Below are positions 1-64,000 of a DNA stretch of 64,000 nucleotides, piece by piece. This stretch comes from Reichenbachiella agariperforans (GTDB taxonomy: Bacteria > Bacteroidota > Bacteroidia > Cytophagales > Cyclobacteriaceae). Position numbers and translations under genes: made by a program. The notes below the pieces were generated by a model. That model ran no database searches and had not been told where the DNA came from. It worked only from the letters and a program-made list of their open reading frames with translations. Location: positions 62,001 to 126,000 of the forward strand of contig NZ_FRAA01000007.1 of the NCBI RefSeq assembly GCF_900142205.1, read 5' to 3'. Numbering within the stretch: the first letter of the stretch is position 1; every line of letters starts with the position of its first letter.

Positions 1-320
1 ATTCTTTTTAGGTCTGACGACAAAATAGCTTCGACCTGTGAGACCAAACTAGTACAAGCTCCTCAGATATCCCAGACCATTTTCTCATTTAGACCCAATC
101 AGTTTAGACTTATCTTGATTTGCTTCTTGCGGTCTGCAGTTACTCCGTTTTGGAGTGTACAAACCTGTGCGATTTATGCCTTGTGCCGTGTCAATAATTG
201 TCTACCTTTTAGGATAAGAAAAAAAGACGGGAAAAAGCGAAAAAATTCGTCTCAATATTCATTCGAAAAAAACGAATCTCCGTATGCATGCTGCCATGTA
301 TATGGTGTTAGCATAAACAC
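1..320. other. Intergenic or upstream region, no gene recognised
   Basis: I see no convincing gene here. The only open frame (115-324) gives a low-complexity, basic peptide without a recognisable family and runs into the start of the PLP-enzyme gene. The stretch is A/T-rich next to that gene and presumably carries the promoter of the three-gene operon that follows. No clear terminator, RNA gene or repeat was found, and the left end is cut by the window. Confidence 0.4.
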
Positions 321-1388
321 ATGAAAACGGAAAAAAAACCAGACCCCAACTTCTTACAAAAAGCCATCTCACCAGAGTCCAAAAAGCTCAGTGAAATGGT
401 CAAGGACACCTCCTTGTCGCTGCTGGATCGGATCGAGTCCTTTGAGGACATTATCAACTTAGAAGTGGGAGATACCTCTCTGTCTCGTGCCCGAAACATC
501 GAGCGGGAGACGGGTTTTCGGCAGTTGTTTCTCAAGTTTGAGGGCGGCAATCCGACCGGCACCCAAAAGGACCGCATAGCCTTTGCGCAGTGTCTAGATG
601 CGCTGCGCCGAGGCTATGACACGATCACCGTCGCTACCTGTGGCAACTATGGTGCTTCTGTAGCATTGGCGGCTTATTTGGCAGGTCTGCGCTGTGTGAT
701 TCACATCCCCGAAAACTACCATACCGACCGCATCAGTGAGATGGAGATGGCAGGCGGAGAAGTGCATCGTGTCGTGGGGACCTACGAAGATACCGTACAG
801 GCATCCAGTGAAGCTGCAGCTGCTGAAGGCTGGTATGATGCCAATCCGGGAGGAGCGAACACGGCACTACAGATTATGGCTTATGCCGAGATGGCCAACG
901 AGATCTACGACCAGCTGAGAGACGCGCCCAAGATCATCGCAGTGCCTGTGTCCAACGGTACGCTGCTGGCAGGGATATACCGTGGTTTTGTGAGTCTCTA
1001 CAAGCGAGGCAAAACCTCGCGGGTGCCACTCATGGTGGCTGCTTCGTCTACGCACAAAAACCCCATCGTGTATTCCTTCAAAAAGGGGATGGAAAACTGT
1101 GTAGACCTGCGACCCGAAAAGATCAAGGAGACTGTGGTAAACGAGCCATTGATCAACTGGCACAGTTTCGATGGAGAGGAGGCACTGTACGCCATTCGTC
1201 AGTCCAACGGCAGTGCGCACAACATCAGCGATGAAAAAATGCTGAAAGTGTCCAAACTGCTCAAGGAAAAAGAGGGTTTGCATGTACTGCCCGCCTCGGT
1301 CGCTGGCTTGGTGGCTTTGTTAGAGATAGATGATCAAAAAGAATTAGAACCTGACCGCTATGTGGCGGTCCTTACGAGTAGAAGATGA
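321..1388 (+). CDS. Threonine-synthase-like fold-type II PLP enzyme
   Basis: A 355-residue pyridoxal-phosphate enzyme of the tryptophan-synthase-beta/threonine-synthase fold. The motif EGGNPTGTQKDR (about residues 74-85) is the family's EGxNPTGSxKDR, so K83 should form the Schiff base with PLP. TCGNYGASVA near residue 110 is the substrate/phosphate-binding loop. The length suits a threonine synthase or cysteate-synthase relative, but the exact substrate cannot be read from sequence. The stop overlaps the next start by 4 bp, so the gene is translationally coupled to the DUF1611 and enolase-superfamily genes. That context favours a role in the same amino-acid or D-amino-acid pathway rather than ordinary threonine synthesis, for which thrB/thrA neighbours would be expected. 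The N-terminal ~40 residues are charged and show no export signal, so the enzyme is cytoplasmic. Confidence 0.75.
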   Translation: MKTEKKPDPNFLQKAISPESKKLSEMVKDTSLSLLDRIESFEDIINLEVGDTSLSRARNIERETGFRQLFLKFEGGNPTGTQKDRIAFAQCLDALRRGYDTITVATCGNYGASVALAAYLAGLRCVIHIPENYHTDRISEMEMAGGEVHRVVGTYEDTVQASSEAAAAEGWYDANPGGANTALQIMAYAEMANEIYDQLRDAPKIIAVPVSNGTLLAGIYRGFVSLYKRGKTSRVPLMVAASSTHKNPIVYSFKKGMENCVDLRPEKIKETVVNEPLINWHSFDGEEALYAIRQSNGSAHNISDEKMLKVSKLLKEKEGLHVLPASVAGLVALLEIDDQKELEPDRYVAVLTSRR

Positions 1389-2443
1389 CAAAAATTATAG
1401 ATGGAAATGCTCTGGTCTATTGTGAAGGAGCTTTCAATACACCCAATGGTAAAACGGCACACGGCTTGGTTCGCTTTACGGAGCGCTACAAAGTTCTCGG
1501 TGTGATAGACTCACGGTACGCTGGCCAAGATGCGGGTGAAGTACTGGATGGCAAAAAGAACGGAATCCCTGTTTTTGCGAGTTTTTTAGAGGCACTGGAC
1601 CAAACGGATGGTGCGAAGTATTTCGTCATGGGACTCGCACCGGATGGGGGGAGGCTGCCCGATGCGGCGCGTGCAGATGTGCATGCTGCGGTGAAGAAGC
1701 GACTCAATGTAGACTCGGGCTTGCATGACTTCATGTACAAGGATGCGGAACTCGTCGCGCTGGCTAAGACCAATGGTGTCAAGCTCAGAGACATTCGCCG
1801 TACGCCTGAGCGTGAAGAGCTGCATTTTTTCTCAGGGAAGATAGAAGAGGTTAGCTGCTTGAAGCTGGCAGTGCTAGGGACGGACTCTGCGGTAGGTAAA
1901 CGTACCACGGCATGGATCATCGTGCATGGCCTGCGTCAGGCGGGCAAGAAAGCCGAAATGATAGGGACAGGACAGACGGGCTGGATGCAGGGGGCAAAGT
2001 ACTCGATGGTGATGGATTCGTTGATCAACGATTTCGTATCGGGAGAGATCGAGCATGCTGTACATAGTGCTTGGAAAAACGAGCAGCCTGATGCGATTGT
2101 GATCGAGGGGCAGGGGAGCTTGATGAATCCAGCCTACCCCGGTGGGTTTGAGATACTCGCAGCAGGTAGACCGGACTTTGTGATCCTACAGCATGCACCA
2201 CGACGACTGGAGTATGATGGCTTTCCTGGTTATCCGATTCAGCCGATTCGCGAGCAGATCGCAGCGATAGAGATGATCTCTGGCAAGAAGGTCTTGGCGA
2301 TCACACTCAACCATGAGGACATGGACAAGGCCGACATAGCAAGCGAATGTGCGAAGATCACTGCCGAGACAGGACTACTGTGTACCGATGTATTGCAGGA
2401 TGGTCCTGAAGCGCTCGTGTCTCTAATCATGCAACAACTGTGA
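1385..2443 (+). CDS. dgcN: DUF1611 family P-loop protein, DgcN-like
   Basis: A 352-residue DUF1611 protein. A nucleotide-binding loop GTDSAVGKRT is visible at about residues 165-174. It is followed by GTGQTGWMQGA and by EGQGSLMNPAYPG, which are hallmarks of the family. In marine proteobacteria DUF1611 protein DgcN works with the racemase DgcA in D-glutamate catabolism, acting as an N-acetyltransferase on D-Glu (established for those organisms, inferred here). The pairing with an enolase-superfamily epimerase directly downstream supports this reading. The start overlaps the upstream PLP enzyme by 4 bp and the stop overlaps the downstream GTG start by 4 bp, a tight three-gene operon. The symbol is assigned by family and context, so it should be treated as provisional. 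Confidence 0.7.
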   Translation: MTKIIDGNALVYCEGAFNTPNGKTAHGLVRFTERYKVLGVIDSRYAGQDAGEVLDGKKNGIPVFASFLEALDQTDGAKYFVMGLAPDGGRLPDAARADVHAAVKKRLNVDSGLHDFMYKDAELVALAKTNGVKLRDIRRTPEREELHFFSGKIEEVSCLKLAVLGTDSAVGKRTTAWIIVHGLRQAGKKAEMIGTGQTGWMQGAKYSMVMDSLINDFVSGEIEHAVHSAWKNEQPDAIVIEGQGSLMNPAYPGGFEILAAGRPDFVILQHAPRRLEYDGFPGYPIQPIREQIAAIEMISGKKVLAITLNHEDMDKADIASECAKITAETGLLCTDVLQDGPEALVSLIMQQL

Positions 2444-3504
2444 AAATCACAGGACTAGAATGCTGGCAGGAGAAAATGAAACTGGCAGAGCCCTATACGA
2501 TTGCATACGAAACCATAGACACCACTACCAACGTGTTTATGCGCATAGATACAGATAGGTCGCCGAGCGGTTTTGGCTGTGCGGCACCTGATCTGGAGGT
2601 GACTGGCGAGACGGGGGAGACGGTGATGACTGCTTTTAGAGACATCATCGAGCCGTACCTGTTGGGCAAGGCGCCGTTTACTTACGCTTTGATTTTGGAT
2701 GAACTAAAGACCCTACTTCATGGTCAGCCTGCTGCGCTGACCATGGTAGACATGGCGCTTTTTGATCTCATAGGGAAGAAAACGCAGGAACCCGTCTATC
2801 GACTGCTCGGAGGGTACCGAGATGCGATCCCAACTAGCGTCACGGTCGGGATATTGCCAGTGCAAGAAACACTGGAGAGAGCCAAGGCTTTTATGCAGCA
2901 GGGTTTTTTTATCCTGAAGGTAAAAGGAGGGACGGATGTGGATGAGGATGTCGAGCGGATCATGAAACTCCGCGAGATGGTAGGGCCTGACATGGAGATT
3001 CGTTTTGATGCCAACCAAGGCTACAGTGTCAAAGAGGCGGTGTATTTCATGCACCAAATCCGCTCTGCTAAGATCGAACTGCTAGAACAGCCTACCAAGC
3101 GCGAGGAGGATCACTTGCTAAAGCAGGTGAGTCGCCAAGTGAGTGTACCCGTCATGGCAGACGAGAGCCTGATGGGGTTGGCGGATGTGTTTCATCTCAC
3201 CGCCAACAATAGTACGGATATGATCAATATCAAGCTCATGAAAGCAGGCGGTATCATGGAGGGGATTCGGATCAATGCGGTAGCTATGGCCGCCAATGTG
3301 GAGACGATGGTGGGCTGCATGGATGAGTCAGCGATGGGGATATCAGCGGGACTGCACTTTGCACTTGCTCGCCCTAATATTCTTTATGCAGATTTGGATG
3401 GTCACTTTGACCTGATCGATGATCCTTTTGCTGCCATGGTGCGCTGCGAGAAAGGGGTGCTATATCCTAGCGATCGACCGGGATTTGGTTGGGAAGGAAA
3501 ATGA
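2440..3504 (+). CDS. dgcA: Enolase-superfamily racemase/dipeptide epimerase, DgcA-like
   Basis: A 354-residue member of the muconate-lactonizing/dipeptide-epimerase branch of the enolase superfamily. The catalytic KxK motif is K160/K162 (in ILKVKGG). Metal ligands are D190 (RFDANQGY), E216 (ELLEQP) and D241 (MADES). The second catalytic lysine is K265 in INIKLMKAGG. The C-terminal DLDGHFDLIDDP is typical of L-Ala-D/L-Glu epimerases and of DgcA N-acetyl-D-glutamate racemases. The gene starts with GTG, which overlaps the DgcN stop. The neighbour favours N-acyl-glutamate racemisation, and dipeptide epimerisation in peptidoglycan recycling is the main alternative. All catalytic residues are present, so the enzyme should be active, and it is cytoplasmic. 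Confidence 0.75.
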   Translation: MKITGLECWQEKMKLAEPYTIAYETIDTTTNVFMRIDTDRSPSGFGCAAPDLEVTGETGETVMTAFRDIIEPYLLGKAPFTYALILDELKTLLHGQPAALTMVDMALFDLIGKKTQEPVYRLLGGYRDAIPTSVTVGILPVQETLERAKAFMQQGFFILKVKGGTDVDEDVERIMKLREMVGPDMEIRFDANQGYSVKEAVYFMHQIRSAKIELLEQPTKREEDHLLKQVSRQVSVPVMADESLMGLADVFHLTANNSTDMINIKLMKAGGIMEGIRINAVAMAANVETMVGCMDESAMGISAGLHFALARPNILYADLDGHFDLIDDPFAAMVRCEKGVLYPSDRPGFGWEGK

Positions 3505-3512
3505 GGGTTTTG

Positions 3513-4517
3513 TTAGACAATAGAGGATAGCTGATCCAGTTGATCATCGCTAAAATCTAAATGCGTCACGAGTCGGATATGGCCTTTGCCAAAGGGAACT
3601 GCCAGCAGTCCCTTGGCTTTCCAGTCTTCCAGCAATGCTTTTTCATTTGTCTCCTTGTTCAGCTGTAGGATCACAATGTTGGTGCCTGCATACAAAACCC
3701 TGTCTACATAACTTTTAGATTCAAATAGTGCAGCCAATGTTGCAGCACGGTGATGGTCTTCTTTGATTCGGTCGACATGATGAGCTAATGCATAGCGTCC
3801 AGCTGCTGCGAGATATCCAGCCTGCCGCATCGCACCACCGAGCATTTTTCTAACTCTTTTGGCCTGTTTTATCAGCTTTTCGCTTCCTAGCAAAACAGAA
3901 CCGACGGGAGCTCCCAGTCCTTTGGAGAGACAGATCGAGAGCGTGTCAAAGAGCTGTCCTATCTCAGTAGGAGATTCGTCTGTCACAGCGAGTGCATTGA
4001 AGAGTCGTGCTCCGTCTAGATGCATATTGATTTGATGGTCAGCAGCTACTTGAGCGATGGCTTTGATTTCGTGGAGGTTCCAGATACTGCCACCGCCTTT
4101 GTTGGAGGTGTTTTCGATAGAGATGAGTGTAGATTTCGGGAAGTGAATGTCATCTGCATTGATGTTGTCACGGACTTGCTCCGCGTTGAATCTACCTTGA
4201 TCCCCCTCTAGCATTCGCAGTGATACACCTGCATTGAAGGCAGCGCCACCTCCCTCGTAGTGATAGATGTGTGAGGTGCTGTCGCAGATGACCTGGTCAC
4301 CAGGCTGGGTGTGGATTTTTACAGCGATTTGATTGGCCATCGTACCCGAAGCGCAGAAGATCCCAGCCTCCTTGCCGAACATGCCAGCGAGACGTTGTTC
4401 TAGTGCGCTGACAGTTGGGTCTTCTCCGAATACATCATCGCCTACTTCAGCGGTCATCATGGCTTCTAGCATGGCAGGAGTAGGGCGGGTGACTGTATCG
4501 CTTCTTAGATCAATCAT
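3513..4517 (-). CDS. ltaE: Low-specificity L-threonine aldolase
   Basis: A 334-residue fold-type I PLP enzyme that cleaves L-threonine or L-allo-threonine to glycine and acetaldehyde. The N-terminus MIDLRSDTVTRPTPAM is diagnostic, followed by GDDVFGEDPT. HLDGAR places D168 for the pyridine nitrogen of PLP, and SICLSKGLGAPVGS places the Schiff-base lysine at K199. The length is normal for the family and no residue appears missing. It is convergent with the dgc operon, only 8 bp from the racemase stop, and lies just downstream of the acyltransferase gene on the same strand. The two are 3 bp apart, so they are probably co-transcribed. Confidence 0.93.
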   Translation of the reverse strand: MIDLRSDTVTRPTPAMLEAMMTAEVGDDVFGEDPTVSALEQRLAGMFGKEAGIFCASGTMANQIAVKIHTQPGDQVICDSTSHIYHYEGGGAAFNAGVSLRMLEGDQGRFNAEQVRDNINADDIHFPKSTLISIENTSNKGGGSIWNLHEIKAIAQVAADHQINMHLDGARLFNALAVTDESPTEIGQLFDTLSICLSKGLGAPVGSVLLGSEKLIKQAKRVRKMLGGAMRQAGYLAAAGRYALAHHVDRIKEDHHRAATLAALFESKSYVDRVLYAGTNIVILQLNKETNEKALLEDWKAKGLLAVPFGKGHIRLVTHLDFSDDQLDQLSSIV

Positions 4518-4520
4518 GTT

Positions 4521-5294
4521 TTATTTGACCGGGTGAGGTGTGAGATTATTGAGTGTGTTGAGTTCGGTTTGGATGAGGTTATAGACTTCATTTTGAAAGT
4601 CTTTGAGGTTGTCCAAAGTGTATTTTCGTGGGTCGATCGGTTCGTGAATGACCACTCTGCATTTTCTCCGTCTAAAAAAGTACTTTCCATCCGTAGGGAA
4701 CATGTGCCAGTTGTCAGCGAGGGTGACAGGCACGACCATGGCACCTGTCTCTACGGCCATGCGAAACGCTCCTTCTTTGAATGTATGCATCTGGGGAGGT
4801 TGACTGCTTTTGATTCCTCCTTCGGGGAAGACGGCTAACGAAAAACCCTTGGCGAGTGCATCGATACTTTGTTGGTAGGTTGCATAGCGCTGTCTCATTT
4901 TGGACCTGTCCACAGTGATGTGAAAGGCCTTGAACATATAGCCGAAGAAAGGAACTTTAGCAATAGAAATCTTCCCAACGAACTTGAACGGGATCGGTAC
5001 AAAGGGCAGAATCGCAACATCCAAGAACGAAAAATGGTTAGGGCAGAGGATGTAACTAGTCGATTTGTCAAAGTCAGTTTTTTGAGTGATCTCCATTCTG
5101 ACGCCAATGAGGAAAAAGAAGATATGCGCCCAGTAATGATTGAGTATCAGTCCAAACTTTGGGCGATTAAATTTGTCAGCAAATACGAATAATGGAAACA
5201 ACAAAGTGAAAGTCGCTACAAATAAAAGGATGCAATACGCTCCATAGATTCTTAAGATCAATTTCCAAAACCAAGTATTTTTAAAATGCTTCAT
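4521..5294 (-). CDS. plsC: 1-acyl-sn-glycerol-3-phosphate acyltransferase (PlsC-like)
   Basis: A 257-residue membrane-associated acyltransferase of phospholipid synthesis, transferring an acyl chain to lysophosphatidic acid. The catalytic HxxxxD motif is NHFSFLD (H87, D92), and the substrate-binding FPEGG motif lies at residues 156-160. One or two hydrophobic helices occupy residues 10-38 and about 52-64. The gene sits between era and the threonine aldolase on the minus strand with 3 bp to the aldolase and about 21 bp to era, an arrangement suggesting one transcript. The exact acyl acceptor (phospholipid, or ornithine-lipid in the OlsA branch) cannot be decided from sequence. Confidence 0.85.
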   Translation of the reverse strand: MKHFKNTWFWKLILRIYGAYCILLFVATFTLLFPLFVFADKFNRPKFGLILNHYWAHIFFFLIGVRMEITQKTDFDKSTSYILCPNHFSFLDVAILPFVPIPFKFVGKISIAKVPFFGYMFKAFHITVDRSKMRQRYATYQQSIDALAKGFSLAVFPEGGIKSSQPPQMHTFKEGAFRMAVETGAMVVPVTLADNWHMFPTDGKYFFRRRKCRVVIHEPIDPRKYTLDNLKDFQNEVYNLIQTELNTLNNLTPHPVK

Positions 5295-5315
5295 ATATTC
5301 CTAGACTTTGCTTGA

Positions 5316-6206
5316 TTATCCTTTGTATCCGAACCTTTTCAGACTTCTGTCTTTCTTTCTCCAATCCGCTTCTACTTTGACAAAAGTCTCTATAAAAACT
5401 TTTTTGCCAAAGAACTTCTCCAATTGCAAACGAGACTCAATTCCTACCTTTTTGATGGCTTCTCCACCTTTGCCAATGATAATCCCTTTTTGTGATTTTC
5501 GTTCGACGATGATTTCTGCTCTGAGTCGTATGATATCCTCTTCTTCTTCGAACGAAGTGATCTCTACCTCCGAACTATAGGGGACCTCTTGTTTGTAGAT
5601 TTTGAAAATTTGTTCTCTAACGATTTCAGATGCGAAAAAGCGCTCCGGCTTGTCTGTCAGTGTGTCTTGTGGAAAATAAGGAGGGTGTAAAGGTAGTAAT
5701 TCCAGTATTCGAGCAAAGAGAACATCTACGTTAGTTTTAGTCAGCGCAGATAGTGTAAGTATTTCGATATCTGGATGGATTAACTCCCAGTAGTCGATTT
5801 TGTCTTTGAGGCGCGAGCCTTTGTTGAGGTCAGTTTTATTGATGACGAATATGACTGGTGTACCGCTATTAATGACACGTTCGAGTACTTCTTCGTCTTC
5901 ATCTTGTTTCTCCATCAGATCTACGACATAGAGCACTAGGTCTGCATCTTCGAGAGATGAAGAGACGAAGCTCATCATAGACTTTTGCAGTGAGTACTGT
6001 GGCTTGAGTAGACCCGGTGTGTCAGAGTACACAATCTGAAAATTGTCACCAGTCAGCACACCCATAATTCTGTGTCTGGTAGTCTGTGCCTTTGAAGTAA
6101 TAATGGATAAATTATCACCTACTAGTGCGTTCATTAATGTTGATTTTCCAGCGTTTGGTTTGCCTATTATGCTTACAAAGCCAGATTTAAAATTTGTTTC
6201 CTCCAT
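5316..6206 (-). CDS. era: GTPase Era
   Basis: A 296-residue essential Ras-like GTPase that binds the 3' end of 16S rRNA and helps assemble the 30S subunit. G1 is GKPNAGKST (residues 15-23), G3 is DTPG (62-65) and G4 is NKTD (123-126). The C-terminal KH domain is marked by GIIIGKGGEAIKKVG, followed by the FVKVEADWRKK tail typical of Era. Length and domain order are complete. It is divergent from the initiator tRNA gene, with about 90 bp between them that must carry both promoters. Confidence 0.97.
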   Translation of the reverse strand: MEETNFKSGFVSIIGKPNAGKSTLMNALVGDNLSIITSKAQTTRHRIMGVLTGDNFQIVYSDTPGLLKPQYSLQKSMMSFVSSSLEDADLVLYVVDLMEKQDEDEEVLERVINSGTPVIFVINKTDLNKGSRLKDKIDYWELIHPDIEILTLSALTKTNVDVLFARILELLPLHPPYFPQDTLTDKPERFFASEIVREQIFKIYKQEVPYSSEVEITSFEEEEDIIRLRAEIIVERKSQKGIIIGKGGEAIKKVGIESRLQLEKFFGKKVFIETFVKVEADWRKKDRSLKRFGYKG

Positions 6207-6296
6207 GTCAATAAAATATTAACAAAGGTACTTGCTTTTTGCGAAAGTGCTTCTTACTTTTGCAACGCGATTCACAAAAAAGGTGGTCGAAAACGG

Positions 6297-6369
<73 letters not shown>

Positions 6370-6375
6370 CTAAGC

Positions 6376-6406
6376 AAAAAAGGTCAACAATAGTTGACCT
6401 TTTTTT
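6376..6406 (+). terminator. Rho-independent terminator of the tRNA gene
   Basis: An 8-bp perfect stem (AGGTCAAC at 6381-6388 with GTTGACCT at 6393-6400) with a 4-nt loop, flanked by an A run before and a run of Ts after. It lies 12 bp after the tRNA acceptor end and should end its transcript. The symmetric A/T flanks allow bidirectional function. Confidence 0.85.
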
Positions 6407-6722
6407 ATGCCCAAAATTCATAGATCACTTCGTGATTCAAGATTCATTGTTCGAAATTCATTATTGTTTTTCGTGAATAACCATCTCTTATAAGTCCTTG
6501 AGGTTAGTTTGAATGATTGGAATAAAAAATATTGAACCTGACTACCTAGTTTATCCCCCCAACTTTACAGACTGGTCTGAAATCAGAAGTCTAGTTCTAA
6601 AGTTGCCTAAGCAAAAAACTCTTCCTCTTTCCAAATAGCTAAACTTTGGATTTCTTTCGGAACCCCACACTATTAAGACAGCTCTTTAAACTTTCTCTAA
6701 ATCATAGTATCAATATTATAAA

Positions 6723-6737
6723 CGCAACATTATTGCT
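6723..6737. promoter_or_regulatory. Fur/Zur-like operator half-matching box 1 (peptide gene)
   Basis: CGCAACATTATTGCT is a 7-1-7 imperfect inverted repeat (5 of 7 positions pair). It matches the box at 6762-6776 and two boxes before the TonB receptor gene. Its distance to the peptide start is about 100 bp. Confidence 0.45.
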
Positions 6738-6761
6738 TTTGTAATATTCTTTCATTAAATA

Positions 6762-6776
6762 TGCAACACTGTTGCG
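6762..6776. promoter_or_regulatory. Fur/Zur-like operator box 2 (peptide gene)
   Basis: TGCAACACTGTTGCG is a 7-1-7 inverted repeat with 6 of 7 positions pairing. The architecture is that of Fur-superfamily operators, and a Fur/Zur-type regulator is encoded at 19265-19690. Two similar boxes recur upstream of the receptor gene, which makes chance less likely. Confidence 0.6.
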
Positions 6777-6838
6777 ATAGTAGAGGGCAAGCCGAAAACC
6801 TCAAAATAGAGTAGGCGTCATTCTAAATTTTATCAGTT

Positions 6839-6949
6839 ATGAAAACCAACAAAGAAGCTTTGATTGCACAAATTTTGGTAAGCAAAGCAGCAAACCCTGT
6901 TGGAGGTACGCACTGTAGTGGCGGTGGCCACTGTACTTCTACTTTGTAA
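6839..6949 (+). CDS. Putative RiPP precursor peptide, His-Cys-rich
   Basis: A 36-residue peptide, too short for usual gene calling. The first ~20 residues (MKTNKEALIAQILVSKAANP) look like a helical leader. A Gly-Gly pair at 22-23 is followed by the 13-residue tail THCSGGGHCTSTL, which holds two His-Cys pairs (H25-C26, H31-C32), three consecutive glycines and Ser/Thr residues. Leader, GG site and Cys/Ser/Thr-rich tail are the usual signs of a ribosomally made, modified peptide. The HC-x4-HC spacing would suit Zn or Cu binding. Two boxes of Fur/Zur type lie upstream, and seven or more genes follow on the same strand. No family is recognised. The function is inferred from composition and context, and a small non-modified metal-binding peptide is the alternative. 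Confidence 0.6.
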   Translation: MKTNKEALIAQILVSKAANPVGGTHCSGGGHCTSTL

Positions 6950-7002
6950 TCACAATATGCAGTAGTGTGAGAATCATACTACTGCTACTTAAATATTCTA
7001 AT

Positions 7003-7479
7003 ATGGGAGGTTTAGAAAAAATACGGTTAGACAGACTTCTTGATTATAATGACGAAAATGTGATTTCTAGATTCACTGATACGTTTGATGTGAGTAATGA
7101 AGAGGCAGAGGATATTTTAAAGGAAACGCTTAAGTTTCTTTATATCTGTCATATTCCAGGTGTTTTTATTTCCGATGACATACTGATGTTGGATGAAATG
7201 TGGCACAATATGATCTTGTTTACACCAGAGTATCACAGGTTTTCACAAGAGTATTTCTCTAAATACCTTCATCACTTACCCGCAAAAAAGTCGGAAAAGG
7301 AAGAGAGAAAGTGGGTACTTCAGCAGAAACCTGAAAATGCTAAGCAAGAGTATCTTGACAAATTGCAAGTACTTATTTCCATTACCTATGATCATTTAGG
7401 TGAAGAAACTGTAAAGAAATGGTTTCAGGAGTACCCCCAAAAATACAGTAAAGAGAAAATTAAAGCGTTAAGAAAATGA
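7003..7479 (+). CDS. GRDP-like protein with WH/HH motif, possible peptide-modifying protein
   Basis: A protein of 158 residues. A longer frame from a GTG at 6967 exists, but the ATG at 7003 gives a more normal N-terminus. The motif D64-E-x-W-H68-N-x-I-L-F-T-P-E-Y (64-77) with Y88-L-H-H-L-P further on resembles the WHxxILxTxxYxxFCxxxFxxFxHHxP signature of glycine-rich-domain-containing (GRDP-like) proteins. Three histidines (68, 90, 91) and an acidic pair could bind a metal. The rest is helical and charged, and there is no signal peptide. The stop overlaps the next start by 4 bp. The position between a precursor-like peptide and an RRE-like protein suggests a role in maturation, but the biochemical function of this domain is not known to me. 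Confidence 0.55.
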   Translation: MGGLEKIRLDRLLDYNDENVISRFTDTFDVSNEEAEDILKETLKFLYICHIPGVFISDDILMLDEMWHNMILFTPEYHRFSQEYFSKYLHHLPAKKSEKEERKWVLQQKPENAKQEYLDKLQVLISITYDHLGEETVKKWFQEYPQKYSKEKIKALRK

Positions 7480-8396
7480 GCATTTTCCCCAAACGGACTA
7501 TACAGGGTGAAACAGTGACTATTCACTGGAACTTCAATACATCTAACCTTAATGATTTTCATGTGTTACCTTGGGTAAGGATTGGCATCAAAAATCCTTT
7601 AGGAAAAGTTACAATGCTTTTTGAAGGACATGTACTAGGACTACCTGATGAACCAAAAGAACTGAAGACTGAAGAACCAAAATTAAAATATCTTAACAAA
7701 AGTGTACCCTTACTTTTATTGGCCGATTACCTCAGCGGAAAGCACAAAAAGGAAAAGCTGGTTGAGATACTTGAAAACATCCAATCTGGTCGCCATTATT
7801 ATTTCACCTATAAAGTGCCCAAAAATGCTCCTTTAGGCAAATATCATCTGATCTCAGAAATCCACATCAATGGAGAGTTAAGGCTTTCCAAAACAGCGGC
7901 AGATGACTTCTTTTTTGTTGAAAAAATGTCTTCCAAAAAGATTGAAAAATTCAATGATCACCATCAAGTATTAATATTTAATCATTCTCCGGAAAAAACG
8001 CCGGTCAAAATAGTCGGTTGCATACCTACCCTAGAAGGGAAAATGCAGACCACTGTGAATGTCTTTGAAATGGGCGGTTATGAAGAGAAAAAAGTCCCAT
8101 TAACTACCTCCTTGAGTTTTTTACTTTACAATGAAGAACGGCAGGTTATTCCTTTACAAGAGAGTTTTACTAATCTTTTGTTGAGAAATCAACAGATTTC
8201 TTCATTAAATAAATCCGGAGGAGATATTTATCTATTTAAAAAAGAAAATACTGAAGCTTATCACCTCAATGAAAGTCAAAGAATTTTATGGCAAAAAGCC
8301 AATGGTTTATTGAAGACAGAATCTTTGACCAAAAATGAAAGAATGCTTTTGGAAGAAATGGTAGCAGAAGACTTGATTCACTACTTATCTCTTTAG
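7476..8396 (+). CDS. Unknown protein with a PqqD/RRE-like C-terminus
   Basis: A protein of 306 residues with two apparent parts. Residues 1-150 are beta-rich, Ig-like in feel (GETVTIHWNFNTSNL, NAPLGKYHLISEIHINGELR). I recognise no family there. The last ~60 residues (248-306) follow the pattern of PqqD-type RiPP recognition elements: a short beta-hairpin (GDIYLFKKENTEAYHLNES), then helices with QRILWQKANG and RMLLEEMVAEDLIHYL, ending at a 'LI' turn. Such elements bind leader peptides in RiPP pathways. There is no signal peptide, so it is cytoplasmic. The start overlaps the upstream gene, hence coupled expression. The RRE assignment is by eye only and could be tested by HHpred against RRE profiles. 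Confidence 0.45.
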   Translation: MSIFPKRTIQGETVTIHWNFNTSNLNDFHVLPWVRIGIKNPLGKVTMLFEGHVLGLPDEPKELKTEEPKLKYLNKSVPLLLLADYLSGKHKKEKLVEILENIQSGRHYYFTYKVPKNAPLGKYHLISEIHINGELRLSKTAADDFFFVEKMSSKKIEKFNDHHQVLIFNHSPEKTPVKIVGCIPTLEGKMQTTVNVFEMGGYEEKKVPLTTSLSFLLYNEERQVIPLQESFTNLLLRNQQISSLNKSGGDIYLFKKENTEAYHLNESQRILWQKANGLLKTESLTKNERMLLEEMVAEDLIHYLSL

Positions 8397-8462
8397 AGGG
8401 GAAACCTCTCCATTTTGCCACTTACCCATCGTTTTAATCGAATCATAAAATTTACTTTTATT

Positions 8463-8491
8463 TTTCAAACGCAATATGATTGCGTTTGAAA
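8463..8491. promoter_or_regulatory. Perfect 13-3-13 inverted repeat, Fur/Zur-like operator
   Basis: Arms TTTCAAACGCAAT (8463-8475) and ATTGCGTTTGAAA (8479-8491) are exact inverse complements around ATG. The inner 15 bp (CGCAATATGATTGCG) match the other three boxes. There is no T tract, so an operator is more likely than a terminator. Confidence 0.6.
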
Positions 8492-8505
8492 CGAATTGCT
8501 ATGTT

Positions 8506-8520
8506 TGCAACAATATTGCA
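8506..8520. promoter_or_regulatory. Fur/Zur-like operator over the -7 element of the receptor gene
   Basis: TGCAACAATATTGCA is an inverted repeat with 6 of 7 positions pairing, ending 12 bp before the receptor start codon. It overlaps TATGTTTG (8500-8507), an exact match to the Bacteroidota -7 consensus TAnnTTTG. A bound repressor would block this promoter. Confidence 0.55.
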
Positions 8521-8532
8521 TTTTAAAAGAGT

Positions 8533-10869
8533 ATGATCTATCGCCTTTATATATTGATTCCCCTCACCCTTCTTCAAAGCCTTTGTTTTGGACAAGATGC
8601 TATGATTTCAGGTATAGTGATAGACGCCCATGGGGAGAAACTTCCTGGTGTAACGGTTCAAATCAATGAATTAAATCGTGGCTCTGTTACTGACCATGTA
8701 GGGCACTATACTTTCCCAAATCTTAAATCAGGTAATTACACAATCACGGCCTCATTTATCGGCTTTCAGAAGTATAATCAGCGTTTTACCATAAAGGATA
8801 GAAAACCCATAAGCATCAATATCACATTGAAAGAAGCGGTAACACAATTGAATGAAGTTACTGTCATGGCAAAATCAGAAAGTCAAGAGCTGCATGAAAG
8901 TGTGGCAAGTGTCGCTGTACTTGAAACAAAAAAACTGTATGCCCAAAGCAACAACACCAGCGATGTGATCAAGCAGATTTCGGGGGTGAATGTGAGACAA
9001 ACGGGAGGGTTTGGTAGTAGTGCTGATGTATACATCAACGGCATGTCCGGCAAGCAGGTAAAGTTCTTTCTTGATGGAATTCCACTTTCTTACTATGGTT
9101 CAGGACTGGGGCTTAATGTTTTACCCGTCAACCTGATGGAACAAATCGAAGTGTACAAAGGCGTAGTGCCAGTTGATCTGGGAGCTGATGCATTAGGGGG
9201 AGCAATTAACATCAAATCGAGAAAGGAATACATCAATTACTTGGATGCATCCTATTCCCTTGGTTCTTTCAACACACACAAAGTCAACCTGAATGGCCAA
9301 TACGTAAATTCAGAAAATCATTTAATAGCAGGAGTCAATTCGTTCTACAATCATTCGGATAATAATTATAAAGTTGACGTAGAGATTCCTGATCAGTTTG
9401 GTAACCCTGAACCTACTACCGTCAGACGGTTTCATGATCAGTTTACCAACTACTTAGTCAATGCGTATGCTGGAGTTTATGATAAGAAGTATGCTGATCG
9501 ACTAGTTTTTAGTGCCAGATTTTCAGGACTTGATGATGATATTCAGCACAATGCCGTGATGGCTCAGCCTTATGGTCAGGTTACTTATGATGAATCTACA
9601 TTGGGCTTTTCTGCTAATTATGAAAAGGAAGAAATCTTGCCTCGTATGGCGCTCAAGTGGTACGGGGGAGTAAATATGACTAGCGGGAACTTTGTGGACA
9701 CCACACTCAATGCCTATACATGGGATGGCGAGGTATATGACAGACGAACGGATGGAGGGGAGATTTCCACATCGCGCAACCTCTTGAGTCTCCATTCTAG
9801 GAATGCTGTAAGCAGGCTCAATCTTCACCACAATCCTTGGGAAAAGGGACAGTTCACTCTTAATGTTTTTTCCTCGCGGTTCAATAGATATGGGAAAGAT
9901 CCGATAGCCGCCGAATTTTATGGAGAGGACTTTTATGCCAACCCCACAACTTTGATTAAAAATGCCACAGGTCTGGCATACGAACATGCTTTCTCCACTG
10001 CATTGGTAAGTTACACGGGGGTCAAGCATTTCTATATGATGGCAGATGGGTATGCCATTCAAAACATGGAATTTCAGCCCAATAAGCAAACAGTCTCCAA
10101 TTTTGGGGTTTCCCAATCGTTGCGTTATCGATTTTTTAGGGATTTTCTAGCCAAAGCCTCCTACGAATATGCCACTCGCCTGCCTGACGAGACAGAGTTG
10201 TTTGGTGATTTTACCCTGGTGCGTCCCAACCCGTTTTTGAACCCTGAGCAAAGCCACAATGCCAATTTGGGCTTTCAATTCAACACCCAAAAGTTAAAAG
10301 TGGAATTGAATACATTCTACAGATTGACTGACAACATCATCTGGTTACGGACTTCTCAGTTCTTTGCACAATATCAAAACCTATTAAAGGCACTTGTCAA
10401 AGGGTTGGATGTTGAGGTTCAATACCAACCATTCGATTTTATCAGACTAAAGGCAAACGCAACCTATCAGGACATCCGAAACAGATCATCGAGAAGTGTG
10501 ACTGGTTCGGTAGATAATCGCTACTATGACGCCCGACTACCAAACATTCCCTATCTGTTTGGCAATGGAGAAGTCCGATATCAAAAGTCCGATTTTCTTG
10601 GGACAAATAGCCGATTCTCTGCGTGGTGGTCTGCTAGCTATGTACATGAGTTCTATCTCTATTGGGCAGTAGATGGAAATAAAGATTTAAAAAACACCAT
10701 ACCGAGTCAATTCATTCAAAACATTGGGGTCTCATACGCTCTTCCAGCTGACCGCTTCTCCGTCAGCCTCGAACCCACAAATCTTTTTGACCAGAAAGCA
10801 TTTGACAACTTCAGTGTGCAGCGTCCAGGCAGGGCTTTGTATGTCACTCTTAGAACTTATTTACACTAA
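8533..10869 (+). CDS. TonB-dependent receptor
   Basis: A 778-residue outer-membrane receptor. A signal peptide ends near residue 21 (CFGQ/DA). A CarboxypepD_reg-like domain covers about 24-100 (GIVIDAHGEKLPGVTV). The plug domain lies at about 130-232 (DVIKQISGVNVR, DGIPLSYYGSG, GALGGAINIKSR-type end), and a 22-strand barrel fills the rest, ending in an aromatic-rich strand. It takes up a metal-chelate or small ligand using TonB energy. SusD-type partners are missing, so it belongs to the siderophore-like class. Two Fur/Zur-like boxes lie directly before it, and a DUF4374-type lipoprotein follows 11 bp after its stop. Together these suggest uptake of a metallophore, possibly the product of the upstream peptide genes. 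Confidence 0.85.
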   Translation: MIYRLYILIPLTLLQSLCFGQDAMISGIVIDAHGEKLPGVTVQINELNRGSVTDHVGHYTFPNLKSGNYTITASFIGFQKYNQRFTIKDRKPISINITLKEAVTQLNEVTVMAKSESQELHESVASVAVLETKKLYAQSNNTSDVIKQISGVNVRQTGGFGSSADVYINGMSGKQVKFFLDGIPLSYYGSGLGLNVLPVNLMEQIEVYKGVVPVDLGADALGGAINIKSRKEYINYLDASYSLGSFNTHKVNLNGQYVNSENHLIAGVNSFYNHSDNNYKVDVEIPDQFGNPEPTTVRRFHDQFTNYLVNAYAGVYDKKYADRLVFSARFSGLDDDIQHNAVMAQPYGQVTYDESTLGFSANYEKEEILPRMALKWYGGVNMTSGNFVDTTLNAYTWDGEVYDRRTDGGEISTSRNLLSLHSRNAVSRLNLHHNPWEKGQFTLNVFSSRFNRYGKDPIAAEFYGEDFYANPTTLIKNATGLAYEHAFSTALVSYTGVKHFYMMADGYAIQNMEFQPNKQTVSNFGVSQSLRYRFFRDFLAKASYEYATRLPDETELFGDFTLVRPNPFLNPEQSHNANLGFQFNTQKLKVELNTFYRLTDNIIWLRTSQFFAQYQNLLKALVKGLDVEVQYQPFDFIRLKANATYQDIRNRSSRSVTGSVDNRYYDARLPNIPYLFGNGEVRYQKSDFLGTNSRFSAWWSASYVHEFYLYWAVDGNKDLKNTIPSQFIQNIGVSYALPADRFSVSLEPTNLFDQKAFDNFSVQRPGRALYVTLRTYLH

Positions 10870-10880
10870 AATTAGAATTA

Positions 10881-12089
10881 ATGAAAAAGCAATTACTCAA
10901 TCAAAAAGGTATATTGGTTATAGCCTTATTATCTGTATGGTCATTCATTGGATGTGAAAATGATGATCCCGAACCAAATACCAAACCAAGCGTGGAAGTT
11001 GATTTTGCCATTTCCACGGTAAGTGGGGCATGGCCTGATCAAACCACTTATATACAGGGCGTTGAATCTTTGGATTTTACCAGTTTGGGAAATGAAAATG
11101 CCATAGAACTGACAGGAAGTGCTCGTACAGTTTCTTACGAAGGCAGTGTGTATGCGATCCCATCAGGTGCACCTGCTAACCTGATAAAATACAGCATAAA
11201 TACCAATGGCGTTCCTGAAGAAGAAGAACGAATTGTAGTGCCTGGGGCTAATACCTTTTCCACACTCTATTTCGAAAGTGAAACCGTAGCATATGGCACG
11301 GTAGCTGGGGGTATTTCAAAACTTATCATATTCGATCCCTCTACGATGCGGATTACGGATGAAGTTTCCCTAACGGCTATAACTCAAAAATTTCCAGAAG
11401 CCACTCGCACCTATTATCTCGACATGATAGAAAGAGATGGTAAGCTTTTTATGGGCATTCATTACGAAAATAATTTTGTGCCAGTCAACGACAATGCCTA
11501 CGTAGCGGTCATTGATTTAAGCACCAATACAGTAGAAAAAGTAATATCAGACACCCGAACTGGTATGTTTTTCGGTGGACAAGCACCCAACTCAGGAATG
11601 ATATTGGACGCTAATGGGGACATATATGTTCAGACACTGGGTACTACAAATGCCGGAGGAGTAGCTCCTAGCGGGGTATTACGCATCAAAAGTGGTGAAA
11701 CCGATTTTGATCCAGATTATTTCTTTGATCTCGAAGAGGCAGTAGGCAATATCTGCTATGGCATCTATCATACTTCAAGCGGACGTACTTTCACCGCCAA
11801 TGTTCAAAACGAAACAGACTTTTGGGAATATCTCACGGACGAGCCCCAATTTAAGTATGTAGAAATTGACCTTGAAGCTACAGAAAGCCTTGGCAATGTT
11901 CCAGGGTTACCTACTACCTATGGTTCAAGAACAATGATCGTTCATGAGTTGGAAGATCAGAAACTGCTATTCACTATTGCCACAAATGATGAAAATGCGG
12001 TGTACGAATTTGACACGAATACCAATACCAGTAGCAAGCTTTTTGTATCCACAGGTGGTTATATCTCAGGTCTGGAAAAACTAAATTAA
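10881..12089 (+). CDS. DUF4374-like surface lipoprotein, beta-propeller
   Basis: A 402-residue protein with a lipoprotein signal (SFIGCEN, C25), followed by an acidic stretch (ENDDPEPN) that favours export to the outer surface in Bacteroidota. The repeated blades (GSVYAIPSGAPANLIKYSIN, KLIIFDPSTMRITDEV, DANGDIYVQTLG, LFTIATNDENAVYEFD) show a beta-propeller like that of DUF4374 proteins. The DUF4374 protein XusB of Bacteroides thetaiotaomicron is a surface siderophore-binding partner of the TonB receptor XusA. The same order, receptor then lipoprotein, is seen here. Its ligand is unknown. The PepSY partner XusC is absent. Confidence 0.65.
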   Translation: MKKQLLNQKGILVIALLSVWSFIGCENDDPEPNTKPSVEVDFAISTVSGAWPDQTTYIQGVESLDFTSLGNENAIELTGSARTVSYEGSVYAIPSGAPANLIKYSINTNGVPEEEERIVVPGANTFSTLYFESETVAYGTVAGGISKLIIFDPSTMRITDEVSLTAITQKFPEATRTYYLDMIERDGKLFMGIHYENNFVPVNDNAYVAVIDLSTNTVEKVISDTRTGMFFGGQAPNSGMILDANGDIYVQTLGTTNAGGVAPSGVLRIKSGETDFDPDYFFDLEEAVGNICYGIYHTSSGRTFTANVQNETDFWEYLTDEPQFKYVEIDLEATESLGNVPGLPTTYGSRTMIVHELEDQKLLFTIATNDENAVYEFDTNTNTSSKLFVSTGGYISGLEKLN

Positions 12090-12091
12090 TT

Positions 12092-12793
12092 ATGCTACAA
12101 GCCACAGAACTCACGAAAAAGTACGGAAAATTCACAGCGCTGAATGCCCTCAATCTTTCGGTAAAAAAGGGCGATATATTTTGCCTGCTTGGGGCTAATG
12201 GGGCAGGGAAATCTACCACGATTAACCTGTTTCTTAACTTCATTGAGCCTACGGGGGGTAAAGCCACCATCAACGCACTGGACGTGACGCAGCACGGGAA
12301 AGCAACCAAAAAGCTGCTGTCCTACATCCCCGAAAATCTGATGCTATATCCTAACCTAACGGGGCTGGAAAATTTGGATTTTTTCTGTGGCTTGGGAGGC
12401 AAGAGTTATAGCAAGGATCATTTGGAAGAACTGCTCAAGCAATCAGGTTTGCAGACCAACTTCCTGCACAAGCGTGTGAGCAATTACTCCAAAGGCATGC
12501 GCCAAAAAGTGGGAATTGCTTTGGCACGAGCTCGTGAAGCCAGTGTACTACTACTGGATGAGCCAACATCAGGACTTGATCCAAAAGCCAGCAACGAGTT
12601 TTCCGAACTTTTACTAGATATGAAGGACAAAGGAGTGGCCACATTGATGGCCACTCATGACCTTTTCCGTGCCAAAGATACGGGCACGCATATCGGGATT
12701 ATGAAAGAAGGGATACTGATCGAGCAGTTTGCTTCGGATGATGTCAGCTTTCAGGACTTGGAAAAACTCTACCTCAAGCACATGCACAATTAA
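12092..12793 (+). CDS. ABC transporter ATP-binding protein
   Basis: A 233-residue ATPase of the ABC-2 type. Walker A is GANGAGKST (34-42), the signature motif is YSKGM (132-136) and Walker B is LLLDEP (153-158), followed by the H-loop ATHD. Sequence style and the partner permeases resemble NosF/CcmA-type exporters. It starts 2 bp after the lipoprotein stop and is followed by two membrane proteins, so the three should form one transporter. The substrate could be the peptide product or a related toxin or chelate, and the gene order alone cannot tell. Confidence 0.9.
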   Translation: MLQATELTKKYGKFTALNALNLSVKKGDIFCLLGANGAGKSTTINLFLNFIEPTGGKATINALDVTQHGKATKKLLSYIPENLMLYPNLTGLENLDFFCGLGGKSYSKDHLEELLKQSGLQTNFLHKRVSNYSKGMRQKVGIALARAREASVLLLDEPTSGLDPKASNEFSELLLDMKDKGVATLMATHDLFRAKDTGTHIGIMKEGILIEQFASDDVSFQDLEKLYLKHMHN

Positions 12794-12800
12794 GTAGTTT

Positions 12801-14237
12801 ATGAATCAGCTAATTTTTATAGCCAAAAAGGAAATCAAGGTGGCCATTCGTGAAAGGCTCGTTATTTCTCTAGGAGCAATTATTATTTTGTTGTTGGGAG
12901 TAGCCTTGTATGCTGGATATATTTCATATCGTCAGCAGCAGCAAATCATCACCCAAACCCAGATTGAAAAGCGGCAAGAATGGTTGAATCAAGGTGACAA
13001 ACATCCGCATATTGCTGCACACTATGGCACCTTTGTATTTAAACCCAAAACCATTCTCAGTCTGTTTGACTTTGGTTTAGACGCTTATACTGGGACCTCG
13101 GTGTATTTGGAAGCACATCATCAGCATGAATTCATGTTTCGTCCAGCCCAAGATCATAGCAGTATGATCCGTTTTGGTGAACTAAGTGCTGCGTTGGTGT
13201 TGCAGGTACTCGTTCCTTTGCTCATTATTTTCTTGGCTTTTGCTTCTTTCACTCGTGAGCGGGAAAGCGGAACACTCAAACTGCTCATGAGTCAGGGGAC
13301 ATCTTTCAATACATTGACTTGGGGAAAAATACTGGCTTACGCAGTGATGCTGGCAGTGATCCTACTACCGTTCTTGCTCGGTTTGGTGCTCCTTTCGGTA
13401 AGTCACATGAGCTATGATGTCATTCCAGATATAACAGTCAGAGTAGCCATGCTGGTGCTGATCTATGGTCTGTATTTATGTTTCTTTATCGCTTTTTCTG
13501 TGTGGGTGTCTCTACGGTCTGGCTCAGGGAGAAATGCGCTACTTACATTACTTACCTGTTGGATATTTTTTGCCATTCTCTTGCCCAAAACAGTAGCTAA
13601 CCTCAGTGAGAGTTTTTATTCGCTACCTTCCATGCGGGAGTTTAAAGCACAGATCGATGAAACCAAGCGAAATGGACTGGATGGGAAAACGCCCCGATCC
13701 GTTCGTATGGCTAATTTGAAAAAAGAGTATCTGGAAAAATACGGGGTAGATTCGGTGCAACAGCTGCCATTCAATTTTGAAGGCGTGAGCATGCAGGCAG
13801 GGGAAGAATTTGGTGACCAAGTCTATGATTATCATCTAAATAACCTTCGTGAGATTTTTCATAAGCAAAACCAGTTGGGCAGCATCGCTAGTCTCTTCAA
13901 TCCCTATCTGGCTGTACAGCACCTTTCCATGGCTCTATCAGGGACAGATATACACACCTTTATCCACTTTGAAGAAGAGGTAGAGAGATATAGAAGAGAG
14001 CTGGTACGAAAAATGAATCAGGATATGGCCGAAAACTCTAAGTATGGAGAATTCTATGGCTACAAGGCAGGAAGTGACTTGTGGGGAGAAATCGAAGACT
14101 TTTCTTACCGAGCACCTACCGCCTGGCAGCTCCTCAGCTACTACAAATTGGAACTAATCTCCCTGATGCTGTGGATGGCGCTTACAATGGTACTCTTACA
14201 TGTTGCAAACCGAAAAATGAAACCAATCCATGAATAG
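12801..14237 (+). CDS. ABC-2 permease with large extracytoplasmic domain (DUF3526-like)
   Basis: A 478-residue membrane protein. One helix lies at about 20-42, a long soluble segment at 45-125, then a cluster of helices at about 130-275 (LVPLLIIFLAFASFTRERESGTLKLLMSQG is the ABC-2 coupling segment), another soluble part at 275-445 and a last helix. This is the layout of DUF3526 permeases found with NosF-like ATPases. It starts 7 bp after the ATPase and overlaps the next permease by 8 bp, so the two probably form a heterodimer. Confidence 0.8.
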   Translation: MNQLIFIAKKEIKVAIRERLVISLGAIIILLLGVALYAGYISYRQQQQIITQTQIEKRQEWLNQGDKHPHIAAHYGTFVFKPKTILSLFDFGLDAYTGTSVYLEAHHQHEFMFRPAQDHSSMIRFGELSAALVLQVLVPLLIIFLAFASFTRERESGTLKLLMSQGTSFNTLTWGKILAYAVMLAVILLPFLLGLVLLSVSHMSYDVIPDITVRVAMLVLIYGLYLCFFIAFSVWVSLRSGSGRNALLTLLTCWIFFAILLPKTVANLSESFYSLPSMREFKAQIDETKRNGLDGKTPRSVRMANLKKEYLEKYGVDSVQQLPFNFEGVSMQAGEEFGDQVYDYHLNNLREIFHKQNQLGSIASLFNPYLAVQHLSMALSGTDIHTFIHFEEEVERYRRELVRKMNQDMAENSKYGEFYGYKAGSDLWGEIEDFSYRAPTAWQLLSYYKLELISLMLWMALTMVLLHVANRKMKPIHE

Positions 14238-15669
14238 ACAGATTCTAACATTGATCCGCTACGAGTGGAAAACTTTTGTTCGCAACAAGTTTCAGCTGCT
14301 CCTGCTCGTCATTACCTTTCTTTTTGGTCTGTACGCGATATACTACGGACAGTCAGAAATCAATGCACAGCGGGAAACGATCAACGCAGTAACTGCTCTA
14401 GAGACAAAAGAGTTTTCTCAATACAAAGGCAGTTTTACTACAGAAATGGAAAACCAGACGCAGGAGCAAACACATGATATAGCTTCCCGTCCAGAGTATG
14501 CCTGGTATCGCCATGGCTATCATGCTATTTTACCTCCACACGATTATGCTCCACTGGCGATCGGCCAGCGTGATTTGTTTCGGTACTACTACCGACTCAC
14601 AGGCACGAGCTTGCATTATCAGCTGTTTGAAAATGAACTGGCCAACCCTGTGAACCTCCTAGCAGGCAATTTTGATCTCTCTTTCCTGCTGGTTTATTTG
14701 TTCCCGCTGCTGATTATCGCCTTTTGCTATGGTTTGTTTTCTTCTGAAAAGGAAAGCGGTACGCTTGCACTCTTACAGATACAGGCCGTTAGCATCCGAA
14801 AAATCATGCTGGTTCGCCTGGCATTTTATTTCGTACTGATCACGGGACTAGCTATATTCATTTCGCTCTTAGGTCTATGTTTATCAGGCAATCCTTTTAC
14901 AGAGGAAAACATGTTGCCTGCCATCGCATGGGTGATAGGGACCACTTTGTATTGTGCCTTTTGGTTTGGGCTGCTGTTTTTAATCATAAGCTTTAAGAAA
15001 GGTTCGGCTTTCAATGCCATTTCCGCTGCTGGTTGCTGGTTGCTATTGCTCATCGTAGTTCCAGCAGTGCTCAATGTGATTGTTACCGTCAAGTATCCTT
15101 TGAGCAGTGCAACATTGGCTGGCCTCACCCGCAGAACTGGGCTCGAAAATGAGGATGACGAAGAGGAGTCTAAAGAAGTAATTATGGAATTCCTTGCTCA
15201 CATGCCAGAGCTGACTGGGAGTGATAGCTTAATGAAAAACAACATGCTCCCAAAAGCTTATGCGGCTTTTACCACACTAAAAGACATCAACAGCCAACAG
15301 GAAGTGGATCACTATAATGACAAGGTGGCGAAAAGGAATCAATGGACATCACAGTTTCTATGGCTCAGCCCAGCAGTAAACATGCAGGAGATTTTGGCTC
15401 ACATAACGCAAACGGACCTCAATACTTTTCTTGATTTTCAGAATGCGTTAGCGGATTTTCATGAAGAAATCACAGACTTCTACTTCACGCGCCTGTTCTG
15501 GGACAGACCAATTTTATTAGAAGATTACGAGCAATTGCCTGTTTTTGAGATGTCCGAAGATCTAAATCGCGGGAACATCATTTGGTTTGGCTTAGGCAAA
15601 ATTTTGATAGCGGCAGGGCTGGTGTTTTTAGTAGGCTTTTTCAGAATGCGTAAAGGGGTCAAGCAATGA
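14230..15669 (+). CDS. Second ABC-2 permease (DUF3526-like)
   Basis: A 479-residue paralogue of the preceding permease with the same topology: helix at about 20-40, soluble domain, helices at about 150-285 including the coupling segment GLFSSEKESGTLALLQIQAV, soluble domain and a C-terminal helix. The loop at about 305-315 is strongly acidic (ENEDDEEESKE). It overlaps both neighbours by a few bases, which fits coupled production of a two-subunit membrane unit. Confidence 0.8.
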   Translation: MNRQILTLIRYEWKTFVRNKFQLLLLVITFLFGLYAIYYGQSEINAQRETINAVTALETKEFSQYKGSFTTEMENQTQEQTHDIASRPEYAWYRHGYHAILPPHDYAPLAIGQRDLFRYYYRLTGTSLHYQLFENELANPVNLLAGNFDLSFLLVYLFPLLIIAFCYGLFSSEKESGTLALLQIQAVSIRKIMLVRLAFYFVLITGLAIFISLLGLCLSGNPFTEENMLPAIAWVIGTTLYCAFWFGLLFLIISFKKGSAFNAISAAGCWLLLLIVVPAVLNVIVTVKYPLSSATLAGLTRRTGLENEDDEEESKEVIMEFLAHMPELTGSDSLMKNNMLPKAYAAFTTLKDINSQQEVDHYNDKVAKRNQWTSQFLWLSPAVNMQEILAHITQTDLNTFLDFQNALADFHEEITDFYFTRLFWDRPILLEDYEQLPVFEMSEDLNRGNIIWFGLGKILIAAGLVFLVGFFRMRKGVKQ

Positions 15670-17870
15670 AAAAGGTATTAGTATTTCTTACTTTTATAAT
15701 CCATGCCTATTACCTGATAGCACAAGAAGTTGAAAACTTTCCACCTCCTACAAAACCTCCTGAAATACGTGCCATTCGCACCAGCGAAGACATAAAAGTG
15801 GATGGGGAACTAATGGAGGATTCCTGGCAAAAAGCACCAGTAACCCATGATTTTTATCGAGTAGAGCCTCGTCAGGGGGGCACCTATCGGTATCAGACAC
15901 AGGTGAGGTTACTTTATGACGAGAAGAATCTATATGTAGGTGTTTTTTGTACAGACTCCCTCGGAAAAAAGGGTGTTCGGGTGCAAGACTTGCGAAGGGA
16001 TTTTTCTTGGGGAGAAAATGATGCTTTTGGTATTCAGTTGGATCCGCAAAACCTAAAGCAATATTGTGTGTCGTTTCAAACTACTCCCTATGGCAATCAA
16101 CGAGATATGCAAAACTTCAATGACAACAATACGGATAGCAATTGGAATGCGCTCTGGACGGTGCGGACACATCAGACCGACTCGGGTTACTTTGCAGAGT
16201 TTGCCATTCCTTTCAAGTCTATTCGGTACGAGCGACCTGAAATAGCGGACTCTGTGACCTGGGGTATTACCTTTACACGTCTGGCTCGTAGAGAGTATGA
16301 ACAAACCGTATTTCCAGCCATACCTCAGTCTTTTTCTCCCTATCGGATGACGTATGCCGCTCAACTAAAAGGGCTCACTGTTCCCGAACCAAGTGCCAAT
16401 GTGAGAATAGAACCCTATTTTCTTTATCAGTATGAGGATACTGAAATTAATGGTGAAACTATTTCGGATGATAATGTGAAATTAGGTGGAGATATCAAAT
16501 GGGCGATCAATCCACGCTCGGTTTTAGATCTTACCTTCAATACTGATTTTGCACAAGCTGATGTGGATCAGGCTGTCAATAATCTGGAAAGATTCAACGT
16601 CTATTTCCCTGAAAAGAGGCAATTTTTCTTAGAGAACTCAGGTATCTGGGCTGGGGCGGCTGACCGTTCGGTTATCCCCTTTTTTAGCAGAACCATTGGC
16701 TTACAGGGCAATTTTAATGCAGAACCCGCTCGGATCGATGGAGGTGCAAGATATACCATGCGAAACGATGACCGATCCACGGCAGGGCTGTACATGCACC
16801 AAGCTCAAACCGCCAACTCTCCAGCTGCAAGTTTTGCCGTAGGTCGTTATATTCAAAATTATGGAAAGGAAAACAATGTAGGTATCATGTTCACTCATCG
16901 GCTAGATGAGGCTTCCGAAGAACTGGGAGTGACACAAAGCAACAATACAACCTTGACTGTGGATGGGTTGATCCGTCCCAAAAGCGAACTGACCTTCTCC
17001 TACTTATTATCAGGATCACGTGATAATTCCAATGACACCTTAGGTCTAGCAGGAAAGCTATTTGCGGGCTATAACACCAATAAGTTTTACTTAGGCTGGC
17101 TAACTAATTTCGTCACAGAAGATTACAATCCAGATATGGGGTTTGTCTTTCAGAAAAATGTAATCTGGCATAACCCAGGTGGTTATTTCATCTGGCGGCC
17201 AAAAAGTATACCTTGGATCAGGCGTTTTGATCCTGGAGCCTTTTTCAACTATTATCAGGACGCAAGCGATCCTACTAATTTTCAGCAGGCCAGTATTTAC
17301 TTGTTTCCTATTTACGTGTACTTCACGGATGGCAGCTTTTTTGAATATGCCATTTACCCAACCTGGCAAAACATCAATTTCGATTTTGCTCCTTTGGGAA
17401 TAGCTATTGCTCAGGACGAATATTATTACACTCGTCATCAGATCAACTACAATTCAGATCAGTCAAGGAAATTTTCAGTATCAGGAAAACTCGGTTGGGG
17501 TGGTTTTTACAATGGAAAACGATTAACTGCTAATACAGGCTTGCGTTATGCGCCTATTCCACATGTGGCATTTACAGCTGATTATGAATACAACAACTTG
17601 GATAACTTAGGTGTATTGTTGGAAGATTTGGATACACACTTAGCCACTTTTGGGGCAAGATTTGCACTTAATCCACGTTTGCAACTTTCTGCTTTTTACC
17701 AATACAATTCATTTGATGAGCAAGGTCGGTGGAACGTTCGTGGAAGTTGGGAATACCGCCCTTTGTCTTTTATCTATTTGGTGTTTAATGACACTCAAAT
17801 CAATGGGCTGGAGCGACCCTTTGAGCAACAGCAGTTGATTGGGAAGGTCACTTTTTTGAAGCAGTTTTAG
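15666..17870 (+). CDS. DUF5916 outer-membrane protein with CBM9-like N-terminus
   Basis: A 734-residue exported protein. A signal peptide ends at about residue 20 (YYLIAQ). Residues 30-220 form a CBM9-like beta-sandwich (VDGELMEDSWQKAPV, LLYDEKNLYVGVFC, FTRLARREYE). The rest matches the DUF5916 barrel-like region, with YFPEKRQFFLENSGIW as the usual family marker and alternating aromatic strands to the C-terminus. It is common in Bacteroidota and its function is unknown. Its start overlaps the second permease by 4 bp. Placement inside the operon could mean it forms an outer-membrane exit or entry path for the ABC unit, which is inference. Confidence 0.75.
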   Translation: MKKVLVFLTFIIHAYYLIAQEVENFPPPTKPPEIRAIRTSEDIKVDGELMEDSWQKAPVTHDFYRVEPRQGGTYRYQTQVRLLYDEKNLYVGVFCTDSLGKKGVRVQDLRRDFSWGENDAFGIQLDPQNLKQYCVSFQTTPYGNQRDMQNFNDNNTDSNWNALWTVRTHQTDSGYFAEFAIPFKSIRYERPEIADSVTWGITFTRLARREYEQTVFPAIPQSFSPYRMTYAAQLKGLTVPEPSANVRIEPYFLYQYEDTEINGETISDDNVKLGGDIKWAINPRSVLDLTFNTDFAQADVDQAVNNLERFNVYFPEKRQFFLENSGIWAGAADRSVIPFFSRTIGLQGNFNAEPARIDGGARYTMRNDDRSTAGLYMHQAQTANSPAASFAVGRYIQNYGKENNVGIMFTHRLDEASEELGVTQSNNTTLTVDGLIRPKSELTFSYLLSGSRDNSNDTLGLAGKLFAGYNTNKFYLGWLTNFVTEDYNPDMGFVFQKNVIWHNPGGYFIWRPKSIPWIRRFDPGAFFNYYQDASDPTNFQQASIYLFPIYVYFTDGSFFEYAIYPTWQNINFDFAPLGIAIAQDEYYYTRHQINYNSDQSRKFSVSGKLGWGGFYNGKRLTANTGLRYAPIPHVAFTADYEYNNLDNLGVLLEDLDTHLATFGARFALNPRLQLSAFYQYNSFDEQGRWNVRGSWEYRPLSFIYLVFNDTQINGLERPFEQQQLIGKVTFLKQF

Positions 17871-17871
17871 G

Positions 17872-19218
17872 ATGTTAAGAGAGCCTGATTTGCTGAAGGA
17901 TAGCCCCTGGAAACTAATGCATAGGCTTTCATTGCCAGGTATTTTGGGTATGATGGTGTTGTCTATCAATTCCTTGGTGGATTCTGTGTACTTAAGTCAT
18001 TTGGTAAGTGCAGACGCTTTTGCTGGAGTATCTCTACTGTTTCCACTGACACTAGTGGTTACAAGTGTAACCGGATTTATTGCAGCAGGTTCATCATCTG
18101 TGTTGAGCAGGGCGATTGGCGCTGGTAACCAACAGGTTCAACGAATGGTTATACCTAATATGATCGTCCTTGCATTGTTTTCTTCGGTAATACTTATGTT
18201 GGCAGGGTTGTTTTTTGGAGAAGAAGCTGTCTTGTTGATGGGAGTCGAAGGAGCGGTGTATCAGGCAGGTGTGGATTATCTGCAGGTTTATGTGTTGGGG
18301 ATATTTTTCAGTATTTACGGGCTTTCGGCCAATGGATTGATCCGTTCAGAAGGTAAAATCAGACAGGCCATGACTTATACTGTTATTGCTGTGGTTCTTA
18401 ATATTATTCTAACCCCGGTATTTATAGAATCAGTTGGTTTGGGAGTAAGGGGGGCAGCGTTGAGCAGTATTGTCAGTATGATGGTGTATAGCGTACTCAC
18501 TTCCTTCTATTTCACCCAGGGGAAAGCTACCTTCGATACTGGGAAGTTCTGCATTAGGATTGAAAAAGACATTATCGCAGATGTGATCAATGTAGGCTCA
18601 TCGACACTGGTCATGCAATTGTCCAATGTGGTTCGTCAGTTTATTGTTTTTAGATCCGTCACATGGTACGGCAATGCCCATGATTTGGCTGTGTTTAGTG
18701 CCGTTTTTCGACTATTCTCTTTCGTTTCCATTCCAGGAATGGGCTTATTGCAATCTCTACAGCCTGTAATAGGGGTGAATTTTGGAGCTGCCAACTGGCA
18801 AAGGTGCATTCATACTATCAATACGTTCAGATGGGGCGGCATTCTTCTGATGTGTCTACTTTTACTACCAGTAGTAACATTCCCAAGAGAGTTTCTGGGG
18901 TTTATGATTCCTAATGAATCAATTAGCAATAATGAACTGAATTACCTAAGGCTGGTTTTACTCGCTCTGCCATTTTTACCCATATCCACGAGTACAATCA
19001 TTTTTTTTCAGGCAATAGGAAAAGGTAAAAAGGCCACATTGCTCCCACTTGTACGGCAGGTACTTTTATTCGTTCCTTTGATTTTTATTTTGCCTAATTT
19101 TATCTCCCTAGACGGAATTTATTATGCATTAGCCATCGAAAATGTCATTTATGCAATAATGCTCTGGATTATACTAAAAGATGAGATTCGGACATTTCAA
19201 AGCTACATCACAACATGA
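17872..19218 (+). CDS. MATE family efflux transporter
   Basis: A 448-residue protein with about 12 hydrophobic segments in two similar halves. Family features include GILGMMVLSINSLVDSVYLSH at the N-terminus (helix 1-2), GxSSVLSRAIGAGN and GANWQRC. MATE proteins export cationic or small hydrophobic compounds in exchange for Na+ or H+. It begins 1 bp after the DUF5916 stop and is the last gene of the row. In methanobactin clusters a MATE protein (MbnM) is the proposed exporter of the mature peptide, so an analogous export role is attractive here. The Fur-family gene is convergent 46 bp downstream. Confidence 0.88.
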   Translation: MLREPDLLKDSPWKLMHRLSLPGILGMMVLSINSLVDSVYLSHLVSADAFAGVSLLFPLTLVVTSVTGFIAAGSSSVLSRAIGAGNQQVQRMVIPNMIVLALFSSVILMLAGLFFGEEAVLLMGVEGAVYQAGVDYLQVYVLGIFFSIYGLSANGLIRSEGKIRQAMTYTVIAVVLNIILTPVFIESVGLGVRGAALSSIVSMMVYSVLTSFYFTQGKATFDTGKFCIRIEKDIIADVINVGSSTLVMQLSNVVRQFIVFRSVTWYGNAHDLAVFSAVFRLFSFVSIPGMGLLQSLQPVIGVNFGAANWQRCIHTINTFRWGGILLMCLLLLPVVTFPREFLGFMIPNESISNNELNYLRLVLLALPFLPISTSTIIFFQAIGKGKKATLLPLVRQVLLFVPLIFILPNFISLDGIYYALAIENVIYAIMLWIILKDEIRTFQSYITT

Positions 19219-19264
19219 AAGTGTGCCTATGAAATCAAATAGTATTGTTGGCCGGTGGTCTTTA

Positions 19265-19690
19265 TCAGACTTTACATTCCTTACAGATACCACTGAGGGT
19301 ATAATTAACTCGATTAACTGAGAACTCGCTAGAGATCTTTATCTCTGGAACTTCTACATCTTCCAGACAATAGGTATGATGACATTCATCACAAACAAAG
19401 TGGGCATGCTGATCAGCATGGGTCTCATCAGGACAATCATGACCACAAAGAGCATATTTTGCCCCTTGTCCATCTTCAGAAGCTTTGTGTAAGATACCAT
19501 GTTCTTCGAAAGAAGCCAGCGCTCGATATACCGTTACCCGGTCATGTCTTGCTTTCATTTTAGCTACAATATCACTTGCCGAAAGCGCAAAGTCATGGTT
19601 CATAAAAAGGTCAAGCATTTCCATACGGATGGGCGTTTTTTTAAGCCCATGAGCATGTAGCAGGTCACCTATTATTTTTTCATTATCCAT
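19265..19690 (-). CDS. Fur-family metalloregulator, Zur-like
   Basis: A 141-residue repressor of the Fur superfamily. The winged-helix half includes LKKTPIRMEMLDLFMNHDFALSASDI and DRVTVYRALASFEEHGIL. The C-terminal half has the metal sites: HADQHAHFVCDECHHTYC, and CKEC at the end, which provide the structural Zn(Cys)4 site. CGHDCPDETHADQHAH adds further His/Cys ligands. The short length and this ligand pattern suit Bacteroidota Zur-like proteins more than iron Fur, but the metal cannot be decided by eye. It is convergent with the MATE gene and its target boxes are plausibly those before the peptide and receptor genes. Confidence 0.85.
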   Translation of the reverse strand: MDNEKIIGDLLHAHGLKKTPIRMEMLDLFMNHDFALSASDIVAKMKARHDRVTVYRALASFEEHGILHKASEDGQGAKYALCGHDCPDETHADQHAHFVCDECHHTYCLEDVEVPEIKISSEFSVNRVNYTLSGICKECKV

Positions 19691-20077
19691 GTTCGATTAT
19701 ACTGATTTTTTTCGCTCCTATCAATTTTAACCAAAAGAAAAAGGACGTTAAGCATATGCTTCTGTATTATTAACCTCTGCCTCATTCTAAATATAATTGC
19801 ATTGATAAATATCACTTTCATTAACCTTTAATGGTTACTAGCTGGCTATCCTGAATCTTTGGGATTCCAGACCTCTATCCCCACAAATAAACAAGCTGTG
19901 TATGCGTTTCGGGATAGGATATAACATCCTTCTCTTGGTTATTCATTGTCATGAGAGGACGTTTATCAACGTAAAACCGTAACCTCGGTAGGTGCCAATA
20001 AAGTTATGCATTTTTGTTCCTCTGGTTAGGGATCTAACAATATTGATTTTTTTCTTTAGGAGATAAAACGATCGTAT
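19691..20077. other. Intergenic region between Fur-like gene and TonB receptor gene
   Basis: About 390 bp without a supported gene. The left end must hold the promoter of the minus-strand Fur-like gene, and the right end is downstream of the minus-strand receptor gene. I found no GCAA-TTGC box, no clear terminator hairpin and no RNA gene here. Confidence 0.5.
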
Positions 20078-22579
20078 CTAAAACTCTTTGTCTCCAAATT
20101 CACTTTCGGCAAATTTCGCTTTGTTTTTCAGTTTGTTGAATTTGAAACTGATATTGATCATGATCATGTCTACTTCATAGACATAGTTGGTGGTGGTGTA
20201 GAAGGTCTTTTGGATACTATCAGCCGGGTCGATATAGTTACCGGATGTGGTGATGCGCTGCTCGTTGGTGTCGAGTAGCCCCATGTCCATGTTGATCCAC
20301 TGTAGGGTAGTGGTCAGTCTGTCGTCTAGGAAGGTTTTGCGCAGTGTCAGGTTAGGTGAATAGTAGCGCGAGTCTTTGCCTTGGGCTGTCACCCGTTCCG
20401 ACAGATAGTTGAGCGACCACTGCAGATCCAGTGTGGAGGTGAGCTGAAATGTTGTGTTCACATTCAGGTTGTACTGCCAGGCGCTCGTATTGATATTTGC
20501 GTTGTTGAAAGTACCGTCAATATGGTAGTTGTAGATATTACCTCCTGCGTAGAGTTTCCACCACTTGTTTAGCTGTAGGTCACTGCCTATTTCGAGCCCA
20601 ATGGCTTGTCCTGTCCCTATGTTGGTGTAGATACGGTTGAGCACTGTGTCGCTATCTACGGTGTTTACTCGGTTGATTACATTTTGCGTATGGCGAAAAT
20701 AAGCCGTAGCAAAAACAGAGTGGTCATTGAATTCTTTGATCACTCCTAACTCTACCAAATCGATAAACTCGGGCAAGAGATTGGCGTCTCCTTGCTCCAA
20801 TGTTTCGGAGTGTTCCTTCTCTTTGAAAGGGTTCATTTTGAAGGTCGTCGTGCGCTCCACTCGTTTGCTGTAGGCAGCTTTTAGTTTTAAATCCTCACTC
20901 ATAGCATATTGTAGACTGGCCGAAGGGAAGAGACGGAAATAGTCGTAGTTCAGCACTTCCTTTTGTGCGCCTGCTTCACGGCCTTGGTAATCGAGCTGCC
21001 TGTCCATTAGCTCCGACCTTACGCCAATGCCATAATTCCATTTCCCTTTTTCGCCACTGAGGTTGACATAGCCGGAGTGAATGCTACGTTTCAGGTTCAG
21101 ATTGCTGGAGTATTCAGGTATCATCTCCCATTGGTCGCTATCAAAGTTGTAAGCTTCATAGTAGAAGTCACCCTGATGATCGAGATTTCTAAACTGGTAG
21201 CCAATAGTCCATTGTCCCCATTTCGAAGGTGCAAATTCATAGTCCAGATTGAAACGGGTACCGTAGAGTGGGTTGTCGTTGGTGTTGTATTCATCATCGT
21301 AGATCGTCTGGTTTTCTGGCCAGTTGCTGTCCAGGTTGCGGTTGGTTGTGGGCCCACCTAGCAGTGTATATTCATACAATGCCGAAACACTGATTTGGGA
21401 GGAGTTGGCGAAGCGGTGGCTATAGTCAAAGCTCCCCAAGGCAAAGTCACTGGTTCGAATTCTCAAATTTTCGTTGTAGTAGTCGAATGCACCTGTTTGG
21501 GTGCCATCTGGCAGGTGATAGGTCTTGTTGTCGTAGTAGATGTCGGCAGTACGGTCTTTGGATCGTTTTCCTCCATAAAAACTAACATTGAAGTCATTGT
21601 TTTCATCGGGACGAAAGCCAATGGCTAGACGTCCAGAGTAGTTTTTTTCATCGAAGCTCCTTTCGCCATCAGACGGGAATTCCGTGCGTTTGTCACCGAT
21701 TTCTGTCCAGACATCTCCTTCTCTGCGACCTGATTTGTCGTTTCGCAGATAGGCAGCTCCTAGCGCAAAGTCCCATTTGTTCTTGCGATAGTTGAGCGTA
21801 AAGTCTGCTCCATAGCGCTGAGCGGCTTCTTTGTTGTCGTAGGATTCGATGCTGGGGAGACCTATTTTGGTATTGATTTGCGCAAAGAGACCGTCTGTCG
21901 CATTTTGAGTGGTTACGATATTGATGATCCCAGATTTCCCTTCCGAATCGTACTTGGCAGAGGGGGCTGTGATTACTTCCACGTTTTGGATGGAGTTGGC
22001 TGGCAGCTGGCTCAACAGCATTTTGGGATCGGACTGTACGGGTTGTCCATTGAGCAGTACGACGAAGCCCGTGCTGCCACGTACAGAAATATCTCCTTCG
22101 GCATTGAGGCTGACGGAGGGCATATTGCGCAGTACATCGGTGGCAGTGCCGCCTTGGCTGCTCTGGAATTGGTCAGCTTCATAGACTTGTCGATCTATCT
22201 TATGCATAGTGGTCACTTTTTGTCCTGAAACCACCAGTTCCTGCAGTAATTGGTCGTCGGGAGTCAATTCGATGACACCCAATTCCATATCTTCTTTTCT
22301 GGAAAGTGAAAGATCGGAGACGAACCTACCCTGAAAACCCATGAACTGTATGTTGAGATAGTATTGGCCTGTTTTGATTTTGGATAGGGTAAAGGAACCA
22401 TCTGTGTTCGATACTGTTCCGGTGACTAGACTGCTGTCACTCTGCTGATATAGCGCTACACTCGCAAATTCTATGGGGGATTTTTCGGCACTGTCTACCA
22501 GTTTGCCGCTAATGGTGGATTGAGCTAGTGTAACACTTGTCAGTGTGCATAACAAGGACAGAATGGAGAGCCTTTTCAT
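20078..22579 (-). CDS. TonB-dependent outer-membrane beta-barrel protein
   Basis: An 833-residue outer-membrane protein. A signal peptide ends near residue 19 (TSVTLAQ/S). A CarboxypepD_reg-like domain covers about 21-95 (ISGKLVDSAEKSPIEFASV). A plug follows at about 130-230 (ATDVLRNMPSVSLNAEGDISVRG, VLLNGQPV, ITAPSAKYDSEGKSGIINIVT). The last ~600 residues are barrel strands with the conserved KRVERTT and GDANLLPE segments of the 'outer membrane beta-barrel family' group. No SusD follows. The upstream AraC-type gene on the same strand could regulate it. The ligand is unknown. Confidence 0.85.
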   Translation of the reverse strand: MKRLSILSLLCTLTSVTLAQSTISGKLVDSAEKSPIEFASVALYQQSDSSLVTGTVSNTDGSFTLSKIKTGQYYLNIQFMGFQGRFVSDLSLSRKEDMELGVIELTPDDQLLQELVVSGQKVTTMHKIDRQVYEADQFQSSQGGTATDVLRNMPSVSLNAEGDISVRGSTGFVVLLNGQPVQSDPKMLLSQLPANSIQNVEVITAPSAKYDSEGKSGIINIVTTQNATDGLFAQINTKIGLPSIESYDNKEAAQRYGADFTLNYRKNKWDFALGAAYLRNDKSGRREGDVWTEIGDKRTEFPSDGERSFDEKNYSGRLAIGFRPDENNDFNVSFYGGKRSKDRTADIYYDNKTYHLPDGTQTGAFDYYNENLRIRTSDFALGSFDYSHRFANSSQISVSALYEYTLLGGPTTNRNLDSNWPENQTIYDDEYNTNDNPLYGTRFNLDYEFAPSKWGQWTIGYQFRNLDHQGDFYYEAYNFDSDQWEMIPEYSSNLNLKRSIHSGYVNLSGEKGKWNYGIGVRSELMDRQLDYQGREAGAQKEVLNYDYFRLFPSASLQYAMSEDLKLKAAYSKRVERTTTFKMNPFKEKEHSETLEQGDANLLPEFIDLVELGVIKEFNDHSVFATAYFRHTQNVINRVNTVDSDTVLNRIYTNIGTGQAIGLEIGSDLQLNKWWKLYAGGNIYNYHIDGTFNNANINTSAWQYNLNVNTTFQLTSTLDLQWSLNYLSERVTAQGKDSRYYSPNLTLRKTFLDDRLTTTLQWINMDMGLLDTNEQRITTSGNYIDPADSIQKTFYTTTNYVYEVDMIMINISFKFNKLKNKAKFAESEFGDKEF

Positions 22580-22678
22580 TGGTATACTTTTAATTGTTGT
22601 TGTTGATTATGATTTCGCTTCAAAAGTAGGTGGGAGGAATGACCGAGCTATGGTCTATTTGAAAAAAAAACTATGGTA

Positions 22679-23506
22679 TTATGCTTTTTTTCTTCTTCTG
22701 TATTCCTGTGGAGTTAGCTGGTATTGTCGTTTAAAGTATTTAGAGAAGTGGGAGGGGTCTTTGAAACCTAACTCATACGCAACCTGCGCTGCAGACATGG
22801 AAGTGTAGTCTAGCAGGCGTTTGGCTTCTCCTATGATATAACTGGAGATGAGTTCGGAGGCGGATTGTTCTGCGGCCTTTCTACAGGTTTGATTGAGGTT
22901 TTGAGGACTGGTATGGAGCAGGTCTGCATAGTGAGCAACCTGATTGATGAGGGGGCGCGCTGTCTCGAGTAGGTTGATAAAGGACTGGAACAGGTCAGAG
23001 TTATGCGTTGTATGGGAATCGGTACGGTCTGAGATATCAATGGCTTTAGCCAGCAAGGCTTTGAGCAGATGGATGATTATGGCCTTTTGGGACTTTTCTG
23101 TTCTTTCGAATTCTAGATGAAGCAACCGAAAGTGTAGTTCAATAGACTCGTCATCCACTGGCAAGCAACTGACCTGTGATAGTGCCAAGAGCTGCTTGCG
23201 AAGCGCTAGATCTTCGGATTCTTCTACAAAATCATTTTTGATGATGATCACATAGCCTTCGGGTTCTGATTGGATGTCCCAGTGGTGAATTTGATCCCTA
23301 CGCATGAAAAACAAAGTAGGCCCCAGTATAGGATAGCTGTGGTGATCTATGCTGTGACTGCCAGACCCTTGGGAGAGGAAGATGATCTCGAAATAGTTTT
23401 TGTGTCTGTGCACATCGGTCTTACGGATGTGTTTGCGAAACGGCGCGATCTTCAAGAATTGTCCCTGCTCCGTTTTGTCTTTGGTCTGTATGCTTGTCTT
23501 TGTCAT
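22679..23506 (-). CDS. AraC-family transcriptional regulator
   Basis: A 275-residue regulator if started at the ATG at 23506. A longer frame starts at 23536, but its extra ten residues are hydrophobic and unlikely. The N-terminal part is cupin-like (HRHKNYFEIIFLSQGSGSHSIDHHSY, FFMRRDQIHHW), typical of ligand-sensing AraC proteins. The C-terminal ~95 residues hold two HTH motifs (QSASELISSYIIGEAKRLLDYTSMSAAQVAYELGF and FSKYFKRQYQLTPQEYRRRK). It lies about 100 bp upstream of the TonB receptor gene, which is the likely target. Confidence 0.88.
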   Translation of the reverse strand: MTKTSIQTKDKTEQGQFLKIAPFRKHIRKTDVHRHKNYFEIIFLSQGSGSHSIDHHSYPILGPTLFFMRRDQIHHWDIQSEPEGYVIIIKNDFVEESEDLALRKQLLALSQVSCLPVDDESIELHFRLLHLEFERTEKSQKAIIIHLLKALLAKAIDISDRTDSHTTHNSDLFQSFINLLETARPLINQVAHYADLLHTSPQNLNQTCRKAAEQSASELISSYIIGEAKRLLDYTSMSAAQVAYELGFKDPSHFSKYFKRQYQLTPQEYRRRKKA

Positions 23507-23766
23507 TAATATAGCAATGATAAAGACAAATGTCAATCTGCATTTGCAGTATTATGTGCTATTATCTTTCTACCATCTAATTAGTGGGTAAACCACCCCT
23601 TTGGCTTGCATTATGTCAGATGGCAGGGCTAGAGAAGTACTGTATTGCAGGGGTATTTTGTTATTTCATGTAGCCAATGGTTTCCCCCTTTATTCCCTAT
23701 CAATATGACCCCTGACCGTAGAGGTCGATTGCTATAGATTTGGTTTAGTACGAATAGAAAAACTAA

Positions 23767-24801
23767 ATGATAATTAGAACAGCAATAAGGGGGCTCTTGG
23801 CAATAAGCTTCGCATGGCTAGTAAATCTGCCCATGACAATAGCTCAGGAGTCGAGCCTAATAGAATGGTCGTCCAGTGATTTTGAAAGTGATGGTTTTTA
23901 CACAGATCAATACACTGGGGTCGAACTGCTTGCCATCCGCCCAGATGAAAAAAATGGCAAGCCTGTCAGTGCGACTGCCAGTCGTGTGTTTGATCAGTCG
24001 GAGGGATACTACGATATCAGATTTCATGGGGTAGGAGAAAATGACGGTCGCAGTAGTTTTTTCCTGTTCATCAACGATCAGCCCATAGGAGGTGAAGTAC
24101 AGCTCCCACTGAGTAATGAGTCCTGGGAGGTAGGTGAATCCTACAATGCTGTTTTCCGATCTGTGCGATTGAAAGAGGCTGATGTGGTATCTGTGAAGGG
24201 GATGACACATTCGGCAGATGGCAAAGAATGGAGTCGTGCCAGATGGTTGAAGTTAACCTTTTCGCCTTCTCAGCAGCTGCCAAAGCTGTTTGTCGAACGT
24301 GGAGGCGTTCTACTGATAGAAGCGGAAGAAGCGGAGTTGGTGGGGGACTGGACTGTAGAACAGTCATTTGATGAACCCGCAGCGGGTACTGGGCATCTGG
24401 AGTTTGCTGGTGAAAACAGCTATGCCAAAGCGCTGAACAAAAATACATTGCGCTATACGATTCAAATTAATACGCCAGGGCTCTATCAAGTTAAATGGAA
24501 ATCAAGAAATGGTAAAGGAGCAGTCAGATTCGATGAAATGAATGACAGCTGGATGCGTGTGAATGCAAATGTTTTCATCGGTACTAAAAATGGCTTGCAA
24601 ACAGATTTGACAGGAGATTTTACCAAGATATGGATTCAGGATACTAAGTCATGGTCATGGGCCAGTTTTGGTGAACACCATGGTGTCAATGGTATGCAGC
24701 TATATGCGCAGTTTGATAGGGCGGGGACTTATACTGTGGAAGTATGCGGTAGGTCACGCTTTCACCCGATAGATCAGATACTACTCTTTAAAGTGAAATA
24801 A
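23767..24801 (+). CDS. Exported protein with carbohydrate-binding-like domains
   Basis: A 344-residue exported protein (signal peptide to about residue 26, MTIAQE). Two beta-rich halves can be seen: residues 27-170, with a CBM-like pattern of DIRFHGVGENDGRSSFFLFINDQ, and residues 180-344, with LLIEAEEAEL, YTIQINTPGLYQVKWKSR and AGTYTVEVCGRSRFHPIDQILL, resembling CBM6/CBM35-type or 'malectin-like' domains. No catalytic motif is visible. The stop is immediately followed by the GH16 gene start. It probably binds algal galactan at or outside the cell surface and supports the two GH16 enzymes. No lipobox is present. Confidence 0.6.
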   Translation: MIIRTAIRGLLAISFAWLVNLPMTIAQESSLIEWSSSDFESDGFYTDQYTGVELLAIRPDEKNGKPVSATASRVFDQSEGYYDIRFHGVGENDGRSSFFLFINDQPIGGEVQLPLSNESWEVGESYNAVFRSVRLKEADVVSVKGMTHSADGKEWSRARWLKLTFSPSQQLPKLFVERGGVLLIEAEEAELVGDWTVEQSFDEPAAGTGHLEFAGENSYAKALNKNTLRYTIQINTPGLYQVKWKSRNGKGAVRFDEMNDSWMRVNANVFIGTKNGLQTDLTGDFTKIWIQDTKSWSWASFGEHHGVNGMQLYAQFDRAGTYTVEVCGRSRFHPIDQILLFKVK

Positions 24802-26013
24802 ATGAATATTATGAAAAAAACGATTGTATTGTGTTGTTTGATGGTACTAGTGGGTATTTGTCACGCAGTTCCCCCTTTGCCTCCATTGGGGTTTAGGTGG
24901 GTGTTGCAGCCTGAGTTCTCAGATGAATTTAATGGTGATGAATTAAACAGCGACAAATGGTTCGACTACTATCCTGGTTGGCAGGGACGAACTCCAGCAC
25001 GGTTCGATCCACGAGCCTTGAGACTTTCGGGTGGTTACCTTCAGATAGAAAGTGGTGTGTATAAAAAGCCAGTGAAAGATTATACGATGTATGGCGGAGC
25101 TGTGGTATCAAAATCGTCAGAGGCACATTTTGGCTACTACGAATGTCGGTTCAAGGCATCAAAGATCGGGATGTCCACGACCTTTTGGCTGTCCAATGAT
25201 AAGGTGCCTTTCGAGGACACGGATTGTCCACGTGATAGTTATAGTCAGGAGTTGGATATTCAAGAATGCGTGGGAGGCAACCCGGCTTTCCCTAAAATGG
25301 GAAAGGGAATGAATTCTAATACGCACTATCGCTATGTGAAGTGCGAAGGAGGACGTGAAAATTTTATTTCCAAAGGAGCTGGAACAACCTTAGACTCTGA
25401 GGTGTCGGAGGAGTTTCATACTTATGCAGCCTGGTGGAGAGATGCTGAGGAGGTCTATTTCTATGCGGATAATGCATTTTTTCAGTCTATCAAAATCAGG
25501 AAAGATATCTCTGAGCAGCCATTCGACCGGCCTATGCATGTCAATATGGTCACGGAGACCTATGATTGGCAACCCGCACCGTCTGTCAAGGAGCTAAAAG
25601 ACAAATCCATCAACACTTCTTACTATGATTGGATAAGGGCTTACAAGTTGGTGCCAGTCGATCAAAAGGATGCAGCTTCTGAAGCAATTGATTTGGATCT
25701 ATTCGAGAATAAAATTTATCTCAAGGAGATGCCGAAGACTGTTTTTGAGTCGAAGAACATTTCGCTAGAGTATGTTTTTGCTAGTGATGAAAATACAAAA
25801 GTAGTGTGTAAGGTCGTAGAGCGAGTAAACAAAAAAGCCCAAACTATACAAAGCATGGAGTGGCAAGTGTACGCAGGCTATGGTCATGGGCAGGCAGATT
25901 TGGAGCTTGATTTTACCCCTACACCATCCAAAACATACCAGTTGGAACTGGAACTGGTATCCTCAGTATCTGGTGATGTATTGAAGAAGGTAAGCTATGA
26001 TCTGTCGAAATAA
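24802..26013 (+). CDS. GH16 endo-galactanase-like glycoside hydrolase
   Basis: A 403-residue exported enzyme of glycoside hydrolase family 16. The catalytic motif is E150-L-D-I-Q-E155, the beta-bulge form ExDxxE found in agarases, porphyranases and kappa-carrageenases. Upstream are WVLQPEFSDEFNGDELNSDKW (family entry strand) and GYYECRFKASKIGMSTTFWLS. The start could be 24802 or the ATG at 24811. The signal peptide ends at about residue 22. The C-terminal ~110 residues form an extra beta-rich domain without a T9SS tail. Subfamily and therefore exact substrate (agar, porphyran, carrageenan or furcellaran) cannot be fixed by eye. It is translationally close to the binding protein upstream and a second GH16 18 bp downstream. 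Confidence 0.85.
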   Translation: MNIMKKTIVLCCLMVLVGICHAVPPLPPLGFRWVLQPEFSDEFNGDELNSDKWFDYYPGWQGRTPARFDPRALRLSGGYLQIESGVYKKPVKDYTMYGGAVVSKSSEAHFGYYECRFKASKIGMSTTFWLSNDKVPFEDTDCPRDSYSQELDIQECVGGNPAFPKMGKGMNSNTHYRYVKCEGGRENFISKGAGTTLDSEVSEEFHTYAAWWRDAEEVYFYADNAFFQSIKIRKDISEQPFDRPMHVNMVTETYDWQPAPSVKELKDKSINTSYYDWIRAYKLVPVDQKDAASEAIDLDLFENKIYLKEMPKTVFESKNISLEYVFASDENTKVVCKVVERVNKKAQTIQSMEWQVYAGYGHGQADLELDFTPTPSKTYQLELELVSSVSGDVLKKVSYDLSK

Positions 26014-26030
26014 TTAAACCCACGAATGAT

Positions 26031-27476
26031 ATGAAAAGACTAATGTTGCTAATGGTTGTGTTGCAGTCCTATGCTCTAGCTGCACAACCACCAGAGCCAG
26101 CCAATGGCTATCGATGGGTACTCCAAGAGCAGTTTTCTGATGAGTTTGATGGGAGTGAGCTGAATCTGGATAAATGGTACAACTATCATCCCTATTGGAA
26201 AGGCCGTCCTCCTGCCATGTTTCATACTGATATGGTCAGTGTAGCAGAGGGCATGTTGCAAATAAAAAATCAGAAGTTGGAAAAGGATTCTGTGGTATAC
26301 AATTCGTGGAATGATACTTATACCACTTTTAGTATCGCTGGTGGAGCAGTCGTATCTCGCACACTGGAGGCACACTATGGTTACTATGAGTGCAGGATGA
26401 AAGCTAATAAGACGCTGATGTCTTCTACTTTTTGGATGTCGAATAGAGGGAGTGAAGGTCCAAAGGGGTGTGGTGATAGTTATTCTGAAGAACTGGATAT
26501 TCAAGAATGTGTAGGTAGAGCTAGTAGTGCCACGAATAGTTTTCATAAAGGAATGCATTCGAACACGCACTATTGGTATACCGACTGTGAAGGAGAGAAA
26601 GAGACTTATAGTCTAGGGTCAGAAGAGGAGGTAGAGACGGACGTAACGGAGGATTTTCATGTCTACGCAGCACACTGGCATGATGCCAAAGAAGTGACTT
26701 TCTATTTTGATGATCAGCCAGGACGGAATGTCAAATTTAGGAATGACGTGACCGATAATCCTTTTGATCGACCTATGCAGATCAATATGGTGACCGAAAC
26801 TTATGATTGGGTAGGAGTGCCCACAGATGAGGAATTGGCTGACAACAGCAAGAATGTCACGTACTACGACTGGATACGGTCCTACGAGTTGGTAGCTAAT
26901 ACCCAAGGGGCTAATGTGGAAATGATGACTCCTGTCTATGAAGAAGATTTATCACTGATGGCACTGGATTATGATTTTGACGAAGGAGATGATATATCTG
27001 TTCGACTCAATTATAAACTTAATAGCAACGGAAATATGCAGGTAGACTTGTTAGGGGTAGATGATGTGGTATTATCTAGTGTTAAACAGGATTTGTATTT
27101 TGGCTTTGGACAGGATCGTTTCGATTTGGCTTTGATTGGAGCATCTGAGCAAAATAGTCATGCTAAGCGGTTGCGTTTTAGGCTATACGATATTGAGAAT
27201 AGTCTTGTCGATGAGCAGATAGTTGATTTGGATGAGGTGACCCTAGCAGTAGAAGGTCCCAAGCTAAATATGGAAATATACCCAAATCCAGGACAAGATC
27301 GGATGTGGGTCAAATCGTCTGAATTACTGGAGGTGAAATTAGTGTCTATGCAGGGTAGCATTGTCAGAGAAGGAGTCGTCTCTATCAATGACCCAATGGA
27401 TATTTCATTTTTACCTCGCGGGGTATATGTACTCTATGTTTCTGGCTATAAAGCTAAGCGATTCGTGAAATCCTAA
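26031..27476 (+). CDS. GH16 endo-galactanase-like hydrolase with T9SS sorting domain
   Basis: A 481-residue paralogue of the upstream GH16. The catalytic motif is E154-L-D-I-Q-E159. Family strands include EQFSDEFDGSELNLDKWYNYHPYWKGRPP and YGYYECRMKANKTLMSSTFW. Residues 315-400 are a linker-like beta domain. The last ~75 residues form a type IX secretion sorting domain (YPNPGQDRMWV ... GVYVLYVSGYKAKRFVKS), so it is secreted or surface-anchored, unlike its neighbour. The GH16 pair probably gives different product patterns on one galactan. Confidence 0.86.
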   Translation: MKRLMLLMVVLQSYALAAQPPEPANGYRWVLQEQFSDEFDGSELNLDKWYNYHPYWKGRPPAMFHTDMVSVAEGMLQIKNQKLEKDSVVYNSWNDTYTTFSIAGGAVVSRTLEAHYGYYECRMKANKTLMSSTFWMSNRGSEGPKGCGDSYSEELDIQECVGRASSATNSFHKGMHSNTHYWYTDCEGEKETYSLGSEEEVETDVTEDFHVYAAHWHDAKEVTFYFDDQPGRNVKFRNDVTDNPFDRPMQINMVTETYDWVGVPTDEELADNSKNVTYYDWIRSYELVANTQGANVEMMTPVYEEDLSLMALDYDFDEGDDISVRLNYKLNSNGNMQVDLLGVDDVVLSSVKQDLYFGFGQDRFDLALIGASEQNSHAKRLRFRLYDIENSLVDEQIVDLDEVTLAVEGPKLNMEIYPNPGQDRMWVKSSELLEVKLVSMQGSIVREGVVSINDPMDISFLPRGVYVLYVSGYKAKRFVKS

Positions 27477-27597
27477 GAGCGTAGAGTTATTGGTTTTTTG
27501 AGTTCATAAAGTTATAGCCTTGGCCTTATAGCTATCTAATTGCCTGTCTTAATCTACTTTATGTCAAACGGTATAATGAGTAACAATTAAAACAAAC

Positions 27598-28416
27598 ATG
27601 ATGATGAAAAAACTAATTGCGATGGTAATGATCTGTGGAATAACAGCTGTTTTGCCAAATGTCGCTCAGGCACAGGAAGATCCTCAAGTAGTATCGATGA
27701 TTGAGGCTGATTTGAAAAAACGGCTAAATACACAGGTTATACATCAAATCGAGTATCAAGATTGGGGGGTGTACTGGGTTAAGGCTAATTCGATTTATGA
27801 ATTTGATGAACCTGTGTATCATATTTCTGCCTATACTAAGGAGGGAGTTTGGATGGAAGATAAATTCGATATTAGTCATCGAATACCTGTATCGATTCAA
27901 GCTGCCATAGATAAGAGGGAAGGTGCGGTTTTGGCATTTGGACAGCTCATATACACTTCAGAGAATGCCCCATACTATAAAATGGTGCTTAAAAGTGGCG
28001 AAACTATGTTGATGGATACAGGATTTGAAAAGATGGAGGTAGGGCCACTCAGAGGCGGGTTAGTATTGACCTCTGAGGTCAAGAAGGATATAGAGGAGAG
28101 ACTCGAAAATGCCTATATTATTGGAGGTTATCAGGATTTTAACCAGCAGTATACGGTCATTTTTAAAACGGACTATGTCGAGTTTCAAAATGGTCAAATA
28201 CTATATTCTAAACAGGGAGAATGGGTAGAAACTAAAGCTTTTTTGCATGACTACTTCAAACTGCCTCTTGAATTGATGATGTATGTCAATGACCATGGCG
28301 GACTAGATAATTTTGGTCCGGTCAATCAAGTTTGGAACGCTACAGAATCTTACTACTTTATTAAATTTAAGGATGGGTCATCCGTCAAACTAGATTTGGA
28401 GCTTAATGAATTGTAA
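27598..28416 (+). CDS. Exported PepSY-like protein of unknown role
   Basis: A 272-residue protein with signal peptide (AVLPNVAQAQ/ED, to about residue 26). Two similar halves (about 30-120 and 165-270) each start with a helix (VSMIEADLKKRLNTQVI; LTSEVKKDIEERLENAYII) followed by beta strands, as in PepSY-like/DUF2874 proteins of Bacteroidota. Their role is unknown, and inhibition of or binding to other proteins has been suggested for the family. It ends the GH16 group and is followed by a strong bidirectional terminator. A 120-bp gap separates it from the GH16 gene, so it may have its own promoter. Confidence 0.55.
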   Translation: MMMKKLIAMVMICGITAVLPNVAQAQEDPQVVSMIEADLKKRLNTQVIHQIEYQDWGVYWVKANSIYEFDEPVYHISAYTKEGVWMEDKFDISHRIPVSIQAAIDKREGAVLAFGQLIYTSENAPYYKMVLKSGETMLMDTGFEKMEVGPLRGGLVLTSEVKKDIEERLENAYIIGGYQDFNQQYTVIFKTDYVEFQNGQILYSKQGEWVETKAFLHDYFKLPLELMMYVNDHGGLDNFGPVNQVWNATESYYFIKFKDGSSVKLDLELNEL

Positions 28417-28417
28417 A

Positions 28418-28454
28418 AGAAAAGCTTCCAGTATCAACTGGGAGCTTTTTCTTC
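28418..28454. terminator. Bidirectional terminator between PepSY-like and HTCS genes
   Basis: An 11-bp stem (AAGCTTCCAGT at 28422-28432 with ACTGGGAGCTT at 28437-28447, one G-T pair) with a 4-nt loop, A run on the left and T run on the right. It serves convergent genes. The stop codon of the HTCS gene lies inside the loop. Confidence 0.85.
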
Positions 28455-31400
28455 ATTGCCTTCTTCGGTATGTTGTTTTTGATATTCGCTAGGAGTCATT
28501 TGGTACTCTTTTTTGAAGCAATCTCTAAAATATTTGGCATCATTGAACCCTACCTCATACATGATCTCGCTTATAGAGTACATGTTCCTTTTTAGCAATT
28601 GTGCAGCCCTTTGTATTCTGATGTTCCTGATGAAGGAATTAGCTGTGTCACCTACTAGAGCCTTTAATTTTTTGTTGAGATGGAGTTGTGATAATCCACA
28701 TTCTCTAGCGAGCATTTCCACTGTAAACTCAGAGGACGAAAGATTCTCTTCGATATAGACCATGACTCTATTGAGGAATTTCTCATCAATACTCGTCATG
28801 CCAACTTCTGATGGAGAAATGCTTTTGTTGGATTTGAATTTCCCGATGACGGCTTGTCTAGAATCTAAAATAGCATGTATTCTTGTTTCCAATTCCTTGA
28901 GATTGAATGGTTTAGCGATATATGCGTCTGCACCTACCTCATAGCCTTTGATTTTGTCTTCAGAATCTCCCTTAGCGGTGAGTAGAATTACTGGAATATG
29001 GTTGACTCGTTCGTCTTGTTTGAGTTTTATACAAAAATCTAAACCATTGAGACCATCCATCATGATGTCACTGATCACCAGATCAATATTATTATTTATA
29101 CATAGGTCATATGCTTTTTCCCCTTCTTCAGCCATCAATATGTTAAACTCATGCTTGAAATTTTCTTCTAGGAAGTAAAGAATGTCTTTGTTGTCCTCTA
29201 TCAGAAGCAGTGTCTTGTCTTTGGGTTCGCTAGTTGCAGGTATTTGACGTGGATTACTGGTAGGGATGAGCCAATCGGTCTCAGTGTGTATTTCCATACT
29301 TGTATTTCCTCCGTCTACAAGTTCATCTTTGGTATATACTTCCTTGTCCATAGGTAGAGATACACAAAACAAAGTACCTGTATCCCTCTGTCTATCGAAA
29401 GTGATTTCGCCATGATGTAGATGGATTAGGCTTTGCACAAAGGAAAGACCTATGCCTGAGCCAGTTTTTCGTTTGGACATGTTGGGCGCAAAACGCTCGA
29501 ATACCTGATCGTGCATAGACTCGGGTATTCCTTCGCCATTGTCTTCGACGATGATGTCTACGTATTCACCATTTAACACTAGATGAACATCTATTTTCCC
29601 TCCGGCTGGAGTATACTTGAAGGCGTTGGATAGTAGATTGAATATGACACGTTCTAAGATTTCATGATCGAACCATGTTTCAATGACATGGTCGTAGTTT
29701 ACATTGAAAGTGATGTTTTTTTGGTTGGCCAGTTCGTAAAAATTCTCACCAAGGAGCTGGACATAGTTGGTCAGGTCGTTATAGGAAGCTTTTAGTTTCA
29801 TTTTACCCTGTTCGAGCTTTCTAAACCCGAGCAGTTGGTTGATGAGATTGAGCAAGACCTTTGAGTTTCTACCTACATTCTGATAGTATTTTTGCCTTTC
29901 TTCCTCGCTGAGGCTACCAGAGTGATTTTTGAGTCGTTCAATGAAACCAATGATTAATGTCAACGGGGTCCTGAATTCATGAGAAATATTAGTGAAGAAC
30001 TTTAGTTTCATTTGGTTGACTTCTTCATGTTTTTCACGTTCCATGTGTTCTAGCACTAACTCATTTTTGCTAGTAATACTAATCAGGGTGAATTTTCTAA
30101 AGAACCATAGACCTGCCAAAACTAGCAGTACATAGGTTGCGATGGCCCATGGTGTTTTCCAAAATGGTCGTAGGATAGTTAAGGGTAGTTTGATAGGTTC
30201 GCTACTCCAAAAGCCGTCATTGTTGCTACCCTTGACCAGTAGGGTATAGTCTCCTGGAGATAAGTTGGTGTACTTAGCTACTCTGTTAGAGGCAGTCGTT
30301 TTTATCCAATTGTTGTCAAAGCCTTCCAGCTTGTATGCATAGGCATTTTGATCTGGTGCAGCATAGTGTAATGCCGCAAAACTGACCGAAAAGCTATTTT
30401 CGTTATGTTTAAGATATAGTTTTTCTAGATCGTTAATGTTCTTTTTTAACAACACTCGTTGGTTTACACTGTCGCCAATAGCTACTTCCTTGTTGAGGAT
30501 TTGTAGGTTGTCTAACCTTACGGTTATTTGGGTGCTGTCTCGCGTGATGTTCTGAGGATAAAAGGCATTGAAACCATTGACTCCACCGAAGATCATTTCC
30601 CCATCTTTTCGTTTGTAGGCGGCCAGTTCACTAAACTCTAAATCTTGAAGCCCGTCATTGATGCTATAGTTCTTGAACTCTAGTTTATCAGGAGAGAAGT
30701 GAGTGATTCCTTTGTTAGAAGAAAGCCAGATAGAACCATCATCTCCTTCTAGTAGGGCTTTTATGACGTTGTTAGGTAGTCCGTCTTTAGTGGTGTATGA
30801 TAGGAATTGGTCATTGTCTGGCTTGTCTCCTTGTATTACCTTGTTTAGTCCACCACCTAGTGTACCTACCCAAACTTGATTGTCTTCCGTGACCATGATC
30901 GGGAGTACATAGTTGAAACTAAGTGAGTAGGGATCATTTTGATCATGTTTATAGACGATGAACTGAGCAGACTTAGACTGGACTTGATCATAGGTTAGTT
31001 TATTTAGTCCCTTGTCAGTACCGATCCAAAGGTTTCCTTTTAAGTCTTGATTGATACTTCTTACTATGTTAGAGGATAAACTGCCTTTAACATGTGGATC
31101 ATGTTTGAAAACAGTGTCTTCAATCAAGTTTCCTCGTTCGTTTAGTAAAAAACGATACAGTCCGCCATTGTATGAAGCTACCCAAACCTGTTGATCTTTA
31201 TCAGTGAATATATAGAAGCCTGAACCAATGATACCAGAGACATTGTCGACTGAAACAGGGAGGCTTTTTCCATTGACTATAAATGAATTTAAATTCTTAG
31301 GAAATCCGCCTCCAGCCAAGATAAAGTCTTGATTCGAATTCGATATACCACCGATGGCATAGATAGAGGTAGGGACGTTATTCATGTTGTTGTTTTTGTA

Positions 31401-32621
31401 GTTCACAAATCCGTCAGCGTATTGCTTAGGTGTGGTTGAGTTTAGGAAGTTGATACCACCTCCTTCAGTCCCTATCCAGAGGTTGTCGTTATTGTCTTCG
31501 TAGATCGATCGTATTTTGTTGTGGGACAGGCTACCCAGATTTTCGTTGGTAGAAAAGTGTTTGAAATTTTTTCTTTTGGGATTGTATTTATTCAATCCAG
31601 ATCCATTAGTACCTATCCAGATGATACCTGTATTGTCTTTCATGATTTCGGTGGTGTAATCGCTACTAATGGACTTGTTGTTGGCCCAGTAGTGCCTGAA
31701 TTGTTTCATGGGATTAAGCGCAGAATCTCCATCGAATTGATACACCTTCATTCCTTGTTTTAACAAAGCCCATATATTACCTTGATTATCGGATTCTACG
31801 CGTGACATGTAGTCATTGGAGATTCGCTTAAACTCTGGGGCGCCATTGTAAAAGCTCTCATAACTCATAAAGTACAACTGCCCTGCACATACTAAGAGGC
31901 CTTTTTCTGTTTCTTGAACATCGGTAATCCCGTGATCACTGAGGTGTTTAAAAAATAAATCCTGTCCCTGTTTGTTAGAGACATACCTATTCAGTCCTTG
32001 CTTAGTTCCTATCCATATGTTACCTAGTCGGTCTTCAAATAGACTAGTGATAAAATTCTGTGAAATGGATTCTGGTTGTGCTTCTTCATGATAGAAATTA
32101 GAAACGAGGTAAGTATCCTGATCATAGTCATAAGTTATTTTATTGAGCCCTTCGTCAGATCCCGCCCAGATTGTACCATTTTGATCAATGAGTATTTTGC
32201 CAATTCTGTTGCTAGAAAGACGTTTTTCGCGAATGTTATCATCATTATTTATTATGTGAAATAGACCTTTTTCTCTATTGTACATAGAGATTCCATTGTC
32301 ATCTGTTCCGAGCCAAATATTGCCTCTGCTATCTTCCGTAATATCACTGATGAGGTTACTAGAGATAGAATTTCCCCCGTAGATGTCGGTGTTAAAGGTC
32401 TTAAAATCATACCCATCGAATCTATTGAGCCCATCGTGCGTGCCAATCCATATGTATCCATAGCTATCCTGATAGATAGACCGAACGTCGTTTTGACTAA
32501 GACCATTCCTCGTACTATAGTGTATGAAATCGTTGTATAAAGATTGGGATAGAGATGAGCTAACCCCAATAAAAATGAACAATACTGTAATAGTGGATTG
32601 AATAGTAAATCTCTTCTTCAT
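28434..32621 (-). CDS. Hybrid two-component system regulator (HTCS)
   Basis: A 1395-residue one-protein sensor-regulator of polysaccharide loci. A signal anchor (1-25) is followed by a periplasmic sensor of repeated Reg_prop propeller blades (many GxIWIGTxxGLNxY repeats, about 40-740), then a Y_Y_Y domain (about 750-815), a membrane helix (about 818-836), HisKA with the phosphorylated H881 (ISHEFRTPL), HATPase with GxGIGL (DNGEGIPE, GSGIGLSFVQ), a response-regulator domain with phospho-acceptor D1185 (VISDIMMDG), and an AraC HTH pair at the end. It binds an oligosaccharide in the periplasm and activates nearby genes. It is divergent from the PKD lipoprotein gene and convergent with the GH16 group, so both could be its targets. 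Confidence 0.97.
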   Translation of the reverse strand: MKKRFTIQSTITVLFIFIGVSSSLSQSLYNDFIHYSTRNGLSQNDVRSIYQDSYGYIWIGTHDGLNRFDGYDFKTFNTDIYGGNSISSNLISDITEDSRGNIWLGTDDNGISMYNREKGLFHIINNDDNIREKRLSSNRIGKILIDQNGTIWAGSDEGLNKITYDYDQDTYLVSNFYHEEAQPESISQNFITSLFEDRLGNIWIGTKQGLNRYVSNKQGQDLFFKHLSDHGITDVQETEKGLLVCAGQLYFMSYESFYNGAPEFKRISNDYMSRVESDNQGNIWALLKQGMKVYQFDGDSALNPMKQFRHYWANNKSISSDYTTEIMKDNTGIIWIGTNGSGLNKYNPKRKNFKHFSTNENLGSLSHNKIRSIYEDNNDNLWIGTEGGGINFLNSTTPKQYADGFVNYKNNNMNNVPTSIYAIGGISNSNQDFILAGGGFPKNLNSFIVNGKSLPVSVDNVSGIIGSGFYIFTDKDQQVWVASYNGGLYRFLLNERGNLIEDTVFKHDPHVKGSLSSNIVRSINQDLKGNLWIGTDKGLNKLTYDQVQSKSAQFIVYKHDQNDPYSLSFNYVLPIMVTEDNQVWVGTLGGGLNKVIQGDKPDNDQFLSYTTKDGLPNNVIKALLEGDDGSIWLSSNKGITHFSPDKLEFKNYSINDGLQDLEFSELAAYKRKDGEMIFGGVNGFNAFYPQNITRDSTQITVRLDNLQILNKEVAIGDSVNQRVLLKKNINDLEKLYLKHNENSFSVSFAALHYAAPDQNAYAYKLEGFDNNWIKTTASNRVAKYTNLSPGDYTLLVKGSNNDGFWSSEPIKLPLTILRPFWKTPWAIATYVLLVLAGLWFFRKFTLISITSKNELVLEHMEREKHEEVNQMKLKFFTNISHEFRTPLTLIIGFIERLKNHSGSLSEEERQKYYQNVGRNSKVLLNLINQLLGFRKLEQGKMKLKASYNDLTNYVQLLGENFYELANQKNITFNVNYDHVIETWFDHEILERVIFNLLSNAFKYTPAGGKIDVHLVLNGEYVDIIVEDNGEGIPESMHDQVFERFAPNMSKRKTGSGIGLSFVQSLIHLHHGEITFDRQRDTGTLFCVSLPMDKEVYTKDELVDGGNTSMEIHTETDWLIPTSNPRQIPATSEPKDKTLLLIEDNKDILYFLEENFKHEFNILMAEEGEKAYDLCINNNIDLVISDIMMDGLNGLDFCIKLKQDERVNHIPVILLTAKGDSEDKIKGYEVGADAYIAKPFNLKELETRIHAILDSRQAVIGKFKSNKSISPSEVGMTSIDEKFLNRVMVYIEENLSSSEFTVEMLARECGLSQLHLNKKLKALVGDTANSFIRNIRIQRAAQLLKRNMYSISEIMYEVGFNDAKYFRDCFKKEYQMTPSEYQKQHTEEGNEEKAPS

Positions 32622-32899
32622 AATTTTTCGCCTTGCCTTATCAATTTACTGCCGCTAAATATAACCAGTCCATTAGATTATTGAATCTACAGAATTAATG
32701 CACGTTATACTTTTGTGTTATGCAATAATAAGGATTTAGCAGGGAAGGAGTTTTATTGGGTTAGGGGGCAAATTCATGCAAATTGGATGGGGTATTCTGT
32801 ATGGAGGGGAAAAAAGAGAAAATACCTATCATGAGTATATAGGGTCTCTTTTAGATTGGTGATGGTTAAAAAAGTGAATCATTATTTAAACTTATTTGT
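32622..32899. other. Divergent promoter region between HTCS and PKD lipoprotein
   Basis: This 278-bp region carries promoters for both directions. It contains a cluster of G runs (32764-32768, 32789-32792, 32806-32809), i.e. C runs on the minus strand, spaced roughly two helical turns apart. Similar C-run clusters lie before the SusC and AraC genes. They could be regulator sites, but the spacing here is uneven. Confidence 0.35.
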
Positions 32900-34834
32900 A
32901 TGTTGAATAATGTTCGAAAGAAGTGGATCTCACTGGGCTGTTGGTGCCTGGCTGCAGGTCTGTTTGTCTTTTCTTCATCTTGTGATGAGGAAGAAGATGG
33001 TGTAGGCGAAGAAAGTGGTGTCATTACTATTAAGGCCTCACACAAAGGAATTATGAGTGGAGGGACGGTTATGTATACAGACTCTTCTACCAAGGTTTCT
33101 CAACGAGAGTGGCTATTTGCTGGAGGAATACCGGAAACGTCTTCTGAGCCAGAGGTGACCGTACAATACGACTCAGCGGGCTTGTTTAAAGCTGCGCTTA
33201 GAGTGACTTACACGAACGGTGAGACTGAACTGGAAGAAGTAACCATAAGGGTTGTAGATGGTTTAACGGCTGGCTTTTCAGCAGACCAGAGTTCGGTCAT
33301 AGAGTATAGCTACATTCAGTTTAGTGATACCACCATAGGTAAGGCCGATGAGTGGCTGTGGGAGTTCGAAGGTGGCGAACCAGCGACCTCTACGGAAAGG
33401 CTACCTAACGTGCGCTACAAAAATGTAGGTATGTACGATGTGAAATTAATCGTGAAACAAAGTGGAGAGATAGCAAATACCGACACTACTTTGGTCAGTG
33501 ATTATGTGCAGGTAGTTTCTGCCCCATCCCTTGACCCTGAATATGAGGTCGACAATGAAAACCCCGTTGAGTATGAATCTGTCCAGTTTACTGACCTTAC
33601 AGAAGGTGGCGCAGAGACGTATTTTTGGGAGTTTGAAGGTGGCGAACCGGCTACTTCTACAGAGGCTAATCCAACGGTGCTGTATCAGACCTCAGGAACG
33701 TTTGAGGTGAAGCTTAGAACGACAAGGACAGAACCCGACAGGGACGAAACGTTAGTGAGTGATATTACTGTAGGGTTAGCACCAGATATTACTGCTGATT
33801 TTGTAGCCAATGCTACGTCTGTCCCTTATGGAGGTGAAATTACCTTTACCGAAGAATCTTCGGACAATGCACAAGAATGGTTCTGGGAATTTGAGGGAGG
33901 TACCCCATCTACGTCGACTGAACGTAATCCTACTGTGACATACAGTACTGTGGGAGTATATGATGTGAAATTGACTGTGACTAGATCTGAACCTTCTAGA
34001 GAAACTGTAGTACTGAAGTCAGACCATGTGACGATCACTGATCCACAACCGCCTGTCGCTAATTTTACGTCAGATTATAACAAAACGTTGGTTTTTGACG
34101 CAGGAGGTACTGTGACATTTACAGATGCTACGACCAATGATCCTACGAGTTATTTTTGGGAATTTGAAGGTGGAACACCAGCGACTTCCACTGACATGAA
34201 TCCAACAGTTACCTACAGTTCAGGAGGGACATTTGATGTAAAGCTGACTGCTACAAATTCACAAGGTAGCAATTCTAAAATGCTAGCCAATTATGTGGTG
34301 GTAGCTTCTGATGGTACTGTTTGTGATGACTCACCAGCCAATTTGATCGCGTGTGGAAACTATGCAGGTGAATCAGATGACTTGTCAGGCTGGAGAGCGG
34401 CTACTGGAAGCTCGTTTGCTACAGATGCGATTTCTTTTACGCAGATGGATCATTTAGGTGTTTCATCCGCTGTAGTGAGTAGTGGAGCAGGTAGCATTTC
34501 GTATGAGATGATCGAAGGAAATGGTCTGGTTATCTTTACAGGAAGTGAATTTACAGTAGACACAGAGGCAGATTATACATTTACCTCAGATATATATGCG
34601 GAGACACTTGGTACTACCTCAGGAAACATGGTGGTGGAAATAGCTATCATACCCAAAGGAACCAACGATTCCAACTTGTACCGTGGCTGGCAAGCTCCAG
34701 CTGATATGAAGGATCAGTGGGCGACCAAGTCTGTTACTAAGACATTGCCTGCGGGTACATATGTGGTGGGGTATCGATTGTATGGAGGTCATTCCAAATG
34801 GCATTTTGATAATCTGAATGTGGTGAAAAACTAA
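32900..34834 (+). CDS. PKD-repeat surface lipoprotein, glycan-binding candidate
   Basis: A 644-residue lipoprotein (lipobox FSSSC, C28, followed by an acidic DEEEDG stretch that is typical for surface export). Five PKD-type beta-sandwich repeats follow, each with the W-EFEGG-x-PATSTE-xNPTV-Y core (residues about 45-465). The last ~170 residues are a separate domain (NLIACGNYAGESDDLSGW ... KWHFDNLNVVKN) of galactose-binding or CBM-like style. It is likely a surface glycan-binding protein of the PUL. A shorter paralogue follows 23 bp downstream. The start ATG 32900 was taken because it gives a good lipoprotein signal. Confidence 0.75.
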   Translation: MLNNVRKKWISLGCWCLAAGLFVFSSSCDEEEDGVGEESGVITIKASHKGIMSGGTVMYTDSSTKVSQREWLFAGGIPETSSEPEVTVQYDSAGLFKAALRVTYTNGETELEEVTIRVVDGLTAGFSADQSSVIEYSYIQFSDTTIGKADEWLWEFEGGEPATSTERLPNVRYKNVGMYDVKLIVKQSGEIANTDTTLVSDYVQVVSAPSLDPEYEVDNENPVEYESVQFTDLTEGGAETYFWEFEGGEPATSTEANPTVLYQTSGTFEVKLRTTRTEPDRDETLVSDITVGLAPDITADFVANATSVPYGGEITFTEESSDNAQEWFWEFEGGTPSTSTERNPTVTYSTVGVYDVKLTVTRSEPSRETVVLKSDHVTITDPQPPVANFTSDYNKTLVFDAGGTVTFTDATTNDPTSYFWEFEGGTPATSTDMNPTVTYSSGGTFDVKLTATNSQGSNSKMLANYVVVASDGTVCDDSPANLIACGNYAGESDDLSGWRAATGSSFATDAISFTQMDHLGVSSAVVSSGAGSISYEMIEGNGLVIFTGSEFTVDTEADYTFTSDIYAETLGTTSGNMVVEIAIIPKGTNDSNLYRGWQAPADMKDQWATKSVTKTLPAGTYVVGYRLYGGHSKWHFDNLNVVKN

Positions 34835-34857
34835 TGATGACGGAATAATAGATTCTT

Positions 34858-36255
34858 ATGAAAAAGAAATCAATAAATCAATATATAGGAGTAGCAACCT
34901 TAGCTACTAGTGTTTTTCTCTTTGGTTGCGAAGAAGAAACTGCAAATAATGCACCTCCCGAGAAGGGGGAGGCAAGTGCCTCAGTTAGCCAAACTTTGCT
35001 CGTAAATGGAGAGAGTACTCAGTTTGTAGATGAATCCAAATCCGTAACAAAGCGAGTGTGGAATTTTGAAGGAGGGATACCTGAGTTATCTTCTGATCCA
35101 GACATAGAGGTGATGTATGAGACAGCTGGTGAGTTCAAGGCCAGTTTGTCTATTCAGTATGAGTCTGGACTGTCAGAGCTTGTTGAGTTCCCGATCAAAG
35201 TTTTGGACGATCTTCAGCCTGTAGTAGGAGTAGATCTTTTAGAATCAGATTCAGGATTTCATATCTCTACTGGAGATGAGGTTCAGTTCGTAGACGAGAG
35301 TATCGGAGAACCTGATCAATGGGAATGGACTTTTGAGGGAGCAACTCCTTCTACTTCTAATGAGCAAAATCCAGTGGCAATGTATTCGGTATTAGGTGAT
35401 TATGATGTCACACTGAAAACGACAAGGAATAACCCTGACGGATCCGTTGAGACTGTGGTTATGAGTGAGTTGATTCATGTCAACCCAATTATTCCAGTAA
35501 TTGCGGATTTTGAAGTGGATAAAGAGCTGATTTTGCCAGGTGAATCCATTTCATTTACGAGTAAGTCACTCGGGTCTCCTGATACGTACGAGTGGACATT
35601 TGAAGGAGGGGTACCCGCTACTTCTACTGAGAAGAATCCAACGATACGCTACAATGGTTCAGGTCGATTCAGTGCGGTATTGAAAACCTATAAAGCGTCT
35701 AGACCAGAGAATTTTGGCCAGCTAGATACTGTGTTGGTATATGTACGAGCAGAGGATGAATTATGTACAGCGTCTCCTAATCTATTGGCCTGTGGTAATT
35801 TTGACTTGGAAAGTAATGATATCTCAGAATGGGTGGCTGGTTCTAATGGAGCCTCTTATAATCACATGTCAAGACTCAGTTATTCACCAGATTTGGGTGA
35901 AGGTGGGTCTGGAGCTATTATATACTACCACGATGGTGGTGGAGGAACGGTTCAGTTCTTCTCTCAACAGTTTGAAGTCACGGCCGAGGGAGACCACACG
36001 TTCTCTGTTGATTTGTACGCAGAGACCATACCAGAAACTGCGGGGAATATGGTAGTGGAAGTAAACTTGGTAGCTAATCATGACGGTAATACAGAAGTCT
36101 ATAAATCATGGCAGGCACCAGCTAACATGAAAGACCAATGGTATAGAGCCAATGTGACTAAGACCCTTGCTCCTGGCAAATATAACATTGCCTTCAAGGT
36201 ATATGGTGGAGCTTCCAAATGGAGGTTTGATAACGTAGGAGTAGTCAAAAATTAA
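34858..36255 (+). CDS. Second PKD-repeat surface lipoprotein
   Basis: A 465-residue paralogue of the preceding protein, with lipobox LFGC (C24) and acidic EEET. It has three PKD-type repeats (WNFEGGIPELSS, WTFEGATPSTSNEQNP, WTFEGGVPATSTEKNP) and the same C-terminal CBM-like domain (NLLACGNFDLESNDISEW ... KWRFDNVGVVKN). The repeat number differs from the neighbour (3 versus 5), which suggests repeat loss or gain after duplication. A strong terminator follows the stop, so the two PKD genes are a separate transcript from the SusC gene downstream. Confidence 0.75.
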   Translation: MKKKSINQYIGVATLATSVFLFGCEEETANNAPPEKGEASASVSQTLLVNGESTQFVDESKSVTKRVWNFEGGIPELSSDPDIEVMYETAGEFKASLSIQYESGLSELVEFPIKVLDDLQPVVGVDLLESDSGFHISTGDEVQFVDESIGEPDQWEWTFEGATPSTSNEQNPVAMYSVLGDYDVTLKTTRNNPDGSVETVVMSELIHVNPIIPVIADFEVDKELILPGESISFTSKSLGSPDTYEWTFEGGVPATSTEKNPTIRYNGSGRFSAVLKTYKASRPENFGQLDTVLVYVRAEDELCTASPNLLACGNFDLESNDISEWVAGSNGASYNHMSRLSYSPDLGEGGSGAIIYYHDGGGGTVQFFSQQFEVTAEGDHTFSVDLYAETIPETAGNMVVEVNLVANHDGNTEVYKSWQAPANMKDQWYRANVTKTLAPGKYNIAFKVYGGASKWRFDNVGVVKN

Positions 36256-36274
36256 GTTCTTATCATGAAAATAC

Positions 36275-36308
36275 AAAAAAGGCCTTCGATCTCTCGAAGG
36301 CCTTTTTT
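36275..36308. terminator. Perfect 15-bp hairpin terminator after the PKD pair
   Basis: A perfect inverted repeat with arms 36275-36289 and 36294-36308 (AAAAAAGGCCTTCGA and its complement) and a 4-nt loop. A-run and T-run are part of the stem ends, so it can work in both directions. It cuts the PKD transcript from the SusC gene. Confidence 0.9.
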
Positions 36309-36564
36309 GTTGCTTATAGATAGGTTGGGAGAATCTTACCCCCCTTAATTCCGTACATTCCCCCCTTGAAATCTAAAATCACCCCCTTTTCCCATACCAT
36401 GCTTTCGTTTATTGCGCTAGGCTCCTGCTTAAATTTGTTAAAGTTGATAGTTTCGTTTTCTGTTCGTTTGAAGATATAATCAACGATTCTCTTTTTTAAC
36501 CAAAAAGCGAACGGAGTAACTGCTCATCAGCCATGAATGAAAGTTAAATTTTAAACATAACTAA
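36309..36564 (+). promoter_or_regulatory. SusC promoter region with 21-bp phased C tracts
   Basis: Three copies of CCCCCTT start at 36340, 36361 and 36382, exactly 21 bp apart (two helical turns), so they face the same side of the helix and fit a direct-repeat site for an HTCS or AraC-type dimer. Downstream, TAAATTTG (36430-36437) matches the -7 consensus TAnnTTTG, with a weak TTTA at 36408 as -33. A leader of about 120 bp would precede the SusC start. Confidence 0.5.
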
Positions 36565-39500
36565 ATGCGTGAAAAGACTATACTACTTCTCGGCTTCCCA
36601 GGACGGGTAGCTTGTTGTATGATATTGTTGCTGTTCTTTTCGGCCTTTGTTCAGGATGCCTTTGCACAAGGCGGCCAAAAGGTATCGGGAAAGGTAACAG
36701 ATGAAAACGGAGAGCCATTACCGGGCGTCAACGTTGTAATAAAGGAGTCATCCACAGGTACGATTACTGATCTGGATGGAAATTTTGCAGTCAATGCGCC
36801 GAGCGGTGCTATTCTTTCTTTTTCTTTTATTGGATATGAACCTCAGGAGGTAACGGTTTCTTCTAGATCTACTATAGATGTGGGGATGAAGCTGGATATA
36901 GAATCACTCGATGAAGTGGTCGTGGTGGGCTTTGCCGAACAAAAGAAAGAAAGTGTAGTAGGCTCAATCGTAACCACTACTGGAGAAGATGTAGTGAAAT
37001 CTGGTGGTGTGACGACTGTGAGTGAGGCATTGGCTGGGTTGATGCCTGGTGTGACTACCCAGCAAAATGCGGGTATACCTGGAGCATCACAGGCTGAGAT
37101 TCTCATTAGAGGTAAGTCTTCATGGAACAATAACTCTCCATTAGTATTGGTAGATGGGGTAGAGCGTGATATGAACAATATCGATCCTAATGAAATCGCA
37201 TCTATTACAGTCTTGAAAGATGCCTCCGCTACGGCGGTGTTTGGTGCTCGTGCAGGTAATGGTGCAATTATCGTGACTACCAAAACGGGTACTTCTGGTA
37301 AAGTCAATGTGAATTTCAGTGCAAACTTTGGTATGAAGCAGCCTACAATCGATACAGATTTCATGGCAGATATGCCTACCAATTTGAGGCATTTGAATAT
37401 TGCAGCCATGAATGATAGGCAATATAGCTCTCTGATACCTGAGGAGACAATTGCCGCATGGGAAGACCCCAATAGAAACCCAGACTTATATTCATATACT
37501 GACTGGGTGAGCGAGTTGCTTCAGACAGGGTATAATCAGAGTTACAACCTCAATATTTCGGGAGGGAATGAATTTGTCAAGTACTTTACTTCGTTTGGAC
37601 ACAACAATGATGGGGATATTTTCGATCTAGAAAAACAATCGGATTACGACCCTCGCACCTGGCAAAAGCGATATAACTATAGAGCCAATGTCGATATCAA
37701 TCTTACAAAAAGTACAACTGTCAAAATGAAACTAGCTGGTGAAATCACCAATTGGAACGGTAATTTTGTGACAGCTGCAGGTGGAGGAACAGGTTTTTCT
37801 CAGGGATCAGGTTCTGGTCGAAACCTTTATCTTCAGCAGTTCTATAATTGGCCGATGGTAAGTGCTCCGCCAGTGTTTTCTACAGGAGAGTTTGGTATCG
37901 AGCAAGGTGTTGCTGAAAATCCCAACTACCTAGTCAGGATGCAACACAATGGCTCTGTACAGCGAAAATCTAATAAGCTTTGGACTGATTTTGGGATTGA
38001 GCAGGATTTGAGTTCTTTGGTAGAGGGATTGAAACTACGAGGCAAAGTAGCATATAACTCTTACTTTCAGTATCGACAGGAAACCAAGCATGAGATCATT
38101 CAATATTATGCAGAGGAAGTGCCTGTGCAGGGGTCAGATCAGACTGAGATAGAACTTATACAGTATGGAAGTAATACCCAAGATGTACAAAAACCACCAG
38201 TTTTGGGTGACGAAACTTTGGACAGTTATAACAGGAGCCTTTATTATGAAGGTGGAATAGACTATGCCAATACCTTCGGCGCTCATTCCGTTTCAGCATT
38301 AGGACTTTTTTATCGTCAAGAAAGCCAGAATAAAGTCGAATTCAAAAGTGTACTCGAAAGCTGGATTGGGCGTGTGACTTATAACTATGACGAACGCTAT
38401 TTCTTTGAGATGAATGGTGCCTATAATGGTTCTGAAAAATTTGCTCCAGGCAATCGTTTTGGTTTTTTCCCTTCTGGCGCTATTGGTTGGATGGTGTCTA
38501 ACGAGAGCTTTATGCGAGGAGCTAAGCGTTGGTTAGATCACTTGAAGATTAGATATTCTTATGGGGTAGTGGGGTCAGAAAAATCTGCCGCCAGATTTGC
38601 TTATGTTTCGACATATTCTATCAACAATACAGCTGATCAAGTTCCTTACTTTGGACAAAATAAAGAATCGATAGCGACCTATAAGGAAGGGAAAGTTGCC
38701 AATCCTGGTGCTACGTGGGAAGAGAGTACTAAACAGAACCTTGGTTTTGAATTCGGGTTTTTGGATAGTCGTTTGACCTTGGATGTAGAGTTATATGATG
38801 AAAAAAGAGAGAATATCTTCCTTAACAGAAAGTCTGTAAGTGTGTTTACTGGGTTTCCTGGAGCAGTACAAGCGAACATAGGAAGCACAGAGTCTCACGG
38901 TATAGAGTTTGACCTCCAATGGAAAGAGGCAGTTTCTGCTGATTTCTCATATTTCGTCAAAGCGAACCTAAGTTTGGCTGAAAACAGAGTCATATTCAAA
39001 GATGATCAACGTTTTGCTCCAGAGTATCAAAAAGAGGCTGGAAAGCCAATTGGATCATGGAGAGGACTGATGGTTGATAGTTATCTGGATAGCTGGGACG
39101 AGGTGTACAATACGACGGAGTCTTCATGGGGTACAGAAGACCTGATTCCAGGTGATTTTCAGTATGTGGATTATAATGCTGATGGAATCATCAATGATCT
39201 AGATCAGGTGGTGATTAAGCAGCCTAGTTATGCCGCCAATGCGTATGCTTTTTCTGGAGGTGTTTCTTACAAAGGGTTGAGTCTTATGGCCAGGTTTACT
39301 GGGGTGTTTAATATGGCTAAGTATATGTCACCTAGTTACCTATGGGAATATGAAACTAGGAGTATTCTTGGTTTTCAGCTGAACAATAATGAGCAACGCG
39401 ACTATTGGACTGAAGATAATCTGGATGCGTCTCACCCAGCTCTGCATCTGTCCAGTACACATAACAGACAGACCAGTACGCATACGATCAGAAAGGCTGA

Positions 39501-39705
39501 CTATCTGAAACTGCAAATGGCAGAAGTGTCCTACAAACTGCCGATGCAAAACGTGAACATGATCAATAATTTCGAAATCTATGTGAATGGAAACAACCTT
39601 TGGACGTGGAGTAGTCTACCGAGTGAATTCGATCCAGAAGCACAAAGCCTAGAGGTATATCCTATTTCGAGAAGGTACAATGTAGGGTTTAGGATGACAT
39701 TCTAA
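36565..39705 (+). CDS. SusC/RagA-type TonB-linked outer-membrane protein 1
   Basis: A 1046-residue SusC-type importer of oligosaccharides. A signal peptide ends at about residue 35 (DAFAQ/GG). The CarboxypepD_reg domain is at about 39-115 (VSGKVTDENGEPLPGVNVVI). The SusC plug is at about 135-240 (VSEALAGLMPGVTTQQNAG, PLVLVDGVERDMNNIDPNEIASITVLKDASATAVFGARAGNGAIIVTTK). The rest is the barrel. It pairs with the SusD gene 12 bp downstream. It is the first gene of a five-gene outer-membrane block (SusC, SusD, SusC, SusD, DUF1735), and C-run operators lie upstream. Confidence 0.96.
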   Translation: MREKTILLLGFPGRVACCMILLLFFSAFVQDAFAQGGQKVSGKVTDENGEPLPGVNVVIKESSTGTITDLDGNFAVNAPSGAILSFSFIGYEPQEVTVSSRSTIDVGMKLDIESLDEVVVVGFAEQKKESVVGSIVTTTGEDVVKSGGVTTVSEALAGLMPGVTTQQNAGIPGASQAEILIRGKSSWNNNSPLVLVDGVERDMNNIDPNEIASITVLKDASATAVFGARAGNGAIIVTTKTGTSGKVNVNFSANFGMKQPTIDTDFMADMPTNLRHLNIAAMNDRQYSSLIPEETIAAWEDPNRNPDLYSYTDWVSELLQTGYNQSYNLNISGGNEFVKYFTSFGHNNDGDIFDLEKQSDYDPRTWQKRYNYRANVDINLTKSTTVKMKLAGEITNWNGNFVTAAGGGTGFSQGSGSGRNLYLQQFYNWPMVSAPPVFSTGEFGIEQGVAENPNYLVRMQHNGSVQRKSNKLWTDFGIEQDLSSLVEGLKLRGKVAYNSYFQYRQETKHEIIQYYAEEVPVQGSDQTEIELIQYGSNTQDVQKPPVLGDETLDSYNRSLYYEGGIDYANTFGAHSVSALGLFYRQESQNKVEFKSVLESWIGRVTYNYDERYFFEMNGAYNGSEKFAPGNRFGFFPSGAIGWMVSNESFMRGAKRWLDHLKIRYSYGVVGSEKSAARFAYVSTYSINNTADQVPYFGQNKESIATYKEGKVANPGATWEESTKQNLGFEFGFLDSRLTLDVELYDEKRENIFLNRKSVSVFTGFPGAVQANIGSTESHGIEFDLQWKEAVSADFSYFVKANLSLAENRVIFKDDQRFAPEYQKEAGKPIGSWRGLMVDSYLDSWDEVYNTTESSWGTEDLIPGDFQYVDYNADGIINDLDQVVIKQPSYAANAYAFSGGVSYKGLSLMARFTGVFNMAKYMSPSYLWEYETRSILGFQLNNNEQRDYWTEDNLDASHPALHLSSTHNRQTSTHTIRKADYLKLQMAEVSYKLPMQNVNMINNFEIYVNGNNLWTWSSLPSEFDPEAQSLEVYPISRRYNVGFRMTF

Positions 39706-39717
39706 AAAGCGAGAATT

Positions 39718-41517
39718 ATGAAACTAAAAAATATCTATATATACGTGGCGATTTTGGTGACAATATTCACCATATCTGCCTGTGAAGATTATTTGGATGT
39801 GAGTCCAGATTTGGGACTTGATGATGATGAGGTTTATACGAACTACGAGTCATTCCAAGGAGTCATCGCGCATGCCTATTGGACGTTGCATAACTATGCA
39901 TACGATCCACAGGATTGGGATTCAGAAATCGGAACCTTAAGTGATGAAGCACAACACCTTAACGTGAATAACAAACCAATAGCCAATGTGTTTAATCAGG
40001 GACTATGGTTAGATGAAGGGTTTCACGAGTTTGGTTTTGATTACAACTGGAGTGAAGGTAATCCAGAGCGTAGATCTAGAAAGCAACCTGCAGGAGAAGC
40101 TATCGTCGGTATTAGAATGGTCAACTTGGCTTTGGAAAACTTGGATAAACTAGAGAATTTTCCAGAACTAGCTGATTTTACTCCAGAGGAGATGAAGAGG
40201 CATCTTGAAGGAGAGGCTCGTTTGATTCGCGCATGGAACTACTTTCAGGTTATTCAGCGCTATGGGGGGATATTCTATTTGAACAAGTCGTTTACGAGTT
40301 CAGACATAGTTGATTCTACTCGTAGATCATATCAGGATTGTACGGATTGGTTAGTGTCTGATTTGGACAAGGCGGCAGATCTTTTGCCGAAAAAGTGGCC
40401 TGTTAACTATGAAGGGCGTGCTACTGTAGCTACAGCCAAGGCGATCAAAAGCATGGCATTGCTGTATGCAGCTAGTCCAAATATGAGCATGATCGATGGA
40501 GGAGCAAATGCCTACGTTCAATCTCGTGCTCAGGAAGCAGCTGAGGCAGCCTTAGAAGCACTGGCCGCTGCTGAAAATTCTAACTATTATAGAATGCTAA
40601 CACTAGCCGAGTATAAGGAAAACTGGAATGGAATAGCTTCAGGAGTTTCCTATGAGGCACTGTGGGCACCCCCACAGTCCAATGCCAACTCTCCTGGTTT
40701 TAATGCAGGTCTTGGATGGTATATGCCACACTGGGACGGTGGATGGACTGTATGGAGTGGTCCTACCCAAAACGCTGTAGATAGATTTGAAACTGCTAAT
40801 GGTTTGGATATCAAAGATGATCCTGCTTTTGATGCGCAAGATCCTTTTGTGAGTAGAGATCCTCGTTTGGACATGTTCGTCTACAAAAATGGAGACAATA
40901 TGTACATCTCTGCACCATCGAGCAAACCAGCAACTTTGGAAGCTTGGAATGGAGGCTATCATGAACTACAGGCCAAATCTGTAGGGTTGTGGACTGGGTA
41001 TTTGCACAGAAAGCATCGCTGGGATGGTGCAAATAACATTGATGTTGTAGCGGGTGTGAAAAGGATCTTTCCTTTGATTCGATATGCGCAGGTTTACCTT
41101 GATTTTGCAGAAGCTGCTAACGAGGCAGTCGGTCCTACCACAGCAGTATCTGCTGGAGGAAAAACCATGACTGCAGTAGAAGCACTCAATGTAGTGCGAA
41201 ATAGAGTTGGAATGCCTGATGTAGATCCTATGTATACTGGATCGAAAACAGCATTGAGAGAGAGAATTCGAAACGAACGTTTTGTAGAGCTCTATCAGGA
41301 GATGCACAGATGGCATGATCTGAGAAGATGGAGAATTGCTCACGAAGAGTTAGATGAAATCTACGGAGCTGAAATTCTCAAATCAGGTAGCACACTTATC
41401 TATGATAAAAAAGAAATAGAAGGTGCACGTGTGTTTGAAGAAAAGCACTATTGGTATCCTTTTCCTTCTGGCGAAATGAGATTGGTAGAAAACTTTACTC
41501 AAAACCCAGGATGGTAA
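39718..41517 (+). CDS. SusD/RagB-like lipoprotein 1
   Basis: A 599-residue lipoprotein (lipobox TISAC, C22). It has the RagB/SusD fold of tetratricopeptide helices with the family motifs EGEARLIRAWNYF, TVATAKAIKSMALLYAAS and RIRNERFVELYQEMHRWHDLRRWRI. The C-terminus FPSGEMRLVENFTQNPGW is typical of SusD (NPGW). It caps the SusC barrel and binds the glycan. Gene spacing to SusC 1 supports one complex. Confidence 0.96.
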   Translation: MKLKNIYIYVAILVTIFTISACEDYLDVSPDLGLDDDEVYTNYESFQGVIAHAYWTLHNYAYDPQDWDSEIGTLSDEAQHLNVNNKPIANVFNQGLWLDEGFHEFGFDYNWSEGNPERRSRKQPAGEAIVGIRMVNLALENLDKLENFPELADFTPEEMKRHLEGEARLIRAWNYFQVIQRYGGIFYLNKSFTSSDIVDSTRRSYQDCTDWLVSDLDKAADLLPKKWPVNYEGRATVATAKAIKSMALLYAASPNMSMIDGGANAYVQSRAQEAAEAALEALAAAENSNYYRMLTLAEYKENWNGIASGVSYEALWAPPQSNANSPGFNAGLGWYMPHWDGGWTVWSGPTQNAVDRFETANGLDIKDDPAFDAQDPFVSRDPRLDMFVYKNGDNMYISAPSSKPATLEAWNGGYHELQAKSVGLWTGYLHRKHRWDGANNIDVVAGVKRIFPLIRYAQVYLDFAEAANEAVGPTTAVSAGGKTMTAVEALNVVRNRVGMPDVDPMYTGSKTALRERIRNERFVELYQEMHRWHDLRRWRIAHEELDEIYGAEILKSGSTLIYDKKEIEGARVFEEKHYWYPFPSGEMRLVENFTQNPGW

Positions 41518-41542
41518 TTTCTAAACCACAAAAAGAATCGAA

Positions 41543-44356
41543 ATGAAATATATACAATATATCATAGCTCTTGCGACTGTTTTGTTTGGCTTTGCTCAGG
41601 TGCAGGCTCAGCAAGTCGAAGAAGTAGTGCTACAGGACACTCTGGGAGCTAATAAAAAACAAAAGGTGCATTTGCCCTTTGGAGATATGGACAAAAATCG
41701 TGTAGTGGGAGCCACGAGTCTCATTACTCAGGATCAGATAACGACAGCGGATTTGGACGTAGAGTCTGCCATGATAGGCAAAGCTATGGGACTAAATGTG
41801 TTTAAAAACTCAGCAGGTCCTGGTAGTGACAATTCATGGTTGAATGTCAGAGGCTTACATACTATCGGTGGCGATGGCCCATTGGTGGTGGTTGATGGAG
41901 TTAGTAATCGTTCCCTAGAGTCACTCAATTTCTATGAAATTGAGTCAATCACAGTACTCAAGGATATTACAGCTAAGTCTCTCTATGGTCCTCAGGCTGC
42001 CAACGGTGTGATTTTGGTAACAACCAAAAGAGGTGAAGTGGGCGTAAAAAAGGCTAGTATCAATGCAGAGTACGGTTTTAGAAAACCTACTCATTTGCCT
42101 GACTTTCTTAATTCGGCAGATTATGCTAGACTTTACAACGAAGCACAAGAGAATGATGGCTTAACTCCTCAGTATTCCGATGCTGATATCGCAGCTTATG
42201 AATCAGCAGGAATCAACGACGAGTTGCCTAACGTGGACTACTATGATCGTTACTTGAAATCGTTTACCAATTACCAGAGAATCTATGGTACCTATAGCAA
42301 TGCTGATGAAAAGACGGCATTCTATTTTACTGCTGGATACGCTGGTGAGGGAGGTTTGGAGGCCATTGGCGAGCAAACCAAGTACAACAGCATGAATGTT
42401 CGTGGTAACCTGGACTATAAGATCAATGATATCTTTAGTGTACAAGTGGATGTAGCAGCTAGGTTGGAGACTACTTCGACCAATCAGATGACATATTCTA
42501 ACTATGACGGTACCCCGAACAACTTGGGCGACAACAATACTGTTCAAGGTTTCTTTAGTACACTTAGTTCTCATAGACCCAATGAGTACCCGATATATCA
42601 CAACGCACCGACGGCCGAATCTCCAGGAGAGTTAGGTTGGGGAGCTGCTAAGAGTACAAATATAGAAGGAGAATTGCTACGAGCTGGTTATAGAGATGAA
42701 CTACTCAGACAGTCTCAGTCCAACATAGGTTTGGATATGGATTTTACCCAATGGGGGATTGAAGGTTTGTCCTGGAAAAACTACGTTTCATTTGATACTT
42801 ACAACTTTCTAATTACTAGAAAGAAGGATGAGTATGCAAGATACCAGGCAGACGGGACTCAAGTCGGTGATGATGTACAAGCTTCTGGTATCAGCAAGTT
42901 TGATGATTCTGCGTATCGCAATATTGGTATGATCTCTACGATGACATATGACCGTACATTTGGCGACCATGCTTTTACTTCTCATCTCAATGCGATTGCT
43001 CAAAACCGTGAGTATCAAGGAACTGCTCAGCCATACAAGAATGTGACTTATGGATATCGTTTGAACTATGCTTTTGCCAATAAGTACATCGCAGAAGTGG
43101 ACCTGACTTATATGGGATCTAATAAGTTGGAAGAAGGTAGCCGCTATGAGTTTTTTCCTTCTGTAGGACTAGGCTGGGTACTGAGTGAAGAGGGATTCTT
43201 GCAGTCGGTAGATGCCCTAGACTATTTGAAGATAAAGGCGAGTTATGGACAGATGGGCTATGACCGTTCTTTGCAGCATTTTTGGTACAGAGATGCATAC
43301 GGCCCTAATGGTTGGGTGCAATTCGGCTCACAAAACAGCAATGGGTCGAGCGCTTACAATTTGATACGGGCAGGGAACCCCGCCATTGGTTTTGAAATAG
43401 CGACTGAATACAACATTGGTTTGGAAGCATTGATTATGAAAAACTTGTCTGTTGAGGCCAATTATTTCAATGAATATCGATCAGATATTCCTATGCAGGT
43501 TTCAAGTTTATATCCTGACTATTTTGGCGATTATATTCCATATATCAATTATGGGGAGGTTAGCAATCAGGGTGTAGAGTTGGGCTTGAACTACAGTGGT
43601 CAAGCAGGGGATATCAGCTACGGTGTAGGTGGATATGTAACATACTCTGAAGCGATTTACGAAAAGACCGGTGACCTTACTGCTTTTTCTCATTTGAACA
43701 GAGACGGTCAGCCGCTCGATGCGATGTGGGGATATAACTCAGAAGGGTTCTATACTGATGCATCAGAAGTAAATGTACAGAGTACATTGGGTGGTGATGT
43801 CATCGCAGGAGATCTGAAATATACAGACATCACTGAAGATGGACTGATCACTGTGGAAGATCAAAAAGTAATTGCTAATACTACACCTAGATATCAGTAT
43901 TCTTTGAATTTCAATATTGGATACAAAGGATTGGGCTTATCGGTACTAGGGCAAGGAGCTGCAGGTCATGATAGAATGATGAGTTGGAACACTGCATACA
44001 ATGGAGTGGCTCAGGGTAAGTATGCCGCTAACGCCATGAATAGATGGACACCGGATAATTTAGATGCTAGCCATCCACGGTTGACTACTGTGGGAGGAGC
44101 GCACAGTTACCAAGGTTCTTCCTTCTGGTTGCAAGACGCTTCCTATTTCACGATTAGAAATATAGAGTTGAGCTATGCCTTTCCTGAGAAAATCAGGAAT
44201 TCTATTCGTGCATCTGAGTTACGTGTATTTGCTAGAGGTACTGACTTGTTCAGTTTTTCAGGCAATTCCGACTTCAACTCTGATAACGCTGCTTCTGGAT
44301 TGTCTAATGGCTTTTTGATGAAGACAGTGTCTCTAGGTTTTAATCTTTCTTACTAA
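41543..44356 (+). CDS. SusC/RagA-type outer-membrane protein 2, lacking the N-terminal domain
   Basis: A 937-residue second SusC. After the signal peptide (FAQVQA/QQ, about residue 23) there is no CarboxypepD_reg domain. A short unusual segment (VEEVVLQDTLGANKKQKVHLPFGD, about 25-48) leads straight to the plug (VVGATSLITQDQI, DGVSNRSLESLNFYEIESITVLKDITAKSLYGPQAANGVILVTTK). The barrel is complete. It lies 25 bp after SusD 1 and 18 bp before SusD 2. Shortened SusCs of this sort occur in some PULs and may have different partner needs. Confidence 0.93.
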   Translation: MKYIQYIIALATVLFGFAQVQAQQVEEVVLQDTLGANKKQKVHLPFGDMDKNRVVGATSLITQDQITTADLDVESAMIGKAMGLNVFKNSAGPGSDNSWLNVRGLHTIGGDGPLVVVDGVSNRSLESLNFYEIESITVLKDITAKSLYGPQAANGVILVTTKRGEVGVKKASINAEYGFRKPTHLPDFLNSADYARLYNEAQENDGLTPQYSDADIAAYESAGINDELPNVDYYDRYLKSFTNYQRIYGTYSNADEKTAFYFTAGYAGEGGLEAIGEQTKYNSMNVRGNLDYKINDIFSVQVDVAARLETTSTNQMTYSNYDGTPNNLGDNNTVQGFFSTLSSHRPNEYPIYHNAPTAESPGELGWGAAKSTNIEGELLRAGYRDELLRQSQSNIGLDMDFTQWGIEGLSWKNYVSFDTYNFLITRKKDEYARYQADGTQVGDDVQASGISKFDDSAYRNIGMISTMTYDRTFGDHAFTSHLNAIAQNREYQGTAQPYKNVTYGYRLNYAFANKYIAEVDLTYMGSNKLEEGSRYEFFPSVGLGWVLSEEGFLQSVDALDYLKIKASYGQMGYDRSLQHFWYRDAYGPNGWVQFGSQNSNGSSAYNLIRAGNPAIGFEIATEYNIGLEALIMKNLSVEANYFNEYRSDIPMQVSSLYPDYFGDYIPYINYGEVSNQGVELGLNYSGQAGDISYGVGGYVTYSEAIYEKTGDLTAFSHLNRDGQPLDAMWGYNSEGFYTDASEVNVQSTLGGDVIAGDLKYTDITEDGLITVEDQKVIANTTPRYQYSLNFNIGYKGLGLSVLGQGAAGHDRMMSWNTAYNGVAQGKYAANAMNRWTPDNLDASHPRLTTVGGAHSYQGSSFWLQDASYFTIRNIELSYAFPEKIRNSIRASELRVFARGTDLFSFSGNSDFNSDNAASGLSNGFLMKTVSLGFNLSY

Positions 44357-44374
44357 TATTTAAATAAGAAAAGA

Positions 44375-46108
44375 ATGAAAAAAATAATATATACACTGGC
44401 CATATTGGTAGGCCTAAGTGCCTGTGATGAGAATTTCATGGAGCCAAAGTATGCCAATGAGTTAGGCCTAGAGGAGGCAGTGAGTGACCCACAAGTCGTT
44501 CAGGGATTTCTTCTCAAAGCCTATGATGCATTGCCCAAAGGACAGGACAACTATGGAGGTTTTCTGGATTGTGCGACACAGAATGCAGTGATTAATCTGC
44601 CTAATAATCAGCTAAATAAGACCATTTCGGAAGAATGGCAGGCATTAGGGAGTCCAATTGACAATTGGTCAAGTCGTTATGCAGCGATCCAGTCAATCAA
44701 TCGTTTTATCGAGTATGGGTTGAGAGGTGATGTGACTTTCTGGAAGGGAAATGAGCAAACGAATAAAGAATTGACCGAGCGTTTGGAGGGAGAAGCTTAT
44801 TTTCTCAGAGCTTATTTCTATTTCGATCTACTCAAGCGTTTTGCTGGTGTGGATGGGTCTGGGGAATTAATGGGTGTGCCATTGATCACCAAGCAGCTGG
44901 ATGCCGCTAGTGTTCCAGAGCTACCTAGAGCGACCTTTAGAGAGGTGTTGGAGCAGATCATAGATGATTTGGACTATGCGGTCAATTTTCTTCCAGAGAA
45001 TTATAGTGGTTCAAGCGAGATAACGGGACAAAACCAGTTAGGGCGTGCGTCATCAGTGGCTTGTCTTGCCTTGAAATCTAGAGTACTGCTATATGCTGGT
45101 AGTGAACTCTATGGCCTCAGTGATGCTCAGGATATGAATGTCGAGTCAGCTAGAGCAGCAGGAGAAGCTTTTGGTTTGATCGGTACCACACTACCGGATG
45201 TTTATCTCGATGCAGGTGGTAGCACTGGCTATGACAACTATTTTAACAATGGGGATTCTGATGAACTCATCATGAGAAGGCTTGGCAATAACGAAAACGC
45301 GATTGAAGGAGCTAATTTCCCTCCGAGCTACTTTGGGAATGGGCGTACTAATCCAACTCAAAACCTAGTAGATGCTTTTCCTACCGCGGATGGATATCCT
45401 ATAGATCACCCGAGTAGTACGTATGACCAAGATTTTCCTTATGCTAATCGTGATCCACGTTTTTATATGACTGTGCTGTATGATGGAGCTTTCTTTAAAG
45501 GTCAGACGGTACAGACTTATGTAGGTGGTAAGGATTATTCAGGTGGAGTAGGTGGAGCGGCTAATACAGAAAACTCAACACGTACTGGTTACTATCTCAG
45601 AAAGTGGTTGAGTACTTTTGTGGATAAAAATCCAGCTAATAATACCAATGCATATCACTACTTTTCATTGTTCAGAAAGGGGGAGGTTTTTCTTAATTTT
45701 TCTGAGGCAGCCAATGAAGCTTTCGGTCCAAATGCAGATCCATATGGAGTAGGTATGACAGCTGTAGATGCGATTCGTGAGGTACGCAGAAGAGCAGGGA
45801 TCGCACAGCCTGATGTCTATCTTGATATGGTTAGTGCCGATCAGGATGATTTGAGAGAGTTGATCCGCAATGAGCGAAGAATCGAGCTTTGTTTTGAGGG
45901 GCATTACTTTTATGACTTGCGTCGATGGAATGAGGATTTGAATGATGAAGTGAAGTCGGTTAAGATAGAGAAAAACCAATTTGGGGTCGCTACCTATTCA
46001 ATTGAATCACTATTCACGCCGACCTATAAGGATTACATGTACTTTGGGCCAATGCCTTATTTTGAGGCGATTAAGACCCCTAGTATTACGCAAAACACTG
46101 GTTGGTAA
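44375..46108 (+). CDS. SusD/RagB-like lipoprotein 2
   Basis: A 577-residue lipoprotein (lipobox GLSAC, C17). SusD family features include EGEAYFLRAYFYFDLLKRF, RASSVACLALKSRVLLYA, LIRNERRIELCFEGHYFYDLRRW and the end ITQNTGW. It is the presumed partner of SusC 2. It is only distantly similar to SusD 1, so the two pairs probably take different fragments of the same glycan. Confidence 0.95.
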   Translation: MKKIIYTLAILVGLSACDENFMEPKYANELGLEEAVSDPQVVQGFLLKAYDALPKGQDNYGGFLDCATQNAVINLPNNQLNKTISEEWQALGSPIDNWSSRYAAIQSINRFIEYGLRGDVTFWKGNEQTNKELTERLEGEAYFLRAYFYFDLLKRFAGVDGSGELMGVPLITKQLDAASVPELPRATFREVLEQIIDDLDYAVNFLPENYSGSSEITGQNQLGRASSVACLALKSRVLLYAGSELYGLSDAQDMNVESARAAGEAFGLIGTTLPDVYLDAGGSTGYDNYFNNGDSDELIMRRLGNNENAIEGANFPPSYFGNGRTNPTQNLVDAFPTADGYPIDHPSSTYDQDFPYANRDPRFYMTVLYDGAFFKGQTVQTYVGGKDYSGGVGGAANTENSTRTGYYLRKWLSTFVDKNPANNTNAYHYFSLFRKGEVFLNFSEAANEAFGPNADPYGVGMTAVDAIREVRRRAGIAQPDVYLDMVSADQDDLRELIRNERRIELCFEGHYFYDLRRWNEDLNDEVKSVKIEKNQFGVATYSIESLFTPTYKDYMYFGPMPYFEAIKTPSITQNTGW

Positions 46109-46124
46109 TTAAAAATTGGAGAAG

Positions 46125-47006
46125 ATGAAAAAAGCAATATATATGATGTTGATAGCAGTGGTGGTTTTAGCCACTGCTTGCTACGAAGATTACGAAAAAC
46201 CTTTTGATTACACGGCGGTATACTTTCCTCATCAGCAGCCTATGCGTACGGTTACGCTGGAGGATTCGGTGATAGAGGTAGGTATCGTATTGGGCGGAAA
46301 GCGTGACAATACAGTGAATGAGTACGCTTATTTTAGTAAAGATGACGCTTTGTTGACAGATAGTAGATTTGCAGTGTTGCCTAGTACTCACTATAAGTTG
46401 AGAGTAGATGAGGATTCCTTGATAAAAATTCCGTCAGGTTCGTTTCAAGGAGAGTTTGAATTGGTGATGACAGATGAGTTTTATAATGATGCATTGTCTT
46501 ATCAGGATCACTATATTCTTCCACTTAAACTGGTTCAGTTTACGACTGATTCTGTTTTGTATGGCAAGCACTATACTTTGCTAATGGTCAAGTATATCAA
46601 TGATTACCACGGTACTTACTACCGTATGGGCGCTGACTCTGTAGATGTGGATAATGTTATTAGATACAGTACGGATACTTTGGTATACAATGAGACGGTA
46701 GATCTGAGTACGCTGGGACAAAACAAACTGTTGTTGCCAGCTATTGGAAAAGCAACCGACTTTGTAGACGTATTAGAATTGACGATAGATATGGAAACAA
46801 TGGAAGTAAGTGGTGATCTGTCAAAACCTAATGCTCAACTAGCCATCAATGATTTTTCAGGAGTGGTTAAGGACAATACGATCTCTTACAGTTATACCTA
46901 TGAGTTTGATGAGGATAGCGACCCTAGTACAGCGAGTGATGTACATTACGTATCTGATTCTTTGGTATTCAGAGACAATGGTATACGGTTCGAAAAATGG
47001 GAATAA
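46125..47006 (+). CDS. DUF1735-type surface lipoprotein
   Basis: A 293-residue lipoprotein from the ATG at 46125 (a TTG frame starts at 46116, less likely), with lipobox VLATAC (C19). The N-terminal half has the pattern of BT_3987-like/DUF1735 domains (DYTAVYFPHQQPMRTVTL, KLRVDEDSLIKIPSGSFQGEFELVMTDEFYND, DHYILPLKLVQFTTDSVLYGKHYTLLMVKYI). The C-terminal half is beta-rich (DUF4361-like). Such proteins are auxiliary surface glycan binders in PULs. A clear terminator follows and ends this outer-membrane block. Confidence 0.72.
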   Translation: MKKAIYMMLIAVVVLATACYEDYEKPFDYTAVYFPHQQPMRTVTLEDSVIEVGIVLGGKRDNTVNEYAYFSKDDALLTDSRFAVLPSTHYKLRVDEDSLIKIPSGSFQGEFELVMTDEFYNDALSYQDHYILPLKLVQFTTDSVLYGKHYTLLMVKYINDYHGTYYRMGADSVDVDNVIRYSTDTLVYNETVDLSTLGQNKLLLPAIGKATDFVDVLELTIDMETMEVSGDLSKPNAQLAINDFSGVVKDNTISYSYTYEFDEDSDPSTASDVHYVSDSLVFRDNGIRFEKWE

Positions 47007-47023
47007 TGATCTAGTTTTATTTT

Positions 47024-47055
47024 AAAGAAGGCAGCCATTGGCTGCCTTCTTTGTT
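47024..47055 (+). terminator. Rho-independent terminator after the SusCD block
   Basis: Stem AAAGAAGGCAGCC with GGCTGCCTTCTTT (47024-47036 and 47040-47052), a 3-nt loop ATT, then a short T-rich tail. It ends the transcript of the two SusCD pairs and the DUF1735 gene. Confidence 0.88.
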
Positions 47056-47123
47056 TATAGGCATGGCATCATATGAACTGGTTTCGGTTGGTTATATGTT
47101 TACTGAGCTATTGATGTGATTCT

Positions 47124-47172
47124 CCCCCTCTTTTAGAGATGGATTTGCCCCCTGATTTTCTTTAAATCCCCC
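47124..47172 (+). promoter_or_regulatory. C-run cluster before the AraC/catabolic operon
   Basis: CCCCC runs occur at 47124-47128, 47148-47152 and 47168-47172, each followed by T. They resemble the CCCCCTT repeats before SusC 1, with less regular spacing (24 and 20 bp). A shared regulator is plausible. Confidence 0.35.
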
Positions 47173-47267
47173 TGCTTTAGCTTTCAATTCTTTTACAACA
47201 TGCCGTCTTGTAGCCTCTATCTTTGAGTAGTGAGTTTGAAGTTTTTTGAATCCAAATAGAAGGTTAT

Positions 47268-48047
47268 ATGAAGCAAACTACGGTGATAGTATATGGATCG
47301 AATGTGCTGGAAAATAAAGATAAGCATTGGTTATCTCCTCAATTTGAAGTTGTGGGGACAGGCAAAGCGTTATTTGCCATTGATGTGGTTTTGGTTCCAT
47401 ATTTTCTTTGGGATGAATTTAACAAAGAGTATCCTCGGTGGTTTGTTTTAGAAGAAACATCTGTTTTTGTTTTGAGTGATGATTTGGATACTGAGATACA
47501 GGTGGAACTATTGCAACAAGGGGTAATAGATATAGTATCATCACATGTAGCTCCTATTTTACTGTATACTAAGCATCAATCAGCAATGAGACTTAGGCAG
47601 CTTAGTTTTATGGGGACGGAAGAACTCTCAGGCTCATCGGTATTCATGGTTACGACATGGCTGGAACGTGTTACTGCCATCATAGAAGAGAATATTGCAG
47701 ATACTGAATTTAATGTCCAGTGCCTAGTCCAAACCAGTGGAATGAGTAGAAGCGTACTCTATTGCAAACTCAAGGAATTGACGGGGTTTTCGACAAGCGA
47801 ATTCATTAGAACTATTCGGCTAAAACATGCGGTGGCATTACTCAGGTCGGGTGCATGTTCGATAAAGGAGGTTCGATATAAATCAGGCTTTAATTCTGCT
47901 TCTTATTTCACCCGTTGCTTTAAGAAGCAGTATGGGTATCTACCTAGTGAATACCTGAAAAGCATGAATACCTCGATAGTAAGAACCTTAGGTACAGGTT
48001 ATAGGGATGAGCCGATACCTCTTAAAAGACAATACATAAATGCATAA
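47268..48047 (+). CDS. AraC-type regulator with degenerate receiver-like N-terminus
   Basis: A 259-residue protein. Residues 1-125 have the alternating strand/helix pattern of a response-regulator receiver (VIVYGSNVLE, IDVVLVPYFLWDE, SVFVLSDD), but the usual phospho-acceptor context (DxxxPxxxG) is absent and no acidic pocket is evident, so it would be a pseudo-receiver. Residues 140-245 contain two AraC HTH motifs (NVQCLVQTSGMSRSVLYCKLKELTG and IKEVRYKSGFNSASYFTRCFKKQYG). It lies first in the long catabolic operon (GH29, sulfatases) and probably controls it. The GH29 frame overlaps its end. Confidence 0.75.
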   Translation: MKQTTVIVYGSNVLENKDKHWLSPQFEVVGTGKALFAIDVVLVPYFLWDEFNKEYPRWFVLEETSVFVLSDDLDTEIQVELLQQGVIDIVSSHVAPILLYTKHQSAMRLRQLSFMGTEELSGSSVFMVTTWLERVTAIIEENIADTEFNVQCLVQTSGMSRSVLYCKLKELTGFSTSEFIRTIRLKHAVALLRSGACSIKEVRYKSGFNSASYFTRCFKKQYGYLPSEYLKSMNTSIVRTLGTGYRDEPIPLKRQYINA

Positions 48048-48057
48048 AATAAAATCA

Positions 48058-49605
48058 ATGAAAAAGAAATTAGGGTTATTGACCAGGTTGAAAGTATGTT
48101 TCGTGGCTTTGGGAATAGTAGCTTGTACAACTCAGAGCAAAGAGTTGGCAGAGAAGGATTCCTCTTCGAAAGTGTTCGAGCCGAATTGGGAGTCAATCAA
48201 ATCGAATTATTCAGATCCTGAATGGTTTAACGATCAGAAATTTGGAATATTCATTCACTGGGGGGCTTATAGCGTGCCAGCATTCGGGTCAGAGTGGTAT
48301 CCACGTCAGATGTATATGGACACGGCTACTTTTAGTGCTCAGTTGAACCCTGGAGAAACTGGGCCAAATAAAGTCTTTTTGCATCATAAAAAGCAATGGG
48401 GGGATCAAAAGGAATTCGGGTACAAAGACTTTATCCCTATGTTCAAGGGCGAAAATTTTGATGCCAACGAGTGGATAGATGTTTTTAAAGCGGCGGGAGC
48501 ACGCTATGTCATCCCGGTTGCAGATCATCATGATGGGTTCGCTATGTATAAATCCAATACCACCCGATGGAATGCCTATGATATGGGGCCTAAGAGAGAT
48601 GTGCTAGGGGAGTTGTTTAAAGCGGGACGTGCCAAAGGGATGATCATGGGAACTTCTTCGCATTTTGCCTTCAACTGGTCTTTTTACAATAAAAAGGATC
48701 GTTTTGATACGGTAGATCCTGAATATGCAGATTTGTATAGCTCTAAAGGTAAAGACCTAACAGAGCCTGTTTCTGATAAATTCAAACAGAGATGGTGGGA
48801 ACGTACCAAAGATGTTCTGGACAACTATCAACCAGATATCTTTTGGCTTGACTTTTATGTAGACATTCCTGATTTTGAAGAGATGCGTCCAAAGCTAGCA
48901 GCTTACTATTATAACAAAGGATTAGAGTGGGGCAAAGAAGTAGTGCTGCAGGACAAAAATTTTAGCCATGAGGCATTTCCCGAAGGAACGGTGATTTATG
49001 ATTTGGAGCGTGGCAAACTGCCAGGTATCCGTAAGCTGCCGTGGCAGACGGATACTTCGATTGGCAAAAACTCTTGGAGTTATGTGACCAACTGGAAGTC
49101 TAAGACGACCAACGAGCTGGTAGACGATCTGGTTGATATCGTGAGCAAAAATGGAAATCTACTGCTCAATGTAGGGCCTAAATCAGATGGTACGATACCT
49201 GAAGATCAAAAGGCAATTTTGCTCGAAATAGGAGAGTGGCTTAGCACCAATGGTGAAGCGATCTATGCGACCGAATATTGGAAAACCTTCGGTGAAGGGC
49301 CTACGGAGGTTGCCAAAGGCCATCACTCAGAAGGCAACAACAAGGGCATGTCAGCAGAGGATATTCGGTTTACGACTAAGGAAGGAAAACTGTATGCCAT
49401 AGCCATGGATTGGCCAGAAAGCGGAGAGATCAGGATTAAAACTTTAGCAAAAGGCGCAGAGTACGCTCCTGAAAAAATTGGAGATGTTCAGTTGTTAGGA
49501 AGTGAAGAGGATTTGGTCTGGGAGCAAACAGAAGAAGGACTGATCGTAATGTTGCCAAAGGAAAAAGTAGGTGATTTTGCACACACACTGGCGATTTCAA
49601 TCTAA
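48058..49605 (+). CDS. GH29 exo-glycosidase lipoprotein 1
   Basis: A 515-residue lipoprotein from the ATG at 48058 (C23 in GIVAC). An in-frame ATG at 48040 would overlap the AraC gene by 8 bp. The GH29 nucleophile is D265 in FWLDFY. The HHDGF motif is present, but the residue before it is D (ADHHDGF) in place of the usual K. FGIFIHWGAYSVPAFGSEWYPR and LLLNVGPKSDGTIPE are further family markers. GH29 enzymes are alpha-L-fucosidases. In the porphyran locus of Bacteroides plebeius a GH29 is an alpha-L-galactosidase, which suits this PUL better. Cell location is the outer or inner membrane surface. Confidence 0.85.
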   Translation: MKKKLGLLTRLKVCFVALGIVACTTQSKELAEKDSSSKVFEPNWESIKSNYSDPEWFNDQKFGIFIHWGAYSVPAFGSEWYPRQMYMDTATFSAQLNPGETGPNKVFLHHKKQWGDQKEFGYKDFIPMFKGENFDANEWIDVFKAAGARYVIPVADHHDGFAMYKSNTTRWNAYDMGPKRDVLGELFKAGRAKGMIMGTSSHFAFNWSFYNKKDRFDTVDPEYADLYSSKGKDLTEPVSDKFKQRWWERTKDVLDNYQPDIFWLDFYVDIPDFEEMRPKLAAYYYNKGLEWGKEVVLQDKNFSHEAFPEGTVIYDLERGKLPGIRKLPWQTDTSIGKNSWSYVTNWKSKTTNELVDDLVDIVSKNGNLLLNVGPKSDGTIPEDQKAILLEIGEWLSTNGEAIYATEYWKTFGEGPTEVAKGHHSEGNNKGMSAEDIRFTTKEGKLYAIAMDWPESGEIRIKTLAKGAEYAPEKIGDVQLLGSEEDLVWEQTEEGLIVMLPKEKVGDFAHTLAISI

Positions 49606-49635
49606 AACGAGAATTTGAATATGTTTTGATTTAAT

Positions 49636-49670
49636 ACCGGACAGGTGATTAAGCTTGTCCGGTTGGTTTT
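49636..49670 (+). terminator. Possible attenuator hairpin between GH29 and sulfatase
   Basis: ACCGGACA (49636-49643) pairs with TGTCCGGT (49656-49663), followed by TGGTTTTAT. The tail is T-rich but interrupted. It could reduce read-through from GH29 into the sulfatase gene or stabilise an mRNA end. Confidence 0.45.
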
Positions 49671-49678
49671 ATAGGATT

Positions 49679-51358
49679 ATGATGAGATATAATTTAGGAG
49701 GTTACTATTGTTTTTGGTTTTTGTCTTTCTTGATATTGTCTGCCTGTGGTCAGGAACATAAGGAGACGACAAAGCCCAATATCATTTTTATCATGTCTGA
49801 TGACCATACCACACAGAGTATAGGGGTGTATGGTAGTCGACTCGCAGAGCTCAACCCCACACCGACTATCGACAAATTGGCAAGTGAAGGAGTCGTGTTT
49901 GACAATTGCTACGTGACCAATTCTATCTGTACGCCCAGTCGAGCCGCAATCCTAACGGGGCAACACAGTCAGGCCAATGGTGTATTAGATTTGGAAGGAG
50001 ATTTGGAAATTGCAGAGCAATACCTGCCACAGGAGATGAAAAATTTGGGCTACCAAACAGCGATTGTGGGCAAATGGCACCTTAAAAATGAACCTGCTTC
50101 ATTTGATTTCTATCAGGTGCTCAAATCACAAGGCACATACTTCGATCCACTGTTTAGAGTACAGGGTGATAAGCCTTGGCCTAACAATACCATCCAAACC
50201 ACAGGACACTCGTCGGACGTGATCACAGACGCTACTTTGGATTGGCTTAAGTCCAAAAGAGACAAGGACAAGCCTTTCTTCTTGATGCATCATTATAAAG
50301 CACCACACGATGATTTCGAAAATGCACCAAGATATGAGGAGTACCTAGCGGACACTTTCATCCCAGAGCCAGAGAGCCTTTATGAGATGGGTAATCATGG
50401 CTCAGAAGCAGTAAGAGGCAAGAATGATTCTCTGACGCGAATCATAGGTTCGTCGGTCTCGGAACGCAACCTAATCCGAACTCAGGCGAACAATATTTAT
50501 CCAGATTCATCGATTAGCCGTGCCTATGGCAATGCAGAGGATATTGTTGCAGAAGACCTAGAAGCATGGCAGTATGATGCCGAATCTAAGGCCAATGCCA
50601 GCAAGGTCTATCAGGATTATCTCAAGAAATATCTTCGGTGTGTGAAGGGAGTGGACGATAACCTGGCCAGACTTTTTGCCTATTTGGAAGAGGAAGGCTT
50701 GATGGAGAACACCATCATTGTATATACAGGTGATCAGGGTTTTATGCTCGGAGAGCACGATTATATCGACAAGCGATGGATGTATGATGAGTCTATGCGC
50801 ATGCCTTTCATTGTTAAATACCCTAAGTCCATCGAGGCAGGTACGCGTTCTGATGCCATGATCAACAATACGGATTTTGCACCTACGCTCATTGAAATGG
50901 CTGGAGGTAAAACTCCTGATTACATGCAGGGACGTAGTTTCAAAACAATCCTAGAGACGGGTGATGAACCTGCTGACTGGCCACAGTCTACTTACTACCG
51001 ATATTGGATGCATTTGGCACATCGTCATCAAAATCCAGCTCACTTTGGGATTCGTACCAAAACACAGAAGCTCATATTCTACTACGGTCGCTATTGGGTA
51101 GATACAGATGATCCCAATGCCGAGTGGAACAAAGCCAGCTGGGGCAATGACTTTACTAGACATACACCTGTCGCTTGGGAGTTTTATGATCTGAAGGATG
51201 ATCCTAAAGAGATGAATAATCGCTACAGCGATCCTGCATATGCAGAGGAGATTGCAGACTTGAAATCACAATTGCTAACACTAAGAGGAGAGCTAAATGA
51301 AGGGGATGAAAATTACCCGCATATCCAAAAGGTAATCGATGAGCACTGGAATGATTAG
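49679..51358 (+). CDS. S1 family sulfatase lipoprotein 1
   Basis: A 559-residue sulfatase from ATG 49679 (a TTG frame reaches back to 49655 but lies in the hairpin). It has a lipobox LSAC (C23). The formylglycine site is C84-T-P-S-R88, so the enzyme needs an anaerobic-type or FGE maturase encoded elsewhere. Metal ligands include MSDDH (D41, D42). GKWHLKNEPASFDF, HHYKAPHDDFENAPRYEEY and TGDQGFMLGEHDYIDKRWMYDESMRMPF are S1 markers. The family acts on sulfated algal glycans, but the position of the sulfate cannot be read. It ends overlapping the next sulfatase. Confidence 0.93.
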   Translation: MMRYNLGGYYCFWFLSFLILSACGQEHKETTKPNIIFIMSDDHTTQSIGVYGSRLAELNPTPTIDKLASEGVVFDNCYVTNSICTPSRAAILTGQHSQANGVLDLEGDLEIAEQYLPQEMKNLGYQTAIVGKWHLKNEPASFDFYQVLKSQGTYFDPLFRVQGDKPWPNNTIQTTGHSSDVITDATLDWLKSKRDKDKPFFLMHHYKAPHDDFENAPRYEEYLADTFIPEPESLYEMGNHGSEAVRGKNDSLTRIIGSSVSERNLIRTQANNIYPDSSISRAYGNAEDIVAEDLEAWQYDAESKANASKVYQDYLKKYLRCVKGVDDNLARLFAYLEEEGLMENTIIVYTGDQGFMLGEHDYIDKRWMYDESMRMPFIVKYPKSIEAGTRSDAMINNTDFAPTLIEMAGGKTPDYMQGRSFKTILETGDEPADWPQSTYYRYWMHLAHRHQNPAHFGIRTKTQKLIFYYGRYWVDTDDPNAEWNKASWGNDFTRHTPVAWEFYDLKDDPKEMNNRYSDPAYAEEIADLKSQLLTLRGELNEGDENYPHIQKVIDEHWND

Positions 51359-52763
51359 AAGGTCAATATTACTGGTTTTTTTGTTTAATGCCATTTTGGT
51401 AGTAGCTGCTACAAAACCAGCGAAAATGAAAGACAGACCCAATATCTTGATCATCGTGAGCGACGATCAGGGTTGGGGGGATGTAGGTTTCAACGGTGGT
51501 ACGGACATACCTACGCCTCATCTCGATGGATTGGCGGCTCAGGGAGTGAGTTTTGAGGCGGGCTATGCCTCACATCCTTACTGTAGTCCCAGTAGAGCGG
51601 GATTGCTATCGGGTCGCTATCAGCAGCATTTTGGGCATGAGTGCAATATCCCCTACAAAACGGCTGGTTCAGAGGATGGTTTGCCCCTTGATGAGCTGTT
51701 GCTCTCTGAGTTGTTGCAGAAAAAGGGCTATCAAACTTGTGCAGTGGGTAAGTGGCACCTGGGAGATGATCAAAAATTTTGGCCACCTAACCGTGGGTTC
51801 GACGACTGGTATGGGTTCTATGGCGGAGGTTTCAACTATTGGGGGGATTTGGGCAACAAGAAAGAAATACAAGGAGTGCTCAGAGATGGGATACCTGTAG
51901 GGCAAGATTCACTCACTTATCTGACAGATGATTTTAGTAGAGAGGCGGTTCGCTACATCGACAACTATGCCCAATCGGAGGATCCCTTTTTTATGTATCT
52001 AGCCTACAATGCACCCCATGCGCCGATTCAGGCTACTGAAGAGTACATTGATCAGGTGGCTCATATCGAGGATGGAGAGCGAGCAGCCTATGCTGCGATG
52101 GTGGTAGGGATGGATCAGGGTATTGGGCGTGTGATTCAAAAACTCAAAGACACAGGAGAATATGAAAACACCTTGATTATTTTTTACAGTGACAATGGTG
52201 CTCATATACATGGCGCGAGTAGTGCTCCTTTTCGTGGACACAAGGGCATGCTCTTCGAAGGGGGGATTCGTGTTCCTTTCTTGATTTCATGGCCCAAAGG
52301 GCTACAAGGAGGAAAGCGTTTTGCTCAGCCTATTTCTGCTTTAGATGTTTTTCCTACCGTATTGGCTGCTGCAGATATTCGAACACCAAAATCCAAATCA
52401 CTAGATGGAGTGGACTTGCTGCCATACCTCGGTGGACAAGAAAAAGAAGCACCTCACGATGCACTATTCTGGCGCTATTCGGGTGGGGCTGGCTATGCCC
52501 TGCGTCAGGGAGATTATAAGTTGGTCATGTCTGCTTATAAAAATGAGACCTTGTTGTTTGATCTGTCGACGGATCCCTATGAACAAAAGGATCTCTCTAC
52601 AAGGCAACCTGACAAAGTGAAAGAACTTATGGCGCTGTATGAGACTTGGGATCAACAAAATGTAGCACCCAAATGGGACGACCCCCATGCAGCGAATGTG
52701 AGCAAAGAAGAGGCGCAACGCCAGAGAATTTTAGATCGGGCGAGTGCCGGAGAAAAAAGATAA
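51351..52763 (+). CDS. S1 family sulfatase 2
   Basis: A 470-residue exported sulfatase. The ATG at 51351 gives a clean signal peptide (LVFLFNAILVVAAT), and an ATG at 51339 is possible. The formylglycine motif is YCSPSRAG (C82 counted from 51339), with the metal-binding VSDDQGWGD near the N-terminus and GKWHLGD plus YSDNGAHIHG later. The overlap with sulfatase 1 (8 bp with this start) couples the two. It belongs to a different S1 branch from sulfatase 1, closer to arylsulfatase-A-like proteins, so it probably takes another sulfate position. Confidence 0.93.
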   Translation: MIRRSILLVFLFNAILVVAATKPAKMKDRPNILIIVSDDQGWGDVGFNGGTDIPTPHLDGLAAQGVSFEAGYASHPYCSPSRAGLLSGRYQQHFGHECNIPYKTAGSEDGLPLDELLLSELLQKKGYQTCAVGKWHLGDDQKFWPPNRGFDDWYGFYGGGFNYWGDLGNKKEIQGVLRDGIPVGQDSLTYLTDDFSREAVRYIDNYAQSEDPFFMYLAYNAPHAPIQATEEYIDQVAHIEDGERAAYAAMVVGMDQGIGRVIQKLKDTGEYENTLIIFYSDNGAHIHGASSAPFRGHKGMLFEGGIRVPFLISWPKGLQGGKRFAQPISALDVFPTVLAAADIRTPKSKSLDGVDLLPYLGGQEKEAPHDALFWRYSGGAGYALRQGDYKLVMSAYKNETLLFDLSTDPYEQKDLSTRQPDKVKELMALYETWDQQNVAPKWDDPHAANVSKEEAQRQRILDRASAGEKR

Positions 52764-52770
52764 AACAACT

Positions 52771-54981
52771 ATGAAATATTTATTAGCGATAGGTTTGCTT
52801 GTAGCAGGTTTTGTGTTGCAGGCTAGGGATTTTCATGTCTCCAAATCAGGAGATGACAGTCAGGCTGGAACCGAAGCAGAACCCTTTCTTACCATAGGGA
52901 AAGCGATTCAGGTGATGGGTGCCGGTGATCAATGTATCATTCATGCCGGAATTTATACTGAGACGATCGAGCCTACTAAAGACAACTTGAGTTTCACTGC
53001 CGCTGCGGACGAGGAGGTGATTATATCTGGATTCGATGCAGTAGATAGCTGGGAGCTGTATCAGGGAGATATTTATGTGGCTGACTTGCCAACCACCCTC
53101 GAAGATCAAAACCTGATCTACTACGATGGTCAAGGTATGATCCTAGCCCGCTGGCCCAATAAGACAGATTTTGATCATTTCAACCTGGAAGCTCCATGGA
53201 CTACAGGTAATAGCACGAGTGTGTCCTTCGATAATATCCCAGATCAAAACTGGGATCAGGGTGGACATATCTGGTTTTTGGGCAAAAACCGATGGACTTC
53301 TTGGAGAAGGGATATTACTGATTATTCCTCCTCTTTCGTGGCTTACGAGACTTTACCGACCTCATGGAGTTTTGGAGGTAGTCACAGTCCAGCGCAAGGA
53401 GGTGAGTTCATACTGATGAATACCCTAGCCGCTCTGGATGCTCCTGGTGAGTGGTACGTAGACAATGACAGCAAGAAGGCCTACTTCATGGCGCCAGACA
53501 AAGCCAGTCTAGTAGATGATACTGTCTATGTCAGACAGAGAGTTACAGCTATTGATCTTGACAACAGGCAAAACATAACCATCGATGGGATCAAAATATT
53601 AGGAGCAAATGTGACGTTCAATGGTGCCCAAAATTGTATCCTGAAAAATGGCGAAATCTTGTGGGGCAACTATAGTACAGGTGCCGTGGGCAGCGAGGGA
53701 CAGCGCTCCTTCCGGGTCAATAAAGCCTCAGTAGAGTTTAGCAATCAATCGACGGGCAACCTGATCGAACACATGAATATCCAGTGGGGGGCGTGCTCTG
53801 GAATCATGCTTCGTGGTATAGACAATACTGTGACCAACTGTTATGTCGGCAACTTTGATTTCATTGCTAGCTATGACGCCCCGATTCGTCTGGAGGGAAA
53901 GAATACTGTCACTTACAACGAATTTTTCAATACGGGGCGTGACCTAATGAATGGAGGAGGTAATGGGGCTGAAGTAGCCTACAATGATTTTCATCATTCC
54001 AACTTACTCAACGACGACTGTGGGGCTATTTATCTCTGTTGTAATGGATACAATAATACACGTATTCATCATAACTGGATTCATGATTCTGAAAGCCGCA
54101 ATGAAAATTATGAAAGCTACAAAGCCACTGGTGTATATCTTGATAACACGACCAAAGATGTCATCGTAGATCACAATGTGTTTTGGGATCTCGAATGGTC
54201 TAATATCCAGATCAACTGGGCTGGAACCAATCTGCTGTTGTACAACAATACTATCTGGGCGGGTACTGGAGAAAACAGTAGTGCCATGGCGCGATGGGTC
54301 AATGGCTATGGTCTAGATAATGTGCAGCTGTTCAATAATTTGGCTAACGATGCAGAGCTAACCAAAGACACCCTTTACAATACTTCCAAAGGCACTAATC
54401 TCACTTTGCAACGCAATGCTAACCCTTTCGAGGATTTTTCGAATCAGAATTTTACACCTATCGTGGCTTCTGGAGCCATCAATACAGGTACTGTATTGGA
54501 CGAGTACACGGATGGTTATACTGGAGGGAAGCCTGATATCGGAGCTTACGAAGTAGGCGCTGAATATTGGGTTCCTGGTCCTGATTGGGAGATTGATGCT
54601 TCTGTGGAGGCGATTGATTGTAATGGGGATGCAGGAGGTGAGGCTTACTACGACAGATGTGGCACCTGTGCAGGAGGAAATACGGGAGTGGAACCAGAGA
54701 CTGGCTTATGTCCTGGCGAAGTGTTGGAGGTGAATGATGAGAGCAAGGGAATGATAATTTATCCTAATCCATCCGAAGGCCAATTTTTCTTCAATCAGAA
54801 TTTCAGGGGGATGACTTGTCGACTCTTTTCGCTGACCGGGCAGCCTGTGTACAAGGGAAGTATTGCCAATAGCAATGGATTCGATGTTTCCTTCCTGTCC
54901 GATGGTTTGTACCTGATGGAAGTGAAAGATCGGGGCAAGACCATAATGACCACTCGAATCATGATTAACAAGGCGATATGA
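52771..54981 (+). CDS. Right-handed beta-helix enzyme candidate with T9SS tail
   Basis: A 736-residue protein from ATG 52771 (a GTG frame begins at 52744, inside the previous gene). It has a signal peptide to about residue 20 (VLQA/RDFHV). Residues 20-110 show the DUF1565-like entry (HVSKSGDDSQAGTEAEPF). The parallel beta-helix region runs to about residue 600, with the striking DDCGAIYLCCNGYNNTRIHHNWIHD segment. Helix-fold GH and PL families (GH110, GH120, GH141, PL6) share this style, so the enzyme type is open. Residues about 620-655 hold a Cys-rich CNGDAGGEAYYDRCGTCAGG motif (TSP3-like linker). The end is a T9SS sorting domain (IIYPNPSEGQFFF). Confidence 0.7.
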   Translation: MKYLLAIGLLVAGFVLQARDFHVSKSGDDSQAGTEAEPFLTIGKAIQVMGAGDQCIIHAGIYTETIEPTKDNLSFTAAADEEVIISGFDAVDSWELYQGDIYVADLPTTLEDQNLIYYDGQGMILARWPNKTDFDHFNLEAPWTTGNSTSVSFDNIPDQNWDQGGHIWFLGKNRWTSWRRDITDYSSSFVAYETLPTSWSFGGSHSPAQGGEFILMNTLAALDAPGEWYVDNDSKKAYFMAPDKASLVDDTVYVRQRVTAIDLDNRQNITIDGIKILGANVTFNGAQNCILKNGEILWGNYSTGAVGSEGQRSFRVNKASVEFSNQSTGNLIEHMNIQWGACSGIMLRGIDNTVTNCYVGNFDFIASYDAPIRLEGKNTVTYNEFFNTGRDLMNGGGNGAEVAYNDFHHSNLLNDDCGAIYLCCNGYNNTRIHHNWIHDSESRNENYESYKATGVYLDNTTKDVIVDHNVFWDLEWSNIQINWAGTNLLLYNNTIWAGTGENSSAMARWVNGYGLDNVQLFNNLANDAELTKDTLYNTSKGTNLTLQRNANPFEDFSNQNFTPIVASGAINTGTVLDEYTDGYTGGKPDIGAYEVGAEYWVPGPDWEIDASVEAIDCNGDAGGEAYYDRCGTCAGGNTGVEPETGLCPGEVLEVNDESKGMIIYPNPSEGQFFFNQNFRGMTCRLFSLTGQPVYKGSIANSNGFDVSFLSDGLYLMEVKDRGKTIMTTRIMINKAI

Positions 54982-56369
54982 AAATATGGAGCATACTCAT
55001 TGTTTTTCTCCACTTGGGCATAGCACTGCAAGCCAAGGATTATCATGTGGAAGACTATGGGGCATTAGCAGATGGTAGCACTAGAGATACTCCTGCCGTA
55101 CAGGCTGCCATAGATGCCTGCACAGCAGCGGGAGGTGGACGAGTGGTGATTCCAGGAGGCAAAACCGTAGTAATCGGCACCATCTATCTCAAAGATCATG
55201 TGACGCTCTATCTGGAAAATGGGTCGATACTGAAAGGCAGTCCTGATATAGCCGATTATGCGACTGATACACATAAGAATATGTACAAGAACGAGCCGCA
55301 TATGGATCGTTGCTTGATTTTTGCTAAGAATGCGTATTCGTTTGCGATAGAAGGACACGGTACGATCGATGGCAATGGGCACACCCGGTTTTTCAATGGA
55401 AAAACAGGAAGACCAATGATGATGCGTTTTATCAACTGCCGCAACATTCATTTGAAGGATGTCAATTTGATTAATCCAGCGGCCTGGACTTCTGCATGGT
55501 TGTATTGCGACGATATAGTAGTCGAGGGTATTCGCATTTATAGCCGTTCCAATCACAATGGTGATGGCTTGGACTTTGATGGCTGCACGGACGTGCGGGT
55601 GTCCAATAGTAGTTTTGATACGAGCGATGATTCGATTTGTCTACAGGCTTCTCGCACCGACAAGCCTTGCAAAAATGTAGTAGTAACCAATTGTACTTTC
55701 ACCTCCAAGTGGGCAGGTCTGCGCATTGGTTTGCTGTCACGGGGCAATTTTGAGTCAGTCACAGTCAGCAATTGCACCTTCCGAGATATTCAGGATTCGG
55801 GATTGAAAATCCAAATGAACGAAGGCGGCGAGATGAAAAATATGGTCTTTTCTAATCTCGTGATGAAAAATGTACCAAGACCTGTCTTTATGACCTTTGC
55901 TCAGCAGCGTGCCTGTGTAGATGCCCCAAAGGAGATGTATCCGATGAAGGCCATGCATAGTTTTATCTTCGATAAGATCATCGCTGATAATCGTGAGCTA
56001 GACAAAAATTCCGCCTTTTTTATTACTGGTATGCCAGAGCACCCTATTGAAAATATTTCGATCAGCAATGTGTTGTTTACTGTCTCTGGAGGAGGGACGA
56101 AGGAGGAAGCCGACCAACAAGGTCTACCTGAGTACACGCTCGATGTGCTCGATGGCTGGTGGCCGGAGTTTCGTTTGGTAGGTACGCTACCTGCCTATGG
56201 TTTGTACCTGCGTCATGTCGATGGGGTGAAGATTGACAACTTCGAAGTGATCACGGAGGACACGGACCAGCGTCCACCGGTAGTACTCGAAGATGTAGAG
56301 AATGCCTTCTTGGGTACTGTTTTAGCCAATTATTCACTGATCAAACCAAAGAAAATCGTTAAACGATGA
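54978..56369 (+). CDS. GH28-fold glycoside hydrolase 1
   Basis: A 463-residue exported protein (signal peptide LGIALQA/KD) of the GH28 right-handed beta-helix. Catalytic acids appear in NGDGLDFDGC and DTSDDSICLQ. The pectinase GHG motif is replaced by WAGLRIG, and the RIK motif by LKIQ, so the carboxylate-binding residues of polygalacturonases are missing. The entry VEDYGALADGSTRDTPAVQAAIDAC is family-typical. This points to a substrate other than polygalacturonate, probably a galactan oligosaccharide in this PUL. It overlaps the beta-helix gene and GH28 2 by 4 bp each. Confidence 0.8.
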   Translation: MKIWSILIVFLHLGIALQAKDYHVEDYGALADGSTRDTPAVQAAIDACTAAGGGRVVIPGGKTVVIGTIYLKDHVTLYLENGSILKGSPDIADYATDTHKNMYKNEPHMDRCLIFAKNAYSFAIEGHGTIDGNGHTRFFNGKTGRPMMMRFINCRNIHLKDVNLINPAAWTSAWLYCDDIVVEGIRIYSRSNHNGDGLDFDGCTDVRVSNSSFDTSDDSICLQASRTDKPCKNVVVTNCTFTSKWAGLRIGLLSRGNFESVTVSNCTFRDIQDSGLKIQMNEGGEMKNMVFSNLVMKNVPRPVFMTFAQQRACVDAPKEMYPMKAMHSFIFDKIIADNRELDKNSAFFITGMPEHPIENISISNVLFTVSGGGTKEEADQQGLPEYTLDVLDGWWPEFRLVGTLPAYGLYLRHVDGVKIDNFEVITEDTDQRPPVVLEDVENAFLGTVLANYSLIKPKKIVKR

Positions 56370-57772
56370 GACACAGATTTAGATTACTGACCTACTGTAT
56401 TGTATTCCTTTCGATGTGGGGCTGTGCTGCACCGAGTAGCTTTCGTGTTACGGATTTTGGAGCGGTGGGTGATGGCAAGAGTATCAATACAACGGCTATT
56501 CAGTCGGCCATCGATGCTTGTCACCAAGCAGGAGGAGGACAGGTTTTGATAGCAGAGGGCACTTTTGTGACGGGCACGGTTCTGCTCCAGAGCAATGTGG
56601 AACTTCATATACAAGAAGGCGCTACCTTGCTGGGGAGTACCGATCCTAGAGACTATCAGAGCATTGATGCATTTACCGATGCTACAGGCCAGGTGAGGGG
56701 CAAATGCCTGATAGGTGCCCTTGATGTGAAGAACGTTAAAATTTCAGGAAAGGGAACGATAGATGGTCAGGGAGCTGCCTTTCATCAGGGACCACTGAAG
56801 AAAGTACTAGCAGACCAGGGATTAACCAAAGAGGAAATCAATGAGTTGATGGGCAATCGTCCTTTCCTCTTACGATTTGTTCGTTCCAGTGGTATAGAGC
56901 TACGAGATATTCACCTTAGACAACCTGCCGCATGGACTTGCCACTTTTTCCAATCGACCGACATTCTGGTCGATGGTATTGACATCTATAGTCATGCCCA
57001 TCGCAACAATGACGGTATAGATTTGGACTCTAGCCACGACGCTATCATTCGTAACTGCAATATTGATACAGGTGACGATGCGATCTGCTTCAAGACGACT
57101 AGCCCTGAGCCGACGCACAGCGTCACTGTACGCAACTGTCGACTGAAAAGTGACTGGGGGGCGATCAAGTTTGGAACTGAATCGATGGGAGATATGCACC
57201 ACATTGACATTAGCCTATGTCAAATCCACGATACGAAAGGTGGGGGCATCAAGATACTGAGTGTTGATGGTGCTAATATTCACCACATTCGAATCGATAG
57301 CATAGAGATGACAGATACGGAGATGCCCATTTTTGTCCGTTTGGGCGAAAGAAGACGAACCTATCGGGATGCACCACAGCAGCCTGTAGGAAGTATAGAT
57401 TCAGTCACGATCAGCAATCTGAAGGCCAGTACTCGTAGCTTGGATTCGTCACGTGTTAATCCACCGAGTGGCATTTTGATCACCGGTACGCCAGATTATA
57501 AGATCGGCTCAGTACAACTGGACAATATTGAGATACTAGTGTCAGGAGGTGGTATGGATGAGCATACACAGTTGATACCAGAGGAGATGCCCGCGCGTTA
57601 TCCAGAGTTTAGTTTTTTTGGTGTACTGCCTGCTTATGGGATGTATGCGCGCAATGTTACGGATTTGAAATTGATCGATTATGATTTCAAACTAAAGGCA
57701 GATGACCAACGCTCAGCCATTAGAGTCCAAGATGTAGAGCAGCGGCAGTTTCAACCCAAAACAAAGAAATAG
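56366..57772 (+). CDS. GH28-fold glycoside hydrolase 2, lipoprotein
   Basis: A 468-residue lipoprotein (lipobox SMWGC, C20). GH28 acids are in NNDGIDLDSS and DTGDDAICFK. As in the neighbour, the GHG position is changed (WGAIKFG) and RIK is GIKIL. FGAVGDGKSINTTAIQSAIDACHQAGGG is the family entry segment. The two GH28s are adjacent but clearly divergent, and one is soluble while the other is membrane-anchored, so they likely handle different linkages or sizes. It abuts sulfatase 3 directly. Confidence 0.8.
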   Translation: MRHRFRLLTYCIVFLSMWGCAAPSSFRVTDFGAVGDGKSINTTAIQSAIDACHQAGGGQVLIAEGTFVTGTVLLQSNVELHIQEGATLLGSTDPRDYQSIDAFTDATGQVRGKCLIGALDVKNVKISGKGTIDGQGAAFHQGPLKKVLADQGLTKEEINELMGNRPFLLRFVRSSGIELRDIHLRQPAAWTCHFFQSTDILVDGIDIYSHAHRNNDGIDLDSSHDAIIRNCNIDTGDDAICFKTTSPEPTHSVTVRNCRLKSDWGAIKFGTESMGDMHHIDISLCQIHDTKGGGIKILSVDGANIHHIRIDSIEMTDTEMPIFVRLGERRRTYRDAPQQPVGSIDSVTISNLKASTRSLDSSRVNPPSGILITGTPDYKIGSVQLDNIEILVSGGGMDEHTQLIPEEMPARYPEFSFFGVLPAYGMYARNVTDLKLIDYDFKLKADDQRSAIRVQDVEQRQFQPKTKK

Positions 57773-59335
57773 ATGAGGAGAAGAACGACGTTTTTATCTA
57801 TCGCAGTATTATGGGCGGTGAGCCATTTGGTGATGGCAAAGGGGATGAAAAATCATATGAAGGGCAAAAAGCCCAACGTATTGGTGATCTATACCGACGA
57901 CCACCGCTACTCTGGTGTACATGCGCTGGGTGGTATGGCTGTACAGACACCACACATGGATCAGTTGGCGCATGAGGGGGTGATTTTCGACAAAGCCTAC
58001 CTGATGGGCGCATTTAGCGGAGCGACTTGCATACCGAGTAGAGCGATGCTTTTGACGGGACGACAATTATTCACCCTCCAAGGGCAGGGACACCAAATAC
58101 CTGAGTCGCATACCACCATGGGGCAGACATTTGGAGCGGCTGGATACGAAACTTATATGGTAGGTAAGTGGCATCAGGACAATGCTTCGCTGGCGCGCTC
58201 CTTCGATGGTGGAGCCACTGTGATGGGACGTGGCGTCTATCTGACCGATCACTTTCGTATGCCGCTTTGGGATTGGCAGGCTGATGGTGACTACACTCGG
58301 GACAATGCCTACCTATTGACCTATGACGAGGATGACAATGAAATCCGCCGACCCCTCAATAAGGACGATAAAAAAGGTCCAACAGGCACGGAAATCGACG
58401 GCCCACATACTTCGGAGATATTTGCTCGTGAAGCAGTCCAGTACATAGAAGACTACCAGTCACGCAAGCCATGGATGATGTACTTGGCCTTTCATGCGCC
58501 GCACGATCCACGCCAAGCGACACAAGAGTACCGCGACATGTATCCGCCAGAGACGGTCGCTCTGACACCTTCGTACATGCCGCAGCATCCATTCGACAAT
58601 GGGCATATTTTTTTGAGAGATGAGGCGCTGGCATCCTGGCCGAGGACGGAGCAGATCGCCCGTCAGCAGTTGGCTGACTATTATGCCATCATCAGTCATC
58701 TCGATACGCAGATTGGTAAAGTGATCCAAGCACTCAAGGAGAGCGGGCAGTATGAAAATACGCTGATTGTATTGGCAGGGGATAGTGGGCTAGGTGTGGG
58801 AAACCATGGCCTGCTGGGCAAGCAAAATATCTACGACGAAGATGGGGTACATATCCCTTTGATATTCTCGGGAGGAGCTTTGCAGCAAAAAGCGCAACGC
58901 AGCGATGCACTGTGCTATACGCATGATATTTTTCCGACGATCTGTGAGTTGGCAGGAGTCGCTCCACCAGAATCTGCCAATGGACAAAGTATGGCGGCTG
59001 TGATTGCAGGAGCAAAGAAGCAAATCAGAGACTATACCTATCACGCCTATCGGCAGCATCAGCGTGCCTATAGAGAAGGGGACTACAAACTGATCGAATA
59101 TGTGCGTGCACCAGACTGGACGAAAAAAGAGGGAGAGTTCGAAGCGGGCTCCCGGGTGACTCAGTTGTTCAACGTGAGTGCAGACCCTTGGGAGACGCAG
59201 GATCTATCGCCCTTTCCCGAGCACAGGGAGCGCGTGTCCCAGATGCGTGAAAAACTGAAACAAAAAGCGATCGAACTCGGAGACAACAAAGAGAGCGTGA
59301 ATATCAAATATGATTATTGGGACTACTTCGATTAA
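57773..59335 (+). CDS. S1 family sulfatase 3
   Basis: A 520-residue exported sulfatase (signal peptide to about residue 22, HLVMAKG). The formylglycine motif is ATCIPSRAM (C86). Metal site YTDDHRYSG is at 40-48, with GKWHQDN and AGDSGLGVGNHGLLGKQNIYDEDGVHIPL as further markers. The pattern resembles iduronate-2-sulfatase/choline-sulfatase-like S1 branches. It starts on the base after the GH28 stop, so they share a transcript. Base composition looks somewhat G+C-richer than the SusCD block. Confidence 0.93.
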   Translation: MRRRTTFLSIAVLWAVSHLVMAKGMKNHMKGKKPNVLVIYTDDHRYSGVHALGGMAVQTPHMDQLAHEGVIFDKAYLMGAFSGATCIPSRAMLLTGRQLFTLQGQGHQIPESHTTMGQTFGAAGYETYMVGKWHQDNASLARSFDGGATVMGRGVYLTDHFRMPLWDWQADGDYTRDNAYLLTYDEDDNEIRRPLNKDDKKGPTGTEIDGPHTSEIFAREAVQYIEDYQSRKPWMMYLAFHAPHDPRQATQEYRDMYPPETVALTPSYMPQHPFDNGHIFLRDEALASWPRTEQIARQQLADYYAIISHLDTQIGKVIQALKESGQYENTLIVLAGDSGLGVGNHGLLGKQNIYDEDGVHIPLIFSGGALQQKAQRSDALCYTHDIFPTICELAGVAPPESANGQSMAAVIAGAKKQIRDYTYHAYRQHQRAYREGDYKLIEYVRAPDWTKKEGEFEAGSRVTQLFNVSADPWETQDLSPFPEHRERVSQMREKLKQKAIELGDNKESVNIKYDYWDYFD

Positions 59336-59361
59336 GAAGTCCTTCTGGAAAAGATAATAGA

Positions 59362-62298
59362 ATGAAGAAAAGCATGATACACAGCAGCAAGAACTACTTT
59401 TTATGGCTCATGGTATTAACCATGACTTTTGGAGTGAGTGCTCAGGATTTGCCTTTTGGCTTTCCCGAGACAGAAAGAACAAAAGTTAATATCAACCAAG
59501 ACTGGAAGTTTCATCTCGGCGATCCTGATGCCGATTTTTACGCCAAGGATCTCGATGATAGTGATTGGGAGTCTGTCAACGTGCCCCATACGCTCAAATT
59601 GACTTCTTTGACCCTGGATGGTTTGAAGGACGAAAAGACACAGCTGGTTTTTCATCGAGAGGTCGGTTGGTATCGTCGCGAGATTGAGGTGCCTGTTGGA
59701 GATCAAAAAGTGTTCTTGGAATTTGAAGGCGTGCATCAAGTGGCCGATTTGTGGGTTAACGGGCAGCATGTCGGTGAGCATGCCGTGGGAGGCTATACGC
59801 CTTTTCACTTTGATATTACAGATTATGTAGACAAAGGCCAAGTCAACCAAGTCACCGTGTTGGCTGACAATCGTCGCAACGAGCTGGTGCCCCCAGACCC
59901 TGGTCCGTTTGATTACGTGAAGTTTAGCGGTCTGTATCGTGATGTATATTTGGTGCAAACAGACCCAGTGCATGTCACTTTTAATTGGGAGTCGCTCAGG
60001 TCAGGTGTCTATATCACTACGCCAACTATCGACCCAGTCAACAAGAATGCAACTATAGATATAAAAACGGCTGTGCGTAATGAGTCGTCCGATGCACAAA
60101 GTGTCCAACTCATCACGCGGGTGATCGACGAAGAGGGACTAGTTGTCATGAAACTCCAAGAAACCAAGGAACTCGCGTCAGGTGTCGAATATCAATTTGA
60201 TCAGATCGGAAGCCTAGAGGACAATGTAACGCTATGGGATATCGACAATCCTTATCTCTATCGTGTCAATAGCGTGATTTTAGTTGATGGTAAAACGGTG
60301 GATTATGTGGAGAATAAAATCGGCTTGCGCAAATTCGAACTGGATCCAGTCAGGGGCTTTGTGCTCAACGGTGAGCCTATCGAACTGCTAGGGTTCAATC
60401 GCCACCAACAGTACCCTTACATCGGAGATGCTGTGCCCAATGCACTGCATTACAAGGATATGCTCCAGTTCAAAGAATATGGATTTAATATCATGCGTAC
60501 GGCGCATTATCCGCAGGACGATGAAATATTGAAAGCCTGTGATGAGCTGGGAATATTGGTATATGAGGAAGCACCATCATGGATATCGATTAGTACCGAA
60601 GAAGGCTGGTGGCAAAATTTTGATCAGGCGGCCAGAGATATGGTACGCAATCACCGAAACCACCCATCGGTCGTGATGTGGGGTGGTGGCATCAACCACC
60701 GTGGCTATGTGCCTCGCGTGCACAACACGATCAAGCAGGAAGATCCAGAGAGGCTTACCGCTTCGCAAGGCGCACGTTGGACAGGTTGGCAGGCCTCTGG
60801 TCTGACCGACATCAATGCCAATATGCTTTACGGACCATTCATCTGGGATCGCTCTGAGCCGATTTTTGCCATGGAGGGTCGACGAGGGCCTGCGGCTGTA
60901 GCTCCTTACAAAAAGGATCTGGGTATGACTGGATTGATTGCCTGGACTGCTCACGCCTACTATACTTTTCATCCGGCGCATGATAAGGCCGATGATCCTA
61001 AAGACCGTACCCGCAGTGGTGCCATGACGATTTTTCGCTATGCGCGCCCTGAGACGGAGTGGTACAAAGCGGAGTTGAAGGACGAGCCTTTTCTTTATAT
61101 CCATGAAGACTGGGTAGAAGGCACCGATGAGGTGACAGTGTATAGCAATGCCGATGAGGTAGAGCTACTACTCAATGGCCAAAGTATAGGCAGGAGCCAA
61201 GCCAGTACCGATACAATCTATGATGGCTTAGATGATGCACCGTTTCACTTTCGTGAGATTGACTATCAGTCAGGCGAACTGACAGCCAAAGCGTATTTTG
61301 CTGATGGATCGGAAATGAAAACAGTCAAAAAAACACCAGAATCCCCAAAGGCCATTCGTTTGCGAGTGGATACGGTGGGACGTGAGTTTACTGCAGATGG
61401 ATCGGATATCTTGATGGTGTATGCTGCTGTGGTGGACAAAAATGGCACTGTAGTCGAGGGTACAGATGATTTGATCACATTCTCGGTCAAAGGAGACGCG
61501 ACAGTGATCGGCGATGATGCCGGGATCAATGCCAACCCGATGTTTACCGAATACGGTGTGGCGCCTGGGCTGATTAAAGCGGGCACGACCACTGGCAAGA
61601 TCACCATTTACGCGAAAGCGAAAGGACTCAAATCTGCCAAGGCTACAGTCATACTGGTGCCCAACCAGACAGATGAAATAGCCAAAAATGCGGAGGCGAT
61701 TTATGACTATGACAGTGAGCGGGTCGATATGGGAGCGCCTGATCAGTTGGTACAGTTTGGTTGGAACTATTGGTATGGCGAGGACAATACATCTTCGACG
61801 TATGCTTTCAAGACTTTTGGTGAAGCGACAGTCGAAGTGGCTACTGCTTCTAACGATGGCGTGATCCGATGGCTTGGAGAGATGAATGTGGTAGGTAAGT
61901 ATGGGTATGCGTACGGAGATGGTGTGATGGGTATCGACGATCAGGGTATTAATCTAACCTTTGACGGATTGCCAGCAGGTGTCTATCGCCTCAAAACTTG
62001 GCATCATGCCCCACGTAGCAATAGTGATTCGATGGACCCGAACAAGGAGAAATTGAAATCGCTGACGATCCACAAGTTGCCTTATGAGAAAGAGATCGTA
62101 GTGGACTCAGATGCATTGATCGGGTCAGAGTTAAAGGCCACCGTGACCGAAGGCAAGTCGATGCAGTTCGATGAGCCTGGTACAGCAGTAGTTGTGTTCG
62201 AGTCGGATGGAGCGTCGAAGATCACGATCAATTACAATGGTAAAGGAAACAAAGGCGTATGGCTCAATGCCCTCGAACTGAGCGAATGGAAAAAGTAA
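59362..62298 (+). CDS. GH2-family glycoside hydrolase with altered acid/base site
   Basis: A 978-residue protein from ATG 59362 (a TTG frame extends to 59317 inside the sulfatase gene). Signal peptide FGVSAQ/DLP. The GH2 sandwich domain (NINQDWKFHLGDP ... VEVPVGDQKVFLEFEGVHQVADLWVNGQHVGEH), Ig-like domain and TIM barrel (GFNRHQQYPYIGDAVPNALHYKDM, MRTAHYPQDDEILKACDELGI) are in the usual order. The NE acid/base motif of the family (HPSVxxWxxGNE) reads HPSVVMWGGGINH (N445-H446), so the usual Glu is missing. The nucleophile candidate is E505 (FAMEGRRGP). Two beta-sandwich domains fill the C-terminus. GH2 beta-galactosidases act on porphyran and carrageenan fragments. Confidence 0.82.
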   Translation: MKKSMIHSSKNYFLWLMVLTMTFGVSAQDLPFGFPETERTKVNINQDWKFHLGDPDADFYAKDLDDSDWESVNVPHTLKLTSLTLDGLKDEKTQLVFHREVGWYRREIEVPVGDQKVFLEFEGVHQVADLWVNGQHVGEHAVGGYTPFHFDITDYVDKGQVNQVTVLADNRRNELVPPDPGPFDYVKFSGLYRDVYLVQTDPVHVTFNWESLRSGVYITTPTIDPVNKNATIDIKTAVRNESSDAQSVQLITRVIDEEGLVVMKLQETKELASGVEYQFDQIGSLEDNVTLWDIDNPYLYRVNSVILVDGKTVDYVENKIGLRKFELDPVRGFVLNGEPIELLGFNRHQQYPYIGDAVPNALHYKDMLQFKEYGFNIMRTAHYPQDDEILKACDELGILVYEEAPSWISISTEEGWWQNFDQAARDMVRNHRNHPSVVMWGGGINHRGYVPRVHNTIKQEDPERLTASQGARWTGWQASGLTDINANMLYGPFIWDRSEPIFAMEGRRGPAAVAPYKKDLGMTGLIAWTAHAYYTFHPAHDKADDPKDRTRSGAMTIFRYARPETEWYKAELKDEPFLYIHEDWVEGTDEVTVYSNADEVELLLNGQSIGRSQASTDTIYDGLDDAPFHFREIDYQSGELTAKAYFADGSEMKTVKKTPESPKAIRLRVDTVGREFTADGSDILMVYAAVVDKNGTVVEGTDDLITFSVKGDATVIGDDAGINANPMFTEYGVAPGLIKAGTTTGKITIYAKAKGLKSAKATVILVPNQTDEIAKNAEAIYDYDSERVDMGAPDQLVQFGWNYWYGEDNTSSTYAFKTFGEATVEVATASNDGVIRWLGEMNVVGKYGYAYGDGVMGIDDQGINLTFDGLPAGVYRLKTWHHAPRSNSDSMDPNKEKLKSLTIHKLPYEKEIVVDSDALIGSELKATVTEGKSMQFDEPGTAVVVFESDGASKITINYNGKGNKGVWLNALELSEWKK

Positions 62299-62405
62299 GT
62301 CTAAACGCTGAACCTGATGTCATTTTGGGATCAGATTCAGTGTTATACGATTTCTAATGATTGTCCAGCTGAAATGACTAATCTATGACCAAATCAACTT
62401 ATCCT
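62299..62405 (+). other. Short intergenic hairpin between GH2 and GH29
   Basis: An imperfect inverted repeat (62304-62318 with 62330-62344, two mismatches) sits just after the GH2 stop. It lacks a T run, so it is at best a weak terminator or mRNA stabiliser. Confidence 0.3.
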
Positions 62406-63926
62406 ATGAAAATCACATTTGCATTTTGCTGTCTCGTCTTGATTGGGGCACAATTATCCTGTAGCTCTAGCAGCGAGTCAGGCGATAGTATTTCTTATGA
62501 AAAAAATAATTCGACCTATGAGCAGTCTTGGGAATCACTGGCTAAGCATAGCGCGGCACCAGAGTGGTTTCAGGATGCTAAACTAGGTATCTATTTTCAC
62601 TGGGGCGTTTATACTGTGCCTGCCTTCGGGAGCGAGTGGTATCCTAGTAATATGTACATCGAAGGACGAAGGGAGTACAAGTACCATTTAGAAAACTACG
62701 GATCACTTTCTGAATTCGGCTATCACCATTTCGTGCCAGCGTTTACTGGCGAGTATTTCGATGCAAACGAATGGGCTGATTTGTTTCAACAGGCAGGTGC
62801 CCGTTTTGCTGGGCCAGTAGCGCAGCATCATGATGGTTTTGCGATGTGGGACAGCGAGATCAATCCCTGGAATGCCGCAGACAAAGGACCTAAGAAAGAC
62901 ATCACCGGGGAGCTGGCCAAGGCGCTCAGGCAGCGTGACATGAAACTGATCACGACCTTTCACCATGCCAGAAACTTACAGCGATACAAAGGAGAAGAAA
63001 AGGGCTTTGGCAGTCACTTTACCTACGATACAGCCTATCACACCTCATCGGACGACCCAGAGTTACGTTTGCTCTATGGCAATATCGAAGAAGAGCAGTT
63101 CAGCCAGTATTGGTACGACCAGATTGTAGAGGTGCTCGATCTTTACCACCCTGATATTATCTGGTTTGATTCGTGGTTCAACTACATGCCAGAGGACAAG
63201 GTGAAAGAAATGGTAGCCTACTATTTCAATCAGGAAAAAAAGAACAATCAGGAAGTCGTGATTGCCTACAAGCAGAACGATCTACCTACGACGGTAGGCG
63301 TACACGATATCGAGCAGGGGGGGCGCCGTGACGTGTCGGAGCTACCTTGGATGACCGATATCACGATCAGCGATCGCTCATGGAGCTATGTCGAAGGGCA
63401 ACAGTACAAGTCGACGGCCATCGTGCTACGCAATCTGATCGATGTGGTCAGCAAAAATGGTGTTGTGCTACTCAACCTCTCACCCAAAGCAGATGGTAGT
63501 ATCCCAGAGGCGCAACGCCAAGTACTCACAGAGATGGGGAATTGGTTTGAGGCCAATGGTGAAGCCATTTTTGAGACAAGACCTTGGGTCATGTATGGGT
63601 TTGGAGATGCGAAAGCGGATCAGGGAGAGTTTGGTGGTCAGTCCGCTACTGTAGCGTACACTGCATCCGATGTCCGTTTTACACAGTCTAAGGATGGCAA
63701 GACGCTGTACATGATTTTGCTCGGAGAGCCAAAGACGGGTCAAACGATCAACTATGGTATTCTGGCCAAACACCGCTACAGCCCGAAAGGTGAGATTGAT
63801 CAAATATCAGTTTTGGGCTCTGGTACACCCGTGGATTTTGTTCACGATGACGATTATTTAACACTGACCATGCCTGATTCGGGCATGGATAGCTTGGCTA
63901 CTGTATTCAAAATTGAATTAAAATAA
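62406..63926 (+). CDS. GH29 exo-glycosidase lipoprotein 2
   Basis: A 506-residue lipoprotein from the ATG at 62406 (lipobox GAQLSC, C19; an ATG at 62385 is possible). Nucleophile D255 lies in IIWFDSW (D262 counted from 62385). The motif before it is AQHHDGF, with Q in place of the usual K. FHWGVYTVPAFGSEWYP and LLNLSPKADGSIPE are GH29 markers. Similarity to GH29 1 is clear but partial, suggesting separate specificities. In porphyran metabolism a GH29 removes L-galactose. Fucose removal is the classical alternative. Confidence 0.85.
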   Translation: MKITFAFCCLVLIGAQLSCSSSSESGDSISYEKNNSTYEQSWESLAKHSAAPEWFQDAKLGIYFHWGVYTVPAFGSEWYPSNMYIEGRREYKYHLENYGSLSEFGYHHFVPAFTGEYFDANEWADLFQQAGARFAGPVAQHHDGFAMWDSEINPWNAADKGPKKDITGELAKALRQRDMKLITTFHHARNLQRYKGEEKGFGSHFTYDTAYHTSSDDPELRLLYGNIEEEQFSQYWYDQIVEVLDLYHPDIIWFDSWFNYMPEDKVKEMVAYYFNQEKKNNQEVVIAYKQNDLPTTVGVHDIEQGGRRDVSELPWMTDITISDRSWSYVEGQQYKSTAIVLRNLIDVVSKNGVVLLNLSPKADGSIPEAQRQVLTEMGNWFEANGEAIFETRPWVMYGFGDAKADQGEFGGQSATVAYTASDVRFTQSKDGKTLYMILLGEPKTGQTINYGILAKHRYSPKGEIDQISVLGSGTPVDFVHDDDYLTLTMPDSGMDSLATVFKIELK

Positions 63927-63933
63927 TAGCGCT

Positions 63934-64000
63934 ATGAAACGCAACAATTGGATCTATTCACTAATCATATTTGGACTGTGTGCTTGCACGGCCAATCCAG
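63934..64000 (+). CDS. Truncated lipoprotein at the window end
   Basis: Only the first 22 codons are inside the window. The N-terminus MKRNNWIYSLIIFGLCACTA is a clear lipoprotein signal (lipobox GLCAC, C18). The gene starts 8 bp after the GH29 stop, so it continues the catabolic operon, which therefore extends beyond this window. The function cannot be stated. Confidence 0.7.
   Translation, partial: MKRNNWIYSLIIFGLCACTANP

Follow-up and report, generated by a model that had tools for sequence, protein, structure and literature searches.

The window analysed here, a stretch of 64,000 nucleotides of Reichenbachiella agariperforans DNA, contains a gene cluster that looks like an undescribed gene-encoded zinc-scavenging system. 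We consider it slightly better than an even chance (about 0.52) that the cluster is a ribosomal metallophore (zincophore) system induced by zinc starvation. A ribosomal zincophore is the simplest account because it accommodates at once an operator of the zinc type, a Cys/His precursor preceded by an RNA of the kind seen at precursor genes, two apparently cytoplasmic partner proteins, exporters and a TonB importer equipped with a lid. Gene conservation, synteny, the operator with its zinc-type targets, the RNA element and the protein families were computed directly. An earlier note on this DNA had proposed that three of the genes make a peptide of a new RiPP class, a proposal that remains plausible from sequence; the zinc-type operator, the DUF805b RNA and the uptake and export genes, from which the likely function of the cluster follows, were absent from it.

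The peptide gene and its two partner proteins

The three open reading frames lie exactly where the earlier note had placed them. On the forward strand, a gene of 36 codons (6839–6949) encodes the 36-residue His-Cys precursor peptide MKTNKEALIAQILVSKAANPVGGTHCSGGGHCTSTL, and is followed by the genes of a 158-residue GRDP-like protein, here called P0002 (7003–7479), and of a 306-residue protein, P0003 (7476–8396), the last two overlapping by 4 bp. The conserved small ORF that the note had predicted upstream of such gene pairs in relatives was looked for and found: in 33 of 34 related loci a short precursor-like ORF with an HC-x4-HC-x4 end stands beside the conserved partner genes, as expected of a RiPP cluster, in the order peptide, GRDP-like protein, P0003, and in the single locus where no peptide was seen (L013) the contig begins within the operon. 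These loci come from named records that carry P0003, and they are not independent, because several species from one genus are among them. Their carriers include Aquimarina, Tenacibaculum, Fulvivirga, Flavivirga, Algibacter, Allomuricauda, Pedobacter, Mucilaginibacter, Terrimonas, Hymenobacter, Flavobacterium and others, presumably spanning several orders of Bacteroidota; one record (L020) is labelled Thalassovita, which is not a Bacteroidota name. Searches of 196 genomes from the family and 390 from the order found P0003 in 6 and 3 of them, respectively, the window's own genome being counted in both, and several genomes, among them G019 (L009), G090 and G536 (L010), G009 (L011), G007 and G538 (L023) and G384 (L020) are the same as those of the loci given in brackets and add no independent copy.

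The core starts with HCSNCGHC in 31 of the 34 peptides counted, two of which come from Tenacibaculum ovolyticum, the window version being HCSGGGHC. In an alignment of 31 rows M1, H25, C26, H31 and C32 are invariant, the first half of the peptide is conserved and the His-Cys end is separate from it. The Gly-Gly to which the earlier note had drawn attention does occur ahead of the core in the window family, in 18 of the 31 rows, and is therefore not a fixed feature of the peptide. The peptide is under purifying selection, with pS of 0.24 and pN of 0.045 summed over 11 pairs (12 were tried and one was dropped for unequal length). It is highly improbable that the short ORF is only a regulatory leader peptide, a Cys/His attenuator of the operon that yields no product: it is indeed Cys- and His-rich and comes first among the ORFs behind an RNA element, but the amino acids of its first half are conserved too, the whole-gene pN/pS is 0.18, and T. 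ovolyticum has two tandem copies of the gene, each with its own DUF805b RNA in front. No NCBIfam leader model matched the peptide, and the peptide, P0002 and P0003 have no Pfam or NCBIfam family above cut-off. A degenerate copy was seen in Flavivirga algicola (L040:9519–10495), in which the peptide is intact, the GRDP-like frame is shortened, the P0003 frame stops at 165 residues and no TonB match or cluster was detected.

The AlphaFold model of P0002 consists entirely of helices (pLDDT 88) and gave no useful match in the PDB, and sequence searches linked neither P0002 nor P0003 to any solved structure. The WH...HH motif that had been reported for this protein is correct. Its designation as GRDP-like holds by way of intermediates, not directly: P0002 itself has no direct PF07173 match in Pfam, and this family is absent among the 23 Pfam families listed for 32 members of the P0002 family, but the family profile finds a protein (L097, E 2.8e-4) that itself belongs to PF07173 at 6.4e-9, so that homology of P0002 to PF07173 is supported at the sequence level through intermediates only. 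The 32-row family alignments (A2 and A3, the latter giving this profile) comprise the window, L007 and 30 of the 34 loci, with L021, L033, L038 and L040 omitted as near copies or broken. Relatives were found by the profile in 8 of 394 other genomes of the phylum. D64, W67, H68, T74, Y77, H91 and P93 are common to a ten-row alignment of P0002 and its GRDP-like relatives, and a putative metal site may lie at the conserved residues, which include D64, H68 and H91. Neither P0002 nor P0003 has a signal peptide recognizable by eye, and both are apparently cytoplasmic.

Cys/Gly/Ser-rich tails (SCGSSC..., SSCSSCSSCSSD or CKKASCTRTQCKPQKCK) accompany GRDP-like domains in L092–L096, L098, L100, L097 and L122, either fused to them or next to them; the PF07173 protein of L097 has itself a Cys-rich end, and in L091 the GRDP-like relative stands beside a protein ending SSCSSCSSCSSD. 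SCGSSC-type tails occur on seven GRDP-like proteins of about 460 residues, six from the profile search of the 394 genomes and one from another search, which amount with the rest to about four independent cases because the 460-residue proteins form one orthologous group. Among 554 other ORFs of at least 150 residues, only four have at least four Cys in their last 40 residues. The nearest stand-alone GRDP-like relative (L090/L121; 7182–7661, reverse strand) is encoded directly downstream of a 78-residue Cys-rich peptide with a Gly-Gly leader (7712–7948, reverse strand), which may represent another peptide family with a GRDP-like protein as its partner. In L121 a gene that appears hydrolase-like by eye comes after the GRDP-like gene and overlaps it, and the 15 kb read at this locus held no match to P0003 or TonB.

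P0003 is modelled (AlphaFold, pLDDT 83) as two beta-sandwich domains and a small C-terminal domain, residues 242–304 of which run through three strands, a helix, a strand, a helix and a strand. The PqqD-like, RRE-type end that the earlier note had assigned to this protein is retained here as a weak resemblance: an hhalign comparison with PqqD, for which 18 of 20 PqqD loci were used, gave a score of 19.7 (p 0.004) that exceeds all 60 column shuffles (at most 14.5), yet its probability is only 8%, and the modelled domain would depart from a strict RRE fold in having two helices and not three. PqqD is not among the best 25 of 26 Pfam families for 32 members of the P0003 family. The partner genes of the peptide presumably encode its maturation proteins.

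A zinc-type operator and an RNA element ahead of the peptide gene

A palindrome with the consensus TGCAACAnTGTTGCA occurs twice ahead of the peptide gene, as CGCAACATTATTGCT (6723–6737, 11 of 14 matches) and as the predicted Zur box TGCAACACTGTTGCG (6762–6776, 13 of 14), and once ahead of the TonB gene, as TGCAACAATATTGCA (8506–8520, 13 of 14), which ends 12 bases before the start codon. A perfect 29-base palindrome read from the sequence, TTTCAAACGCAAT-ATG-ATTGCGTTTGAAA (8463–8491), also precedes the TonB gene, and its centre was recovered by a separate search too. In 24 of 33 loci the 250 bp ahead of the peptide contain an operator with at least 12 of 14 matches, compared with a background of 0.008 sites per 250 bp in the remaining parts of the same DNA, and 22 of these 33 relatives have two sites (at least 11 of 14) spaced by 37–39 bp. 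The nine loci in which no operator of at least 12 of 14 was found in those 250 bp belong to Allomuricauda, three Tenacibaculum, two Flavivirga, Algibacter, Terrimonas and Hymenobacter, and all nine retain the GTTGCAA half.

The operator is shared, with exceptions, by typical zinc-starvation genes. Allowing two mismatches, 11 operator-like places were found in the window's own genome versus one for a reversed control; six of them belong to the peptide gene, the TonB gene, a unit of a MerC-family gene and a COG0523-type GTPase named by eye (two sites) and two Fur-family genes, while the other five are at genes without an evident role in zinc metabolism. Six other genomes gave 31 places versus two for the control when one mismatch was allowed, and 20 stretches around such places were inspected. 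COG0523-type units have the operator upstream in three of the six (G536, G539 and G541), as in the window's own genome; it also stands upstream of a ZIP transporter (L080), HisI (L071), TonB receptors (L072 and L079) and a gene that is MerC-like by eye, whose unit includes GTP cyclohydrolase I (L073). In three genomes (L046, L075 and L077) it lies beside an FAD-dependent reductase, a candidate further member of the regulon in Bacteroidota. Several sites in the six genomes are at genes without an evident zinc role, and one (L087) is behind a GTPase gene, not before it. In Pfam, PRA-CH, Zip, MerC, GTP_cyclohydroI and cobW were confirmed for one representative each, as were three FUR genes, that of the window included. 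Genes of the COG0523, ZIP, HisI, MerC, Fur-family and GTP cyclohydrolase I types are described as members of Zur regulons in the available parts of two sources (PMC2770081, PMC6103462).

Given its position before COG0523-type GTPase, ZIP, HisI and Fur-family genes elsewhere, the palindrome is probably the operator of Zur, the regulator of zinc starvation, and from its targets zinc starvation apparently switches the cluster on. The candidate Zur is a Fur-family regulator (PF01475) encoded at 19265–19690 on the reverse strand, after the MATE gene and convergent with the operon. No operator copy was seen beside this gene within the window; in L070 a gene whose start closely resembles that of the window Fur is situated, by eye, across an operator from a COG0523-type gene. 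A metallophore for copper, iron or cobalt, controlled by a Fur-family regulator other than Zur, is unlikely, given that the other targets of the operator (ZIP, HisI, COG0523- and MerC-type genes and the GTP cyclohydrolase I unit) are typical of zinc starvation, even if the regulator was assigned from sequence and not by experiment, Cys/His cores bind copper, and the DUF4374 proteins of known ligand in the accessible part of PMC13142918 carry ferric siderophores.

Between the operator and the start codon of the peptide lies a DUF805b RNA (Rfam RF02914; 6782–6817, forward strand), a small pseudoknot in the 5' leader that cmscan found at 42.4 bits versus a gathering score of 35.6 (E 4.1e-10; positions 6400–8700 scanned). 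It is present above gathering ahead of the peptide in 24 of the 34 loci, and no DUF805b above gathering was found at any other place in them. Pair counts over 34 sequences, 16 of the peptide family and 18 others, describe a pseudoknot of four plus three pairs with 95.3% of cells paired; covariation is 0.532 versus 0.195 in shuffles, none of 500 shuffles reaching 0.532, both-sided changes occur in 44 cells versus 12.5, and the support collapses when the partners are slid. Each of 26 genome sets, which contain two duplicates (G007/G538 and G090/G536), had between 1 and 21 matches with E no higher than 0.1, and 24 of the 26 had matches above gathering; the corresponding figures for control genomes were 7 of 14 with matches at E up to 0.1 and none of 14 above gathering.

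In a first set of DUF805b sites (28 of 30 loci parsed, 26 of them distinct), 18 of 26 precede an ORF of at most 91 residues, five of these being of the peptide family, and in a second set 23 of 40 further sites precede an ORF of at most 85 residues and three have no ORF, proportions that are not unbiased rates because the sites of both sets (L125–L194) were picked among the best-scoring matches. At the 40 sites of the second set roughly 16 to 31 bases separate the RNA from the start codon; the 23 short ORFs of this set comprise, by eye, five members of the peptide family and 16 other peptides with Gly-Gly leaders. When ten chosen short-gene proteins behind the RNA were compared with leader models, three matched that of pinensin and one that of class I lanthipeptides above cut-off. 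Among the literature matches naming DUF805, none is, by its title and the start of its abstract, a paper on the DUF805b RNA, and DUF805 is not named in PMC9723704 or PMC7266159. The RNA places the peptide gene among precursor-type genes, and the orphan DUF805b may in reality belong with short peptide genes, many of which encode Gly-Gly leaders.

Precursors of Bacteroidota lanthipeptides (pinensin, class I leaders) thus have the same RNA in front; unlike their loci, the row of genes scanned in the window has no LanB or LanC. This shared RNA would suit an antimicrobial, bacteriocin-like RiPP made under zinc limitation, with the ABC transporter providing immunity or export, and the ATPase does resemble lantibiotic-protection ABC subunits, although below cut-off (TIGR03740, 145.5 versus 309.75 bits). 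Antimicrobial cores usually diversify, however, and that of the present family is nearly invariant, while the TonB receptor and its DUF4374 lid point to uptake; we therefore regard such a product as quite unlikely.

Transport genes and a proposed route for the peptide

The partner genes are followed on the forward strand by those of a TonB-dependent receptor with an N-terminal CarboxypepD_reg domain (8533–10869; Pfam and NCBIfam, the best NCBIfam model being MxcH, which reaches 558 bits and thus stays under its cut-off of 925), a DUF4374 protein of the XusB family whose start is lipobox-like by eye (..FIGCENDDP; 10881–12089), an ABC transporter ATPase (12092–12793), two ABC permeases with DUF3526 (12801–14237 and 14230–15669), a DUF5916/CBM9 protein (15666–17870), these last five being assigned by Pfam, and a MATE-family transporter (17872–19218; Pfam and NCBIfam). 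As in Xus-type uptake, the TonB transporter adjoins a DUF4374 lipoprotein. In the 34 loci, tblastn detected the GRDP-like protein in 34, TonB in 33, DUF4374 in 31, each permease in 30, the ATPase in 28, MATE in 25 and DUF5916 in 16, counting a best match of at least 60 bits at any place in the locus; some of the misses fall where a contig stops, and a match to a generic transporter is not necessarily an orthologue. The DUF5916/CBM9 gene may be accessory. In Flavobacterium psychroterrae (L042) the TonB, DUF4374 and permease genes are on the opposite strand.

Pfam and NCBIfam searches with an E-value limit of 0.1 covered the ten proteins encoded from 6839 to 19218, the ATPase being judged by the best 25 of its 193 matches. 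These proteins include no radical-SAM, YcaO, LanB or MNIO (DUF692) protein, as the earlier note had remarked for its row of genes, no other enzyme that defines a RiPP class, and no C39 peptidase. The peptide might act unmodified inside the cell, as a zinc buffer or chaperone together with P0002 and P0003, with TonB, DUF4374 and ABC proteins importing another zinc carrier. HCSNCGHC resembles a zinc knuckle and, judging from its residues, would bind zinc without modification, and the operator is common to COG0523-type genes. We nevertheless think this rather unlikely, as DUF805b groups the gene with short leader-type peptide genes, the peptide combines a conserved first half with a separate His-Cys end, and the MATE and ABC genes travel with it.

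In the zincophore scheme that we favour, scarcity of zinc would release Zur from the paired operators and allow transcription of the operon, the DUF805b pseudoknot in the leader tuning its expression. The beta-sandwich protein P0003 would hold the short precursor while P0002, by means of its conserved Asp-His-His set, would process the Cys/His core, whether by modification, control of oxidation or metal loading. A C-terminal core of about 13 residues would be released, exported by the MATE and/or the DUF3526 ABC transporter, and would bind extracellular zinc through its His-Cys pairs; the surface DUF4374 lipoprotein might then capture the loaded peptide for import by the TonB receptor. We infer every biochemical step of this scheme, modification, export and zinc binding included.

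Two features of the surroundings may be added. Small secreted-type proteins with His/Asp-rich parts were seen by eye near the cluster in Tenacibaculum, Flavivirga, Algibacter and Mucilaginibacter (L027 and L029–L033, at about 8440–8890 and, in most, 20380–20840; L036/L037, at about 10920), and are possible zinc-binding accessory proteins. Further along the window, 23767–63926 reads by eye as a large polysaccharide-utilisation locus, unrelated to the peptide cluster, with SusC/SusD-like pairs, sulfatase-like genes and a hybrid two-component regulator.

Relation to known systems

Methanobactin systems combine MATE export with TonB uptake, a layout like that of the window cluster. With methanobactin and the other RiPP metallophores made by MNIO enzymes (captophorins), the cluster has in common a short ribosomal Cys precursor, adjacent maturation genes and a link to metal; the match to the methanobactin MATE model NF045578 is only weak (24.8 versus 285 bits). 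It differs from that group in that its row lacks MNIO/DUF692 among the ten proteins scanned and it has a zinc-type operator, a different peptide and different partner proteins. The papers on MNIO-made metallophores PMC13097082 and PMC12538549 concern copper, in their available parts.

Control by Zur is shared with the zincophores pseudopaline, coelibactin and EDDS, as is TonB uptake in Gram-negatives, according to the accessible text of PMC6103462; these are small molecules made by enzymes, whereas the window cluster has a gene-encoded peptide. Gene-encoded zinc scavenging as such is not new, since ZepA of Anabaena is known, a secreted zinc-binding protein under Zur control that acts as an extracellular scavenger induced by zinc deficiency (PMC10957091). 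ZepA differs in being a folded protein of 27 kDa with a signal peptide and PEP-CTERM, and the available part of the same description mentions no short precursor, partner pair or DUF4374/TonB set. On the uptake side, DUF4374 proteins of known ligand are the XusB surface lids, which bind siderophores on the TonB transporter, and the XusABC system of Bacteroides likewise has a TonB transporter with a carboxypeptidase-like N-terminal domain and a DUF4374 lid (PMC13142918, accessible part). XusABC steals a siderophore, whereas the uptake pair of the window has a peptide gene and exporters as its neighbours, and no PepSY domain was found in the ten scanned proteins.

PF07173 GRDP-like/DUF1399 proteins, those of plants included, have the D-x2-W-H ... 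H-x-P pattern in common with P0002 in the ten-row alignment, and their Cys-rich partner tails are a likeness to P0002 and its peptide; unlike those proteins with tails, P0002 is a separate protein beside a separate peptide and has no direct match to the family. This domain occurs in plants and bacteria, and we know of no chemistry assigned to it. A more ambitious reading, which we advance tentatively and hold to be more probably wrong than right, is that the cluster represents a new class of RiPP: a ribosomal zincophore under Zur control that owes its maturation to a GRDP-like protein, with the GRDP/DUF1399 domain as a general partner or catalyst for Cys-rich tails and DUF805b as an element that controls such peptide genes in Bacteroidota. 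The tail would be a separate peptide here, is fused in other bacteria, and would correspond to the Gly/Cys tails published for plants, where the C-terminus of GRDP2 is rich in Gly with Cys residues in between (PMC4299439, in its available part).

Among the literature matches listed, with subscription journals outside their scope, there was no description of the cluster, of a RiPP zincophore or of a link between GRDP proteins and RiPPs. The zincophores named in the available parts of the literature are small molecules assembled by enzymes, and ZepA is secreted as a complete protein; a zincophore consisting of a short ribosomal peptide, with partner proteins of its own, would be new, if true, and cultured carriers such as Fulvivirga, Aquimarina and Pedobacter are at hand for testing it. 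If so, the GRDP/DUF1399 domain would gain a candidate type of substrate, and the orphan DUF805b RNA a physiological context in the expression of short peptide precursors.
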